A stretch of 64,000 bases of DNA from Arthrobacter sp. Hiyo8. GTDB lineage: Bacteria; Actinomycetota; Actinomycetes; Actinomycetales; Micrococcaceae. Under the pieces are notes generated by a model. The model was not told where the DNA came from. It searched no databases and saw only the letters and a program-made list of their open reading frames with translations. Both the position numbers and the translations under genes were made by a program. Location: assembly GCA_001549895.1 (NCBI GenBank), contig AP014719.1:2790001-2854000 (forward strand), written 5' to 3'. Positions 1 through 64,000 of this stretch are shown in pieces (the first letter of the stretch is position 1; every line of letters starts with the position of its first letter).

Positions 1-179
1 GCGTCCAGTGTTGCACGGTCGACGTTGGACAAGAGCACACCTCCGATGGCTGGAACGCGACGTCCGGACGCAACGAAAGTGCCGGCGTCGAACGCTTCTT
101 TGACCCAATCCATGTGTGCGGGGCGGTGGAAATCGACGATCTCGTCGGGAACTTTGTAGGTCAGCGAAACCACGAACAT
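1..179 (-). CDS. YciI-like protein, 3' end cut by the window
   Basis: The minus strand reads MFVVSLTYKVPDEIVDFHRP and continues to the window edge, about 59 residues without a stop. The His-Arg-Pro-x-His stretch, followed by WVKEAFDAG and SGRRVPAIGG, matches the YCII-related fold, a small ferredoxin-like domain of mostly unknown function that often acts as a dimer with a conserved His/Asp pair. The ATG is the first start after an in-frame TAG, with a purine-rich GGGCGGC just upstream. It lies downstream of the dinucleotide-binding oxidoreductase on the same strand, separated by a hairpin. The C-terminus is outside the window, so length and active-site completeness cannot be judged. Confidence 0.75.
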   Translation of the reverse strand, partial: MFVVSLTYKVPDEIVDFHRPAHMDWVKEAFDAGTFVASGRRVPAIGGVLLSNVDRATLD

Positions 180-198
180 GCCGCCCAGCCTACAACGC

Positions 199-226
199 GG
201 AGGGCGGCCTCAAAGGGCCGCCCTCC
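199..226 (-). terminator. GC-rich hairpin after the oxidoreductase gene
   Basis: There is a perfect 11-bp inverted repeat, GGAGGGCGGCC with GGCCGCCCTCC, around a 6-nt loop. It sits 10 nt past the stop of the oxidoreductase at 236-868 and before the YciI-like gene. No strong T-tract follows on the minus strand, so it may be a weak terminator or an attenuating or RNA-stabilising stem. Confidence 0.5.
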
Positions 227-235
227 GAAAGTGAA

Positions 236-868
236 CTACGGCAGGAGCTTGACTGCAGAGTTCCAGTTGTAGTCGGGGTGGGCTTCGCTGATCTGGAGAG
301 TCATGACGAGCAGTTGGAAGGCTTCGAGCTCACGCGAGCGGCGCAGCGGTCCGACGTTCACCGGACGCAGCCCGGCACCTTTGACGAAGTCGACGACGGC
401 GGCCGTCGCCTCGGCGTCGTCGCCCGCCACGAGTACATCGAGGGTCTGGCCGTCCACTTCGCCCTCCGCGAGCGTGGCGGCGAAGACGGTGTTGAAGGCC
501 TTCACTACCGATGCGCCGGGGACCAAGGCCTGCAGTTCTTCGGCGGCCGAGGTTCCGGCGGGAACGGTGAGGGAATCGAAGGTCTCGAAGTTCACGGGGT
601 TGGAGATGTCCACGATCGTCTTGCCGTTGAGCGCTGAGCCATAGGAAGAAAGGACTTCTTTGGAGGCGTCGAACGGGGTGGCCAGCACCACGATGCTGCC
701 TTCCACCGGGGATCCCGTGATGCCGGAGGTTCCGTTGACCGTCGCCGCAAGGGCAGCAGCGGAGCCGGCGTCGCGGCTGAGGACCTGGACGCTCTTGCCT
801 GCGGTGGCCGCGCGGGCCACGATGCCGGACGCCATGTTGCCGGTACCGATGATGGTGATGTCAGCCAT
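236..868 (-). CDS. NAD(P)-binding oxidoreductase, F420-dependent NADP reductase type
   Basis: A 210-residue protein starting MADITIIGTGNMASGI. The N-terminal Rossmann motif GxGxMA binds NAD(P), and the full length matches the COG2085 predicted dinucleotide-binding family (NADP oxidoreductase, coenzyme F420-dependent). VVLATPFD, VDISNPV and VKAFNT are the usual core blocks of this family. The start at 868 is preferred to a longer reading from 937 because AAAGGAAAC precedes it at proper spacing and because family members begin at this methionine. It is transcribed divergently from a MarR regulator, with two TTGA-N4-TCAA sites in between, so it is probably that regulator's target. The true electron donor and substrate cannot be told from sequence. 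Confidence 0.87.
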   Translation of the reverse strand: MADITIIGTGNMASGIVARAATAGKSVQVLSRDAGSAAALAATVNGTSGITGSPVEGSIVVLATPFDASKEVLSSYGSALNGKTIVDISNPVNFETFDSLTVPAGTSAAEELQALVPGASVVKAFNTVFAATLAEGEVDGQTLDVLVAGDDAEATAAVVDFVKGAGLRPVNVGPLRRSRELEAFQLLVMTLQISEAHPDYNWNSAVKLLP

Positions 869-916
869 TGTTGTTTCCTTTGCTTGAGTGCTCACGATTG
901 GTTCACGATCAGTTAC

Positions 917-962
917 TTGAAGCTTCAACCAAAACAATAATGACCTTAAGTTGAAGTGTCAA
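917..962. promoter_or_regulatory. Twin palindromic operator between oxidoreductase and marR
   Basis: Two copies of TTGA-N4-TCAA lie in the divergent intergenic region: TTGAAGCTTCAA at 917-928 (a perfect 12-bp palindrome) and TTGAAGTGTCAA at 951-962. They are 34 bp apart start to start, close to three helical turns, so both face the same side of the DNA. This is the arrangement expected for a MarR dimer repressing its own gene and the divergent oxidoreductase. Binding is inferred. Confidence 0.6.
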
Positions 963-989
963 GCATTGATTTCCTTCTAAGATGAATCC

Positions 990-1469
990 ATGACCGAACC
1001 GCGCTGGCTCAACGCCGACGAACGCCGTGCCTGGCTGGCCCTCCTGAGCATCAACACCCTGCTGCCCGCAGCCCTGGACACCCAACTGCAAGCGGCCGGC
1101 AAGTTGTCGCTTTTCGACTACAACGTGCTCGCCATGTTGTCCGAAGCGGAGGGGCGTTTCCTGCCGATGAGTGAACTTGCCGCCCGCACCAGCGCTTCCT
1201 TGTCGAGGCTGTCGCACGTCGTCACCAAGCTGCAGAGACGCGGCTGGGTGGAGCGCGAGGCCCACCCGGGCGATGCCCGTGTCACCGTGGCGCACCTGAC
1301 CGAGGCCGGCATGGACACCATCGTGTCCCTCGCCCCGGGTCATGTGGATGCCGTCCGCGCCTTGATGTTGGACGCCATGACCGACGACGACGTTGCGGAC
1401 CTCGCGCGGATCGGCGAGAAAATCGTGGCCCGGTTGGACGACGATCACTGGATCCTGCGCGAACGCTAA
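990..1469 (+). CDS. MarR-family transcriptional regulator
   Basis: A 159-residue winged-helix regulator. After a helical N-terminus (NTLLPAALDTQL) comes the MarR DNA-binding segment: LSLFDYNVLAMLSEAEG, then MSELAARTSASLSRLSHVVTKL as helix-turn-helix, and GWVEREAHPGDARVTVAHLTEAG as the wing. Length is usual for the family. The ATG at 990 is the only in-frame start near the conserved N-terminus. It is divergent from the oxidoreductase at 236-868 and shares with it a 121-bp regulatory region holding two palindromes. MarR proteins commonly sense phenolic or oxidant ligands, and the paired reductase suggests a redox or quinone-type inducer. The ligand is not determinable here. Confidence 0.9.
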   Translation: MTEPRWLNADERRAWLALLSINTLLPAALDTQLQAAGKLSLFDYNVLAMLSEAEGRFLPMSELAARTSASLSRLSHVVTKLQRRGWVEREAHPGDARVTVAHLTEAGMDTIVSLAPGHVDAVRALMLDAMTDDDVADLARIGEKIVARLDDDHWILRER

Positions 1470-1605
1470 GCCGCCGGCGCCACGCCAGCGGCCTCGCTGC
1501 CGGCGGCAACTGCTGCCCGCTGCCCGCGGGCCGGTGCCGGAGCCGCCGCGCCCTGAGCACCGGCCCCACGTGACGGCCGCCCCGCACTGATGAAAGACTG
1601 GCGCC

Positions 1606-2307
1606 ATGGATTTTTCTGCCCGGTACGTGGCATTGGGTGACTCGTTCACCGAAGGACTTGGCGACGCCGACCCCTCGCGCCCCAACGGGGTCAGGGGATG
1701 GGCAGACCTTGTTGCCCAGCAATTGGCCCAAAGCAACGACGATTTCGGCTACGCCAACTTGGCCATCCGGGGCAAGAAACTCCGGCAAGTCATGGCAGAG
1801 CAGGTGGACGCCGCCGTCGCGCTTCAACCGACGCTGGTGACCTTATACGCGGGCGCGAACGACATCTTCCGCCCCAAAGTCGATATCGACAGGCTGATGG
1901 AAGACTACGAGGCCGGCATCGGGAAGATCAGTGCCACCGGCGCCACGTTGCTTCTCTTCACGGGCTTCGATGCCCGCAGTTCCAAGGTTTTCGGCACCAT
2001 GCGCGGACGCACCGCGATCTACAACGAATTGCTGCGGGAAATCGCCGAAAACCACGGTGCGCTGGTGGTGGACTACTGGCGCTTCAGCGAATACCGCGAC
2101 TGGCACATGTGGGCGCAGGACCGGATGCACATGTCCACTGCGGGCCACATCAACATGGCCAACCGGGTGCTGGCCGTCCTGGAGCATGAAGGTTCTCTCG
2201 AGGTTCCGCCGCCGGTCCCGCAACCCCAGCCTGCGCGCGTGGAAGCGTTGCGGCCAATGCGCGTTGGGCCCGTGAACACGCAGCCCCGTGGGTGGTCCGC
2301 CGCGTGA
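1606..2307 (+). CDS. SGNH/GDSL-family esterase or lipase
   Basis: A 233-residue cytoplasmic hydrolase with all SGNH blocks in order: block I YVALGDSFTEG (nucleophile Ser13), block II glycine near residue 56, block III GAND (Asn85), and block V DRMHMSTAGH with Asp172 and His175 as the remaining catalytic residues. No signal peptide is visible. The enzymes hydrolyse ester bonds in lipids, acyl thioesters or acetylated sugars, and the substrate cannot be predicted here. A Pro-rich tail (VPPPVPQPQP, residues 200-212) is poorly conserved. It lies 136 bp after the MarR gene, convergent with the ApbE gene. The start is the first ATG before the conserved block, with GAAAGAC about 12 nt upstream. Confidence 0.87.
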   Translation: MDFSARYVALGDSFTEGLGDADPSRPNGVRGWADLVAQQLAQSNDDFGYANLAIRGKKLRQVMAEQVDAAVALQPTLVTLYAGANDIFRPKVDIDRLMEDYEAGIGKISATGATLLLFTGFDARSSKVFGTMRGRTAIYNELLREIAENHGALVVDYWRFSEYRDWHMWAQDRMHMSTAGHINMANRVLAVLEHEGSLEVPPPVPQPQPARVEALRPMRVGPVNTQPRGWSAA

Positions 2308-2352
2308 CGGGCAAGTCCTCAGGTGACGGTCTCAGCCCGAAGTACCCGCAGC

Positions 2353-3123
2353 TCACCCGGCCGTAGCAAGTTTCCGGAAGCCCGGCGTGGCGAGCAGTTC
2401 GCCGTCGTTCTTCACCGCGAGCACGTCCACGTCCCAGTGGGAGGTGGCCAGCGCGAGGGTCCCGGCGCCGCCCGCCATGATGGCGGTGGCCAGGACGTCG
2501 GCCGTGATGATATCGGCCGCTGCCACTGAAACCTGGCGGAACCCCTCGTCCCGCGCCGATTTGAGGCCCGCGGACCAAATGTGGTGGCCGCGTTCGCTCG
2601 TTCCCGAGGTCGCCAGCGCGTGCCTGCCCTTGCTGCCGAGGGGAAACGCGGTCAGGAGCGTCGTCCGATCCTCCGGGTCAATAATCCCTGCCAGCCACGG
2701 CCGCGCAGTGCCCGGCGTCGGCGAACCGGCCACAAGGACATCCCCGCCCGCGTTGAGGCACCAATCCTGCAGCCCCAGCGCGAGCAGCGACGTTCCGGCT
2801 TCCCGTATCGCATGTCCCTTGACGATCCCCGCCAAGTCCACGACGCCGTCGGGCCGTTCCGCCGTAAACGCACCTGCCGTGAGGCTGCGCCAGTCGACAG
2901 CCTCGACATACAGCCGGCGCATGTCCACGGAGGCGTCCCTCAGGGCCAGCTCGCCCCGCGCCATCGCGCTCGCCTCCGAGTCGGGACGGTAGAGGCTAAA
3001 CGTCCGGTCCAACCCCGTGAACAACTGCTCGACGACGGCGGTGGCCGCCTCGAGTTCTTCCACCGCGGCTTGGGGGGCCATCCCTGGAGCAGTCGGGATG
3101 GCGATGCTCACCACGGTGCCCAT
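2353..3123 (-). CDS. apbE: FAD:protein FMN transferase (ApbE family)
   Basis: About 256 residues beginning MGTVVSIAIPTAPGM, the classic MGT start of the ApbE core. Other family blocks are VDLAGIVKGHAIREAG, LNAGGDVLVAG, the dipeptide TSG (ALATSGTSERGHH) and the C-terminal ADVLATAIMAGG. ApbE cleaves FAD and attaches FMN covalently to a Thr or Ser in FMN-binding domains of electron-transfer proteins. Its neighbour upstream is exactly such a protein, followed by a membrane ferric-reductase-like flavoprotein, so the modification target is probably in the same operon. It lacks a lipobox and looks cytoplasmic. The real start may lie a few codons upstream, since RTFTSMGT also fits the family. Confidence 0.88.
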   Translation of the reverse strand: MGTVVSIAIPTAPGMAPQAAVEELEAATAVVEQLFTGLDRTFSLYRPDSEASAMARGELALRDASVDMRRLYVEAVDWRSLTAGAFTAERPDGVVDLAGIVKGHAIREAGTSLLALGLQDWCLNAGGDVLVAGSPTPGTARPWLAGIIDPEDRTTLLTAFPLGSKGRHALATSGTSERGHHIWSAGLKSARDEGFRQVSVAAADIITADVLATAIMAGGAGTLALATSHWDVDVLAVKNDGELLATPGFRKLATAG

Positions 3124-3183
3124 GCTGGTGAACGTCCGGGAACGAAGGCGGGGCTCCGAACTGCCCCTCCGGTCTCGCGTGGC

Positions 3184-3749
3184 TTAGAAGTGGGCTGCAT
3201 CGAGGGCCGCCTGGAGGGATGTCAAATATGCCTCGCTGGTATAGGTGGCCCCGCCGATGGTCTGCACGTTCGCCGACTGGGCGCTCAGCACTTCGGAGCG
3301 GAGCAGGGGTGCAGCCCTGGCGCTGATCTGGACGGATCGTTGCTCTTGGTCGGTCAGGTGCAGGGCTGTGACATCCGTGATGACGCCGGCCTTGATGGTT
3401 ACCTGGACCTGTACCGTTCCAAAGCGCGTCTCCACTGCCGTGCCGGCGTAGGTGCCCCCTGCCTTGGCCGATGCCCCAGACTGGAACTGGAACTCGAACT
3501 GGAGCCCGTGCTGGAACCGGAGCCGGCTCCGGTTCCCGAGGACGATCCGGACGCACTGCTCCCGGTGGTTCCATTCGCCGTCGAGCCCGTTCCTGAAGCG
3601 GTACCGCCCGTGGTTCCGGCCGCGTTTCCGGTTGCGGAGGTGGTGACCGCCGATGCGTTCGAATCAGCGACGTGTGCACCCGACTGCCACCCGACCACGA
3701 GGATTGCCGCCGACGCCAGCGCCGCTGATATTCCTGCCCTGAGTCTCAC
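3184..3749 (-). CDS. Secreted FMN-binding domain protein (frameshifted in this sequence)
   Basis: The N-terminus MRLRAGISAALASAAILVVG is a signal or anchor segment, followed by a long Ser/Gly/Thr-rich linker. A different frame then carries the FMN-binding domain: VETRFGTVQVQVTIKAG, ITDVTALHL, and the acceptor motif TIGGATYTSEAY, where the final Thr or Ser would receive FMN. The two parts join into one 188-residue protein if one base is restored in the GGGG run (plus strand 3474-3477). Start is GTG, overlapping the stop of the upstream ferric-reductase gene (GTGA). It is the likely FMN carrier on the outside of the membrane, flavinylated by the ApbE encoded next to it. Confidence 0.8.
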
Positions 3750-5235
3750 CAGTCAAACCTTTCGTAGTGGAGCTGCTCCTCCCGGACGCCGGAGCTTTTT
3801 GCCTCAGCCAGCACCTGGCGGCCCAAGCCGATGGGCCACAGATGTAGACATCCGCGTCGGTGATGGCCGGTACGAAGTCCCGCAGCCGCGAGGTGCCGGT
3901 AGAGGCAGGCAACCACGCGCTTTGGGGATTCGCCGACCGCGGGCCGGTCAGATGGAAGAGCGTGGCACCGCGCTTCCGGCACAATTCCAGGATCTCGTCG
4001 CCAAGGAATAGCTCGTCAGTGGTGCTGCCGCGCAACAGGACGGTCGCCTGGCCGGGCGCGAAGGGGGTGGATTCCAGGAGCGCCCGGAGGGGCGTGATTC
4101 CGATTCCTGCGCCGATCATCACAACGTGTTCCCGGCTCCGGGCCGCCGTGCTGAAGACACCGTAGGGACCTTCGATGGCTACTTTCGTTCCCGGCTTGAG
4201 CGAAGCCAGCCGGGCCGAGCCCGCTCCCAGGTTCCGGACAGTGATCCGCAAGGTGGGCTGTTGGGCGGGCCGCCCGTATGACGTGCCCGACGGCGGCATG
4301 ATCGGTTCCGCGGAGAGGCTGAACGGATGTGCCTGCCACCACATGCCTGGGGCAAGGAAGCGCCAGACGAAGAACCGGCCGCCGTTTCCCGACAATTCGT
4401 TCAATCGCAGGCCGCTCATTTCGATGCTGAAGACGCCGGGCGCAAGGGGAACCACGCGCCGCACGGTCAACTGGTGCCGGTAGGTGGCTATCACCGGCTG
4501 GGCGACACGGAACCACGCCAGCGCCGAGCCTGTTCCGATGTAGAGCAGCAGCCAGTACCAACGCTGCCAGGTGCCTTCGGCGAATAATCCGCCCACGCTG
4601 AACTGGTGCGGCAGGGCGAGCGCTACGGCCAAATACGTGAGCAGGTGGACGAAGTACCAGAATTCATAGGGAAAGCGGCGGCGAACAGCTACCAGCGAGG
4701 TGACCACCACGGCAATGAAGAGCGCCATGGAGACGAACGCCAACCACATGTCGGGTACCAGCACCCAGAGCGAAACGGCTTCGCTGACGGGGTTCAGGCC
4801 CTCGGCCATGCCGTAACCGGTCGCGACGAGAAGTCCGTGCGCCAGCAATAGGTAGAGCGCCGGTTTGCCCAGCTTCCGGTGGAACTCCAACGCCCTGTCA
4901 TGGCCGACCGCGCCGTCCACGAAAGGCAGTCGTGCCGCGAGCAGAAGCATCAGGAAAACCAGATCCATGCCGGCAAGCCCGGCGAGGATCCCGGCGGCGG
5001 TGACCGCTTGGGTGAGGTTCCCGACCGACGACATCCCGCCGTCGGCGAGCCACAACGCCAGCGCCGCCGCGAGGGAAGCCCACAGCGCAACGGTGAGCAT
5101 GTCCGTCCGGAACATGCGTCGGCGATGCTGCGCAGCGAACCTTCCCTTGGCGGGATTGCGCCGCTCGGGCGCTGGCGGCCGGCCCGGGGGCATACCCACA
5201 CGTTGGCCTGGGGAGGCGAGGAGTTGTGACTTCAT
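3746..5235 (-). CDS. Ferric reductase-like transmembrane flavoprotein (C-terminal frameshift)
   Basis: About 496 residues. Six or more hydrophobic helices occupy residues 45-240, with His-bearing helices EFHRKLGKPALYLLLAHG and YEFWYFVHLLTYLAVALALPHQ that would hold haem as in ferric reductase or NADPH oxidase cores. The soluble C-terminal half has an FAD-binding block (AHPFSLSAEP), a phosphate-binding block (IEGPYGVFS) and an NAD(P)-binding block (VMIGAGIGITPLRALL), ending DADVYICGPSAW. The last 23 residues appear in another frame and join if one C is restored near 3819 (minus-strand GCCGCC[C]AG). It starts the operon with the FMN-binding protein and apbE, suggesting NAD(P)H electrons pass through it to a flavinylated extracytoplasmic carrier. 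Confidence 0.85.
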
Positions 5236-5664
5236 GCCTCAAGATTGAACTCTCAACCTTTCGATCTCCTGTGAAGGGCCTAGCCTCCGCTTATGAGTTG
5301 AGCGACTTGGTTCTTATACACCCGATTGGTCTTAATTTCCCCCAGCCCCTAGACTTATTAGGCGCTAGGTGGCGCGGAGCGTGTGCAATTGCTCCGGTTG
5401 GCGGTGACTGTTGGTAACAACGGGATATCCGCGGGCCGGTAGTTAGGGGCTCAAGTTGCGTGCATTCCAGTATTCGCCCAGTATTCCGGCCTGTTGTCCG
5501 GACCCACTACCTTCGCCGCAGCGGTGATCTTTGGCTGGTTTCAGTCAAGGGATCCAGCCCGCGGGAACTACCGAAAACGGTGTGGACTGGTTGCGGACGT
5601 CGCCTATTGCACGGGAAGCAGGAACTCTGCTGGCCGTTTCATTTTATTTTTTAGGAGAGTCGTC
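5236..5664 (+). other. Intergenic leader before L28; no gene seen
   Basis: These 429 bp separate the divergent ferric-reductase gene and the ribosomal-protein operon. I see no coding sequence. It must hold the promoters for both directions, but no clear -35/-10 pair stands out. I looked for an actinobacterial Zur-type box (TGAAAA...TTTTCA) because the downstream operon is the zinc-free kind, and found none. Confidence 0.5.
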
Positions 5665-5901
5665 ATGGCAGCAAACTGCCAGGTGACCGGAGCCGAGCCG
5701 GGCTTTGGACACAGCATTTCGCACTCGCACCGCCGCAACAAGCGTCGGTTCGACCCCAACATCCAGAAGAAGCGCTACTGGGTTCCGTCCCTGCGCCGTA
5801 ATGTCACGCTGACCCTGTCGGCCAAGGGCATCAAGACCATCGACGTTCGCGGCATCGACGCAGTCGTCGCCGAAGTTCTGGCTCGCGGGGTGAAGCTCTA
5901 G
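5665..5901 (+). CDS. rpmB: 50S ribosomal protein L28, zinc-free form
   Basis: 78 residues, [20 protein letters not shown] and on through [37 protein letters not shown]. This is the bL28 family at full length. Only one cysteine (Cys5) is present, so the two CxxC pairs of the zinc-binding form are missing. The start at 5665 is set by AGGAGAG seven bases upstream; longer in-frame readings have no support. It is the first gene of an L28-L33-S14 operon and its stop overlaps the GTG of L33 by one base. In many actinobacteria such zinc-free copies are second sets induced by zinc limitation. Whether these are the only copies in this genome cannot be seen. Confidence 0.95.
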
Positions 5902-6067
5902 TGGCAAAAGACAAGGACGTACGTCCGATCATCAAGCTGAAGTCGACTGCGGGAACCGGTTACACCTACGTAACCCGCAAGAACCGTCGTAACGACCCGG
6001 ACCGCCTGGTCCTGAAGAAGTACGACCCAAGATCCGCCAGCACGTCGAATTCCGAGAGGAGCGCTAA
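5901..6067 (+). CDS. rpmG: 50S ribosomal protein L33, zinc-free form (one base missing)
   Basis: GTG start overlapping the L28 stop. The frame reads [20 protein letters not shown] and continues correctly to LVLKKYDP, then derails. Adding one C to the CCC at 6026-6028 gives [12 protein letters not shown] and a stop at 6065-6067, the exact expected 55-residue ending. The locus is 167 nt long where 168 are required. No cysteines are present, so this is the zinc-free L33. The loss lies in a homopolymer within a highly conserved gene, which makes it the best single proof that indels in this window are sequence errors. Confidence 0.93.
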
Positions 6068-6069
6068 AC

Positions 6070-6375
6070 ATGGCTAAGAAGTCCAAGATTGCTCGCAACG
6101 AGCAGCGCAAGGTCATCGTTGAGCGTTACGCTGCAAAGCGTCTCGAACTGAAGAAGACCCTGGTTGACGCCAACGCGACTGACGAAGCACGCGAAGAGGC
6201 TCGCCTCGGCCTGCAGAAGCTGCCCCGCAACGCCTCCCCGATCCGTCTGCGTAACCGCGACATCATCGACGGCCGCCCGCGCGGTACCTTCCAGAAGTTC
6301 GGTATCTCCCGTGTTCGCTTCCGCGACATGGCTCACCGTGGTGAGCTCCCGGGCATCACCAAGTCTTCCTGGTAA
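6070..6375 (+). CDS. rpsN: 30S ribosomal protein S14, long zinc-free form
   Basis: 101 residues, [20 protein letters not shown] to [11 protein letters not shown]. This is the long S14 type without the CxxC-x12-CxxC zinc knuckle of the short form. The conserved core [22 protein letters not shown] and the C-terminal [15 protein letters not shown] are intact. S14 joins the 30S head late in assembly. It starts two bases after the L33 stop, preceded by GAGAGGAG, which lies inside the L33 coding end. It is the last gene of the operon and is followed 17 nt later by a strong rho-independent terminator, so no rpsR is attached here. Confidence 0.96.
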
Positions 6376-6392
6376 TCCAGAAGTACTAGAAG

Positions 6393-6418
6393 GGCCGGCA
6401 ACCGCTTGGTTGCCGGCC
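6393..6418 (+). terminator. Rho-independent terminator of the L28-L33-S14 operon
   Basis: A perfect 11-bp stem, GGCCGGCAACC with GGTTGCCGGCC, closes a GCTT loop and is followed by TTCTTGCGTTT. It starts 17 nt after the S14 stop. Confidence 0.88.
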
Positions 6419-6605
6419 TTCTTGCGTTTAAGGCGCAGGGGGCCGGGCTTTGATGCTTCGCGTGTCCGACTTTGGCGAGTTTCGTGGCTTCGCGATTAAG
6501 TGGCGCAGCACACAGCATTGGATGACGACGCCGGTGGCTTCTTTTTGGGCCGAACCGGCTGTTTTGTCCCGGATTGACGCGGTTCTTGCTCGCCCGAGGG
6601 GTGAT

Positions 6606-6634
6606 TTGCGCCGGGTCTTGGGGGTGTGTAAAGT
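6606..6634 (+). promoter_or_regulatory. Candidate rRNA operon promoter
   Basis: TTGCGC at 6606-6611 and TAAAGT at 6629-6634 are separated by exactly 17 bp, about 430 bp before the 16S gene. The G/T-rich spacer and the leader AGTCGCCGCCGCTGA after it resemble rRNA leaders of this family as I recall them. Additional promoters in the 6422-7056 leader are possible but not obvious, and I see no coding sequence there. Confidence 0.55.
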
Positions 6635-6872
6635 AGATCGAGTCGCCGCCGCTGATGCGGAAAAATTGCGACCGACCCCCTTTCAAATGGAAACCAAATT
6701 CTTGGTTCGCTTTCTTGCGTTCCGGTGTGGTTTCCGGGTGTCACGGATGGTGTTTTGTCCGATGCGGTTCCCGGATTCGGGAGTTGTGCGGAGAGGGCGT
6801 GTCTGGTAAGTTTGGGAAGTTGCTCCGGAGCGAGTCTGATCCCTTGTGGGTTGGGTGGTGCCGGGTGTGTCT

Positions 6873-6904
6873 GTTGTTTGAGAACTCAATAGTGTGCCAA
6901 GTTT
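6873..6904 (+). other. 5' arm of the 16S processing stem, boxA-like antitermination segment
   Basis: The segment containing GTTTGAGAACTCAATAGTG is largely complementary to 8801-8834 on the other side of 16S (TTGGCACACTGTTGG region). The pair would form a long stem bracketing the pre-16S RNA, the usual substrate for RNase III. The TTGAGAACT core also recurs before 23S. Confidence 0.65.
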
Positions 6905-7056
6905 GTTGATACCGATTTGTTTTTATGAATTGGTTGATTTTGCCGGGCCTTGTCCGCCCCTGTGGGTGGGGTCTGGTTTTCAGCTGGTTTCAAATTTTGT
7001 GCAGCCTGGTCGCCGTTATTTCCGGTGGTTGTGGTTGTGTCTGTTTTTGTTTTACT

Positions 7057-8584
<1,528 letters not shown>

Positions 8585-8800
8585 AGCACCATTATCGCCC
8601 TTCTTCCTTCCGCATGGTTGGTGGGGGGTGTGTGGAAGCAAAGCCCATTGCGCAGGCGTCTGTTCTGCGGTGGGTGCTCATGGGTGGAATATCAGCAGAT
8701 AGCGGCCGGGTGGTTTCTTTCCCGCGTTCAGTACGGATGTCCTGTCATTTTTGTGGTGGGGTGTTGTGGAACGGTGCGGGTGGGGGTTGTCCGGTTTTCG

Positions 8801-8834
8801 TGTTTGGCACACTGTTGGGTCCTGAGGCAACAGG
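8801..8834 (+). other. 3' arm of the 16S processing stem
   Basis: TGTTTGGCACACTGTTGGGT followed by CCTGAGGCAACA pairs, with a few G-U pairs and mismatches, with the leader arm at 6873-6904. The location on both sides of 16S is what an RNase III processing stem requires. Confidence 0.6.
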
Positions 8835-8979
8835 GCCGTCGGGGGTGCGTGGCCTGTGTGGGTTGCGTGGTTCCGGGCGGGTTTGTGTGTTTCTGGTTTC
8901 CTGGCTGCATTTCTTCGTGTGTTCCCGGTTGTCCTTTCCTTTTGTTGGGGGGTGGCGGGGTGCGGGGGTGTGTGGTACG

Positions 8980-9016
8980 GGGTTGTTGTTTGAGAACTAC
9001 ATAGTGGACGCGAGCA
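8980..9016 (+). other. 5' arm of the 23S processing stem
   Basis: The GTTTGAGAACTACATAGTGG region and its flanks are nearly complementary to 12296-12331 just after 23S (GCGTCCACTATGTGGTTC region). Both arms together bracket pre-23S. It shares the TTGAGAACT core with the leader arm before 16S. Confidence 0.65.
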
Positions 9017-9142
9017 TCTAGGCACGCGCATGGTCATTGCCTCTTGTGGGGTGGTGGGGTGTGTGTGTCTTACAGCAATTTCTTTTTATGAACCCGGCCT
9101 TTCGGGGGTTTGGTTCTCTCGAGAAGTTTTTTGATCTTGTGT

Positions 9143-12282
<3,140 letters not shown>

Positions 12283-12295
12283 AAACACGATCACT

Positions 12296-12331
12296 GCTTG
12301 CGTCCACTATGTGGTTCCCGAACAACAACCC
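12296..12331 (+). other. 3' arm of the 23S processing stem
   Basis: The GCGTCCACTATGTGGTTCCC region, followed by GAACAACAACC, is the near reverse complement of spacer 8980-9016. It lies 14 nt past the end of 23S and before 5S. Confidence 0.65.
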
Positions 12332-12449
12332 GTTCAGGAACAAACCACAACTACATAACAACACCACCGAACCCTTCACCGGGTCCGGACAAGTTGTAAC
12401 CACGTATCTTCCCACCCGCACCCACGTGTGCGCGGGGACGGGTAACAGG

Positions 12450-12567
12450 GTTACGGCGGTCATAGCGTGGGGGAAACGCCCGGTCCCATTCCGAACCCGG
12501 AAGCTAAGACCCACAGCGCCGATGGTACTGCACCCGGGAGGGTGTGGGAGAGTAGGACACCGCCGGA
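12450..12567 (+). rRNA. rrf: 5S ribosomal RNA
   Basis: About 118 nt from GTTACGGCGGTCATAGCGTG to the complementary CACCGCCGGAC end. The conserved CCGAACCCGGAAGCTAAGAC loop B/C region and the GATGGTACTGC loop E region are intact. The 5' and 3' ends pair to form helix I. Confidence 0.96.
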
Positions 12568-12582
12568 CAACCATTCACCGGC

Positions 12583-12610
12583 CAGGCCCCGACACACCGT
12601 GTCGGGCCTG
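12583..12610 (+). terminator. Hairpin after the rRNA operon
   Basis: CAGGCCCCGACAC and GTGTCGGGCCTG form a stem with one bulged C, 16 nt after 5S. No T-tract follows, but the position suits rRNA operon termination. Confidence 0.6.
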
Positions 12611-12727
12611 ACCCACTTAACACACCCCAACACACGACACACGAGCCAACCCCGCTCACCTATGGCCCGGTTTCCCCGGACCCCGCTCGGATATGCGGGT
12701 TCCACGGCCCACGCCCGCCCACATGAT

Positions 12728-12967
12728 GTGAGCCGGCATCCGGCCGGAACCCGGCAGATGTGAGCGGGCGTCCCGCCGGGAGCCGCCATACGTGAGCGGG
12801 CGTCCCGCCGGAACCCGGGATAGGTGAGCCGGCGTCCGCTCAGAACCCCCTATATGTGAGCGGGCGTCCCGCCAGGAGCCGCCACATGTGAGCGGCGTCC
12901 CGCCGGGACCCGCCATACGTGAGCGAGCGTCCGCTCAAAACCCCTATAAGTGAGCGGGCGTCGGGGG
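12728..12967. repeat. Eight-unit tandem repeat with 32-bp period
   Basis: Units start with GTGAGC at 12728, 12760, 12792, 12824, 12856, 12888, 12919 and 12950, so the period is 32 bp (31 for two intervals). The typical unit is GTGAGCGGGCGTCCCGCCGG followed by GANCCGCCATAY. Inside each unit GCGGGCGTCCCGC or GAGCGAGCGTCCGCTC is a small hairpin. The last unit is truncated. The array fills the gap between the rRNA operon and the HU gene, has no coding frame since 32 is not a multiple of 3, and has a relative with the same 32-bp spacing at 55463-55555. Confidence 0.9.
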
Positions 12968-13153
12968 TTCGGGAGTTCGCCCGCGGCGGAATTGACCCCC
13001 AAAAGCGCCCGAAATAGGGTGAATTTGGTCAAAAAAGCGCGGAAACACGCGGAATTTGCTGGCCGAGTCCTCCCAAGCTGGTAAGTTTTCGAACAGTGGC
13101 TCGCACGCATGCCGTGTGTGGGCTCCAAAATCGTAAAGTCCAGGAGGACACAA

Positions 13154-13438
13154 ATGGCTAAGAACCGTAGCGAACTGGTTTCCGAGGTAGCTGGCAAGGC
13201 TGGCACCAGCCAGGCTGCAGTCAACTCCGTGCTCGATGCCCTGTTCGAAGTTTTCGAGACTTCCGTCGCCGCTGGCGAGAAGATCACCATTCCGGGCTGG
13301 CTCGCCATCGAGCGCACCGACCGCGCAGCTCGCACGGGCCGCAACCCGCAGACCGGCGAGACCATCCAGATCGCCGCTGGCCACAGCGTCAAGCTGACCG
13401 CCGGCTCCAAGCTGAAGGCAGCTGTCGCCAAGAAGTAA
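13154..13438 (+). CDS. hup: HU-family nucleoid-associated DNA-binding protein
   Basis: 94 residues, MAKNRSELVSEVAGKAGTSQ to AGSKLKAAVAKK. This is the histone-like HU fold, a dimer that bends DNA; the beta-arm segment RTDRAARTGRNPQTGETIQI carries the conserved RNPQTG that contacts the minor groove. There is no long Lys/Ala-rich tail of the mycobacterial HupB type. AGGAGG at 13142-13147 sets the start at 13154. An in-frame upstream extension to 13109 is not supported. It is monocistronic, ended by a perfect terminator at 13461. Confidence 0.96.
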   Translation: MAKNRSELVSEVAGKAGTSQAAVNSVLDALFEVFETSVAAGEKITIPGWLAIERTDRAARTGRNPQTGETIQIAAGHSVKLTAGSKLKAAVAKK

Positions 13439-13460
13439 GACACTTCGGCGAACGCCTAGG

Positions 13461-13490
13461 AAAGGCGGCAACCTGCGGGTTGCCGCCTTT
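13461..13490 (+). terminator. Rho-independent terminator of the HU gene
   Basis: A perfect 13-bp stem, AAAGGCGGCAACC with GGTTGCCGCCTTT, with a 4-nt loop TGCG and then CTGCTTT, 22 nt past the HU stop. Confidence 0.9.
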
Positions 13491-13544
13491 CTGCTTTAAC
13501 CCGCTCGATTCGCCGCGCCGCCGACGTTAGCGGACAATGGATAG

Positions 13545-15708
13545 GTGCCATCAGCCAAAACTCCCTCCACTGCCCCCTCGCCCGCTTCCAAGCCGGGAAC
13601 GAAGGCAGGCGCTGCCGTGGAGGGGATCTCCCTACCGTGGCAGCTTGCGGGCTTCGCTGCGCTCTTCCTGGCTCTAGCGGGCGCATTGATCTTCTCCGGC
13701 GCCTCGGCCGCGCGCCAAGTCTCTGACCCGGGCGCCTTGGTGCGTTGGGGGCTGCCCGTCGCCAAAGCCATTCACAACGTCTCCTTGGCGACTGTGATCG
13801 GCGGGCTGATCTTCGCCGTCGTCATCCTTCCCAAGCACCTGTCCCGATCCAGGGGCGATGACGCCCCGGAACACCCGGCGTTCGCGCGTGCGTTGGCCGT
13901 AGCGGCAGCAGCAGGCGCTGCCTGGACGCTCTCCGCCGTCGCTGTCCTTGTGTTGACGTACTCGGATGTGGCCGGGCAGAGCCTCTCCGGGGACGCGCAG
14001 TTCACTGCATCCCTCGTCTACTTCATGACGGACATCCAGACGGGCCAGGCGTGGCTCGCCGTGACGATTATCGCCGCGATTGTCACGACGGCGCTGTTCG
14101 GCGTCCGCTCGCTGGCGGGACTAGCGCTGACGCTCGTCCTGGCCCTGGGCGGACTAATCCCGAGTGCGCTGATCGGGCACTCCGCGAGTTCCAACGACCA
14201 CGAGGGCGCCATCAATTCGCTCGGCCTTCACTTGGTGGGCGTGTCCACCTGGGTGGGCGGCATCATCATGCTTGCGGTCCTCTCGAACCTCCTGCGAGGT
14301 TCCAAGGCAACAGGCACCAAGGACATTACTGAGCAGACCCTGCGCCGGTTCTCCGCGTTGGCCGGCTTCGCCTTCGTGCTGGTCTTCGCTTCGGGCGTCG
14401 TGAACGCGAGCATTCGTGTGACCAGTTTTTCGGCCTTGGTTGGCACCCCTATGGGCAGATCATCCTGGCGAAAGCGCTTGCCACAGTTGTCCTCGGCGGC
14501 ATCGGTTTCATGCACCGCCAGTGGGTGATCCCGCAGCTGGGCGCAAGTCGATGACCACGCGCCGCGTGCTGTGGCAGCTGGTGTTGGTTGAACTTCTGGT
14601 GATGGGCGCGACGTCGGGACTCGCCGTCGCGTTGGCCAGTTCGGCACCGCCGCTGCCCACCACCTACGCGCCCGACGCCTCGCCGGCCTTCATCCTGTCC
14701 GGTTACGAGCTGCCGCCCGAACTGACGCCCGCGCGATGGTTGACCGAGTGGCGCTTCGACTGGCTTTGGGTGGCTGTGGCCCTCTTCGGCGCGGCGAGCT
14801 ACATCCTTGGCGTGGCCAAGGTCCGTCGCCGCGGTGACTCCTGGTCGTGGTTCCGTGCGGTGAACTGGATGATCGGCCTGCTCGTCCTGACCTACATCAC
14901 GTCCGGGCCGCCGTCGGTATACGGCCGCATACTGTTCTCCGCCCACATGGTGGACCACATGGCGTTGACGATGGTGGCGCCGCTGTTCCTGGTTCTGGGT
15001 TCCCCGGTGACGTTGGCATTGCGGGCCCTGCCGTCGCGCGGCGAGGGATCACGCGGAGATGGCTCCCGTGGCCTTCGTGAATGGCTCCTGGTGTTCGTGC
15101 ACTCGAAGTTCTCCCAAGTGGTGACCCACCCACTCTTCGCCGCGGCGAACTTTGCCGGTTCGATCGTCCTGTTCTACTTCTCGGACGCGTTCGGCTGGGC
15201 GATGCGTGAGCACGTGGGCCACGAACTGATGAACCTGCACTTCCTGCTCACCGGCTACATCTTCGTCCTCACCATGATCGGCACGGACCCGCTGCCGCGT
15301 CGTGCGCCCTACCCGATGCGGCTGCTTCTCTTGCTCGCCACGATGGGCTTCCACGCCTTCTTCGGCGTATCCATCATGGGAGGCACTGGACTGCTCGCCG
15401 CCGATTACTTCGGCAACCTCGGCCGGACCTGGGGACCATCGGCTTTGCTCGACCAGCAGACAGGCGGCGCCGTGGCCTGGGGAATCGGCGAAGTTCCCAC
15501 CTTGCTGGTGGCGATCGGCGTCGCGGTCATGTGGTCGCGTTCGGATGAGCGGGAGACCAAACGCACCGACCGGGCGGCGGACAGGAATAACGACGCCGAC
15601 CTGAATGCTTACAACGATATGTTTGCGCGGCTTGCAGACCGCGATGCGAAACTGATTGATCGGGACTCCAAGCAGCCCGAAAGCAAGACCAACCTGGAAG
15701 GACGCTGA
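13545..15708 (+). CDS. CopD-CtaG fusion: copper uptake and cytochrome oxidase assembly membrane protein (two frameshifts)
   Basis: Reconstructed length about 721 residues. The N-terminal half is a CopD-type multi-helix domain (AGFAALFLALAGALIFSG, HNVSLATVIGGLIFAVVI, LIGHSASSNDHEGAI, HLVGVSTWVGGIIML). The C-terminal half is a CtaG (caa3-type) domain: FDWLWVAVALFGAASYILG, SAHMVDHMALTMVAPLFLVL, GHELMNLHFLLTGYIFVL. The join is broken twice, by a missing C in CCCC at 14446-14449 and another near 14544 (GCGC[C]AAG). Such fusions are annotated in Arthrobacter relatives. Role: delivery of copper across the membrane to cytochrome c oxidase. It overlaps the next gene as TGATG. The exact N-terminal start is uncertain. 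Confidence 0.85.
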
Positions 15709-17680
15709 TGAGCGAAACCGTACGCACCCAATTGCGTGTCCGCGCCTCTGAACTGGTGGGCCGTGGCTGGCTCAACACCGGTGGGAAGACCCTGGACCTG
15801 GAAGCGCTGCGCGGCAAGATCGTGCTGTTGGACTTCTGGACGTTCTGCTGCATCAACTGCCTCCATGTCCTGGATGAGCTGCGCCCCCTCGAGGAGAAGT
15901 ACTCCGACATCCTGGTGACGGTAGGCGTGCACTCTCCCAAGTTCGAGCACGAGGCCGATCCCGTGGCCCTCGCTTCCGCCGTCGAGCGTTACGAAATCCA
16001 CCACCCCGTCCTGGACGACCCCGAGCTCGCTACGTGGAAGGCCTATACGGCCCGCGCCTGGCCGACGCTGGTGGTTGTGGACCCCGAGGGCTACATCGTG
16101 GCGCACCTTTCCGGTGAGGGCCACGCAGACGGCCTTGCGGTGCTCCTCGAGGAACTCGTGGCCGAGCACGAAGCCAAGGGGACCCTCCACCGCGGCGACG
16201 GCCCCTACGTGGCTCCCGTCCCGACGTCGGCACCTTGCGCTTCCCCGGCAAGGCGACCCAGCTGGACAACGGCAACTACCTGGTGGTCGATTCCGGCCAC
16301 CACCGTTTGGTGGAACTTCGTCCTGACCTTGAGACGGTTGAGCGTGTCATCGGCTCCGGAACCAAGGGTTACCTGGATGGTGCGGCGGAAATCGCGCAGT
16401 TCAACGAGCCGCAGGGCGTGGCGGTGCTCCCGTCGTCGCTGGCTTGGCAGCTTGGCTACGAAGCAGTGGTCGCGGACACCGTGAACCACCGCCTCCGCGG
16501 CGTCACGCTCAGCTCGGGTTACGTGCAGACTGTTGCCGGAAACGGCGTGCAGCGCCTGCTCGACGCCGGCCCGGCCCGGGTGACGGAAAGCGGTGCCGGC
16601 GTTTGGGCTGAACACCCCGACGGCGGTCCGGCTGACTTCGCGGCCGACGCACTCGACGTCGGGGTACTTGGTGTGGGGACCGGGGTGTCCCTGTCCTCGC
16701 CGTGGGACGTCGTATGGAGCGAGAAGCTGCAACGGGTCGTCATCGCGATGGCCGGCACGCACCAGATCTTCGCCTTTGAGCCTCTCAGCGGCGAGGTATC
16801 CATCCTGGCCGGCTCGGGCCTTGAAGGTTTGCTTGACGGCCCCGCCGAGGAAGCCTGGTTCGCCCAGCCTTCCGGCCTGGCCGTCGATGCGGATGACAAC
16901 ATCTGGGTGGCCGACTCCGAAACCTCGGCATTGCGTCGGCTGGTCGTAGGCGAATCAGGTGTGACTGTTGAGTCGGCCGTGGGCAAGGGCCTGTTCGATT
17001 TCGGTTTCCGCGACGGCGAGGCCACGGAAGCCCGCCTGCAGCACCCCCTCGGCGTCACAGTGCTCCCCGATGGCTCCGTGGCCATCGCAGACACCTACAA
17101 CGGTGCCGTGCGGCGCTACGATCCGGCGGCTAAGGCCGTGTCCACCTTGGCGAGGGGACTCGCCGAGCCGAGCGACGTCGTCGTGGTCTACCCGGAAGGC
17201 GGCGAACCGCTGCTGGTGGTGGTGGAATCAAACAAGCACCAGCTGGTTCTCGTTCCCATCCCCAAGGAAGCCCAGCAGGTGGACGAGGGAGCATCCCAGA
17301 CGCAGCGGCCCAAGAGCCCCGTGGCGCCAGGGAACGTGGAGCTGACCGTGCGCTTCACGGCCCCGACCGGACAGAAGCTCGACGACCGCTGGGGCGACCC
17401 TACGCAGTTGAAGATCTCGTCGACCCCGCCTGAGCTGCTGCTTTCCGGCGGTGGCACGTCGGTAGGGCTGCTGCGGACCGTCGAGCTGTCCGCGGACGTT
17501 CCGGAGGGAATCCTCCACATTACGGCCCGCGCGGCTGCGTGTGATGGCCCGGAAACCGAGGACGGCGAAATCCCGGATCACGCTGCGTGCCACCTCTACC
17601 AGCAGGACTGGGGCATCCCCGTGGTCCTGCAGGCCGACGGCGACTCCGAGTTGGTGCTTGACCTGCGCGGGATGGACTAG
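15708..17680 (+). CDS. Thioredoxin-like/NHL-repeat protein (one frameshift)
   Basis: Reconstructed length 657 residues. Residues 1-165 are a TlpA-type thioredoxin domain with active site Cys48-Ile-Asn-Cys51 in LDFWTFCCINCLH. From about residue 175 come NHL or six-bladed-propeller repeats (LDNGNYLVVDSGHHRLVEL, AVVADTVNHRLRGV, IWVADSETSALRRL, VAIADTYNGAVRRY). A C-terminal beta domain (about 540-657) resembles the thiol-disulfide DsbD-alpha-like tail of this family. The frame breaks in CCC at 16220-16222; one more C joins the two parts as APVPDVGTLRFPGK. No signal peptide is seen. It is translationally coupled to the CopD-CtaG gene, which suggests a role in copper or cytochrome-oxidase thiol handling. 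Confidence 0.85.
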
Positions 17681-17717
17681 GCGGGGGCTGGCTGGACCGG
17701 GCGGGCCGCAGCCGAAC

Positions 17718-18714
17718 CTAGAAGCTCACCAGCGGCGTGACCGTGATGGTGTCCGCGCCTATGTCCAACCGTGTGGTGAAGCTGAAGTCGTGAACGGCAC
17801 TGAGGTCGCCGACCAGTCCGCTGAAGAGGTCGATTTCGCGGGCGGTTACCTTGGCCTTGCCGTTGAGGGGCGCCACGACCCACTGCCCGTTAAAGGGGTC
17901 GATGCTGACCTTGGGGTACTCCGTGATCTGCCACTTGATGGTCCCGTCCACCACCCGGCTGTTGGTCACGTGGTAGAACGGGCAATCGGGCTGGAGCTTT
18001 TGTTGCTTGGTGGCGTCCGCGGCGCAGGTGTCCAGGAATTCCTTGACCTTGTCGCTCACCACCTTGATCATGGCGTCGGTGGGCTTGGTCAAAAGGTTGA
18101 GGGGCGCCTGCGGCAGGGCGCCTGTGGTCACTGACGTGCTGGTAGTCGGCGCCGAGAAGTATTTGCCGGCGAGGCTGGCTTCGTATTGGCCGGGGTAAAA
18201 CACGGCAAAGCTGTTGCGGCCGTTGGGCAGGTTTACCGGGACCCCGTTCAGGGTGGCCTCGTTGGCGTTCACCACGGTGACCTCGATGGTCGGCAAGGAT
18301 GACGGCACGAAGGACCACTTGCCGAAGAACAGCCACTCGGTTCCCGTCCGTTCCAAGAGGAAGTCCGAATGCAGCGCCTTGCCGTCGATCTGGTAGTCCA
18401 TGGGGACCGTCACCCGGTTTCCGCCACGGGATTCGGCGTTGCCGAGTTTGATATCAGTGATCTTCGACGCCGCCGTCTGCAGGGCGGTACCGTCCAGCAT
18501 GGCCGCATTGGCGTTGGGCACGGAGGCGTGCAGGAGTCCGAGGGCTTCCCCGCCGTGCCCTGCTGGAGGGCCGACAGGTAATCGCGCACTTGCTGCTGGG
18601 GCTGGCTATGGAGTTGCTCACCAGGTTGATGGAAACGATCGCAGCGGCCACAGCAAGCATCAGACCGAGCAGCCACCCGGCCGCGGTCTTGACCAACGCT
18701 TGACTCAACTGCAC
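17718..18714 (-). CDS. Membrane-anchored protein of unknown function (two frameshifts)
   Basis: Reconstructed length 332 residues. It begins MQLSQALVKTAAGWLLGLML with one transmembrane helix (residues 12-33), then a large extracytoplasmic part. Restoring one base each at 18598-18601 and 18548-18551 joins three frames as IASPQQQVRDYLSALQQG, then AGEALGLLHASVPNAN. A segment near residues 60-130 looks like an NTF2-like domain. The following VVNANEATLNGVPVNLPNGR and FAVFYPGQYEASLAG look like the small beta domains seen in TcaA/YvbJ-type proteins. A Cys pair (DTCAADA and LQPDCPF) may form a disulfide. I recognise no specific function. The 3' end is convergent with the NHL protein gene. Confidence 0.72.
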
Positions 18715-18820
18715 GCCCTTTACGTTACCCGCCGGTTCCGCAATACCCCGGCATCCTTCCCCTCACGTGACATCTGGACACGCTTTAGGGAAGGGTCCGA
18801 CGGCGGGTGGCAGCTCCGTT

Positions 18821-20514
18821 TCAGCGGCGCCGGCGCGATGAGGTTCCGAACACTCCGCGGAGCAATTCCCGGCCGAGTTGCGTGCCGAAGGACCGTGCCA
18901 TGCTTTTGATTCCGCCGCCGAGCGCACCACCCAGGACGCCCGCGAGATCGCCGATCATGCCGTCGCCGCCTTGCTGCGGAGCCGGTGTTTGGACCGGCGC
19001 GGGTGCGGCGGCCACGCTTCGGAGCCTGGTAGCGGGCGGCTGCTGGGACGGCCAAGGATTTCTTCCTCGATCCTGCGGGCTTCGGCGTCCACGGATTGGG
19101 GATCAACGGAGGCTGGTACCGGCGGCCGACCTGGTGCGGCTTCTCCGGTGGAGGGCGCGGTCCCTTTGTCAGTGAGTTTCTCGTAGGCCGAAATGTTGTC
19201 CACGGCCGTGCCGTACTTCGGCAGCAGCGGGGAAGCGGCGATGGTGCTGCGGATCAGTTCGTCCGTGCTGGGTCCCATCACGGATTCCGGGGCACGCAGC
19301 TTGGTCAGCGCCACGGGCGTGGGCGCGCCCTTTTCGTTCATGACGGTGATGACCGCTTCGCCGATACCGGCGGAAGTGAGGGTTTCCTCAAGGTCGTAGT
19401 CGCTCACCGGGAACGTGGACACGGTGGCCTTGAGGGCTTTGGCGTCCTCCGGGGTGAATGCGCGCAGGGCATGCTGGACCCGGTTGGCAAGCTGGCCGAG
19501 GACGGCGGCAGGGACATCCTTGGGTGTCTGGGTGACGAAGAAGATCCCGACCCCCTTGGACCGGATGAGCCGCACCGTGGTGGTGATGGCTTCGAGGAAG
19601 GCCTTGGATGCGTCGGAGAAGAGCAGATGGGCTTCGTCGAGGAAGAACACCAACTTGGGCTTGTCCAGGTCTCCTGCTTCAGGCAAGTCTTCGAAAAGGT
19701 CCGCAAGCAACCACATCAGGAACGTCGAGAACAGCATGGGTTTGGTCTGGAGCGTGGGAAGTTCAAGGCAACTGATCACGCCGCGGCCGTCCGGGGCTGT
19801 GCGGAGGAGTTCTGCGGTGTCGAACTCCGGCTCGCCAAAGAACTTCTCCATGCCTTGGGCCTCGAGGTTGACGAGTTCGCGCAGGATGACGCCGGCCGTG
19901 GCCTTGGAGAGTCCGCCGAGGTCTTCGAGTTCAGCCTTGCCCTCATCCGAGGTCAGGAACTGGATGACGGCCCGCAGGTCTTTAAGGTCGATCAGTTCCA
20001 GTTTTTTCTGGTCGGCGAAATGGAAGATCAGCTGCAGGCTGGATTCCTGCGTGTCGTTGAGTTCCATGATGCGCGAGAGCAGGATGGGGCCAAACGAGGT
20101 GATGGTTGCCCGGACGGGAACGCCGTTGCCATCCCCGCCCAATGAGAGGAACTCGACCGGAAAGGCCTTGCCTACCCACTCTTGGCCGAGGCTTGCGGTG
20201 CGGGCCGTGAGTTTCTCGCTGGCCGTCGCCGCGGTGGCGAGTCCTGAAAGGTCTCCCTTGATGTCCGCCAGGAAGACGGGGACGCCGGCCGTGGACAGCT
20301 GTTCGGCCATCATGTGCAGGGTGACGGTCTTGCCGGTGCCTGTGGCCCCGGCCACCAAGCCATGCCGGTTCATCATGGACAGCGGCAACCGAACTTGGGC
20401 CTCTTTGTGGACTTCGCCGTCGACGATGGCGGCACCCAGCTCGATCGTGGGCCCATCGAGGGTGTATCCCTGCTGGATCGTGGCAAGTTTTTCAGCTGTT
20501 GTTTTCTTGGCCAT
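18821..20514 (-). CDS. HerA-like ATPase of the DUF853 family (C-terminal frameshift)
   Basis: Reconstructed length 564 residues. Walker A GATGTGKT lies at residues 56-63, a Walker B-like FFLDEAHLLF around residue 295, and an arginine-rich C-terminal part follows. The family is annotated as helicase HerA-like or DUF853: FtsK/HerA-type hexameric ATPases with unknown substrates. The C-terminal 75 residues sit in another frame and reconnect as GRPQQPPATRLRSVAAAPAP if one C is restored (plus-strand GGG at 19045-19047). That tail ends with a glycine-rich stretch (VLGGALGGGIKSM) and TSSRRRR. ATG at 20514 (MAKKTT) is chosen over ATG at 20520; neither has a strong ribosome site. Confidence 0.87.
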
Positions 20515-20589
20515 GCGCATAGCCTAGTGGTCCAGGGCCGCGGTGTGGCGGGAAAGTTTTGCCGTGCTCCGCAACGGTATAGTGCCCGG

Positions 20590-21167
20590 ATGGATGACAA
20601 AGCGGTTCTGCTCAAATATCTGCGCGCCCGTCGCGGCGAGCTCCTCGCCAAGCTCGACGGACTCGACGAGTACGACGTCCGCCGGCCCATGACCCCCACC
20701 GGCACCAACCTCTTGGGACTGGTCAAGCATGTGGCCAGTGTGGAGCTTGGGTATTTCGGGGAGGTCTTTGGCCGGCCCAGCGGCCGGGACTTACCGTGGT
20801 TTGCCGACGATGCCGAACCTGACGCGGACCTGTGGGTTCCGCAGGAAGAGAGCAGGGAAGAGATCATCGAACTGCACCGCTTCTCGGCCGAGCACAGCGA
20901 TGCAACCATCGAATCGCTCCCACTCGACGCTCCCGGGGAAGTGCCGTGGTGGCCGGAAGAACGCCGACGCGTGACGCTTCACCAGATCCTGGTGCACATG
21001 TGCGTCGAGACAGCCCAGCACTTGGGGCATGCCGACATACTTCGTGAGCTGATCGACGGCTCGGCGGGGAAAGGTCCGGGGACCTGAACCTGTCGCAGCG
21101 AACCACCGAAGAATGGGCCGATCACCGCGCCCGGATCGAAGCCGCGGCGCGCCAGGCTGTGGGGTAG
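20590..21167 (+). CDS. DinB-family protein (DUF664), C-terminal frameshift
   Basis: Reconstructed length 192 residues. It is a four-helix bundle with the metal-binding His pattern of the family: LVKHVASVELGY (first His), and HQILVHMCVETAQHLGHADILRELID with two further histidines. DinB/DUF664 proteins are putative metal-dependent thiol transferases or of unknown role. The frame fails at GGGG 21078-21081; one extra G gives GDLNLSQRTTEEWADHRARI and a stop at 21165-21167, as in relatives. The start at 20590 follows GTGCCCGG with no strong ribosome site, but MDDKAVLLKYLRARRGELL is the family N-terminus. It is divergent from the HerA-like gene. Confidence 0.85.
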
Positions 21168-21169
21168 GC

Positions 21170-21691
21170 TCACGCCTCGATGTGCGCCAAGTCCTTCGAG
21201 AACGCCAGGTGCTTGATCTCTTCCGGATCCGCGTCGACGTCGAACAGCGGGGTGTAGCCCGTGGCCAGGTACAGGTTCTTGGCTTCGGGCTGCCGCGGAC
21301 CGGTGGTGAGGTAGATGCGGCGGTAGCCGCGGCGGGATGCCTCGGCTTCCAGTTCCGCGAGGACAACCCGGGCCAGCCCTCGACGGCGGTGGGCCGAATG
21401 CGTCCAGATCCGTTTGAGCTCCGCCGTGCGGGAGTCGTAGCGGCGGAATGCCCCGCCAGCCACGGTTTCCCCGTTCTCCTGCAGAATGAGCAGCGCGCCG
21501 TGGGGTGCGGCAAACTCGCCAGCCGGGTACCTGTTGAGTTCCTCGGCCGCGCCTCCGCTGCCGAAGAGGTCCCCGTAACGCGTCGTGTATTCGACGGCGA
21601 GTTCGTCCAGGAGGGGCTTGACGCGGGGATCGCGCATGGGCAATGTCAGGACGGAAAGGCCCGACGGCGGCAGGGTCGGCGTTGTTGTCAT
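21170..21691 (-). CDS. GNAT-family N-acetyltransferase
   Basis: 173 residues. The acetyl-CoA binding motif is RRRGLARVVLAELEAEASRRG (R-x-x-G-x-A/G type), preceded by the beta strand AELKRIWTHSAH and followed by the C-terminal NLYLATGYTPL. The acceptor is unknown. The gene ends two bases before the end of the convergent DinB gene. Its 5' end is separated from the end of the FAD/NAD(P)-binding gene by the 66-bp palindromic repeat, which also holds the last codons of that gene. GNAT enzymes occur in organosulfur operons of Bacillus (ytmI, yxeL), so a link to the nearby cluster is possible but not shown. Confidence 0.88.
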   Translation of the reverse strand: MTTTPTLPPSGLSVLTLPMRDPRVKPLLDELAVEYTTRYGDLFGSGGAAEELNRYPAGEFAAPHGALLILQENGETVAGGAFRRYDSRTAELKRIWTHSAHRRRGLARVVLAELEAEASRRGYRRIYLTTGPRQPEAKNLYLATGYTPLFDVDADPEEIKHLAFSKDLAHIEA

Positions 21692-21712
21692 GGCTTACCT
21701 TTCGTGAATATC

Positions 21713-21778
21713 CCCAACTGACTCGCATTTGTTGTCGTTATGGAGCGTCAAAACGACAACAACTGCGAGTCAGTTGGG
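21713..21778. repeat. 66-bp palindromic intergenic element, copy 1
   Basis: A 27-nt arm starting CCCAACTGACTCGCATTTGT and its complement ending ACTGCGAGTCAGTTGGG match at 26 of 27 positions around a 12-nt loop. A second, more diverged copy is at 45658-45723. The stop and last codons of the FAD/NAD(P)-binding gene lie within it. Confidence 0.9.
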
Positions 21779-23730
21779 TGGGCTGGGCTGGTTGGGTGGA
21801 CGGAGCTGGTTGGGTGAGGGGCGGAGAGTTCGGCCAGGAGGCGGCGGGCCAGGGCGTCGTTCTCGCGGAACGGCGCTGCGTTGGTGCCGGCCGAGCGAAC
21901 GCGCCAGCGCCCCAACCCGAGGTCCAGGGTCCGACGGCGAAAAGCCCCGCCTGCCGCACGCCGTCGGCAGCTAGGACTTCGTGCGAACTCGAGACCAACA
22001 GCTTACCGGTGGAGTGGGGACCGTCCGAGGTGAGGAGCGACTGTTCGGTGCCCCAACCGGCGTCGTGCAGGTCCGCAAGCGCGGGGTTGGCGGACCGTGC
22101 CACCGACGGCGACGGCAAGCGGGCCTCGATGTACGCCGCCGCGTCCACCACCACGGGCGATTGGAAGGAACCGGCCACGAACCGCCCGCTGGCCTCGTCC
22201 GGACGCACCCACATGCCCGGACCCAGGAACTGCAACAATCCGGCCCGGTGCAGGGCAAGGATTTCGCGCAGCCGGTGCGGCGGCGGGCCGGAATCCACGA
22301 AGCTGAAGAAGCCGTGCCACCAACCATGCACCGCTTGTTGGGAGCGCGAATTGAGCCGCTCCTGAGGGACCAGCCGGCCGAGTTCCATGTAGACCCGGAG
22401 CAGGGCCGTGAACAAGGCCAGGGTTTCCGAATGGTCGCGACTCGTGCGGAGCTTGAGGTCGCGTTCAATGTAGTTCGCCACTGATCTCTGCACCGCGGCA
22501 TGGTCCGCGAAGGCGCAACCGCTGAACGGTTGGTCCAGGGCCTCGAGGTCGAGACGGAGGGCCGGGTCCGGGACCGCCGAGGCCACGAGGTTTTCGCGTT
22601 CGCGGCTGTACCAATCCAGGGCATCGAAGCGCGCCGAAAATTCGTCCCAGCCGCCGTGGACGCGTTCCGGATAGCCGGTGAAGAGCTCGCGGTAGTAGGC
22701 GTAGCCGGCGTCTTTGGCGATGAGGGGCCACAGCTGGGTCCGGAAATCCAGCTCCTCGTGTGCGGCGAGCAGCAATTCCACGGCGTCCGCGGTGAAGTAC
22801 CGGGGTGCGCCGACGGGTTCGCCGCGCAGGGTGGAGGAGATCTTGGAGTGGTACGGCACTCCGCGCCGGGAGCCTGCCCAGAGCCGTGGTTCGGCGCCGG
22901 ACGGCACATAGTCCAGGCCGCCGTCGGGCCTGTCTTCGAAGCGGCCGCCACGGCCCTCGAACAAGAGCACCAGAAGGTCCACGAACGCCAGCCCCATGCC
23001 CGAAACCAGGACGTCCTGGCCGGGTGCGATCGCCGAATAGTCGACGTCGGTGGTGTACGACGGCGCCGCGTGGAACCCGCCGTGCCGGGCGGCGAACTCG
23101 GCCAACCGCGCCGATTCCGGCTCGGCGCGGGAGTCCGTGTGGCCCAGCGAGTACACCACGAGGTCTGCCTCCAGCACCCCGCCAGAAGCGAGCCGCACGC
23201 GGTACTTCGCACCGCCGTCGGGCCCTCCCGGACCTCCGGAGAGTGGCGTTCGACAGCGGTTGCCGTGTCCCGGTGGACCGTCACCGTAACGTCCGGGCCG
23301 AGTGCCGCGACGGCCCGGCGGAAGAACCACTCGAGGTACTTGCTCTGGAGCTGCCGGCTAGGAAACGAGGCCGGTGTCAGCACCCGGAGCTGCTCGAGGA
23401 GGTGGGCTTCCAACTCCGGGACGTCGCGGATGGAACCGTCGAGCACGCCCGTTGCCCATGTGGCGAGGCCCGGACCGTCAACGGAGGGACCGTCGCAGGC
23501 CACGGAGTTGTCGGTGAACATCGTGACGTCCGCTGCCGTGGAGTTGAGCAGTAGTCCCGGGCTCTGGTCATAGCGCCAGATCCTCCCGGAACCGGGTTCG
23601 TACGGCTCGACGACGTGGATGGAGAGGGGCCCGTCGAAGAGGCCGGACCTGTTGGCCGCGAGCCGTTCGAGGATGCCGGCTGAGCGCGGGCCACCGCCAA
23701 TGAACACGATCGTGGGGCGAAGGGCGGCAT
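21748..23730 (-). CDS. FAD/NAD(P)-binding protein (three frameshifts)
   Basis: Reconstructed length about 661 residues. The N-terminus MPPFAPTIVFIGGGPRSAGI is the dinucleotide fold of the NAD_binding_9 type FAD/NAD(P)-binding family. Further blocks are DQSPGLLLNSTAADVTMFTD, VVYSLGHTD and DVLVSGMGLAFVDLL. Bases appear missing near 23711 (GCCCC run right after the start), 23240 and 21880; the last restores RPGTNAAPFRENDALARRLL. The start at 23730 is chosen because AGGAG precedes it. The last residues, DSQLLSF, are encoded by the 66-bp repeat. Substrate unknown. Head-to-head with the amino-acid ABC importer, it may supply oxidative chemistry to that pathway. Confidence 0.82.
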
Positions 23731-23854
23731 GGCAACTCCTGTTGGCGGTGGCTGGTGGTACCCGAGCCTAGGGACCCGGCGGGCCCTCGGTCGAGGCCCG
23801 GGTAACGGCCGTTCACCACGCGTCACGGTGCGTCAACAAGCGCAAAGAACGGAC

Positions 23855-23872
23855 TCATATGGCTCCGTATGA
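23855..23872. promoter_or_regulatory. Candidate operator before the ABC importer operon
   Basis: TCATA and TATGA form an inverted repeat with an 8-nt spacer in the 266-bp divergent region between the FAD/NAD(P)-binding gene and the permease gene. It is the only clear dyad there. No regulator gene is adjacent, so this is weak. Confidence 0.3.
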
Positions 23873-23996
23873 AGCCGCGCGAAGCGCGATGAATCCCCAT
23901 GAAGAAGTGCAAAAACCTGCCTTGCAGCCGCTTCGGGAGCGCCCCTAGATTGGCAGCCATCCGATAGCCAACAACCCATACGAAGCGAGGTGGCGC

Positions 23997-25075
23997 ATGA
24001 GTTCAGCAGCAACCACAGTGGCGCAGTCCGCACAGCAATCTGCACCGGAACCGGCGCCCGCCAGCGCCGTCACGGAAAGCCCGACGCCGGCCGCCGGCCG
24101 GGTGCCGCCGCCCGGAGTGCAGCCGAGGGTGCTGCCGCCCCGGGTGCCCCAACCGACTACTCCGGCTACAAGCTGGTCCCGGCCCGGCATCCATGGCGCT
24201 GGGTAGGCACGGTTGTGGTGGCGCTTGGCGTCGTGGCGGTGGCCTGGTCCCTCGCGACGAATCCGCGCTGGGAGTGGGGCGTGGTGGCGCAATGGTTCAC
24301 CGCGCAGTCCGTGGTGAACGGCCTCGTGGAGACACTCAAGCTGACGGCCATCTCCGGCGCGCTCGGCTTTGTCCTCGGTTTCATCCTGGCCCTCATGAGG
24401 CTGTCGGCCTCGCCACTGCTGCTGTCGGTGTCCTGGACGTTTTCCTGGATCTTCCGTTCCACTCCTTTGTTGGTGCAGATGCTGCTTTGGTACAACCTGG
24501 GCTACCTCTACGAGAAAGTCAGCTTGGGCATCCCCTTCACGGATATCCGCTTCTTCGAGGTCCAGACCACCACGCTCATCAGCCAATTCGCTGCGGCAGT
24601 CCTGGGCCTGACCCTCAACCAGGCGGCGTACTCGGCGGAGATCATCCGTGGCGGCATCCTCTCGGTGGATCAGGGCCAGCTCGAGGCAGCCGCGGCCCTA
24701 GGCATTCCGGCGTGGCGACGCTCCACCAGGATCGTCTTGCCGCAGGCCATGCGGGCCATCCTGCCCACCGCTTTCAACGAGATCATCGGCCTGGTCAAGG
24801 GCACCTCAATCGTCTATGTCCTGGCCTATTCCGAGCTCTTCTACACCGTGCAGGTCATCTACAACCGCACCCAGCAAGTCCTTCCGCTGCTCCTCGTGGC
24901 GACCCTCTGGTACGTCGCCATTACCTCGGTCCTGAGCGTCTTCCAGTACTACATCGAGCGGCATTATTCGAAGGGCGCCGTCCGCAACTTGCCGCTCACT
25001 CCGCTGCAGAAGGCAAGGAAGTTCTTTGCCACCCACGCACCCGTGAATTTTGACCGAGCGAAGGACGCCCGATGA
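23997..25075 (+). CDS. Polar amino-acid ABC transporter permease (N-terminal frameshift)
   Basis: Reconstructed length 359 residues. The HisM/GltK-type permease core has at least five helices and the EAA loop LEAAAALGIPAWRRSTRIVL, which docks the ATPase. The unusual N-terminal 60 residues are Ala/Pro-rich and unstructured. That part reads correctly from ATG 23997 (MSSAATTVAQSAQQ) and joins the core if one C is added to CCCC at 24147-24150, giving VPPTDYSGYKLVPARHPWRW. A start at 23990 in the core frame exists but gives a nonsense N-terminus. The gene overlaps the ATPase gene as ATGA. It is the membrane part of an importer whose ATPase and binding protein follow. Confidence 0.88.
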
Positions 25076-25911
25076 GCACCGCTGCTTTTCCCGCTGAGAG
25101 CCCGACGACGGCGGCGCCAGCCGCCGCTGCAACCCGCGGCCACGTGGAAATCACCAACGTCCGCAAGTCCTTTGGGGGAACGGAAGTCCTCAAGGGTGTG
25201 TCCCTGACGGTGCCGCCAGGCGGCGTCGCCGTGATCGTGGGACCCTCCGGCTCGGGGAAGTCCACGCTTCTGCGGACTATTAACCACTTGGAAAAGGTGG
25301 ACGGCGGGTACATCACCATCGACGGCCAATTGGTGGGTTACCAGGTCCGCGGAAACAAGCTGCACGAACTGCGCGAAAAGGACATCCTCAAGCAACGCAC
25401 GGACATCGGCATGGTGTTCCAGAACTTCAACCTGTTCCCGCACCTCACCGCGCTGGAAAACGTGACGGAAGCACCCGTCGTCGCGCTCCACCGGAACAAG
25501 GCCGAAGCGCGCAAGCGCGGGCTGGAACTCCTGGACCGCGTGGGCCTCAAGGACCGGGCCGACGCCTATCCGCGGCAGTTGTCCGGCGGCCAGCAACAGC
25601 GCGTTGCCATCGCCCGGGCGCTTGCCCTTGACCCTAAGATCCTGCTCTTCGACGAACCGACGTCGGCCCTCGATCCGGAGCTGGTCAACGAGGTCCTGGA
25701 CGTCATCCGCGAACTTGCCACCTCCGGCACCACGTTGATCATCGTCACGCACGAAATGGGCTTCGCCCGCGACGTCGCAGACACCGTGGTCTTCATGGAT
25801 CAGGGCCAGATCGTTGAGCAAGGCAGTCCCCAGGAGATCTTCGCGAATCCCCGTGAACCCCGGACGCGGAGCTTCTTCTCCAAAGTCATCGAACCAGCTT
25901 TCAACATCTGA
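25072..25911 (+). CDS. Polar amino-acid ABC transporter ATP-binding protein
   Basis: 279 residues, intact. Walker A GPSGSGKS is at residues 57-64, the Q-loop at [16 protein letters not shown], the signature LSGGQQQR, Walker [15 protein letters not shown] and the H-loop [10 protein letters not shown]. The family is the PAAT-type importers of cystine, glutamine, arginine and similar compounds. An Ala/Pro-rich 20-residue N-terminus precedes the domain, as in the permease. Start ATG overlaps the permease stop (ATGA), so translation is coupled. With the binding protein 12 bp downstream it forms a complete importer. Confidence 0.95.
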
Positions 25912-25923
25912 GGAACCAACCTA

Positions 25924-26920
25924 ATGCCACGCATCAAAACCAGGCTTCTCGCGCTCGCGGTGCTGCCCGCCGTCGTACTCCCGGGCTCGCCGGGTGCTCC
26001 GACCCCGGTGCCTCCGCGGCCGGGCCAGCCCGTCCGCGAGTGCCGCCCGCAACGGCGTCGTCTACAACACCTCGCCCGAGCAGAACCGTATCCGGGCGCA
26101 GAAGGATCCCGCCGCGGCAGCCGCCGTGCCGGCCGCGATCGGCAAGGACGGCAAACTGACCGTTGCCACCACGGCCGGGTCCATCCCGCTGTCCTTCCAT
26201 GCGACGGATGACAAGACCCCGATCGGAGTCGAGGTGGACATCGCCCAGCTCGTGGCCGACAAGCTGGGCCTCGCACTGGACGTGCAGGTCACCTCCTGGG
26301 AGAACTGGCCGCTCAAGACGCAGTCGGGCGATTTCGAAGCGGTCTTCTCGAACGTGGGCATCAATAAGGACCGGGTGAAACTGTTCGACTTCTCCACCTA
26401 CCGCGCCGCGTACATGGGATTCGAAGCCAAGAAATCGTCCACGTACAACATCAAGGGCGCGGACGATATCTCCGGGCTGAAGGTCTCGGTGGGCTCGGGC
26501 ACCAACCAGGAGAAGATCCTCCTGGCCTGGAACAAGGACCTGGAATCCCGTGGCAAGGCTCCGGCAACACTGCAGTACTACTCCTCCGACGCCGACACCA
26601 TCCTGGCGCTCTCCTCGGGCCGGACGGACCTGAACATCGCGCCCTATCCGTCCGTCTCCTACCGCGAGAACACGCGGGACGACCTGAAAGTGGTGGGCAA
26701 AGTCAACGCTGGCTGGCCTTCAGAGACCCTCGTCGCGGCCACCACCCTCAAAGGCAACGGCCTGGCTCCGGCCATCACGGATGCCCTGAATTCGGCGATC
26801 AAGGATGGCTCCTACGGGAAGGTCCTGGACCGCTGGGGCCTTTCGCAGGAAGCCTTGCCGGAATCGAAGACCGTGACAGAGGCAAACTTCGGGAGTGCCC
26901 AGACAGGGAAAACACAGTGA
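25924..26920 (+). CDS. Amino-acid ABC transporter substrate-binding lipoprotein (two frameshifts)
   Basis: Reconstructed length 332 residues. It starts MPRIKTRLLALAVLPAVVL; restoring one C at about 25988 yields the lipobox LAGC and then SDPGAS, and one G at about 26020 restores SPSASAARNGVVYNTSPEQ. The mature part is a family 3 (SBP_bac_3) binding protein: GKLTVATTAGSIPLSFHATD, GVEVDIAQLVADKLG, ENWPLKTQSGDFEAVFSNVG, GSGTNQEKILLAW. It is anchored outside the membrane and delivers substrate to the importer. A close paralog without a transporter is at 40488-41461. It shares a GTGA overlap with the next gene, tying import to the flavin oxidoreductases. Confidence 0.88.
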
Positions 26921-28076
26921 AGTTCCAGGTACTCGACATCATTCCGCACCTGAAGAACCCGCTGACGGGAGAAATCGTCTCGACGGCCGAGCGGCTCAAC
27001 CAAGTGGTGCAGACTGCGCGCCGGGCCGAGGAATTGGGTTTCGATAGTTTCGCTGTGGGGGAGAGGCATGCCGGTGAGTTCATCTCATCGTCCCCGACGA
27101 CGGTCCTCGCCGCCATCGCGGCGGTCACCAACCGTATTCGATTGCAGACCGGCGTCACCGTCTTGTCGGTGCTCGATCCCGTGCGGGTGGCCGAAGACTA
27201 CGCCACGATCGATCAGCTGAGCCGGGCCGCCTGGAACTCGTGATCGGCAAGGGCAACGAAGTGCTGCAATATCCGTTGTTCGGGCTCTCCCTCGATGATC
27301 AGTGGGAGCTGCTCGCCGAAAAGTATGGCTTGTTGCGGAGGCTGTGGCGTGAAGAAAACGTCACCTGGTCCGGCCGTTTCCGGCCCGCATTGAGCGAAGT
27401 GACGACGACGACGCCGCGACCGTTTGCGGGTTCGCCGCGGATTTGGCACGGCTCGGCTACAACCCTGACCTCGGCTGCGCTCGCCGCCCAGTGGGGCGAT
27501 CCACTTTTCACGGCCAACGCCATCCAGCCTCGCGAGAACTACAAGATCCTGATCGACCACTACCGCGAGGAATACGAACGCCACGGCCACGATCCTCGGC
27601 ACCAGTACCTCGGTTCGGGTTCCGGCGCAGGCGGCGTGTTCGTCGCGGACACCACGCAGGAAGCCAAGCGCCAGTTCGGGCCTGTTTATGAGGCCTTGAC
27701 CGCTGGACGCAACGTCCCGGGCAACAATTCGCCGTTCCGGGACATCGAGCATGCCGTGGCTGAAGGGCCAGCACTGGTGGGCAGTCCGGAACAGGTCATC
27801 GACAAAATCCTGAGCTACCACTCGCTCTACGGCCACGATCTCCAATCCATTTCCTTGCCCACCACGTTGCCCTTCGAGCAGCAGCTGGAGATCCTGGAGC
27901 GGTTCGCGCTCGAGGTCATCCCGGCCGTCCGCGCCGCCGCGCCCACGACCTTGTGGGAACCGGCGGATCCCTTTGGTGGCCGCCCGGAATTCGCTGGCGC
28001 CACGTCACCGGACGCTTCCGGAACTGTCACCACAGATCATGCAAACCACAGGAGGAATCATGCCTACGCCCACTGA
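26917..28076 (+). CDS. LLM-class flavin-dependent oxidoreductase (one frameshift)
   Basis: Reconstructed length 386 residues. It is a luciferase-like TIM-barrel monooxygenase: LNQVVQTARRAEELGFDSFAVGERH, RIRLQTGVTVLSVLDPVRVAEDYATIDQLS, then GRLELVIGKGNEVLQYPLFG after one G is restored near 27223. Such enzymes use FMNH2 or F420 and oxygen to oxidise small organic compounds, including organosulfur substrates. GTG start overlaps the binding protein's stop (GTGA). It ends inside the next gene, overlapping it by 17 bp, so the operon is tightly coupled. The substrate is not predictable from sequence alone. Confidence 0.85.
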
Positions 28077-28903
28077 AACGGCTACGTCCACCACTCCGGC
28101 CTTCACCGCAGCCTGGCAGGAATGGCACGCCGAGCACGAGCGTCACCGGGCCGATCCGCACGGATTCCTCGCTGTCACCCATCTGCACTGGCTTGGTTCC
28201 GAAGATGCTCCGCTCGACGGGGTGCCCGGCGCCTGGAGTGTGGAGAACGACGTCGTCACTGTGGTTTTAGGACCAGGCGAAAGCCTGCTTCGGGATGGCC
28301 GGGAACTCAACACCGACGCCGCCGGGGCCACCGTCGTTTTCGGCCCATCGCGGAACGAGACGGCCTCAACCTCAACGCGGGGGACACGGTCGTCGAGCTC
28401 GCCAAGCGCGGCGGCGAGTACATCGTCCGGCCGCGGCACCCGGGAATCCGCTGCTCAACGAATACCGCGGAACGCCCGCATACGCACCGGATGCATCGTT
28501 CGCGGTGAGCGGTACGTTCGTGCCGTTTGAGGTTCCCCGACCGACCACAGTGGGGGCCGCCGTCGAGGGTATCCAGCACGTCTACGAGGCGCCCGGCGAG
28601 CTCCACTTCAACCTCGCGGGCCAGGACTTGGTGCTCACGGCCTTCAACGGACATGCGCCGGGCACACTCTCGGTGCTGTTCACGGATGCGACGTCGGGCA
28701 AGACCACCTACGCGGCCAATCGCTCGCTCACGGTGACCCCGGAATCGGACGGCTCCGTGGTGCTCGACTTCAACCGTGCCGTCAACTTGCCGTGCGCCTA
28801 CACGGACCTTGCCACGTGCCCGCTCCCACCCTCGGAAAACCGGCTGAGCGTGGCCATCGAAGCCGGCGAACAGATCCCTTACGAAAGGCAGGAGCAGCAA
28901 TGA
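28060..28903 (+). CDS. DUF1684 family protein (two frameshifts)
   Basis: Reconstructed length 281 residues. It starts MPTPTETATSTTPAF with GGAGGAATC just upstream. Conserved DUF1684 (COG3358) blocks are seen: WHAEHERHRADPHGFLAVTHLHWL, VELAKRGGEYIVRPRHPG, NEYRGTPAYAPD, VEGIQHVYEAPGELHF, VVLDFNRAVNLPCAYTDLATC and PLPPSENRLSVAIEAGE. The reading frame is lost near 28343 (GGCCC) and 28441 (CCGGG); one base in each repairs it. The family's function is unknown. Here it sits between two flavin monooxygenases behind an amino-acid importer, implying a part in the same catabolic pathway. Stop overlaps the next start (ATGA). Confidence 0.83.
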
Positions 28904-30086
28904 GCGGCATCTCCCGTCCGGGCCAGCCCGGATTCCTGGCCTTGGAGCTCGACGGCGACGGCGCCCACCCCGCGGCCTGGCGCAAAGCCTGGCATGCCCC
29001 GGATGAGTTGCTGAACGGTTCGCGGATCCGGAGCACGGTGCTGGCGGCGGAATCGGCCGGGATTCATGTGGCGACGTTCGCTGATGGGTCTGGGACTGAC
29101 GGCTCCGGCGCTGGCGGGCGAGATGTTGCAGGCCGCCTGAACGCCCTTCAGCGCGCCGCGTTCGCGGGTCCCGTCACGAGTTCCATCGTGCTGGTACCGG
29201 AAGTGGACACGGTCTACACCGAGCCGTTCCACATCTCCACTCAGCTGGCGAGCTTGGACTATGTCTCGGGCGGACGGGCGGGTTGGCTCGTCGCGGCGAG
29301 CGGCTCCGCGGAGGAGGCTGCCGCCGTCGGGCGTTCATTTGTTGAAGGTGCCGCCTTGGCGCAGGAGGCCGCGGCGTCGGTGGAAGTGAGCCGGCGGCTT
29401 TGGGATTCCTGGGAGGACCACGCCGTGATCCGCGACGTCCCCACCGGGCGGTACTTTGACGTGGACAAACTGCACTACATCGACTTCGAGACGCCGGCGG
29501 ATTTCGCAGGGGCCGGGTATTCCGTGAAGGGTCCCTCCATCATTCCGCGCCCGCTGCAGGGGCAATTGCCCGTAGTTGCGCAGGCCGACTTGCTTCGTTC
29601 GGACGCCGACGTGGTGCTGGTGTCCGCTCCGACGCCTTCACTTCTCGCCGAGGAGGTTGCGGACGTGCGTGCCCGGACCGCTGTTGGGGCGGCCCGGTTC
29701 TTGCGGGCGGCCCGGCGGTAGTGGCGGAGCTCGACGTCGTCCTTGACTCGCGTGGGCAAGGCGCCTCCGCGCGGCTCGCCGAACTGGACGCGTTTACTCC
29801 GTGGACCAGTTCCCGGGCGCGCTTCGTCGGCACGGCGGCGGAATTGGTCGACTTCCTTGCCGGGTTGCTGGCCGTGGCCGACGGCGTAAGGCTGCATCCG
29901 GCTGTGCTGGACGTGGAGCTCGAGGAACTGGCGCAGCTGGTGCTGCCTGAGCTCCGTCGCCGTGCGGTCCTGAAGCCTGTTGCCCAGGGCGGCACGTTCC
30001 GGGAACTGCTGGGTCTTGAACGGCCGCTGAGCCGGTACGCGAGCGTGGGCGCGGCGGGCGCCGCCGTCGTTGGCTTGGAAAACTGA
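28900..30086 (+). CDS. LLM-class flavin-dependent monooxygenase (one frameshift)
   Basis: Reconstructed length 395 residues. MSGISRPGQPGFLALELDGD, then STVLAAESAGIHVATFAD, TSSIVLVPEVDTVYTEPFH, STQLASLDYVSGGRAGWLV and RRLWDSWEDHAVIRD are features of the NtaA/SnaA/DszA-like luciferase superfamily. The C-terminal 120 residues (AELDVVLDSRGQ onward) lie in another frame and join when one base is restored at about 29712, giving RAAPAVVAELDVVLD. ATG 28900 overlaps the DUF1684 stop. It is the second of three monooxygenases in the operon. Ytm and yxe operons in Bacillus contain similar pairs for sulfur amino-acid derivatives. Confidence 0.82.
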
Positions 30087-30095
30087 GGAGAGACT

Positions 30096-31503
30096 ATGAC
30101 ACAGCACAACCGTGCTAAATTCCAGCCGAGCGGGAAGATCCAGTTCGGGATCTTCTTCCAGGGCGTCAACTCCGGCACCATCTGGAAAGCGCCTGAATCC
30201 GGTTCGCAGACCGACTTTGAGTCGTTCCGACGGATCGCCCAGACCGCCGAGCGCGGGCTGTTCGCAGCCTTCTTCCTGGGCGAGGGCCTGCGCTTGCGGG
30301 AACATCTCGGACGACCGCACGCCCTGGACGTCGCGGGCAGGCCGGACGCGCAGACCATGCTGGCGGCGCTCGCGTCGGTGACGTCCAATATCGGGCTCGT
30401 GGCCACGCAGAATACGACGTACAACGATCCCGCCGACCTCGCTCACAGGCTCGCCTCCCTCGACTTGCTCTCCGGCGGGCGCGCCGCCTGGAACGTCGTC
30501 ACCACGGACAACGCGTGGACCGGGCCAACTTCCGCCGGGGCGGCTACCTGGACCACGCCGATCGCTATATCCACGCCGAAGCATTCGTGGAGACCGCCAA
30601 GAAGATCTGGGATTCGTGGGAGGACGGAGCGGTCTCCTCGTCCGTCTCCGCGGATTCCTGGGCGGTTCCCGGCCATGCGCGGCGCGTGCACCACTCCGGG
30701 CAGCACTATTCCGTGGACGTCACCCCCCGGCTGCCGCGCAGCGCCCAGTACAGGCCGGTGCTGTTCCAAGCCGGGGATTCCCCGGAAGGACGCGACTTCG
30801 CCGCCCGCCAAGCGGATGTGATCTTCTCGGCGCACCCGAAGTTCGACGACGCCGCGGAGTTCCGCGCCGATATCGTCTCGCGCTCCCTGGCTGCCGGACG
30901 GGGTGCCAACGACGTCCAGATCATGCCGGCGAGCGAATTCATCCTCGCTGCGACTGACGAGGAAGCCCGCGAGAAGAAGGAATGGGTCCGCGGCCTGCAG
31001 ATCGGGCCGCAGCAGGCAGTTGCGTATCTCGAACAGTTCTGGGCCGGGAGTTGTCCGCCTACGATCCCGATGGTCCGCTTCCGGAGATCGATCCGGTGGT
31101 GGAGGAGACCTCCGAGACCCGGGGGAGCGGCTTCCACGGGGCCAAAGCCCGGCAGCTCGCCGAGCAATGGCGCGCCGAAGCTGCCGAGAAGGGGCTGTCG
31201 ATCCGGCAGTTCGTGAGCTCCAGGACGTCCAGGGTTGACGCGACGTTCACCGGATCCTATACAGCCGTGGCCGATACCTTGGCCGAGTACGCCCGGGTGG
31301 GTGCCGTCGACGGCTTCAACATCTCGCCATGGCTTATCCCCACCGGCCTGGACGACATCGTGAACCACTTGGTGCCCGAGCTGCAGGAACGTGGCGTGTA
31401 CCCCACGGAGTACGCAGGCCCGACCCTACGCGAGAACCTGGGCCTCGCGTCGCCGGTGCGCTCGGGGGCGTTGGAGTCGGTACCCGCCGGGCGCGCGCGG
31501 TGA
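30096..31503 (+). CDS. NtaA/SnaA/DszA-family FMN-dependent monooxygenase (two frameshifts)
   Basis: Reconstructed length 469 residues. Family blocks: GKIQFGIFFQGVNSGTIWK, RIAQTAERGLFAAFFLGEGL, LASVTSNIGLVATQNTTYND, LASLDLLSGGRAAWNVVTTDN, GHARRVHHSGQHYSVD and VLFQAGDSPEGRDFAARQAD. Missing bases near 30522 (GGG in WTGANFRRG) and 31044 (GCC in FWARELSAYDPDGP) are restored by homology. These enzymes oxidise chelators, sulfones, pristinamycin or alkylated cysteines with FMNH2 supplied by a reductase. It starts 9 bp after the previous gene and is the last gene of the operon, followed by a hairpin at 31525. Confidence 0.87.
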
Positions 31504-31524
31504 GCTTCCGTGCGCGAGTCGCGG

Positions 31525-31558
31525 CCGCCGTCGTCGGCTTGCAGACCGACGACGGCGG
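31525..31558. terminator. Bidirectional terminator between monooxygenase and ABC-F genes
   Basis: A perfect 13-bp inverted repeat, CCGCCGTCGTCGG with CCGACGACGGCGG, around an 8-nt loop, in the 132-bp gap between two convergent genes. A short open frame across it is an artefact of the hairpin. Confidence 0.75.
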
Positions 31559-31635
31559 TTCGCGCGACCCGGACGCGGAGCTGGTGCGGCTCCAACTGAC
31601 CGTGTGGGAACAACAGCTCTGATTTGCTGCGGGCC

Positions 31636-33245
31636 CTAGGTGAGTGGCTCCGTGCGCTCGCGCAGGCCCCTTCGCCGTCGAGCTCGGCCACTATGTCGAT
31701 GTTGAGGCGCCGGAGAAAACCGACATCGTGGCTCACGATGAGCAGTGCGCCGCGGTAGGCGTCCAAGGCTTCGGCGAGGTGCTCGACGCTGGCAATGTCG
31801 AGGTTGTTTGTCGGTTCGTCGAGGATCAGCAGCTGGGCGGGCGGCTCCGCCAGGAGCACCTTCGCGAGGCTGACCCGGAACCGTTCTCCTCCCGACAGGC
31901 TGGAGACCGGGCGATCAACGGTGGATCCCCGGAGGAGGAGGCGTGCGAGCTGATTGCGGATGTCTCCGGGAGCCGACGCCGGAGCCGCTTCCCGCACGTT
32001 GTCCAGCGCTGAGCGGGCATCGTCCAGGCCGTCGAGCCGTTGCGGGAGGTATCCCACCCGGCCGGTCAGCAGCTTTCCGGTGATCCGGCCCGAGGATTCT
32101 GCAGGGCGCCTCTCGACGAGGTGTCTGAGGAGCGTCGATTTGCCGGAGCCGTTGGGTCCCACCAGGGCCACGCGTTCGGGGCCCTGGATGACAATCGTCC
32201 GGGAACCGTCGCTCAGCTCGGCGATCCGGCGGCTCCGTGGCACGTCGGGATCTGGAAGGGTGAGGTGGATGTGCTCAACTTCCCTGACCCTCGCGGCGGC
32301 GGCGTCGACGGCGGCCTGGGCTGACAGCACCTTGTCGTCGAGGGTTGAGCGCATCGAGCCGGCAGATGCCTGCGCCTTGCTCGCACGGTTGCCGGCCAGG
32401 ATCTTCGGGATCCCGCCGCTGGCTTGGGTCTTCTTCGCTGTGCGCTCGCGGCGGGCAAGCTTCGTTTCGGCTTCGACGCGTTGTTTCTTTTCGACCTTCA
32501 GCGCTTGCTGGGCGCTTCGTGCTGCCTGGATGGCAGAGGCCTGTTCCTGCTCGCGATGTTCGGTGAAAAGGCTGTAAGCCCCGCCAAAGACGTCAAGCTT
32601 GCCGGCATGAAGCTCAGCAGTGGAGTCCATGTGCTCAAGCAACTCGAGGTCGTGGCTGACCACCACGAGCGTGCCCGGCCAACTGTCGACGAAGGCGGCA
32701 AGTTTGGCCCGGGTGCGCCGATCAAGGTTGTTGGTTGGCTCGTCGAGGAGCGTGACCGGGGTGCGGCGGATGCGCAGTCCAGTCAGCGCGATGAGCATCG
32801 CTTCGCCGCCTGAGAGGTCCCCGACCTTTCGCTGGAGATCGCCCGCGGAGAAGCCTATTTCGTGCAACGCCTCGTCCGCCCGGGCCTCAATGTCCCAGTC
32901 GTCGCCGACTGCCTCGAAATGGCGCTCGTCAACGTCGCCGCCCTCAATGGCGTGGAGCGCGGTGAGTTTGCCGTCGATGCCGAGGAGCCGGGCGACGGTC
33001 GTGTGCTGCCCGAGGGTGAGGGTCTGCGGGAGGTAGCCGACGTCGCCGACTGTTTCGATGCGGCCCAGGGTCGGCGTCAGTGTGCCGGCGATCAAACGGA
33101 GCAGGGTCGATTTTCCTGCACCATTGCGGCCGACGAGTCCAGTCCGGCCGGTGGTCATGGTGCCATTGAGCCGCTGAAGAGCGGGAGTGCCGTCGGGCCA
33201 CTCGAATGAAAGATCGTGCAAGGAGATGGCTGATTGTGCTGACAT
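31636..33245 (-). CDS. ABC-F family ATPase (C-terminal frameshift)
   Basis: Reconstructed length 536 residues, two ABC domains and no membrane segments. Walker A motifs are GRNGAGKST and GPNGSGKST; signatures are LSGGEAMLI and LSGGERFRV; Walker B strings are VTLLDEPTNNLD and LLILDEPTNNLD. The linker (about residues 230-330) is charged and helical (HREQEQASAIQAARSAQQAL), the P-site tRNA interaction motif region of ABC-F translation factors. Restoring a G near 31668 gives the ending EGGLRERTEPLT and a stop at 31636. Members protect ribosomes from antibiotics or act in translation; subgroup not determined. Start 33245 follows AAAGGACTG. A 680-bp upstream region with hairpins may hold an attenuator. 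Confidence 0.9.
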
Positions 33246-33925
33246 GAGACACAGTCCTTTGGTTCTTGCCCATCTGGGGGCATAGTCATGGGTCAACGTG
33301 CTCTCTCCGGGGCGCGAAAACGCGCGCTACTTCGGAGGGCACTGCACCTGACGTACGGAATCTTTCAGCGAAGCTGGACCGCAGGGAATAGCGCCTGCGG
33401 ACAACTGAAAGCGAGATTTCTCGCCGGGTGCGCATGAGCGCAAACAACCGGGCGGCCACCGAACGTCAGGTGGCTAGGCTCTGTCGACCTCAATCTCCAT
33501 AGCCAAAACCATATCCACAATTTTCTTGAGCGGCCAATTGGGGATGAACGCCGGCATTGATCACGGTGGTTCACATCGAGGCCGTAAACGGTGAGCACCG
33601 CGGGCGGCGTTCACCGGGACGCCTTCGCTGGCCGAGAAGCCTTAGTGCGTCCTCGAATTTTCAGGGCTGCCGGGAGCCCTGAAGTGTAGCGTTTAGGGCG
33701 CCTTCACCGGGCACTTTTGCGGGCGGGTCATACGGGAATCAGAGAGTACCCACATTAAGGCTTTCCTGAAGGGAAGGCATGAAGGTGTTGAGCTGGCCGG
33801 TGGGGGACCCTCTTACGGGCGGCCTGACAGGGTCCTTCAACCCCGCTGGCGCCCCACCCCGAACAGCCTTATCAAAAGACCCTCCTGGTGATTAGACTCC
33901 CGGCATCACAGGAAGCAGGTTACCC
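33246..33925. other. 680-bp region without a clear gene; structured leader of the ABC-F gene
   Basis: No convincing coding sequence. Near the ABC-F start there is a GCGCG-AAAA-CGCGC hairpin (33312-33325). Further up is a nested structure: CTTTCAG (33362-33368) with CTGAAAG (33405-33411), enclosing CCGCAGG (33379-33385) with CCTGCGG (33394-33400). ABC-F resistance genes are often controlled by leader attenuation, so these may be regulatory. The stretch 33600-33790 shows nothing recognisable. A palindromic element lies at 33795-33824. Confidence 0.5.
33795..33824. repeat. Palindromic intergenic element, copy A
   Basis: GGCCGGTGGGGGACCCTCTT followed by ACGGGCGGCC. It aligns with four other copies between 34510 and 37754 (core GTCCGGTRARGGATC, then about 4 nt, then TTACGGGC). 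It lies 100 bp before the small membrane protein gene at 33926. This is the most diverged copy. Confidence 0.5.
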
Positions 33926-34483
33926 ATGCGTGAACCGGACTTGGCACCAACGCCGAGGAGCCGGCTGGAACGGGCATTCGATGCCTTCGGTTCCTTGCCG
34001 CTGGTCGTCTTTGCCGGCATCCTCTTTATCCCTTTGCGGGCCGTCTTGGGCTGGTGGCCTACGTTGGTCATCGTGATCACGGCTGGCATCGTCCTCATAA
34101 CAGCCATCCAGCTCATTGTCATTGCTCCCCTACGAAAGAAGCGGGCGGCCCAGGACGCGGAACGAGGCCTTTTCGAATGTGCCCACAGAGAACCCGGATC
34201 GGGACTTCGGAGTAGATGGGCCCGAGGTTATGCAAGAGCAGAGCCAAATCGACTAATCTTCCAGCTGGGTGCAAGCGAGAGCGGGCCTCTTGCCGGGCCA
34301 GTGGAAATCTACCCTGCGCCCACGGCCATTGGAGAGCCTGTAAAAGCCCCCTGGACTGTTCTTCCCGGAGGTCTCGTGGCGACCCTCACTTCAGAAAACA
34401 CAACACTCCAGCTGGCCGCCAGCCGTGCAAGCCTGGCGCTCCTCAATAGACGGTATCTCACCAATCCAGCACCGGATTCCTGA
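33926..34483 (+). CDS. Small two-helix membrane protein of unknown function, paralog 1
   Basis: 185 residues. Two adjacent hydrophobic helices (LPLVVFAGILFIPLRAVLG and LVIVITAGIVLITAIQLIVI, about residues 23-68) precede a cytoplasmic-type basic segment APLRKKRAAQDAERGLFECA. A soluble C-terminal domain of about 100 residues follows (LIFQLGASESGPLAGPVEIY). The same architecture and the motif PLxKxRAAQxxExG, then EC, recur in the gene at 37062-37667, so the two are paralogs. No known family is recognised. It sits between two copies of a palindromic element. The start ATG at 33926 has GGAAGCAGG upstream. Confidence 0.72.
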   Translation: MREPDLAPTPRSRLERAFDAFGSLPLVVFAGILFIPLRAVLGWWPTLVIVITAGIVLITAIQLIVIAPLRKKRAAQDAERGLFECAHREPGSGLRSRWARGYARAEPNRLIFQLGASESGPLAGPVEIYPAPTAIGEPVKAPWTVLPGGLVATLTSENTTLQLAASRASLALLNRRYLTNPAPDS

Positions 34484-34509
34484 GCAGTTGGCACAGGACC
34501 GTGAAGTAA

Positions 34510-34538
34510 CGTCCGGTGAGGGATCCCCGAAAGGGCAT
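34510..34538. repeat. Palindromic intergenic element, copy B
   Basis: CGTCCGGTGAGGGATCCCCG followed by AAAGGGCAT, 26 bp after the stop of paralog 1. Same core as copies D and E. Confidence 0.55.
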
Positions 34539-34722
34539 CCGCGAAGCGACAGAATCTACAAACAGAAATCTCCCTGGTCTCTTGTTCCGCTCCCTTCAAG
34601 TTCCAGACAACGATGTGGGAGATTTGTTTCATGGATCAAAGTGGGCGTGAAACGCCCGAGGTAGCGGAGCAGGCTGGCTCGCCGGTCTCGGTGCGCGGGT
34701 TCATCTCTTGGAGGAACGAGCG

Positions 34723-35073
34723 GTGACAAGATACATCGAGCGTCTCCGGAAGCTTCGGATGCCGCTGCGCGTCGGAGCCCTGGCATCCCTTGCAGTGTTC
34801 CTGATCGCATTCGCAACCCTGGCCACATCCCACGGCCAAAGGCCTGCCGTCGCATTTTCAATAGGAATACTTGGGCTTGATGGGCTCGTTGGAGGCATGG
34901 TCCTGGCCACAAACTATCGTGGTTACGCTGCTGCATATGCGGAGCTCTGGTCGGTAGATGAGGCCAGACGTTGGCTGCGTGCTTACATTCGGGTGTACGG
35001 CGTGGTCTCTGTGATAGGCGGAATTGTTTTTGTCGCCGTTTCCGTGCTCCTTGAATTAGCCCGCACATCGTGA
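34723..35073 (+). CDS. Small three-helix membrane protein of unknown function
   Basis: 116 residues, starting at GTG 34723 with TTGGAGGAACG at ideal spacing; a TTG at 34708 lies in that ribosome site and is less likely. After a basic N-terminus (TRYIERLRKLRMPLRVG) come hydrophobic segments ALASLAVFLIAFATLATS, VAFSIGILGLDGLVGGMVLA and VVSVIGGIVFVAVSVLLELA, the central loop containing WSVDEARRWLRAYIRVYG. No family is recognised. It belongs to the accessory block with the palindromic elements. Confidence 0.65.
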   Translation: MTRYIERLRKLRMPLRVGALASLAVFLIAFATLATSHGQRPAVAFSIGILGLDGLVGGMVLATNYRGYAAAYAELWSVDEARRWLRAYIRVYGVVSVIGGIVFVAVSVLLELARTS

Positions 35074-35236
35074 AGCCGTGCCCGTCTGCGACTACATCAG
35101 CCAATTGATGGTCCGACCTCGATCTGGTTTCCAACTGGCGGTCGTTCCTGGACTTGCCTGATAGAAACCTGCGCCACCTTCAGGAGAGGCACGGTCAGGG
35201 ATCCCCCACCGCGCACATGGATACAACCATTGGAGA

Positions 35237-35263
35237 CGTCAGGAGAGGACCGGCTTACGGGCG
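35237..35263. repeat. Palindromic intergenic element, copy C
   Basis: CGTCAGGAGAGGACCGGCTT followed by ACGGGCG, in the 261-bp gap between the three-helix protein gene and the convergent zinc-ribbon gene. The rest of the gap holds no gene. Confidence 0.5.
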
Positions 35264-35334
35264 TTGCAGGCCGACTGTTAGGACACCGCGTTGGCGGCGG
35301 GGCGGAGCGAAGTGTCAGGACTCGATAGCGGTAG

Positions 35335-35784
35335 CTATAGAGCGTAGGCCTGTCCGCAAAGTAGGCAATAGAACGGAACCTGTGCTTCGGACGGGACCTT
35401 GACGGGCTCCCAAGGGTGGCATGGTGGGGCGATCATCAGCATGTCATCGGGCTCGACTAAAGGGTCCGGCCGCGGCTGCTTCGCCGAGGAATTTGCTTCG
35501 AACCTCAGGAAATCGCTTCGGACAGACTTGAACGCGTCAGCGAGGATATCGCCTGCCGAAACCGCAAGAACAGCCTGCTTGTACTCGATCTGGGCCTGCG
35601 TCCACCAGGCATCCAGTGGCGCGGACCGGCCACATCTCGGGCACCAATGGACCTGTGGATAGACAAACCCGGCCGGTGCATCGGCGGTTGGCCCATGATG
35701 CCACTTGAACTCGCCCTGGCAGTTGGGACACTCGCGCCTGAAGAAGCCATCCGAGTCAAGCGGGAACTCCACGGGAATCTCCAC
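35335..35784 (-). CDS. Zinc-ribbon protein of unknown function, second gene of the TIR operon
   Basis: 149 residues, GTG start. Cysteine pairs at 19/22 (ECPNCQGEF), 48/51 (WCPRCGRS) and 140/143 (YCLLCGQ) with Cys122-His-Pro suggest two treble-clef or ribbon zinc sites, one formed by the first two pairs and one near the C-terminus. The middle is helical (AQIEYKQAVLAVSAGDILADAF). The start is five bases after the stop of the TIR gene, so they form one transcript. I recognise no named family. Zinc-ribbon partners are common in defence and toxin loci, where they bind nucleic acid or protein, but no function can be asserted. Confidence 0.75.
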   Translation of the reverse strand: MEIPVEFPLDSDGFFRRECPNCQGEFKWHHGPTADAPAGFVYPQVHWCPRCGRSAPLDAWWTQAQIEYKQAVLAVSAGDILADAFKSVRSDFLRFEANSSAKQPRPDPLVEPDDMLMIAPPCHPWEPVKVPSEAQVPFYCLLCGQAYAL

Positions 35785-35789
35785 GGCTA

Positions 35790-36691
35790 CTATCTCGCCG
35801 CGTCGAAGTAGACGTCTTGCTCAAAGGGCTCACCGTCATCGAGGCGACCGGTGGCGCGAAGCTCGAATTGGTTGGGGGCGCCCCCGCCGAACGTCCTGTT
35901 GGTCGTCCATCCCCGTACCGTAAAGGACTTCCCAACAGGCAGTTTGGCAACAACCTCATTGTCGTGAAGTTGGATCTGATTGCCTAGATCTTCCGGAACC
36001 TGGAGCTGGACGTCGTAGATCGGCACGCCACCGATGTTGGTGACCTTCACCTGGTCAAACGAAGACCCGCTGCCGGCGTACCAATGCCCGTCTACGTGGG
36101 CGCCGTTCCTGTCCCGGGAAGGCAGCCGTTTCCCAACGGGGAGACCGTTCCCTAGTTTCGGCGGAGGCGTAAAATCGCCGGCGGTAATCCAGTCGGCCCG
36201 GAAATGTCGACCGGGCACCCGGCCGTCCGCAATCTATCTGCGAGGGACTTGCGCCGCTGGGGCGTGTTGTCCATCCGAACCGCGTGGCGTCCTCCCACAT
36301 CGCTGAATGACCTTAGGTCGCCCATTTCAACGAGAACAGTCCGGTCCGCGTCCCGTCCCATTGCCATGCCTGCCTCGAACAGGACGTTCGGGCGGGCTTG
36401 TCCGCGCGGCTCCAGCTCGGGATCGTCCTCAGCGGCGTACTCGTTTCGAATGTAGGCGACGTCGTCCGGCGTAAGCAGGACAACAACTGCCTGGGCGTCA
36501 TCAAATGCGACATCCAGCACCTCGCCGATATAGGGCGAAGCCTTTCCGGTCAGGGCAATCGCCTGGTCCCACTCGATCGGTTTCAGGCCGATGGAGCGAA
36601 GGAAAGTAAACATCGCATCCCGCGCTACTGCATTCCTACCATGAACAACAAAGACCCGCTCGGAAGTCTCACCCGACAAAGTAACAACCAT
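35790..36691 (-). CDS. TIR-like (CAP12/Pycsar-effector type) protein with C-terminal beta domain (one frameshift)
   Basis: Reconstructed length 300 residues. Residues 10-160 are the TIR-like predicted nucleotide-binding fold of PF10137: RVFVVHGRNAVARD, AQAVVVLLTPDD, GQARPNVLFEAGMAMGRDAD and RTVLVEMGDL. Glu106 in NVLFEAG is the expected NADase catalytic residue. Relatives serve as NAD-depleting effectors in anti-phage signalling. The last 130 residues (ADWITAGDFTPPP, VKVTNIGGVPIYDVQLQVPED, FTVRGWTTNRTFGGG) look like an Ig-type beta sandwich. They are in another frame, joined by restoring one C near 36199. No cyclase gene for a nucleotide messenger is adjacent. It forms an operon with the zinc-ribbon gene. 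Confidence 0.82.
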
Positions 36692-36841
36692 GGACCAGTT
36701 CCCTTGCTAGTACGCAACCCCATTGGCGTCGTAACAAGTGAGAGTGTAACGGCCTGGGCTGACGGATCCGGCATGCTTTTTTCTACCAGCGCAACCGCCG
36801 CGGCTGAATATCGATCGAAAGCGAATCGGAATTTCAAGACA

Positions 36842-36869
36842 TGTCCGGTAAAGGATCCCTTAACTGGAC
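36842..36869. repeat. Palindromic intergenic element, copy D
   Basis: TGTCCGGTAAAGGATCCCTT followed by AACTGGAC. This copy is itself an imperfect palindrome (GTCC...GGAC). It lies in the 370-bp gap between the TIR gene start and paralog 2, which otherwise holds no gene. Confidence 0.6.
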
Positions 36870-37061
36870 GGTGCCGATGTACCAAGCACGGTTATCCAAG
36901 GATTTGGTCAAGGATCTTGCACGGTCCCGTATCCCGGTTTAGCGTCAGGGCAACACAACCGGGGTGCAAGATCGGGGCCTTTGGAGAATTTGCCAAGGCC
37001 TGGGCCGCTGAAAAGAGCTAGGCGCGATGTGCCCCAGTGGTTTCTAGGGACGGGAGCCCCG

Positions 37062-37667
37062 ATGGCTGTTGAAAAGCTTGAGCCGGCGCCTCGCACCTGG
37101 ATGGAGAAGACCTACGACTTGGCTGGGATCTTCGTCAGTCTGGTGATTGTTGTCATAGTGACAGTCCCATGGCAGGCATTGCGCACGTCTTCCCTGTATC
37201 TATCGGCTCTAGCCCCGGCCACATTCGTGGTCTATCTTCTAATGGGTTTGCTGGTCAGCCCGCTGAAGAAACGGAGAGCCGCCCAAAACGTTGAGAAGGG
37301 CATCGTTGAATGCAGCCTTCGGCCAGGCCCCAGGTCGCTGCCCTCCGGCTATACCCCACCGGGTCCTGCTGATAAGCGTGGTTGGATTACTGGATGCGCA
37401 ACGGTGCGGGGCGGCACTCTTATCTTTCAACCTGTGGCAGCCTTCACCGGTTCGCCAGTAGGCGAGACCCTGATTCTCCCGAATATCGAGCCCTTAACGG
37501 GAGGACTGAGGACACCAGCCACGGGACGCTGGTATCTGGGTCAAGGCCGTCGGGACCACACCGTGGTGTACATCAAGACCGACACGGGCGTGCTTGAAGT
37601 CGCAGGTTCTGCAACAGCACTGAAGGCAGTCGGGATCTATCCAACTGAAGAAACGCAGCGAACCTGA
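37062..37667 (+). CDS. Small two-helix membrane protein of unknown function, paralog 2
   Basis: 201 residues. Two hydrophobic segments (LAGIFVSLVIVVIVTVPW and LSALAPATFVVYLLMGLLV) are followed by SPLKKRRAAQNVEKGIVECS and a soluble domain with GGTLIFQPVAAFTGSPVGET. The order and motifs match paralog 1 at 33926-34483 (PLRKKRAAQDAERGLFEC). The start at 37062 is chosen because GGGACGGGAG precedes it; a longer start at 36981 is unsupported. Function unknown. The two paralogs bracket the TIR/zinc-ribbon operon, each next to palindromic elements. Confidence 0.72.
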   Translation: MAVEKLEPAPRTWMEKTYDLAGIFVSLVIVVIVTVPWQALRTSSLYLSALAPATFVVYLLMGLLVSPLKKRRAAQNVEKGIVECSLRPGPRSLPSGYTPPGPADKRGWITGCATVRGGTLIFQPVAAFTGSPVGETLILPNIEPLTGGLRTPATGRWYLGQGRRDHTVVYIKTDTGVLEVAGSATALKAVGIYPTEETQRT

Positions 37668-37726
37668 CTAGAGGCGCGGCTTGGAAACCCTGGCCGTAAA
37701 ACGACAGATGGCCGGCTACGGTGCGG

Positions 37727-37754
37727 CGTCCGGTAAAGGATCGGCTAACGGGCA
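37727..37754. repeat. Palindromic intergenic element, copy E
   Basis: CGTCCGGTAAAGGATCGGCT followed by AACGGGCA, 60 bp after the stop of paralog 2. Its first 16 bases match copy D. Confidence 0.6.
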
Positions 37755-37836
37755 CCTAGGGTGACATCTATCCGACGCATCACACCCCTCGTCGTGGCAT
37801 TGAGTTGTTCGTTGCCCTGTGCGGCAAAATAGCAGG

Positions 37837-38388
37837 ATGCCTCTTGCCAATCTGCTTGCCAGCCTCAGGACACTTCCTGAATCGGGATTACGGGACGCGT
37901 ATCTGCAGTTCCTGAACTTGGCGGTGGACGCCGCGTTGCGTCGAAATGGTGGGCCGGAGCATGTCACCGGGTCCTGCTTCGTGTTTTCGCCTGAATTCGA
38001 TCGTGTTCTGTTGTGTTTCCATCGCAAGGGGCAGTTCTGGGTGCAGTTCGGCGGTCACGTCGAGTCGAACGACGCGTCGGTGGCGGAAGCTGCCCAGAGG
38101 GAGGCCCGCGAGGAGTCCGGAATTGATGACCTGGTTCTGCTTTCTCCAGCAATCGTGGATCTTGACCGACACGATCTGCATGGGGGATTCTCATGTACCG
38201 CCCATTGGGATGTGGGGTTCGCCGCGACAGCAAACCCGGATGTGGAAATCGCCGTGAGTGAAGAAAGCGATGACGTCCGCTGGTTCCCGATCAATGAATT
38301 ACCAGTTCAAGTGCCGGCAGACTTCTGCGCGCGCTTGGAACGCGCGCGGCGTACGGCGATGTCACTGAGTGGGACGCGGATCGGTTAA
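37837..38388 (+). CDS. NUDIX hydrolase
   Basis: 183 residues from ATG 37837 (MPLANLLASLRTLPESG). The Nudix region is FGGHVESNDASVAEAAQREAR, then EESGI; the REAREESGI part is canonical, while the acidic residue expected after Gly-x5 is Asp, not Glu. Nudix enzymes cleave nucleoside diphosphates linked to another moiety; this longer type with a helical N-terminus (residues 1-40) is common in actinobacteria. ATG 37837 has only AGCAGG directly before it, and a GTG at 37819 is an alternative. It borders the accessory block. Confidence 0.85.
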   Translation: MPLANLLASLRTLPESGLRDAYLQFLNLAVDAALRRNGGPEHVTGSCFVFSPEFDRVLLCFHRKGQFWVQFGGHVESNDASVAEAAQREAREESGIDDLVLLSPAIVDLDRHDLHGGFSCTAHWDVGFAATANPDVEIAVSEESDDVRWFPINELPVQVPADFCARLERARRTAMSLSGTRIG

Positions 38389-38460
38389 CAGTGCACGACA
38401 AGCTCGGTGTTGAGGCGGCCATCCGTGATGTTTCGGCTGCGACGGGACTAATGTTGACCG

Positions 38461-39003
38461 ATGATTGAACCGCGCCAACTCAGTGAGAGCGTCAGCATGC
38501 GTGTACTGCGCGTCAGTGATGCGGCGGCGCTTGCGGCCGCATATGTGCGCAACCGTGCCTACCTTTCACCGTGGGAGCCGCTACGGCCCGAGGAGTACTA
38601 CACCGAGACCTGGCAGTCCGCCGACATTGCGAACCGCCTCGTTGCGCACGAAACCGGGGAAGCGCATCCGCTCGGCCTGTTCGACGGCGATCGACTCATC
38701 GGTCGATTCAACGTGGCAGGAATCGTCCGTGGGCCCTTCCAGAGCGCGGGGCTCGGTTACTGGGTGGACAGCGAGTACGCAGGCCGCGGGCTGGCGTCCG
38801 CTACGGTCCAGGCGATAGTCGAAATGGCGCGCGACGAACTCGGACTGCACCGCATCGAGGCGAGCACTCTTCTCCACAACTCTGCCTCGCAGCGGGTGCT
38901 GCTAAAGGCCGGATTCCAGAAGATTGGTATGGCACCGCGATACCTGCAGATCGCCGGAAAATGGCAAGACCACAACCTCTACCAAGTGGTCCTTCACGAC
39001 TGA
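38461..39003 (+). CDS. RimJ/RimL-type GNAT N-acetyltransferase
   Basis: 180 residues. VLRVSDAAALAAAYVRNRAYLSPWEPLRPEEYY is the start typical of RimJ/RimL-like enzymes that acetylate protein N-termini. The acetyl-CoA motif lies in SAGLGYWVDSEYAGRGLASATVQ (motif A, about 100-120), followed by LHRIEASTLLHNSASQRVLLKAGF and the C-terminal YLQIAGKWQDHNLYQ. Intact. Convergent with the next acetyltransferase, only 3 bp apart. The substrate (ribosomal protein, antibiotic or other) is not determinable. Confidence 0.9.
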   Translation: MIEPRQLSESVSMRVLRVSDAAALAAAYVRNRAYLSPWEPLRPEEYYTETWQSADIANRLVAHETGEAHPLGLFDGDRLIGRFNVAGIVRGPFQSAGLGYWVDSEYAGRGLASATVQAIVEMARDELGLHRIEASTLLHNSASQRVLLKAGFQKIGMAPRYLQIAGKWQDHNLYQVVLHD

Positions 39004-39006
39004 AGG

Positions 39007-39441
39007 TCAGCCTGCGACCATGAACACGTCCACCGGATCCTCGGTCTCCAAGACAAAGCCGTGGCGTTCGTAGAGGCGTCGGGCCGGGCTGCCCTGGAGC
39101 ACGTTGAGACGGAATGGCCGGTGGTCCTTGGACTCGCCCATGATCCGCCGGAGCACGCCGGCACCAAGCCCTTGCCCCTGGAACTCCTGAGCGACGTAGA
39201 AGTGTTCGATCCACAGAGCGTCGGATTCCGGGCGGACGGCGATAACACCGGCAGCTTGGCCTTCCACGGCAATGACAAACGTGTGTTCCGGCTGGAACGC
39301 CTTCAAGAAACGCTCCCTGACGCGGACCGGATCCCAACGCCCTAGCCGCTCCAAATCGGGTCGCATGACGACGGCGCGCAGTTCCGCGATCCACGCGGCA
39401 TCGGCGGGCAGGGCGGGGCGGAGCGAGAATTCGGCAGGCAC
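39007..39441 (-). CDS. GNAT-family N-acetyltransferase
   Basis: 144 residues from a GTG at 39441 (VPAEFSLRPALPADAAWIAE). Core blocks are HTFVIAVEGQAAGVIAVRPE, LWIEHFYVAQEFQGQGLGAGVLRRIM (acetyl-CoA binding Q-G-Q-G-L-G) and FRLNVLQGSPARRLYERHGF. The open frame continues upstream but the conserved domain starts here. It is transcribed just after the 2-hydroxyacid dehydrogenase gene (26 bp), possibly in one transcript. Substrate unknown. Confidence 0.85.
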   Translation of the reverse strand: MPAEFSLRPALPADAAWIAELRAVVMRPDLERLGRWDPVRVRERFLKAFQPEHTFVIAVEGQAAGVIAVRPESDALWIEHFYVAQEFQGQGLGAGVLRRIMGESKDHRPFRLNVLQGSPARRLYERHGFVLETEDPVDVFMVAG

Positions 39442-39467
39442 CTGACAATCTAAGCCCAACTGATGCA

Positions 39468-40417
39468 CTAACCCGTAAGCACCCGCAACGGATCGCCCCG
39501 CAACCACGCCCGGACGTCCTCGAAGGCCTCCCCGTAGAAGCGGGCGTAGCTTTGCGACGTGACGTAACCCAGGTGCGGCGTCAGGACTGTTCGCGGGGCC
39601 GTGAGCAGCGGGTGGTCCGCCGGCAGGGGCTCGACGTCGTACACGTCCAGGGCCGCTCCGCCGAGCCACCCCTCGTTCAGTCCGCGGAGGAGCGCGGCCT
39701 CGTCTACGATCGGCCCACGGGCTGTATTCACCAGGACACCGTTGGGCCCGAGGAGCCGCAGTTCGTCCTCCCCGACGAGCCCCCGGACCGCTCCGACAAC
39801 CGCACGTGGACGCTAACGACGTCGGACTCCCGGAAGAGTGCTTCCTTGCCCACCTTGCGCGCACCCGCCGCAGCCGCGGTTTCCTCCGTGAGATTGGGAC
39901 TCCAAGCAATGACCTCCATGCCAAACGCCTTGCCGTAGCCGGCGATTTTGCTCCCGATCTTACCGAGTCCAAGTACTCCTAAGGTCTTCCCGGACAGTTC
40001 GAAACCCACGGTGCTCTGCCAATTTCCGGCGCGCAGCCGGCGGTCCTCGAACGGCACTCTCCGTGCGAAAGCCAGGAGCAGGGCCCACGTGAGCTCGGGC
40101 GCCGCGGCCGGCGAGCCGCCCGTCCCGCAGACCGTGATGCCCTGCTCCGCGGCCGCGAGTAGATCGATGGCCGCGTTGGCCATCCCGGTGGTGACCAGGA
40201 GCTTCAGCTTCGGCAGTTGCCGGAAGAGCCCGGCGTCGAAAGTGGTCCGTTCACGCATTGCCATGATGATGTCGAAGTCGCGGAGCGAGTCCGCGACGTC
40301 CGCCAGAGGCTCGCCGAAAACGGTGACTTCGACGCCGTCTTCGGCGAGCTCGGCCCACGGCGCGTAGTCGAAGGCCACGGCTTGGTAGTCGTCGAGGATG
40401 GCAAGGCGCTGGCCCAT
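39468..40417 (-). CDS. D-2-hydroxyacid dehydrogenase (one frameshift)
   Basis: Reconstructed length 316 residues. It has the NAD-binding Rossmann motif VLGLGKIGSKIAGYGKAFGM, catalytic Arg region NTARGPIVDEAALLRGL, Glu near ALDVYDVEPLPADHPL and catalytic His in LTPHLGYVTSQS. The N-terminal substrate domain is ILDDYQAVAFDYAPWAEL, a start shared by a subgroup of phosphoglycerate-dehydrogenase-like enzymes. The frame fails in the GGGGG run near 39773; one more G restores SGGLVGEDELRLLGPNGVLV. The exact hydroxyacid is not predictable. Confidence 0.88.
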
Positions 40418-40487
40418 GGAACTCCCTTTCGCTTGTCCGGTCCGCAGCGGTTCCGGATACGTGGAAAGCTACACCCCGGAGCCGGCG

Positions 40488-41461
40488 CTAGCTCTTCGGA
40501 AGGCCCGGCGGGTTCAGTTCCGACTTCGCGATACCCTCCGAAGACAACCCCCAGCGGTCCAAGATCTTTCCATACGTGCCGTTTTGGATCAGTTTGTTGA
40601 GGGCTGCCTGGGCTGCAACGGCAAGACCGTTGCCCTTCTTGGTGGTGAAGGCAATGTCCGCCTTAAGAGGCCAGCCGCCGTTGACTGTTCCCACCTGCTT
40701 GGTCTTGCCGTCCTTTGCGGCCTTGTACGCCGCTCCAGCGTTCGGCCGAACGTCAGGTCCGCGCGGCCGGATTGCACGGCGAGCGAGGAAGCCGAGTCGT
40801 CGTCGTAGTACTGGAATTCAACCGGCTTCAAGCCGTTCTTCTTGTTCTCGGCGTCCCAGCGCAACAGGATTGCTTCCTGGTTGGTGCCCGAGCCCACAAT
40901 GATCCGCTTGCCCGCCACGTCCTTGGCTTCCTTGATCTCACCGATCGGGGAGTCGCTCTTGGCATAAAAGCCCAGGAGGTCCGTGCGATAGGTGGCGAAG
41001 TCGAACTTCTCCTTACGCGCCTCCGTGACGGTGACGTTGGAGAGGACGGCCTCGTACTTGCCCGATTCAATACCCAAGGGCCAATCGGCCCAAGCCACGG
41101 GAAGGACCTCAACCTTTAGGCCCAAGGTTTCTCCGACTGCGTAGGCGAGGTCGACTTCGTTGCCGATGAGGGTCTTGTTGTCCGTCGCGAAGAGGCTCAA
41201 CGGAGCGGTGCCGCCTGTGGTCACCACGGTGAGTTTGCCGTCAGCCTTGATGGCCTCCGGGACGAGCGCCGCAGCGGCGTCGTCCTTGGTGATAGGGAAG
41301 CGGTTCTGCTCCGGCGACAGGTTGAAAGTCTTGCCCGCGGAAGCGGACGACGACGGCGCTGACGCCGCTGAGGCGCCCGGGTCAGAGCAAGCGGCGAGGC
41401 CGAGAGTCGTGGTCACGGCGAGTGCCAGTACGGCGCCTGTTTTGAGTCGTGAAATAGCCAT
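40488..41461 (-). CDS. Orphan amino-acid-type substrate-binding lipoprotein (one frameshift)
   Basis: Reconstructed length 324 residues. Signal peptide with lipobox: MAISRLKTGAVLALAVTTTL, GLAAC, then SDPGAS. The family 3 binding domain carries TFNLSPEQNRFPITKDDAAA, GKLTVVTTGGTAPLSLFATD, GNEVDLAYAVGETLGLKVEV and GSGTNQEAILLRW. It is clearly paralogous to the binding protein at 25924-26920, including the NLSPEQNR region. The break near 40745 is repaired by one C (FGPNAGAAYKAAKDG). No permease or ATPase is adjacent, so it may feed the importer at 24-26 kb or another one. AAGGGGA precedes the chosen ATG; an upstream start at 41503 is unlikely. Confidence 0.87.
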
Positions 41462-41614
41462 GGAATCCCCTTCGAAAGTGATGGATGGTGTGCGTTGCTG
41501 CAACTATCCGGCAGCGACAAGAGCCGGTCAAAGCGCTCTGAAACGCGGGGATACAAGGGTTAACTGGGGTTCATTCGAGGTCCCGAAGGGTCACAAAACA
41601 ACCGCGGTGTCGGC

Positions 41615-41797
41615 GTGGCTTTCGGACATGCGGCCGTGACCTTCGCCGGGATCTCGGCGGAAGGCGAACGGCTCCGGGCGATGACCCGCCGCTTCACCCT
41701 TTGCCTCGAGAAGAAGGACGACGCCTGGAAGATCTCCCACGAGCACTCGTCGTTGCCCATCGACATGGAGACCGGCAAAGGCATCTTCACGAGCTGA
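41615..41797 (+). pseudogene. C-terminal remnant of an NTF2/SnoaL-like protein
   Basis: About 60 codons, GHAAVTFAGISAEGERLRAM, then RRFTLCLEKKDDAWKISHEH and a normal C-terminal SSLPIDMETGKGIF. This is the last third of an NTF2-fold (DUF4440/SnoaL) protein. Upstream sequence in all frames to the divergent binding-protein gene shows no matching N-terminal part, and no good start is present. This looks like real truncation by deletion, in contrast with the homopolymer breaks elsewhere. Confidence 0.6.
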
Positions 41798-41908
41798 GAC
41801 GGAACCCACGCAAGCTGGAGAAATAACCCGGGCACCGCCGTCGTTGTCGCAAGAGTGGCCGGGAAACCGGCCCCTGAACGAAACCACCTTCGAAAGGCCG
41901 GCACCAAC

Positions 41909-42898
41909 GTGACAGTTCCCCTCTCCATCCTCGACCTGGCAATCATTGGCAAAGGCCAGACGGCGGCGGAGAGTTTCGCCGGGAGCGTCGCCATGGCGCA
42001 ACTGGCCGAACGGCTCGGCTACCGACGGATTTGGTACGCGGAGCACCACAACATGGGCTCGATCGCTTCCTCGGCTACGAGCGTGCTGATTGCCCATATC
42101 GCGGCCAACACCAGCACTATCCGGCTCGGTGCAGGCGGCGTCATGCTGCCCAACCACTCGCCGCTCACCATCGCAGAGCAGTTCGGCACCCTTGAGACGC
42201 TGCACCCGGGCCGCATCGACCTCGGCCTCGGACGGGCACCCGGCAGCGACCAGAACACCATGCGTGCACTCCGCCGCGATCCCATGGCCGCGGACACCTT
42301 CCCTCAGGATGTGCTGGAGCTGCAGGGCTACCTCACGGGACCCACCCGGATCCAAGGGGTCGAAGCGACACCGGGCAAGGGCACCAACGTGCCGCTCTAC
42401 ATCCTCGGGTCCTCGCTGTTCGGCGCGCATTTGGCGGCGCAGCTCGGCCTGCCCTACGCCTTCGCCTCGCACTTCGCACCCAATGCGCTGCAGGACGCCG
42501 TCGTCGTCTACCGCCGCGAGTTCAAGCCGTCCGAGCAGCTGCAGGAGCCATACGTGATCGCGGGCGTCAACGTCGTGGCCGCGGATTCGGCGGCTGAAGC
42601 CCAACGGCTCTTCCTTGAGGTCAAGCGGGACCGCGTCTCCCGTTTCCTGGGCGGTGGACGCGAGTTCACCGACGCCGAAGCGGACCTCATCCTCGATTCG
42701 CCCCAAGGCCAGCACATCGCGCAAATGGTGAAGTACTCGGCAGTGGGTACGCCGGAAGTCGTGCGGGATTACCTTGACGAGTTTGCCCGCCACGCCGACG
42801 CCGACGAACTGATCGTCGCCCACCAAAGCACGGGCACGGAGCAGCGCCTGCGTTCGGTGGAGCTGGTGGCGGAGGCCGTGGGGCTGACGCGGGTGTAG
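41909..42898 (+). CDS. LLM-class (MsnO8-type) flavin-dependent oxidoreductase
   Basis: 329 residues, intact. GTG start at 41909 with GAAAGG upstream. TVPLSILDLAIIGKGQTAAE is the MsnO8-family N-terminus, then AQLAERLGYRRIWYAEHHNM, TIRLGAGGVMLPNHSPL, EQFGTLETLHPGRIDLGLGRAPGSD, and C-terminal GTPEVVRDYLDEFA. It belongs to the luciferase-like family, using FMN or F420; substrate unknown. It is divergent from the orphan binding protein, echoing the importer/LLM pairing at 25.9-28 kb. Confidence 0.92.
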   Translation: MTVPLSILDLAIIGKGQTAAESFAGSVAMAQLAERLGYRRIWYAEHHNMGSIASSATSVLIAHIAANTSTIRLGAGGVMLPNHSPLTIAEQFGTLETLHPGRIDLGLGRAPGSDQNTMRALRRDPMAADTFPQDVLELQGYLTGPTRIQGVEATPGKGTNVPLYILGSSLFGAHLAAQLGLPYAFASHFAPNALQDAVVVYRREFKPSEQLQEPYVIAGVNVVAADSAAEAQRLFLEVKRDRVSRFLGGGREFTDAEADLILDSPQGQHIAQMVKYSAVGTPEVVRDYLDEFARHADADELIVAHQSTGTEQRLRSVELVAEAVGLTRV

Positions 42899-43012
42899 GG
42901 CGCCGCCTAAACGTAACTAGGCAAACTCGTTACACCCCGGCAATACGCGGGTCATGGAGGCGAAACCCGCCGGGCGGAAACTGGACGAATCCACCCCGGA
43001 AGGATCGTCCCC

Positions 43013-45650
43013 ATGGCTACTCCGCTCAATTTGTCCGTGGCCGATTCGGCACTGCTGACAAAATCGCTTCCGCTGGGTCTCCTGCGGACGGCAGTCCAAT
43101 CCGAGGCCGCGCACGATGGAATCACTCCGGAGCTGCTCGCGGAACTGAGGATGCTGGCCCGCACTCCGGGACTCCTGGTGGCCTGCAACTACGGTGGAAC
43201 ACTCTGCGCCGCGGAAGGCGTATCCACTGAGACACTCCCGTTGGGGAGTGCCGCCGTCGCTCTCCGGGCACTGGCAGCGCTGCCGAACACGCACACTGCC
43301 GTCATCTCCGGCAGGTCGCTGCGGGACCTTGCCGCAGTGTCGCGGCTGCCGGCGGAAGTCCACTTGGTGGGCTCGCACGGCGCCGAGTTCGACATGACCT
43401 ACGCGTACAGCATCTCGATGGCCACGGAAGCCGTCCTTCAACAGGCAGCCACGGCCCTCAACGAATCCATTGGCTTCGAAAAGGGCATCAGCATCGAGCG
43501 CAAGCCCGTGGCGGTAGCCATCCACACCCGGCCGGCCACGCCTGCCGTGGTCGCCAGGGTGACCCGGGAGGCGCACCAGATCGCCCGTGAAGTGGGACTG
43601 TTTTTCATTGTGGACGGATCCGTTCTGGACCTGTCCATCGTGGAACCCTCCAAAGACGCCGCGCTGGAGCATCTGCGTACACAGTTGGGGGCCAGCGCGG
43701 CCCTGTTTGCCGGCGACGCGGACAGCGATGAGCTCGCGATCGCCACCTTGCGGGGCCCGGATCTTGGCCTGCACGTAGGGGATGGAGAAACCAAGGCGCG
43801 CCACCGCTTGCCGGACCCGCAATCCTTCGCCAAAGTGCTCGCCATCCTGTTCGAACTGCGCCGAGCGTGGCTGTTCGGCGAGGACGCAGTGGGGCTGGAG
43901 CGGCATTCGATGATCGGTAACGGGACCTCGACGGCGCTGCTCACCCCGGAGGCCAAGATCTGCTGGATGAGCCATCCCCTCCCGGATTCAGGGTCCTTGT
44001 TCGCGCACATCCTGGGTGGAGACCCGGCCGGCCACTTCAGTGTGGAACCGGTCAAGGCGTCGAAGGTGCTGGGCCAGCGCTACGTGGACAACACCATGAT
44101 CGTGGAGACGCGCTGGGCGGACGTCACGGTCACCGACTACCTTGAGCCGGCACCGGACGGCATCACCAGCCTGGTCCGTGTCCTCTCCGGAACCGGCAGC
44201 GCGCGGATTGTTTTCGCCCCGCGGCCGGACTACGCCAACGCTCCGTTCAACATGGAGATCCGCGGCGAAGAACTGCACGTCGTGGGCACCTCGGATCCCA
44301 TCATCCTGTTCGCCCCCGGAGTGTCCTTCACAGTCACGAGCGACGGCAAGCACGGAACCGCCACCGCTGAAGTCAGCCTCGCGTACGGTCCTATCGTCAT
44401 GAACCTGAGGTGCGGAGACACTGAGCCGACGACGCCGGACCCCGCCGGAGAGCTTGCCCGGCGGGCCGCCGTCGCGCACCAATCCCGGCAGTGGGTCCGT
44501 GGGCTGGAACTGCCCGACATGAAACCTTCGTTGGTGCGGCGCTCGGCACTGGTCCTCAAGGCGCTGGTGCACGAGCCGACCGGGCCGTCCTCGCGGCTCC
44601 AACCACGTCGCTGCCGGAAGGGATCGGCGGCACCCGCAACTGGGACTACCGCTACTGCTGGCTCCGCGACGGCTCCATGACGGTCAATGCGCTCGTGGAC
44701 CTGGGTTCCACCGAGGAGGCAGACGGGTTCCTCCGCTGGCTGGGCCGCATCCTGGAGAACGCGCCCGGGCCGGAATGGCTGCACCCCTGTACTCCGTGAC
44801 CGGCTCCCCGTTGTCCACCGAGGCAATTATCGAGAGCCTGCCCGGTTACGCCGGCTCACGGCCCGTGCGGATCGGGAACGCCGCCGACCACCAAGTGCAG
44901 CTGGACGTCTTCGGCCCGATCGCCGAACTCATCCAGACCCTCAGCAGGCGCCGCGGCACGCTGCCGGACGAGCACTGGCAGCTCATGGAACAGATGGCGT
45001 CCGCCGTGCTGGCCCGCTGGCACGAACCTGACCATGGCATCTGGGAAGCCCGGCGCGCGCCGCGGCACCACATTTACACCAAGGTGATGTGCTGGGTGAC
45101 GCTGGACCGGGCCATGCACACGGCGGTCCGGTTCCGACGCCCCATCGGGGCCGAGTGGGAGGAAACGGCAAACATCATCCGCTCGGAGGTCCTCCGGGAG
45201 GGCTGGGATGATTCCGCGAGCTCCTACACCGTGGCCTACGACAGCCCCGACCTGGACGCGGCCGTTCTGCACATCGGACTTTCAGGCCTGCTGGACGTCC
45301 GCGACCAGCGCTTCCTGGACACCGTCACCGCCGTCGAGCGGGAACTGCGGGTGGGTCCCACCGTGTTCCGGTACAGGTACGACGACGGCCTGCCGGGTTT
45401 GGAGGGCGGGTTCCACATCTGCACCACCTGGCTGATTGAGGCGTACCTCGCCGTGGGCCGACTGGACGACGCGCTGGAGTTGTTCAACCAGCTCGTGGCG
45501 CTCTTCGGTCCGACCGGGCTGCTTCCGGAGGAGTTCGACCCCGGCACGGAAACCCACTTGGGAAACCACCCGCAGGCGTATTCGCATTTGGGTTTCATCC
45601 GCTGCGCGCAGCTCCTGGACAGGTACCTGGACTCGGTGGACGAGGAGTAG
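43013..45650 (+). CDS. OtsB-like HAD domain fused to GH15 glycosidase (two frameshifts)
   Basis: Reconstructed length 879 residues. Residues 45-285 resemble trehalose-6-phosphate phosphatase: AVISGRSLRDL (motif II), VEPSKDAALE (Lys, motif III) and LFAGDADSDELAI (motif IV). Motif I, expected DxDGT, reads NYGGT at 59-63, so both catalytic aspartates are absent. Residues 295-870 form a GH15 domain: SMIGNGTSTALLTPEAKICW, GTRNWDYRYCWLRDGSM, LVDLGSTEEADGFLRWLGRI and GLLPEEFDPGTETHLGNHPQ, with Glu residues placed as in GH15 glucoamylases and trehalases. Single bases are missing near 44592 (GGG) and 44773 (CCCC). Probable role: trehalose or glucan turnover, the HAD part being structural or regulatory. 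Confidence 0.85.
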
Positions 45651-45657
45651 GCGCCCG

Positions 45658-45723
45658 CCCAACTGACTCGCACTTAATGTCGTTTTGGGGCGTCTAAACG
45701 ACACCTACTGCGAGCTAGTTGGG
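45658..45723. repeat. 66-bp palindromic intergenic element, copy 2
   Basis: The arms begin CCCAACTGACTCGCACTTAA and end CTGCGAGCTAGTTGGG around a 10-nt loop. The outer 15 bases and the TGTCGTTT segment match copy 1 at 21713-21778. It lies between two convergent genes, where it could end transcription from both sides. Confidence 0.88.
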
Positions 45724-45732
45724 TGGGCGGGC

Positions 45733-46659
45733 TTAGGTAAGCAGCAGGGCCACGGCGATCATCGCCGGGACGGCCACCACCGTGGTGATCAGGACCGTAT
45801 CCTTGGCCACGGTGATTCCCGTGTTGTAGCGGCTCGCCGCCACGAACACGTTCTGCGCGGTGGGCAGGGCCGCCGTGACCACCACGGCGAACAGCGCATG
45901 CGCTTCCAGGCCCAGCGCGAAGCGGGCGAACAGGTACGCCATTGTGGGGTGGACAAACAGCTTGAAGCCGCTGGCCAGCAGGGCATCCGTCCGGCGGCCC
46001 GTGTCCTTCTGCAGGGGCCGCGAACCATTCAAGCTCATCCCGAACGCCATCAGCATCGCGGGAATTGCGGCACCGCCGATCAAATGGATCGGCTCCATGA
46101 TGAGCGAAGGCACCTGCCAGCCCGTCCCGGCGACCACCAAACCGAGGGCGGATCCTACGATCATCGGGTTCCGGACGATCATCAGGACGAAGCGCAGGGG
46201 AGTGGTGCGGTGGCTGCTGGTGCTGGCATCGAGCGCCATCAGGTACATGGGCGTGAAGAACGCGAGCTGGAAGATCAGCAGGGGCGCCACATAGCTGGCG
46301 TCGCCGAGGACGAACACCGCGATAGGGATGCCGAGGTTCGCCGAGTTGGCTAGCGAAGCGCTCATGGAGGACATAAGCGATTCGGGCAGGGAACGCTTGA
46401 GCCAGAACTTCACGACGATGAAGAAAAGGCTGCCTGTGGCGACGGCGCCCACCGCCGTGACCAGGAGTGGAGCGGCGAAGACATCGTGAAGACGGGCCTT
46501 GCCCAGGGTTTCAAAGAGAAGCGCAGGGCTCGCGACGAAGAAAGTCAGGCCGCTGAGGACCGAACGCGCATTGTCCCCCAGGATCCCGCGCTTGCCGACG
46601 AACATGCCCACCAGGATGATGGCCCACACCACGAAGAACCCGGAAAGGACGCCCAGCAC
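45733..46659 (-). CDS. AEC-family (auxin efflux carrier-like) transporter
   Basis: 308 residues, intact, with about ten hydrophobic segments. The AEC signature regions are LSGLTFFVASPALLFETLG near residue 40, SMSASLANSANLGIPIAVFVLGD near 105, RNPMIVGSALGLVVAGTGW, and ALPTAQNVFVAASRYNTG near 280. The family exports or exchanges organic acids and malonate or malate in bacteria. It is convergent with the GH15 fusion gene across the palindromic element. No regulator is adjacent. Confidence 0.9.
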   Translation of the reverse strand: MLGVLSGFFVVWAIILVGMFVGKRGILGDNARSVLSGLTFFVASPALLFETLGKARLHDVFAAPLLVTAVGAVATGSLFFIVVKFWLKRSLPESLMSSMSASLANSANLGIPIAVFVLGDASYVAPLLIFQLAFFTPMYLMALDASTSSHRTTPLRFVLMIVRNPMIVGSALGLVVAGTGWQVPSLIMEPIHLIGGAAIPAMLMAFGMSLNGSRPLQKDTGRRTDALLASGFKLFVHPTMAYLFARFALGLEAHALFAVVVTAALPTAQNVFVAASRYNTGITVAKDTVLITTVVAVPAMIAVALLLT

Positions 46660-46801
46660 TACGACATCCGGCGGGGACGGGCGCGGGGCGGCGTGGGTTC
46701 ACAGTCCCAGCCTAAATCAGCTTTATTCGCCCGTAAGGCACGACGGCGGCATGTTCCGCCATGTGGACCACGTAAGGAGGTGCCCCGCGACTACGGGAAG
46801 C

Positions 46802-47229
46802 CTAGTTCAGCTGGGCGTTGTTGAGGGCGTGCGGCGGGCGCATGATGCCCGGAGTGATGCCTTCGGCGGGATCGCTGCCGAGTTGGACGATCTTGTTGGC
46901 CCTGTCCACATGGACAACCTTGGGCTGGTAGGCCTTGGCTTCTTCGGTGGTCATCTCCGCGTAGGTGATGAGGATGACGACGTCGCCCACGTGCACCAAG
47001 TGCGCCGCGGCCCGTTGATGCCGATGACGCCGGAGCCGCGTTCACCGGCAATGGTGTAAGTCTCCAGGCGCGCGCCATTCGTCACGTCAACAATGGAGAC
47101 GAGCTCGCCGGGGAGAATATCCGCAGCATCCAGCAGATCCAGGTCGACCGTCACTGAACCTACATAGTGCAGATCGGCATGGGTCACCGTGGCACGGTGG
47201 ATCTTGGACTTAAACATTGTGCGGTTCAT
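46802..47229 (-). CDS. panD: Aspartate 1-decarboxylase (one frameshift)
   Basis: Reconstructed length 142 residues. [20 protein letters not shown], then [17 protein letters not shown] contains the self-cleavage site Gly24-Ser25 that generates the pyruvoyl cofactor. The downstream frame supplies [15 protein letters not shown], the family's C-terminal core. One G restored near 47011 joins the two as [14 protein letters not shown]. The enzyme makes beta-alanine for pantothenate and coenzyme A. It stands alone here, without panB or panC. Start at 47229 is the usual PanD N-terminus. A further 25 C-terminal residues ([18 protein letters not shown]) are poorly conserved. Confidence 0.93.
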
Positions 47230-47284
47230 AACGTGACAAGTTTAGCGTGTGGCCGCCGGATCGCCGGGTGATGCCTGACACACG

Positions 47285-47623
47285 CTAGGCCTTGGCGGCG
47301 GCCTTCCGTGCCTGCCGCCTCTTCAGCGAGCCGTAGCCAGCGATCAGTTTGGGGACAACGAGGTAGACGGCGGTAGGAACCACAACAAGGGTCAGGACGA
47401 GGGCGCGTAGCGCGGGGTGCCATGACTCCGTGAGCGGAGCGAGGATCGTCATGCCGATCGCCACGAGGGGAAAAATGGCGACCCAGGTGATCACGGCACG
47501 CATATGCACCGACGGTGTGTGCATGGAAGGCAGATGCGCAGAGTGCGCGTGCGCGGCCGGCTCGGCAAACGCCGCAACCGCGGCGCTGTCCGCGGATGCG
47601 GCAACGGGGATTTGGGTGTTCAT
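47285..47623 (-). CDS. Two-helix membrane protein, target of the divergent TetR regulator
   Basis: 112 residues from ATG 47623 (MNTQIPVAASADSAAV) preceded by GGAGAATG. After a His/Ala-rich N-terminus (HAHSAHLPSMHTPSVHM) come two hydrophobic helices, AVITWVAIFPLVAIGMTILA and ALRALVLTLVVVPTAVYLVV, then a basic tail. The helical pair resembles the membrane part found at the C-terminus of some antibiotic-biosynthesis-monooxygenase proteins, here without the enzymatic domain. Function unknown. One of two CAACTANTTGGTTG operators overlaps its 5' untranslated region, so it is probably repressed by the TetR protein. Confidence 0.75.
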   Translation of the reverse strand: MNTQIPVAASADSAAVAAFAEPAAHAHSAHLPSMHTPSVHMRAVITWVAIFPLVAIGMTILAPLTESWHPALRALVLTLVVVPTAVYLVVPKLIAGYGSLKRRQARKAAAKA

Positions 47624-47632
47624 GACATTCTC

Positions 47633-47702
47633 CAACTAATTGGTTGCTTTCGACGTGAGTTCAGACTAGACCCCACCCTCGAAAACTGCAACTACTTGGT
47701 TG
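47633..47702. promoter_or_regulatory. Two TetR operators between divergent genes
   Basis: CAACTAATTGGTTG at 47633-47646 and CAACTACTTGGTTG at 47689-47702 are 14-mers differing at one base, each an inverted repeat of CAACYAA-type halves, 56 bp apart. One lies just upstream of the membrane gene's ribosome site and the other 20 bp before the TetR start. Confidence 0.7.
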
Positions 47703-47722
47703 GAATCTGTTAAGGTGGACAC

Positions 47723-48321
47723 ATGGCATGGGATACCGAGCGGACCAAGCGACTCCTCCTTGAGGCGGCGACTGCCGAGTTTTGCCAATTCGGACTCGCC
47801 GGCGCCAGGGTGGACCGCATCGCTGCTGCGGCCGGAGTCAACAAGGAACGCATCTATCAGTACTTCGGTAAGAAAGATCTTCTCTTCGACGCCGTGATCG
47901 CGTCCCAGCTCAGCAAAGTGGTGGACGAAGTCCGCATCGAGGGCGCCGGTCCCGAAGCCTTGGCCGATTACGCCGGACGCCTGTTCGACCATCACCACCA
48001 GGACGCCACCCTTCCGAGGCTGCTGTTTTGGGAGGGCCTGGAGCGGGGCGAATATGTGGTGAACCGTCCGGACCGGGCCGCGAACTGCAGGAACAAGGTT
48101 GACGGTGTCATCCGGGCCATGCCGGGACGTCCAAGGAAGACGCGGCCGATCTGATGCTCACCATCATTGCGTTGTGTGACGCGTGGCCGGTACTGCCCGA
48201 GCTGGATGGCCTCATGGCCGGCAGCAAGGGGCCAATCAGGGCGGAGCGGCGCCGGAAGGCGATCGTCCGGACCGTCCTTCTCGCCGCGCAGGCGCTCGCC
48301 CCGGAGCGCAGCGCGGTTTAG
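47723..48321 (+). CDS. TetR-family transcriptional regulator (one frameshift)
   Basis: Reconstructed length 199 residues. The HTH segment is ATAEFCQFGLAGARVDRIAAAAGVNKERIYQYFGKKDLLFDAV (residues 15-58), canonical TetR. The ligand domain continues past a break near 48124; adding one G gives RAMPGTSKEDAADLMLTIIA and a stop at 48319-48321, as expected for a full-size member. The start ATG at 47723 follows AAGGTGG. It is divergent from a small membrane protein and flanked by two matching operators, so autoregulation plus control of that gene is likely. Confidence 0.88.
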
Positions 48322-48345
48322 CCACGCGCGGTTTGGTGGCGCTTG

Positions 48346-49199
48346 CTACGCCTGCTTATTGAGTGTTCTGCCGATGATCGCCTGCGTCAGCGCATCCACC
48401 ACCTCGGCGTTCGCCAAGGGTTGCGGATCAAGGTGAAGTCGACATCGCCCACGGGCGGGAGGTCGAAGCGCTTGGTGATCACCGTGAGGTCCTCGGGAAC
48501 CAGCGACGACGGCATCACGGCGACGCCGATGCCCGCGCGCACCGCTGCCAGGACACCGGCGATCTGCTTGGTCGAGCAGGTGACCCGCCACGTCCGGCCC
48601 ATGGCCTCCAGCGCGTCGATGGCCAGTTTCCGGCTGACGCTCGGAGCCGGATAGCAGATCAGCGGCACGGGGCTGGCCGGGTCCAGTACCGTTTGTTCGA
48701 CCCCGACCCAGGCAAATTTGTCGTGCCGGACCACCGTGCCGTCCTTCGCCTCGCCCACCCACTTCACGAAGACGAGATCCAACTGGCCCGCATTGACCCG
48801 TTTGTAGAGCTGGTCGCTCTGGCTGACCGTGAGTTCAAGGTTGATCTGGGGGTACAGCTGCCGGAACTCGCGCAGGATCCGAGGCAGCCCCGTGATCGCG
48901 AGGTCGTCGGCGGTTCCGAACCTCAAACGGCCGCGCATGGCTGAACCGGAAAAGTACCTCGCCGCGGAATCGTGCGCTGAGAGGATGTTGCGGGCAAAGC
49001 CTGCCATGGCGTCGCCATTGTCGGTGAGCCGGACATCCCGGGTGTCGCGGGCTACGAGCGCCCGTTTGGCCGCCATCTCCAGCTTTCGCACATGCTGGCT
49101 GACCGTGGGTTGGGCCAGGCCGAGGCGCTCGGCTGCCTTCGTGAAACTCAAAGTCTCGGCCACGGCCAGGAAGGACCGCAGCTGCACGGGTTCGAACAC
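48346..49199 (-). CDS. LysR-family transcriptional regulator (C-terminal frameshift)
   Basis: Reconstructed length 284 residues from GTG 49199 with AAGGAG at perfect spacing. The HTH is RSFLAVAETLSFTKAAERLGLAQPTVSQHVRKLE (residues 8-41). The effector domain contains GRLRFGTADDLAITGLPRIL and a hinge near residue 90. Restoring one C near 48418 replaces a false ending with NPLANAEVVDALTQAIIGRT and a stop at 48346. It is divergent from an MFS transporter gene, with an ATTGC-N5-GCAAT box between them, so the exporter is its probable target. The inducer is unknown. Confidence 0.9.
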
Positions 49200-49243
49200 G
49201 GGACTCCTTGGATAGCTACCTTCACCGCCGCCCACGCCGGTGT

Positions 49244-49258
49244 ATTGCACTTCGCAAT
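49244..49258. promoter_or_regulatory. LysR-type binding box
   Basis: ATTGC-ACTTC-GCAAT, a dyad that fits the T-N11-A LysR pattern, sits 45 bp before the regulator start and 92 bp before the MFS start in the shared intergenic region. Confidence 0.6.
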
Positions 49259-49349
49259 GCTAGTTATACGGCCAATTCACTTCCATAATCACCGCGGCCA
49301 ACCCTAGCGTTAAAGGCATCCCAGCGAAACGCCTATCCAAGGACTACTT

Positions 49350-50746
49350 TTGGCACCCCCACCGCCCTCAGCGGCAAACGTCAGCCAACCCGCCATCGAT
49401 TCACTCGCCGCAAGCAGCCGAATTCCGCACGCTGCCGACCCTGACACGGTCACCCAGCCGATCGCCGTCGTCAACGAACGGCTGCCTTGGCGGCACACCT
49501 TCATTTCCCTCAAAGTACCCAACTTCCGGATCTTCGCCGTAGGCCACTTCGTAGCTGTCATCGCACTCTGGATGCAGAGAATCGCCCAGGACTGGTTGGT
49601 ACTACAGCTCTCCGGATCCGTCACCGCCGTCGGAATAACGGTGGCATTGCAGTTCACGCCGTCGCTTTTCCTGGGCCCTGGGGCGGCATGATGGCGGACC
49701 GCTTCGCCAAGCGACGCATCCTCATCCTGTGCCAAAGCGTCGCGGCCTCCCTGGCTGCCATCCTTGCCGTGTTGGCGTTGAGCCACCACATCGAGGTGTG
49801 GCACGTTTACGTGATCGCTTTTGTCCTGGGCCTCGTGACGGTCCTCGACCAGCCCGCACGGCAGGTCTTCGTCAACGAACTCGTGGGGCCGAAATACCTG
49901 CGCAACGCGATTAGCGTCAACTCCACCACATTCCAGTTGGGCGGCCTCATTGGTCCCGCCCTGGCCGGCGTGCTGCTGACCGCGGTCGGAGCGGGCTGGG
50001 CCTTCGCGGCGAACGCGGTGGCTTGCTGCTCCACGGTCACCATGCTCTTGATGCTGCGCAAGAATGAACTTTATGTCAGCACGCCCGTGCCAAAACGCAA
50101 GGGGATGCTGCAGGAGGGACTGCGATACGCACTCAGCAAGCCCACGATCTACTGGCCGTGGCTCATGGCCGGCTTTGTAGCGGTCTTCGCGATGAGCCTG
50201 CCCGTGCTCCTCGCTGCCTTCGCGGACCACATCTACCATGCCGGTGCCGGCGGCTACGGTTTGCTCAACGCCATGGTGGCCCTTGGCGCGCTCGCCGGAG
50301 CAATCACGTCGGCCCGCCGCCGCCAGTTGCGCCTGCGCTCGGTGGTGCTGTGCGCCGGGATGTATGGCTTGATGCTGTGCCTGGCCGCGTTGGCGCCATC
50401 GATGGTGTGGCTCTCCGCTGCCATGGTCCTCTCCGGATTCTGGTGCCTCATGTTCCTGACCGCCGCCAACCAGCTGGTCCAGGTCAGCGCCAACATGAGC
50501 ATCCGCGGCCGCGTCATGAGCCTTTACATCATGGTGCTCATTGGTGGCCAAGCCATCGGCGGACCCATGATGGGCTGGCTTGCCGAGCACCTGAACCCGC
50601 ACGCTGCACTCTTGGTGTCAGGCGGGGTGCCGGCGCTTGCAGCGGCGACAGTCGCCGTCGTGCTGGCCCGGAAGTCTGAGTTGCGGCTCAAAGTGAATGT
50701 CCGGGACCGACGCCGGATGGTGCGGATCGTCCCGCAGTCGGCGTAG
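49350..50746 (+). CDS. MFS transporter, EntS/MFS_3-like (one frameshift)
   Basis: Reconstructed length 465 residues with 12 expected helices. Start is TTG with AAGGA seven bases upstream. The disordered N-terminus (residues 1-45) is followed by FRIFAVGHFVAVIALWMQRI, and the cytoplasmic loop motif GGMMADRFAKRR comes after one C is restored near 49679 (LGPWGGMMADRF). VLDQPARQVFVNELV and NAISVNSTTFQLGGLIGPAL are typical of the MFS_3 exporter group. The likely role is efflux of a metabolite or drug. It is divergent from the LysR gene, which probably controls it, and ends at a strong bidirectional terminator. Confidence 0.88.
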
Positions 50747-50763
50747 CGGAGTGTCGCCAAAAC

Positions 50764-50804
50764 GCGGCTGAGCCGGGCACCCACAAGGCGCCCGGCTCAG
50801 CCGC
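50764..50804. terminator. Bidirectional terminator between convergent genes
   Basis: A perfect 15-bp inverted repeat, GCGGCTGAGCCGGGC with GCCCGGCTCAGCCGC, with an 11-nt loop, 17 bp after the MFS stop and 20 bp before the end of the convergent dehydrogenase gene. Confidence 0.88.
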
Positions 50805-50824
50805 ATTATGAGGTTACGAGGCGA

Positions 50825-51957
50825 CTACGCCGCGAGGTGCGGGTAGTCGGCTGAGCGCTCTTGGAACTGGAGCACGTCCGGGTTCCGGATGATGCCGTCG
50901 CGGATCTCGATGGCTCGCGAGATTGTTTCGCTGGCGTCCCAGGCCTCGGGGCCCGAAATGACAGTCTCGAGGAACGGCAGGAGCGCCTCGCTGATTTCCC
51001 AGCTGGACGAGTTCCACAGGTAGGACGGGCTGTGGTCCACGGCGTAGTAGTTGATGTGGTCGCCCACCGTGAACATGGGCTCGGCGAACGTCGTGGTCCG
51101 CGCCCAACTGAAGCCCATGCCTTCGTCGCAGGAGACGTCAACAATCAAGCTGCCCGGCTGGAACGCATCCAGGTCCTCGGTCCGCAGGTACGTCAGCGGC
51201 GAGTTCGGATCCTGCAGCGTGCAGTTGACCACTATGTCGGCGGCGGCAAGGAACGGAGCCAGCGGCTTGCGTCCGCGATCGGTAATGACCTCGCTCAGGA
51301 AAGGGGCGTTCTGGTCGTGGTCGAACTGCACTATGCGCACCGAGTGGATGGGCGAACCGACCGCCGCAACTCCGCGGTTGGTCAGCACCTGGACATCGTG
51401 GATGCCGTGCGCGTTCAGGGCTGTGACCGCGCCACGCGCCGTAGCTCCGAAACCAATCACGACGGCGCTCAGCCGCCTCCCGTAGTCACCCGTCGAGCCC
51501 GTCAGGGCAAGGGCATGGATGACGGAGCAGTAGCCTGCAAGTTCGTTGTTCTTATGGAACACGTGAAGCCCGAAGCCGCCGTCGCTGGCCCAATGGTTCA
51601 TCGCCTCGAAGGCGATCAAGGTCAGCTTCTTGTCGATGGCGAGTTGGGTGATGGCCCTGTCCTGGACGCAGTGCGGCCAACCCCAGAGGACTTGCCCGTC
51701 GCGGAGGTCGGCCAGGTCTTCCGGCTGCGGTTTGGGCAGGAGGATGACATCCGAATTCGAGATCAGTTCTTCACGGCTTGCCATGCCACCGACCAGCGGC
51801 TCAAGTTGGCTGTCCGAAAAGCCGAAGCGCTCTCCGTAGCCGCGCTCCAGCCGGATGTGTTGCCGGAGTTCCGGAGCAATGCGCTCCAAGTGCAGGGATG
51901 GACGGGCAGCCGGCGCTCGTCCGGCTTCCGCGATGTCGACAGGATGCCGAGGGTCAT
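50825..51957 (-). CDS. N5-(carboxyethyl)ornithine synthase-like dehydrogenase (one frameshift)
   Basis: Reconstructed length 377 residues. The N-terminus MTLGILSTSRKPDERRLPVH is that of the alanine-dehydrogenase/pyridine-nucleotide-transhydrogenase-like family. One C restored near 51888 joins it to HLERIAPELRQHIRLERGYG. The NAD(P)-binding core is SAVVIGFGATARGAVTALNA, then IVDVSCDEGMGFSWA. Close relatives are annotated as N5-(carboxyethyl)ornithine synthase, which reductively joins pyruvate and ornithine; specificity here is by homology only. A 44-residue basic protein gene lies 17 bp upstream on the same strand. Confidence 0.83.
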
Positions 51958-51974
51958 GGCGCCTATATGGCCGC

Positions 51975-52109
51975 TCACTTTTTGTTGCCGGTTGCCGGCT
52001 TGGCCACCGTGGTTGCGGAGGACTCTGAAGCCCTCTTATCCGCGCGCTTTTCTTTGATGGATTTGCCGGATTTTTTCGATGCAGCTTGGCGAGGTGATTT
52101 GTCAGCCAT
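51975..52109 (-). CDS. Small conserved basic protein, 44 residues
   Basis: MADKSPRQAASKKSGKSIKE continues KRADKRASESSATTVAKPATGNKK. Very Lys/Arg/Ser-rich and likely disordered. Similar short MADKSPRQ proteins are, as I recall, widespread in actinobacteria and have no assigned function. AGGGAGCG precedes the ATG at good spacing. It is easily missed by gene finders because of its size. Confidence 0.78.
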   Translation of the reverse strand: MADKSPRQAASKKSGKSIKEKRADKRASESSATTVAKPATGNKK

Positions 52110-52194
52110 GATCGCTCCCTAGAGCAGAGCCGAAATGGCTCCTAGCTCCTGACGATACACCCAAGGGCTTGGGCACCTTGTATCAGGGCAGAAA

Positions 52195-52268
52195 TGGAGC
52201 GGGCGACGGGAATCGAACCCGCGTATCGAGCTTGGGAAGCTAGCGCTCTACCATTGAGCTACGCCCGC
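52195..52268 (-). tRNA. tRNA-Gly (anticodon CCC)
   Basis: On the minus strand GCGGGCGTAGCTCAATGGTA begins a full cloverleaf. The anticodon loop is TTCCCAA (anticodon CCC for GGG codons), the T loop is TTCGATT, and the acceptor closes GCGGGCG/CGCCCGC. The 3' CCA is encoded. The anticodon stem has one T-C mismatch. Confidence 0.95.
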
Positions 52269-52472
52269 ATTGCTCCGCAAACCAGCCGGAGCAGATCCCA
52301 GCTTAGCGCAGATGGCGCGCTGATCCGGACACAGACTCACCGGTATCACGGTCTCATCAAATTCCCTGCCGGGCTCGTAAAGATTCGGTTAAGGCTCGAC
52401 GTGGGTGTGTTGCGCTGCGCCACGCCTGACTATTCTGTAGCAGTTAGCTGCTGTGTCATGGGGAACCCGGCT

Positions 52473-52951
52473 ATGTCCAAGAGCCGTACGCCGAAAGAGG
52501 ATTCCGTGGCATTTGCAGAGCATGAAGTACTCATTGGTCGCGACGCCATGACCGTTTACCAATTCCTGGTGGACGGGCTCAACAATCCCCTGTGGCGCAG
52601 TGGAATCCGCAGCATTTCCCTCCGTTCCGGACATGCCGGCGAAAAAGGCGCCGTTTACCAGCAGACTTTGGCGGGGCCGGGCGGCGGCCGATCGCGGCTG
52701 ACTTCCAAATCACTGAAGCCAGGCCGGGCGCCGAAGTGCGCTTCGCCGTCGTTGCCGGTCCTGCGCGGCCCACCGGCGGCTACTACCTCAGCACCGAGGG
52801 GCCCAATACCCGCCTGCGGTTCGCGCTGGAGTACCACCCCAAAGGCTTGCAGAAACTCATGAACGGCATGATCCAGAAGACCATGGAAGAGGAAGTCGTC
52901 CAGCTGGAGCAGCTCAAGTCGGTCATCGAGGAGCAAACCTCCGAGGCTTAG
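52473..52951 (+). CDS. SRPBCC-family protein (one frameshift)
   Basis: Reconstructed length 159 residues, START/Bet v1-like fold. MSKSRTPKEDSVAFAEHEVL, then IGRDAMTVYQFLVDGLNNPLWR is the first strand and helices. FQITEARPGAEVRFAVVAGP, TGGYYLSTEG and LRFALEYHP are the antiparallel sheet, and the long C-terminal helix is LMNGMIQKTMEEEVVQLEQL. A G missing near 52680 splits it; one base gives GPGRRPIAADFQI. Proteins of this fold bind small hydrophobic ligands. GGGGA precedes the ATG at 52473. Convergent with the CAP/FG-GAP gene. Confidence 0.82.
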
Positions 52952-52958
52952 GGCCCAG

Positions 52959-54730
52959 TTACTGCGCCAGCTTGAGTCCGCCCAAGCCGGTGACCGGAGT
53001 GCTCGGCGTCGTGAGGCGTCCGCCGGTCAGGTCCCAATATTCGATCGTTCCGTTGCTCAGGAGGCCCGCGATTCCAGTCGTGTTGAGGCCCGTGACACCG
53101 TTGAGCGAGCGCAATCCGGAGTAGTCCGTCCATCCGGTTCCCACTACCAGCCTAGCCTCCGACTTCGGCGTGGTGAGCCCGGAGCCGCGGTAGAGGCGCA
53201 GGTTCCCGTTTGCTTCCACGGCCAGCAGGTCCTGGAAGCCGTCGGCGTCGTAGTCCACCATGCTGAGCCGGATGGCACTGACGCCCGTGCCCACTTGAGT
53301 CCGCCCCACCATGGCGGTTAGCCCCACGTTCCGGTACAGGTAAAGCGCGCCGCTGGAATCAATGGCGAGGATCTGCGGGAGCCGGTTGTTGCCGCACCAG
53401 ATGCCACGGCCATGGTCATCGACTGCCAACCCGATAGGCCCAACACCACTGGGCCTTGAACCCTCCGCTCACCACGCCGGGGTAGAGGAGGAGCCTGCCG
53501 TCCAGCATCTGGACGAGGACATCGATCACGCCGTCGCGGTCCCAATCAGTGGTCATCACTTCTTTCGCCCCGGCGAAACCGGTCCCGACTGTCCGGGCAG
53601 GACCGAACGTGCCGTTGCCAAGTGCAGGGTAGTCCCTCAGGTTTCCCGAAGGGTCGACGGCGACGAGGTCACCTGCGCTGCGGATGGCTGCCGCACTGAG
53701 GTCCAGCGTGGGCGGCTCGTGCTTCACGATGGGGTCGCAGACCGTCGGTGGCGGAAGTTGGGGAGGGGCTGTGCCCGCGCCCGGGCTGTTGACTGTGCCG
53801 GCGGGCAGAGTCGTGTAGCCGAAGAGATTGACCACGCCCCACATCGTGTAGCTATTGGGGGTGGTTTGGTAGTTGCCGTCCGTGAAAGTGATGCCGACGC
53901 CAATCACGTTGAGACGTGGATCACGCAGCAGTGCGTCGTGGGCGGGCGAGCTTTTCCACCATTCGACAAGCTGGGCGGCATCCCGATCCCAGCGGACAGC
54001 GATGACTTCACCTGCGCCGTTGTTGGGGTTCAAGGCCCTGGGATCGGTCCAGAAGTTGGGGCGGTGTTCAATCACTTGGCGGCTGGCGATGTTGTTGGAC
54101 CAGTCCTGCGAAAGACTGGACACCGTGGGTTGTACTTCACCGGGTTCAAGCCAAGCGACGTCCTGTAGGCATTGATGGCGTTGAACACGGCCAGAACCTG
54201 GGCGGAATTGTCGTCATTGACCAATGCTTGCGCCGAGACGAGCGGGACGGCCGCGGGGGAGGATTTGGTCGGGGCTGGAGCCGGATCCGGCGGCGGGACG
54301 TCCCTGCGGCGCCGGGAGCGGGTCCGGGCGGAAGCCGGCGGGATGGAGGGCACCGGGGCGGCCGGCCGCTGCCTGGGGTGACGTGCCGTTGCCTGGGGCG
54401 ACGGGGGGCTTGCCTGCGCGGGCGAGGCCGCGGCTTGGACCGTTGACGCGGTGCCCGCAGCAGCGGGTGCCGCTTGAGCGGGGGCGGCCGCTGCTGGTGC
54501 TGCGGGGTGGCAGTTGGTGACCCCGGCGCAGGTGCGGCCTGTGGAAGGCCGGATCCCGACGGCGGTGCGGACGCCGTCGTCGTACTTTCAGCGCTTGCGG
54601 TGGTGTTTGAGATGGAGGGGGCGGCAGTTTCGGAGGGCAGGGCCGGGACGGTTAGCGGTCCGGAGGCAGGGGCCATCACCGTGAGAAGGCAGGCCACCAC
54701 TACGGCAACGGGCACCGCAATTCGTCTCAA
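52959..54730 (-). CDS. Secreted CAP-domain protein with FG-GAP/VCBS-like repeats (at least four frameshifts)
   Basis: Reconstructed length about 590 residues. It opens with a signal peptide (LRRIAVPVAVVVACLLTVMA) from a TTG after GGGGAAACA. An Ala/Pro/Thr-rich linker of over 100 residues follows. The CAP/SCP domain spans AVFNAINAYRTSLGLNPVKY, SSLSQDWSNNIASRQVIEHR and LRDPRLNVIGVGITFTDGNY, with the VNLFGY end. From about residue 330 come FG-GAP-type blades such as VMTTDWDRDGVIDVLVQ, RLSMVDYDADGFQDLLAVE and TGIAGLLSNGTIEYWDL with Asp-rich calcium loops. Breaks are near 54494, 54127 and two near 53445. Likely a surface adhesin or wall-associated enzyme; the start is approximate. Confidence 0.75.
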
Positions 54731-54863
54731 TGTTTCCCCAGATTCGCATCGTGCCACCGTTCCCAAATTCAACAGCGGTAACGGCAGTCTATGTGGTGCA
54801 CTATAGTCCCATGCGCCACTCCGGCACCACGGGGTACGGGGTGGATACGGTACTTTTGATCCT

Positions 54864-55438
54864 GTGCTGATCTCTGACCGCGACATACGTGCCGAAATCG
54901 ACTCCCGACGTATCGTCCTGGAGCCCTACGACCCCGCGATGGTTCAGCCGTCCTCGGTGGATGTGAGGATTGACCGCTTCTTCCGGCTGTTCGACAACCA
55001 CAAATACGCGCACATCGACCCCTCCGAGGAGCAGCCTGAGCTGACCCGCCTGGTTGAGGTGGAGGGCGACGAACCCTTCATCCTGCACCCGGGCGAGTTC
55101 GTGCTCGGTTCAACGTACGAGACCGTGAGCCTGCCGGACGACGTCGCCGCACGCCTTGAAGGAAAGTCTTCGCTGGGGCGCCTCGGCCTCCTGACGCACT
55201 CCACGGCCGGCTTCATCGACCCGGGTTCTCAGGCCATGTGACCTTGGAGCTGTCCAACGTTGCCACGTTGCCCATCAAGCTGTGGCCCGGCATGAAGATC
55301 GGCCAGTTGTGCTTCTTCCGGCTCTCCTCGGCGGCTGAGCATCCCTATGGTTCCGGCGGATACGGCAACCGTTACCAAGGCCAGCGCGGCCCCACCGCGA
55401 GCCGCAGCCACTTGAACTTCCACCGGACGACTGTCTAG
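54864..55438 (+). CDS. dcd: dCTP deaminase (one frameshift)
   Basis: Reconstructed length 191 residues, the standard size. GTG start: [20 protein letters not shown], then [58 protein letters not shown] and, after one G restored near 55222, [20 protein letters not shown]. The C-terminus is [20 protein letters not shown]. The enzyme deaminates dCTP to dUTP in thymidylate synthesis, and some actinobacterial forms are bifunctional and go on to dUMP. A split dcd in a free-living bacterium is not expected, which supports a sequence error. Confidence 0.94.
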
Positions 55439-55462
55439 CCCCTGCCTGCTTGGGTTTTCCAA

Positions 55463-55555
55463 GACGCTCGCTCAGATATGTGGGCAATAGCGGAGACGCT
55501 CGCTCATCATGTGAGCGAGCGTCCAAAGGAAACGCCCCAAAAGTGAGCGAGCGTC
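55463..55555. repeat. Inverted and direct repeat units with 32-bp period
   Basis: GACGCTCGCTCA occurs at 55463-55474 and 55495-55506, and its complement TGAGCGAGCGTC at 55512-55523 and 55544-55555. Each pair is exactly 32 bp apart, and the inner two form a perfect 12-bp hairpin with a 5-nt loop. The unit and the 32-bp spacing match the array at 12728-12967. It lies between the ends of convergent dcd and the antiporter gene. Confidence 0.9.
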
Positions 55556-55571
55556 GGGGAACGGCCGATGC

Positions 55572-56772
55572 TCACGCCTCGAAGGACGCAATAGGCTCGG
55601 AGGCCTTCGGTTTGCGTGAGGACTTGCGGAAGGCCTTGACCGTCGGTTCCACGAAGCGGGCTGCGAGCGGTCCGATGATGGCCATGAGCAGCACATACGC
55701 GGTAGCGAGGGCGGCAAGCTCGCGCGGTACGACTCCCGAGGCCACGGCCAGGCCTGCGATGACAATGGAGAATTCACCGCGGGCGATCAGGGCGGCTCCT
55801 GCGCGGAAACGGCCGGGAACGGCGATCCCTGCCCGCTTTGCCGCCCAGAATCCGGTCAGTACCTTGGTCACGGCTGTCGCGAGTGCAAGGAGCAGCGCCC
55901 AGCCCAGGACCGGCGGGATGCTGGACGGGTCCGTGTTGAGGCCGAAGGCTACGAAGAAGATGGCCGCGAAGAGATCCCGGAGCGGTTCAAGGATCCGCGT
56001 CGCGTTGTGGGCCGTTGCCCCCGAAATGGCAATGCCCAGCATGAACGCCCCCACGGCCGCGGAGACCTGGAGGGCGGACGCGATGCCGGCCACCAAGAGC
56101 GCGGCTCCGAGGAGATTGAGCAGGAAGACTTCGGAGTTTTCGCTGTGCACGGCCTGGGATACCCGGTGGCCGTGTTTGAGGGCCACCACCAGCACCAAGG
56201 TGACCACGGCCAGCGCAATACCCACCGTCTGGAGCCCGCCCAGGAAGCCCACGCCTGCGAGGATCGCCGTCAGGATCGGAAGGTAGATGGCCATGGTGAG
56301 GTCTTCGAAAACCAAGATGGCCAGCACCACCGGCGTCTCACGGTTACCGATCCGGCCGAGGTCCGTGATCACCTTCGCGGCGATGCCGGAGGAAGAAATA
56401 TAGGTGACACCGCCCATGACGATCGCCCGACAAGCCCCAACCGAGCCACACGGCGATGCCGGCACCCGGAAGAAAGTTCAACACCAGGTCCAGCACTCCG
56501 GCTTGCCACGAGCGCCTCAGCCCCGTGACGAGTTCCGCCGCCGTATATTCCAAGCCGAGCATCAACAGGAGCAGGATGACACCGATTTCGCCGGAAAGAT
56601 GGGCGAACTCGTGCATGCCATCCAGTTTGATCAGTCCACCCGCCCGAACGCCAGTCCCCCACCAAATAGAGCGGAATGGGGACATGCCGATCCTGCCGGC
56701 CAAGCGAGCCAAGAGGCCGAGACAGAAAACGACTGCGCCCAGCTCAATGAGGGTCAGGGCCAGGGGGTCCAT
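55572..56772 (-). CDS. CPA2 cation:proton antiporter, Kef/KhtU-like (several frameshifts)
   Basis: About 400 residues with 11-12 helices. LIELGAVVFCLGLLARLAGR is the first helix, then IKLDGMHEFAHLSGEIGVIL, YISSSGIAAKVITDLGRIGN, VLAILVFEDLTMAIYLPILT (the conserved acidic ED helix), VGAFMLGIAISGATAHNA and RAGAALIARGEFSIVIAGLA. Several bases seem missing at 56640-56690 (restoring PIPLYLVGGLAFGAGG keeps the frame) and near 56435 at LSGAIVMGG. There is no cytosolic RCK domain; that function is supplied by the gene 5 bp upstream. Likely K+/H+ exchange in pH and osmotic control. Confidence 0.85.
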
Positions 56773-56777
56773 GAACG

Positions 56778-57260
56778 TCAGCCGTTGCGCAGAATGGCAG
56801 CCGCAGAGTCAAGACCTTCCTGCGTACCGACAGCCACCAGCAGATCACCCGTGTGAAGGACGACGTCGGGAGCCGGTGAGGGAACCACTTCGCCTTCGCG
56901 CATGATCGCCACGATCGAGACACCACTGCGGGTGCGGATCTGGGCTTTGCCCATGGGCTGGTTGTTGAAAGGGGAGTCAGCGGTGATGGAGAACTGCCGC
57001 GTGACAATGCCGGGGATTTCCTTGTGGGCTTCGGCCAAACGCATGGCGATGTGCTGACCGCCCAGGAGGTTGCCCAGGGCGGCGGCTTCGTCTGCGGTCA
57101 ACGGGATGGATGCCTGGCAGGTATCGGGATCGTCCCACGTGGAGACGAAAAGCTCGGTCTCACCCTCCCGCATCTCGACAACACCGATCCGGCGTCCCGA
57201 GGCCGTGATGAAATCCTTGCGGACCCCGAGGCCTGGAAGTTCTGTCTCATCCACGTTCAT
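56778..57260 (-). CDS. TrkA-C (RCK_C) regulatory subunit of the antiporter, KhtT-like
   Basis: 160 residues, intact. The N-terminal half (MNVDETELPGLGVRKDFITA, GRRIGVVEMREGETELFVST) matches the KhtT N-terminal domain. The C-terminal half (IRTRSGVSIVAIMREGEVVP, DVVLHTGDLLVAVGTQEGLD) is an RCK_C/TrkA-C domain that binds nucleotide or divalent cation ligands. It is translated just before the CPA2 antiporter gene, five bases apart, the same order as khtT-khtU in Bacillus, where the soluble subunit gates the antiporter. Confidence 0.9.
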   Translation of the reverse strand: MNVDETELPGLGVRKDFITASGRRIGVVEMREGETELFVSTWDDPDTCQASIPLTADEAAALGNLLGGQHIAMRLAEAHKEIPGIVTRQFSITADSPFNNQPMGKAQIRTRSGVSIVAIMREGEVVPSPAPDVVLHTGDLLVAVGTQEGLDSAAAILRNG

Positions 57261-57336
57261 ACGTCCACCCTAGCCCTCTTGAAGGGGCGGCGGAATGATG
57301 CCACTCGGGCCGTCGCGCAAAGCGGCCCGCGCCTTT

Positions 57337-58121
57337 CTAGGGGGCCAAAGCCAGGCCGCGCGCGGCGTCGTCGTAGTACTCGCGGTTAGCCAATCCGGAC
57401 GCTGCCGCCTCGTCGAGAACCACCACGGCGTCGGCATGCCATTGCAAGATCGAACCCGGGCACGACGCCGTCAGAGGGCCCTCGACGGCGGCAGCGACCG
57501 CGGCGGCCTTCGCGGCGCCGGTGGCGATGAGCACCAGCCGGCGCGCCTCCAGCACGGTCCCCAATCCTTGGGTGATGCAGTGGGTCGGGACGTCGCCGTC
57601 GTGCTCGAAGAAACGGGCGTTGTCCAGCCTCGTGCGGGCCGTGAGCCGCTTCAAACGGGTCCGCGAGGACAGCGAGGATCCGGGCTCATTGAAGCCCACA
57701 TGGCCGTTGGCGCCGATGCCGAGGATCTGCACGTCGACCCCGCCGGCGGCAGCTATGGCGGCGTCGTAGGCAGCCGCTCCCGCTTCGAGCTCGGCCTGGG
57801 TGGCGCCGCTACCGTCGGGACATTCAGCCCGGCCATGGGAAGCCCGATGACTTCGCAGACCTCGCGGATCAGGACCTCGCGGTAGGACTGGACATGTCCA
57901 GCCGGAAGGCCCACATATTCGTCCAAGGCGAATCCCTTGGCGGCCGAGAAATCCACGCGTCCCGCAGCGGCCGCGGCTGCGAGCTCCGCATACAGTCCCA
58001 GCGGAGACGAACCGGTGGCCAGCCCCAGTACTGGTCCCGCGCCCGCAGGGAGTCCTGAGAGGACGGCTTGGGCGGCGGCCGAAGCAGCCGATTCCGGAGT
58101 GGGCGTGACAATGACTTCCAT
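57337..58121 (-). CDS. nagB: Glucosamine-6-phosphate deaminase (one frameshift)
   Basis: Reconstructed length 261 residues. MEVIVTPTPESAASAAAQAV, LGLATGSSPLGLYAEL (sugar-phosphate loop), FALDEYVGLPAGHVQSYREV (catalytic Asp), and ILGIGANGHVGFNEPGSSLS (catalytic His and second Asp/Glu region). One C restored near 57826 joins the parts as VPDGSGATQAELEAGAAAYD. It converts glucosamine-6-phosphate to fructose-6-phosphate and ammonium. It is the last gene of the rok-GH3-nagB operon, 35 bp after the GH3 gene. GAAAGTTGCC precedes the ATG. Confidence 0.93.
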
Positions 58122-58156
58122 GGCAACTTTCTGTCGATGGATTGGGCGTGGTGCGG

Positions 58157-59677
58157 TCAGGCTTTGGCAGTGCCGTTCAGCAGCGCCGTCAGGGCCTGGG
58201 ACACCGTGAGCGACGCACCATAGGTGACGATGTCCGCCCCGCCGCGCGGCCAGCCGCACTCGACGGCGATCACCGCGTGCCCCTCGGCCCTCAAGCGGGC
58301 GAAGACGGTCCACAGCGGGTGTTCGGCATCCAGGCCGCGCCCGACGACGGCGACCCGCGCGCCGTCGGGCACCTCGCCTTCGCGGACCACTGCCGAAGTT
58401 GTGGCAGCGGGGCCCAAGGCACGCGGCCGACCGCGAAATTGGACCCGGTTTCGACCTGCACGATCGCCACGGGTTCCTCCCGCGCCAGCCACCTTTCGGC
58501 GGCTTCGGACACCTCGAAGGCCTCGGCGATGCGCTCCCCGTCGAGCGCCTTCGGCTCGGCAGGCACGCCGGACAGCTGCGGCTGGCCGGGCAGGCCGAGC
58601 TGGCCCCTGATGGCAGCTTCCTGGATTTCCGCGGCACCCGCGGCCGGGAACCGCGAGGACAGTGCTTGCGTGCGGGCAACAGCGTCTGCCAGACGTTCCA
58701 TGGGCAGCCGCCCGTCGCCAACGGCATCGGCGATCGCGGTGATCGTCTGTTCGAAGAGGCCGGTCCGGTCTCCGAACCAAGGCACAGCAGGTCCGCCCCG
58801 GCGATCAGTGCGCGGACGGCTGCTTCCGGAATGCCGGTCTGGGCGGACGCGCCGGCCATGTCCAGGGCGTCCGTGATGATGACGCCCTCGAACCCCATGT
58901 CACGGCGCAGCAGGTCCTGCAGGATGCGCGGAGAGAACGTGGCGGGGTGGTCCGGGTCCAGGGCTTCGACCAGGATATGGCTCGTCATGACGGTGGCCCC
59001 GCGAGCCGCGACGAGCGCGCGGAACGGGACCAGTTCGCGTGCGTCCAGGGTGGCGGCGTCGGCCGTGACCCTAGGGAGCGCCAGATGGGAGTCTGTGGTG
59101 GTGTCGCCGTGGCCCGGGAAGTGCTTGGCACAGGACGCAACACCGGCGTCTTCGAGTCCACGGATCCAGGCGGCGGTATGCCGTGCCACCAGGCCCGGTT
59201 CGGCCCCGAAGCTACGCACGCCGATCACGGGATTGTCCGGAGCGGAATTGACGTCGGCATCCGGGGCCAGGTTCAAGTTGATGCCCAGGCCTGCGAGCTC
59301 GTGGCCGATGGCGCTGGCGCTGGCGGCGGTCAGTTCGACGTCGTCCAGACGCCCCAGCACCGCGTTCCCGGGCTGCGTCGATCCCGTGAGGTAGTGCAGC
59401 CTCGTGACATCGCCGCCCTCTTCATCGACGGCGATGAGCGTGTTCGGGGAATGCGCGCGGAGCCCGGCGCAGAGCTCGCGCAACTGGACGGGGGACGCCA
59501 CGTTGGTGCCGTAGAGGCACACAGCCGCCAACCCGGCGTCGTACGCTTCAAGGATCCAGACGGGGACGGCGATGCCGGTAAATCCGGGCATGAGGGTGCC
59601 TGCCGCGAGACGGCGGAGGTGGGCGCGGGCGGCCCGGTCGCAAGAGAGTGGGTAGCGGGGGACTGAATCGTGTCCAT
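58157..59677 (-). CDS. Glycoside hydrolase family 3, beta-N-acetylhexosaminidase type (three frameshifts)
   Basis: Reconstructed length 507 residues. It has no signal peptide, so it acts in the cytoplasm. GH3 blocks: LIAVDEEGGDVTRLHYLTG, LGINLNLAPDADVNS, the NagZ-type acid/base loop CAKHFPGHGDTTTDSHLALP, and the nucleophile region GVIITDALDMAGAS. The Lys-His...Gly-Asp/His motif marks N-acetylglucosaminidases. Missing bases are inferred near 59660 (CCC after MDTIQSP), 58780 and 58415. The C-terminal 150 residues form an extra alpha/beta domain (RVAVVGRGLDAEHPLWTVFA). AAGGAG precedes the ATG at 59677. It likely releases GlcNAc from muropeptides or chitin fragments for NagB. Confidence 0.87.
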
Positions 59678-59738
59678 GTCCGGCTCCTTCGAAGGGATGC
59701 TTGGTCTGTAGTCAGGGTTGGAAACGGCGGGGCGGCAC

Positions 59739-60886
59739 TCAGGCCACACCAAGCTGGTTCCACAGGACCATCACGGCGGCTCCACGCAGGACAATGTCCT
59801 GTGCGTCTGCCGCGAGACGGACGGACACCGGTGAAGGGTCCTGGTGCAAGAGCCGCTCAAGCAGGGTCTGCTGGACGGCGTTGAGAAGGGGCCTTCCAAA
59901 AGCTCCCGGGGTCCGCTGAGGACCACTTCGCCCAAATCGAGGGCGCCAACCACGGGCGCGAGGGCGATGGCGAGCCGCTCGCCCGCTTCCCGGAGGACGA
60001 CGGCGGCCGCGGCCTCCGGTTCGGAGCTCGCCGCCGCTTCGGCCAGGGCACGTTCGAGGCTGGGGACTGACATCCAGGTTTCGAGGCAGCCAGTCTTACC
60101 GCACTTGCACACGGTCCCGCCGTCGGTGCCGACTGTGACGTGGCCGATTTCGCCAGCCGCGGAGTGGGCGCCCGGGCACGCCTGCCGCCCACGATGAGTC
60201 CTGAACCGACACCGCGGCCGATCTTCACGAGGATTTCGTCGTCGCTGCCGCCGCCGAAAGTGTGGTCCGCATGGACTGCGGCGTCGGCATCGTTGGAAAC
60301 GAGGGTCGGAAGGCCGGTCCGCTCCTGGAGGAGATCGCGCAGGGCGACGTCCGTCCATCCGAAGTTGGGGGCCGTGGTGACCTCGCCGCCGCATTGACGA
60401 TGCCGGGGTCCCGACGCCGATCCCGAGCAGCGTGGCGGTGGCCCGGCCGACGGCTTCCGAAGCGAGTTCGAGGACCTCGTTGACGACGTCCGGGCCGGTC
60501 TCCTCGGAGATGGACCGCTCGACCCTTTCGAGGATGTTGCCGTCAAGGTCCAGGACGGCGGCACGCAGCACGGAATTTTCCGCCAAGTCCATGCCGATCA
60601 CTTGGAGGCCCCGGCGGTTGATGTCTACCAGGATGGCCGGCTTGCCGGGGCGGACTTCATCGGACTGTCCCAGTTCCACGACGTGGCCGCGTTCGAGGAG
60701 GTCCGAGACGAGGTCCGATACCGTGACACGGGTCAGGCCCAGGACCCGGGAAAGTTCCGCACGGCTCATCGCCCCTGCAGAGTGGAGCGTTTGGCGCACC
60801 AAGGAGAGATTGTGGGCGCGCCCGTCCGAAGGCAGGGTCGCTGCGCTTGTTCGATCGGTGCGCTGGCGGTCACGAAGGGCTTCCAT
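59739..60886 (-). CDS. ROK-family transcriptional repressor, NagC-like (four frameshifts)
   Basis: Reconstructed length 383 residues. The winged HTH (residues 25-85) includes MSRAELSRVLGLTRVTVSDL. The ROK sugar-kinase-like domain follows: VIGMDLAENSVLRAAVLDLD, GIGVGTPGIVNAGGEVTTAP, LVSNDADAAVHADHTFGGGS, AHSAAGEIGHVTVGTDGGTV and zinc motif CKCGKTGCLETW. Bases appear missing twice near 60400 and once each near 60165 and 59890, the last giving LLNAVQQTLLERLLHQDPSP and the stop at 59739. It heads the operon with GH3 and nagB and has its own operator right before the start, so it likely represses the operon until an amino sugar binds. Confidence 0.87.
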
Positions 60887-60890
60887 GTGA

Positions 60891-60909
60891 GTTAGTAAAC
60901 TCTACTAAC
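60891..60909. promoter_or_regulatory. ROK operator
   Basis: GTTAGTA-AACTC-TACTAAC, a perfect 7-bp inverted repeat with a 5-nt spacer, four bases upstream of the rok start codon. It resembles the TTAGTAAA-type halves bound by NagC/Mlc-type ROK repressors. Confidence 0.75.
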
Positions 60910-60954
60910 AATCAAAGATCAAGAGTTTGTGGCAGATTGCGTGAGGCCCAGCTG

Positions 60955-62358
60955 TCAGCTCAGCGGCACTGTGGCGATTTCCGTCTTGTCGGGTGCCTTG
61001 ACGGGCAGGATCACCAGCAAGCCGGCCAGGAGCACCACCATGATGCCCAGGATCCCCCAGCGTTGGGCCGCGCCCGGGGCAACCAGGGGCGTCGCCAAGG
61101 TGATGCACAGGGTGAAAAGGGCCGGCGCCAGGAAGCTCACGGCCCGGCCGGTGGTGGCGTAGAGCCCGAACAGCTCGCCGGATTCGCCGTCGGGCGCCAG
61201 CCTCGCGAGGTAGGCGCGGGAGGAAGCTTGCGCCGGTCCCACGAAGAGGCACAAGAACAGTCCGAACACCCAGAAAGTGGTGCTGCCTGCCCAATGGGTC
61301 CCGAAGAATACGTAGTCGCCGTTGCCAAGCACCAGGATGACGGTGCCGGCGACCAGGAGTCCCATGAGGGAAATGACGATGACGGACTTGGGCCCGATCC
61401 TGTCGTCCAGGAATCCGCCGATCATGGCGCCAACGGCGGCAACCACATTGCCGAAAATCGCGAAGAAGATGACTTGTTTGAGCTCGAATCCAAAAGTCCC
61501 GGCAGCAATGACCCCTCCGAAGGTGAAGACCGCCGCCAGGCCGTCGCGGAAGATGGCGCTCGCGAGCAGGAAGTAGATGGTGTGCGGGCTGGTTCGATAG
61601 ATGGCCTTGATCCGGCGGACGAGCAAACCATAAGAGGCCAGGAACCCGAGCCGGGATTCCGCTTTCTTGACGGAGAGCTCCGGCACGGCGAAGAGGACCG
61701 GTAGCGCGAAGATGAAGAACCAGAGCGCGGAAAAGACAGCCACGAGCCTGATATTCAGGCTGTCCTGGGTGGAGGCCCCGAACCACTCAAAAGACGGCTG
61801 GACGAAAAGCTGCAGCACCGCGAGCAGCGCGATAATCCCGCCCAGATACCCCATTCCCCAACCGAAGCCGCTCACTTTGCCGATATTGGCAGGGGTGGAG
61901 ATCTGGGCCAGCATGGCGTTGTAATTGACGCCGGCGAACTCGAAAAACACATTGCCGAGCGCAACCAACGTGACGCCCAGCAGCAGGAACTCGGGCTTGG
62001 GGAAAACGAAGAAGCACGAGCCTGTGAGGACAGCCACGAGGGCGGTGTTGACCCCCAGCCACAGTTTCCTGCGGCCACCGGAGTCGGAGCGCTGACCGGT
62101 GACCGGTGCCAGGAGCGCAATCGCGACGCCGGCAATCGCCAGCGCGGCACCCAACGTCGCCGACGCCGAGTCTTCCCCGCCAAATGCCTTGGACGTCAGG
62201 TAGACGGTGAACACGAAGGTGGTCATGACGGCATTGAATGCCGCGGAACCCCAGTCCCAGGATGCCCACGCAAGGATTTGGCCCTTGTTCGACAGGGCAG
62301 GCCCCGAAGCAAGCTCGGATGACGGGTGCGGGGCCTCAGGCGCAGTTGCCATGTTCAT
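60955..62358 (-). CDS. MFS permease, UMF1/Atg22-like
   Basis: 467 residues, intact, about 12 helices. It begins MNMATAPEAPHPSSELASGP, then the family's first helix QILAWASWDWGSAAFNAVMT. Other blocks are RSDSGGRRKLWLGVNTALVA (loop 2-3 basic motif), NVFFEFAGVNYNAMLAQIST and GFGWGMGYLGGIIALLAVLQ. C-terminal PAQASSRAYLARLAPDGESG is typical of UMF1 proteins. Substrates are unknown, possibly amino acids or sugars. It ends 46 bp before the rok operator, same strand as rok, so it may share regulation only by read-through. Its start is divergent from mrpA. Confidence 0.9.
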   Translation of the reverse strand: MNMATAPEAPHPSSELASGPALSNKGQILAWASWDWGSAAFNAVMTTFVFTVYLTSKAFGGEDSASATLGAALAIAGVAIALLAPVTGQRSDSGGRRKLWLGVNTALVAVLTGSCFFVFPKPEFLLLGVTLVALGNVFFEFAGVNYNAMLAQISTPANIGKVSGFGWGMGYLGGIIALLAVLQLFVQPSFEWFGASTQDSLNIRLVAVFSALWFFIFALPVLFAVPELSVKKAESRLGFLASYGLLVRRIKAIYRTSPHTIYFLLASAIFRDGLAAVFTFGGVIAAGTFGFELKQVIFFAIFGNVVAAVGAMIGGFLDDRIGPKSVIVISLMGLLVAGTVILVLGNGDYVFFGTHWAGSTTFWVFGLFLCLFVGPAQASSRAYLARLAPDGESGELFGLYATTGRAVSFLAPALFTLCITLATPLVAPGAAQRWGILGIMVVLLAGLLVILPVKAPDKTEIATVPLS

Positions 62359-62444
62359 GGTTGATAAACTACCTGCACCGAACCCAACGCTTGACCGCCT
62401 GCTCCAACTTTTGACAACTTATTCCTGACTTTGCGGAGATTCCA

Positions 62445-64000
62445 GTGATCACAGTTCTTGCCGTGACCTTTGCAGCGGCAACTGTGGCGCCCTGGATCTT
62501 CCGGAAACTTCAACGGAATGCCTTCTACGTCCTTGCAGCAGTTCCCGCCCTCGCCTTTGTCTGGCTGCTCCTGCAGTACGACCGGATCTATCCCGGAAAA
62601 GGCGGAGCCGCCACGGGCGGCTTCATCGAAGAGACCCTCCCATGGATTCCGAACCTCAAGCTTGAATTCGCCTTCCGCATGGACGTCCTGGCGTGGGTGA
62701 TGTCCTTGCTGGTCCTGGGGGTCGGCGCGTTGGTCCTGGTCTATTGCGCCCGGTACTTCAAGAACAAGGATGCCGACCTCGGCGGATTCGGGCCCAGTTG
62801 CTTGCCTTCGCCGGCGCGATGTTCGGCCTGGTGACGGCGGACGACCTCCTGATGATGTTCATCTTCTGGGAACTCACCACCGTCCTGTCCTACCTGCTGA
62901 TCGGTTATGCGCGGACCCGCCTGTCCGCGCGGCGTTCGGCTTTGCAGGCGCTCATGGTCACCACCGCCGGCGGCCTGGCCATGCTCGTGGGCCTCATCAT
63001 TCTGGGCCAGGCCTCCGGAACCTACCGGATTTCGGCCATCTTGACCCAAGCGGCCACCCTCGTCACGGGACCTGCGCAAGGTGCGGTTGCCGCCGCCGTC
63101 GTACTCATCCTGGTAGGTGCGATTACCAAATCGGCGCTGGTCCCCTTCCACTTCTGGCTCCCCGGGGCCATGGCCGCGCCCACCCCGGTGAGCGCCTACC
63201 TGCACGCAGCGGCCATGGTGAAGGCCGGCATCTACATCGTGGCCCGCCTGGCTCCGGGATTCAGCGAAAGCCCCTACTGGTTGCCGCTGGTGCTTGGGCT
63301 CGGCCTGGCGACGATGCTGGTAGGCGGCTACCGGGCGCTCCGGCAGACCGACATCAAGCTCATCCTCGCCTATGGAACCGTCAGCCAGCTCGGCTTCCTC
63401 ACCATGGTGGTGGGTCTCGGCCGGCCCGACGCCGCACTGGCCGGCCTCGCGCTGTTGCTGGCGCACGGACTCTTCAAGGCTTCCTTGTTCCTGGTGGTGG
63501 GCATCATCGACCACCAATCCGGCACGCGCGATATCCGCAAGCTCTCGGGCGTGTACAAGTCCTCAAGGGCGCTCGCCATCGTGGCGGGCATCGCCGCGGC
63601 GTCCATGGCCGGCATACCTCCGCTGGCGGGTTTTGTGGCCAAGGAATCCGTGTTCGAAGCGTTCGTCCACTACGGCACAGGCCCTGCTTCCCAACCGTGG
63701 GGGCTGGTCCTGCTAGTCGGCTTGGTGCTGGGGTCCATCCTCACATTCGCTTACAGTGCCCGCTTCATGTTGGGTGCGTTCGCCACCAAGCCGGGCGTGG
63801 AACGGACGCCCTTCAAGGCCATCCAGCCATCGTTCCTGGCGGCTCCGGCCGTCTTGAGCTTCCTCACCATCGTGTACGGCCTGTGGCCGGATCCCGTTGA
63901 CGGCTGGATCCAGCCGTATGCGGCGCTTTTTGTGGAACCCGCTGCCGGAACAAACGCAGCCAGCGCCAGCCACCTCGCGCTGTGGCACGGTCTGACGCCC
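62445..64000 (+). CDS. mrpA: Mrp-type Na+/H+ antiporter subunit A, cut by the window end (one frameshift)
   Basis: GTG start: MITVLAVTFAAATVAPWIFR, RNAFYVLAAVPALAFVWLLL, LKLEFAFRMDVLAWVMSLLV. The frame breaks near 62791; one G restores GGFGAQLLAFAGAMFGLVTA and the NuoL-like antiporter core: LLMMFIFWELTTVLSYLLIG, ITKSALVPFHFWLPGAMAAP, TPVSAYLHAAAMVKAGIYIV, LAYGTVSQLGFLTMVVGLGR, HGLFKASLFLVVGIIDHQSG. The conserved Glu of FWE, and Lys in TKSA and VKAG, are the proton-path residues. About 519 residues are seen and the protein continues beyond the window; mrpB-G would be expected to follow. Confidence 0.92.

Follow-up and report, generated by a model that had tools for sequence, protein, structure and literature searches.

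A trehalose-6-phosphate phosphatase-like domain without catalytic aspartates is fused to a GH15 trehalase-like hydrolase in Arthrobacter and its relatives, and may serve as a pseudophosphatase

Introduction

In the trehalose-6-phosphate (T6P) phosphatase (TPP) of B. malayi, the ligands of a Mg ion are the first Asp of motif I, the second Asp through its main chain, and two Asp residues of motif IV; a motif II Thr and the Lys of motif III presumably bind the phosphate, and no activity was detectable after substitution of either motif I Asp (PMC4081830). TPP domains without catalytic residues were noted in 2006 in the fungal Tps3/Tsl1 proteins and in some plant TPS proteins, and some of these catalytically depleted domains of fungal and plant trehalose enzymes are described as regulatory (PMC1769515). 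For OtsB1 (Rv2006) of Mycobacterium tuberculosis, an absence of TPP activity and an unknown function have been reported (PMC11046441). On the degradative side, trehalases of the GH15 family are known from Mycobacterium, Microvirga, and archaea (PMC10969515). In Arthrobacter strain A3, the estimated T6P concentration of about 2 mM was some 40% lower 3 h after addition of salt; T6P also promotes self-assembly of OtsA, and its level has been connected with cell shape and with salt stress (PMC5685639).

The gene described here lies in a 64,000-nucleotide stretch of the genome of Arthrobacter sp. Hiyo8 (AP014719.1, positions 2,790,001 to 2,854,000), referred to below as the window, and encodes a TPP-like domain joined to a GH15 hydrolase. 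It resembles mycobacterial OtsB1 in carrying a TPP domain within a larger protein. With the Tps3/Tsl1 type it shares the retention of a TPP domain without catalytic positions in a trehalose enzyme (PMC1769515), but the partner in those proteins is a TPS-like domain in a synthase complex, whereas the window protein is bacterial and has a GH15 partner. In the titles and abstracts of the open literature, a scope outside which most subscription journals lie, no paper was found on a bacterial dead TPP fused to GH15.

Gene and Domain Organization

The features of the gene are collected in Table 1. In the open reading frame that starts at 43013, Pfam places the Trehalose_PPase match (PF02358) at residues 60-240 with 47.2 bits (E 1.9e-12), and the GH15 domain of the window gene is recovered in two further frames. 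The frame changes result from two one-base deletions, seen by comparison with four relatives at 90-94% DNA identity, which bears out the suggestion of an earlier note on this DNA that sequence errors at the gene are deletions and not substitutions. The same note had proposed that the domains are fused in frame once repaired, and this holds for the homolog L034, which is 98% identical and forms a single open frame of 879 amino acids; the frame is unbroken in other relatives as well. By Pfam, L034 contains PF02358, PF19291 (TREH_N, 293 bits), and PF00723 (GH15, 194 bits), and no TPS (GT20) domain is found among its matches. Thus, the TPP and GH15 domains listed in the earlier note are both present, with a TREH_N domain between them that the note had omitted. 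Frame breaks also occur elsewhere in the same genome in conserved genes, namely in the stand-alone otsB (C1:1800227-1800798) and in a second GH15 gene (C1:382082-383059).

Table 1. Features of the fused gene, in positions of the window; residues are numbered from the start at 43013 or, where stated, as in L034.
Feature	Position	Strand	Evidence
ORF with TPP-like domain, TREH_N, and start of GH15; premature end through a one-base deletion	43013..44680	+	ORF call, Pfam, alignment of relatives
TPP-like HAD domain, candidate pseudophosphatase, residues about 31-280	43103..43852	+	Pfam PF02358, AlphaFold2, Foldseek
Motif I (residues 59-63), NYGGT replacing DxDG[TVC]	43187..43201	+	Sequence, alignments
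Motif II S99-G100-R101, retained	43307..43315	+	39/39 dead rows, 34/34 active rows
Cap strand E162-R-K164 ... H171-T-R173	43496..43531	+	K164 39/39, H171 39/39, R173 38/39, E162 32/39
D201-G202 in place of G-[KR] of active TPPs	43613..43618	+	Alignment
Motif III K214, retained	43652..43654	+	39/39
Motif IV GDADSDE, residues 234-240; D235 and D239 retained, D236 to Ala	43712..43732	+	Alignment
TREH_N (PF19291), residues 281-489	43853..44479	+	Pfam, 292.9 bits
One-base deletion no. 1 relative to relatives	44581..44586	+	Comparison with four relatives
GH15 catalytic domain (PF00723), across frame changes	44584..45608	+	Pfam; intact homolog L034, 193.8 bits
One-base deletion no. 2 relative to relatives	44783..44787	+	Comparison with four relatives
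GH15 Glu in GIWE (Glu679, L034 numbering), presumed general acid	45045..45047	+	Invariant in 28/28 dead, 15/15 intact fused
GH15 Glu in LLPEE (Glu840, L034 numbering), presumed general base	45528..45530	+	Invariant in 28/28 dead, 15/15 intact fused

Catalytic Motifs and the Binding Pocket

The TPP-like domain shares with OtsB and other TPPs (TIGR00685, PF02358; PDB 5gvx, 6upb, 1u02) the HAD core and cap, by fold match, as well as the motif II Ser, the motif III Lys, two motif IV Asp residues, and the ExK...HxR pattern of the cap. It differs from them in having Asn and Gly for the Asp pair of motif I and Ala for D236. The pattern DxDx[TV] expected of motif I in active TPPs is therefore absent, as is GDDxxDE in motif IV, while the Ser/Thr of motif II and the Lys of motif III are present. 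Membership of PF02358 is clear (47-49 bits against a cut-off of 27), yet the TIGR00685 equivalog cut-off of 68.05 bits is reached by neither the window domain (59.5) nor L034 (60.0), in contrast to two intact fused homologs (124.8 and 79.2). The earlier reading of NYGGT at motif I, with nucleophile and acid/base both gone, is thus confirmed; its statement that motifs II, III, and IV remain stands for the first two only, since motif IV has changed from GDDxTDE to GDADSDE. On sequence grounds, the loss of catalysis in the fused TPP domain is near certain.

The 39 aligned rows of the dead domain were compared with an active set of 34 TPPs, made up of 15 fused proteins, 14 unfused ones of the family, and 5 from family f22. 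Of 32 positions invariant in the active set, 26 are retained in at least 90% of the dead rows, among them S99 and R101 of motif II, K214, D235 and D239, and K164, H171, and R173 of the cap; equating D235 and D239 with the motif IV Mg ligands of the B. malayi enzyme follows the motif pattern and not a direct alignment (PMC4081830). The six that are lost comprise D59 (Asn), D61 (Gly), D236 (Ala), G201 (Asp), P66 (retained in 1/39), and E162 (retained in 32/39, Val in seven), three of them being catalytic or metal-site Asp residues. The Lys/Arg beside G201, at position 202, is also gone. The pocket is therefore not wholly intact, since the first Mg ligand (D59), G201, and Lys/Arg 202 are lost and seven rows carry E162V. 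Among polar positions, 15 of the 19 that are invariant in active TPPs are retained, compared with 27 invariant out of 87 other polar positions (Fisher p 1.8e-4, a guide only, because the 19 positions were preselected for conservation and all dead rows share one ancestor). This pattern favours a preserved binding site, although the retained residues may instead serve the fold.

An AlphaFold2 model of the isolated TPP-like domain, built with 24 close sequences, has a pLDDT of 71, and 12 of its 13 best Foldseek matches in the PDB are T6P phosphatases. Ranked twelfth is 5hus, the C-terminal domain of the C. albicans trehalose synthase regulatory protein, which we take to be of the Tps3/Tsl1 type. 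Lower matches include another HAD nucleotidase, with IMP-bound structures of its D172N mutant (6rme). Changes from Asp to Asn are used for substrate trapping, and the bound IMP in 6rme is in line with such a role for a D-to-N change. The full-length model (pLDDT 54) was too poor for interdomain contacts. A search of the TREH_N-GH15 part against the PDB found nothing (phmmer, E up to 1e-5), and the full-length profile returned TPPs only (E up to 0.001).

Conservation in the Arthrobacter Family

The fusion occurs in 16 of the 197 genomes sampled in the family, which we take to be Arthrobacter's own, the Micrococcaceae; 10 of these 16 are among the 12 genomes of the window's own genus. All 38 other fused loci of the family carry NYGGT and GDAxSD (15 family loci and 23 from contigs of named Arthrobacter and Paenarthrobacter); two of these, L014 and L056, have identical TPP domains and probably represent one genome in duplicate, and the remaining rows are distinct. 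With the window included, motif IV has Ala for D236 in all 39 fused rows, and N59, Y60, G61, G62, and T63 are likewise invariant. Unfused OtsB proteins were inspected in the family at 14 loci, in the window's own genome, and beside otsA in dead-bearing genomes; the 14 with loci and that of the own genome carry D-F-D-G-[TV]. The earlier claim of a catalytically dead TPP fused to GH15 is thus strongly supported at the sequence level across the clade, with the reminder that the 39 dead rows stem from one event and do not amount to 39 independent observations.

A sequencing or assembly artefact was also considered, as one-base deletions do occur in this assembly at the gene. It is ruled out because all 38 further fused loci show the identical residues, an agreement beyond chance, and 23 of these loci come from separate, named records; NYGGT is real, as had been supposed, and the artefact can be put aside with practical certainty.

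Codon-level comparisons used 28 of the 38 dead loci, as did the GH15 counts. The codons beneath the invariant residues vary: N59 is encoded by AAC or AAT, G61 by all four Gly codons, and A236 by all four Ala codons. Median pairwise dN/dS in the dead set is 0.18 for TPP, 0.12 for TREH_N, and 0.10 for GH15 (324-352 of 378 pairs passing the dS filter), values that are rough because dS is near 1. The corresponding values in the intact fused set (0.58, 0.50, and 0.29) are saturated and hence allow no comparison with the dead set. That the TPP domain and most of its binding residues are held under purifying selection is supported by these sequences.

The Attached TREH_N-GH15 Enzyme

The GIWE and LLPEE glutamates of Table 1 presumably act as general acid and base, as these roles are known in the GH15 family. 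With TREH_N, GH15, and this catalytic Glu pair, the C-terminal part has the features of a GH15 trehalase-like enzyme. Its best NCBIfam matches are the archaeal trehalases TreH1 (355 bits) and TreH2 (296 bits), both under their equivalog cut-offs and followed at a distance by an oligosaccharide amylase (59 bits). The attached GH15 is therefore a probable trehalose-cutting enzyme, a specificity drawn from a match far under the cut-off of the archaeal trehalase equivalog model NF041084 (355 against 820 bits); intact fused homologs score 338 and 331 bits. Two further TREH_N matches are found in the same genome.

The segment joining TPP to TREH_N contains residues that dead and intact fused proteins share and that unfused OtsB lacks. 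W286 and G289 are present in 39/39 dead and 14/15 intact fused proteins, L287 in 39/39 and 13/15, and F288 in 39/39 and 10/15. TREH_N-GH15 proteins without a TPP match are common, accounting for 31 of the 40 plasmid rows among the matches listed.

Intact Fused Homologs and the Origin of the Dead Clade

With a profile built from the dead domain, two sets of genomes were searched, 396 from the order and 396 from the phylum. Further long-frame matches came from 32 genomes belonging to a single other genus of the order (f6/g37), and from four genomes that belong to families f22 and f23. Within f6/g37, motifs were inspected in 23 of the 32 genomes (including G473 and G250), and GH15 was identified by alignment in 11 of the 32 and inferred in the rest from frames of at least 887 amino acids. 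Fifteen intact fused proteins aligned over their full length have the order TPP-TREH_N-GH15. These proteins, together with one from Nocardia farcinica found through plasmid records (DYDGT and GDDVTDE), are about 51-54% identical to L034 over most of their length; the GH15 Glu pair is shared (15/15), while their TPP motifs are intact, unlike those of the window protein. In genome G606, three long open reading frames of 1387-1457 amino acids keep DFDGT and, from their size, are presumably of the OtsB1 (Rv2006) type.

Alignment of motif I across fused homologs, the check proposed in the earlier note, found an intact DxDGT at none of the 38 other loci inside the family. Outside it, DYDGT and GDD are present in 27/27 inspected fused loci (L118 and L119 among them), as well as the N. 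farcinica protein. Since the intact homologs lie outside the family and show the ancestral state, they leave the loss in the Arthrobacter family standing. In a tree of 63 TPP domains, from which 10 near-duplicate dead rows were excluded, the dead rows form one clade (100/100), which joins the f6 clade of intact fused proteins (99/94) and then the fused row from f23 (100/100). Three fused rows from f22 group with unfused OtsB. Because the f22 rows sit apart and the root is only a midpoint, set for drawing, some lines may have dropped the fusion, or it may have been gained more than once.

As the dead clade is joined to intact fused ones, catalytic loss most likely came after fusion and once within the sampled data, a bifunctional enzyme having lost its phosphatase chemistry and kept the domain since. 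The sequences support a single event in which D59, D61, and D236 were lost, earlier than the divergence of those members of the Arthrobacter family that were sampled; separate, repeated losses find no support in a tree with a single dead clade. The two states therefore offer a natural before/after pair, with intact fused enzymes in one clade and dead ones in another.

Stand-alone otsB, otsA, and Gene Neighbours

Exactly one further PF02358 match, adjoining otsA, was found in each of the 15 dead-bearing genomes tested. The motif I of this otsB reads D-F-D-G-[TV] in 15/15; in 14 of the 15, motif IV and the cap motif are intact as well, and in the fifteenth genome (G009) the otsB, L104, has motifs I and IV intact. 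Two fusion-free genomes of the window's genus have the stand-alone otsB only. By contrast, the intact fused form is the sole PF02358 match, with otsA present, in genomes G787 and G828; in G757 about 60 bases separate the fused TPP match from a same-strand otsA match. From this distribution, the intact fused form is probably a working phosphatase. Elsewhere, G757 also carries another PF02358 gene and another otsA. The f6 genomes contain the intact fused protein together with one or more further PF02358 matches; thus, a second otsB alone did not cause the loss.

Gene neighbours gave no functional clue; the recurrent ones at the 44 loci compared, named by eye, do not resemble trehalose genes. The commonest upstream and downstream neighbours were grouped in at least 17 and at least 20 of the 44 loci, respectively, both being lower bounds; by eye, they are a putative luciferase-like flavin oxidoreductase upstream and a putative AEC-type transporter downstream. 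In Sulfitobacter, 45 bases separate otsB from the GH15 gene that follows it on the same strand, with otsA about 2 kb off on the other. These are separate genes with an intact OtsB motif (DLDGT), unlike the window fusion, and their adjacency supports a working link of the two activities in general.

Discussion

The reading put forward here is that the N-terminal TPP domain of this GH15 trehalase-like hydrolase has become a T6P-binding pseudophosphatase that regulates the attached enzyme, for which the chances are judged to be roughly even; much the same holds for the broader statement that the domain acts as a sensor or switch and not as a phosphatase. Indirect support comes from the retained residues of the phosphate and sugar sites, from the separate intact otsB that covers the phosphatase role, and from the response of T6P to stress in an Arthrobacter. 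Against it count the altered parts of the pocket (D59, G201, position 202, and, in seven rows, E162) and the recurrent neighbouring genes, which do not resemble those of trehalose metabolism. With T6P at the level estimated in strain A3 and falling with salt, there would be a signal for such a sensor to detect (PMC5685639). The cap would still close on T6P or a close sugar phosphate without hydrolyzing it, the D-to-N change behaving like a substrate-trapping mutation, and its open or closed state would be relayed via TREH_N to GH15, so that trehalose breakdown would track the T6P level. The direction of control is a guess, with only a slight lean toward T6P turning the hydrolase on in growing cells; a drop in T6P on osmotic stress would then turn the hydrolase off and allow trehalose to accumulate. 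In its most specific form, the proposal is of a bacterial T6P receptor in which an ex-phosphatase traps T6P uncleaved and exerts allosteric control over the GH15 trehalase covalently joined to it, in a lineage for which T6P is reported as an osmotic-stress signal; this form is more tentative and falls somewhat short of an even chance.

Among the rivals, the strongest gives the domain a structural role only, as a folding, stability, or oligomerization module for TREH_N-GH15 that would bind no ligand. Since fusion to an intact TPP is found outside the clade, the GH15 part may have grown dependent on the domain, and both the joining segment (W286, L287, F288, and G289), shared by dead and intact fused proteins but not by unfused OtsB, and the partly dismantled Mg site fit such a role. 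However, TREH_N-GH15 commonly does without TPP, as the plasmid matches listed illustrate, and S99, K164, H171, R173, and K214 are retained where the residues of a mere scaffold should drift; this explanation is accordingly thought unlikely, though it deserves to be taken seriously. Less probable again is a ligand other than T6P, such as trehalose, glucose 6-phosphate, inorganic phosphate, or UDP-glucose. The changes at D59, D61, D236, G201, and 202, with E162V in seven rows, could re-tune the pocket toward such a ligand, yet the Lys, His, and Arg of the cap typical of TPPs persist along with the motif II and III residues.

Slow neutral decay would make the domain a redundant phosphatase, taken over by the stand-alone otsB and now functionless. 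The second, intact otsB in all the dead-bearing genomes tested agrees with this, as does a dN/dS somewhat higher in TPP than in GH15. Decay is nevertheless hard to reconcile with N59, Y60, G61, G62, T63, and A236 remaining invariant through the synonymous turnover seen in 28 coding sequences, and with the retention of 26 of the 32 key positions, and it is held to be very improbable. In weighing these counts, it should be considered that the searches were queried with the TPP domain or part of it, so that family members without the domain would be missed or uncounted.

For annotation, the GH15 list of Arthrobacter sp. PAMC25564 includes an entry named "Trehalose-6-phosphate phosphatase, EC 3.1.3.12" at 943180-945807, 2628 nt long (PMC8171050). 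This length corresponds to 875 amino acids and a stop codon, equal to that of the fusion in several relatives, which suggests that the entry is the fused gene studied here. If it is the dead fusion, a phosphatase unable to work is being counted in models of trehalose synthesis, and the annotation would need correcting. Should the reading of the domain as a T6P receptor be true, trehalose breakdown would be tied to the pathway's own biosynthetic intermediate, and a T6P-reading trehalase would provide a testable missing link to the cell shape and salt stress responses connected with T6P in an Arthrobacter.

Frame Breaks in the Arthrobacter sp. Hiyo8 Assembly

The reading of the stand-alone otsB of Arthrobacter sp. 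Hiyo8 is, like that of the gene under study, spread across frames, as is that of its second GH15 gene; the one-base deletions are therefore probably a defect of the assembly as a whole. Around the gene under study, additional single-base gaps appear when the window is compared with close relatives, and other genes of the window may be broken by them.

Coordinates of the frame-broken genes, the gapped region, and the Sulfitobacter locus
Feature	Location	Coordinates	Loci
Stand-alone otsB	Hiyo8, C1	1800227-1800798	L001/L003
Second GH15 gene	Hiyo8, C1	382082-383059	L059, L060, L062
Region with further one-base gaps	window	37738-52634 (e.g., near 41873, 47011, 48123, 49675, 51895)	
otsB adjoining a GH15 gene	Sulfitobacter plasmid	3818-6388	L132

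Variation in the TPP Domain and Its Gene Context

The cap residue E162 of the TPP domain is replaced by Val in seven loci (L048, L049, L052, L053, L007, L009, and L012), and the five of these included in the tree form a single clade; the replacement is possibly a second step in the change of the pocket. Three long ORFs of genome G606 (L128, L129, and L130; 1387-1457 aa), in which the TPP motif I is intact, resemble mycobacterial OtsB1 in size class. On Sulfitobacter plasmids (8 records), otsB adjoins a GH15 gene, a pair that could be the unfused counterpart of the fusion.

Outside the family of Arthrobacter, the short unfused TPP genes L120 and L122 of family f22 have neighbours in common with the fused genes L106 and L107 of different genomes in that family; thus, one f22 locus occurs both with and without GH15. 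The fused TPP-GH15 gene L105 (G757:C1), whose motifs are intact, adjoins otsA on the same strand, apparently forming an otsA-[otsB-GH15] operon that links trehalose synthesis with a hydrolase. Since the fused protein is the sole match to the Trehalose_PPase family (PF02358) in the f22 genomes G787 (L106) and G828 (L108), the only otsB product of these organisms is tied to a trehalase-like domain.
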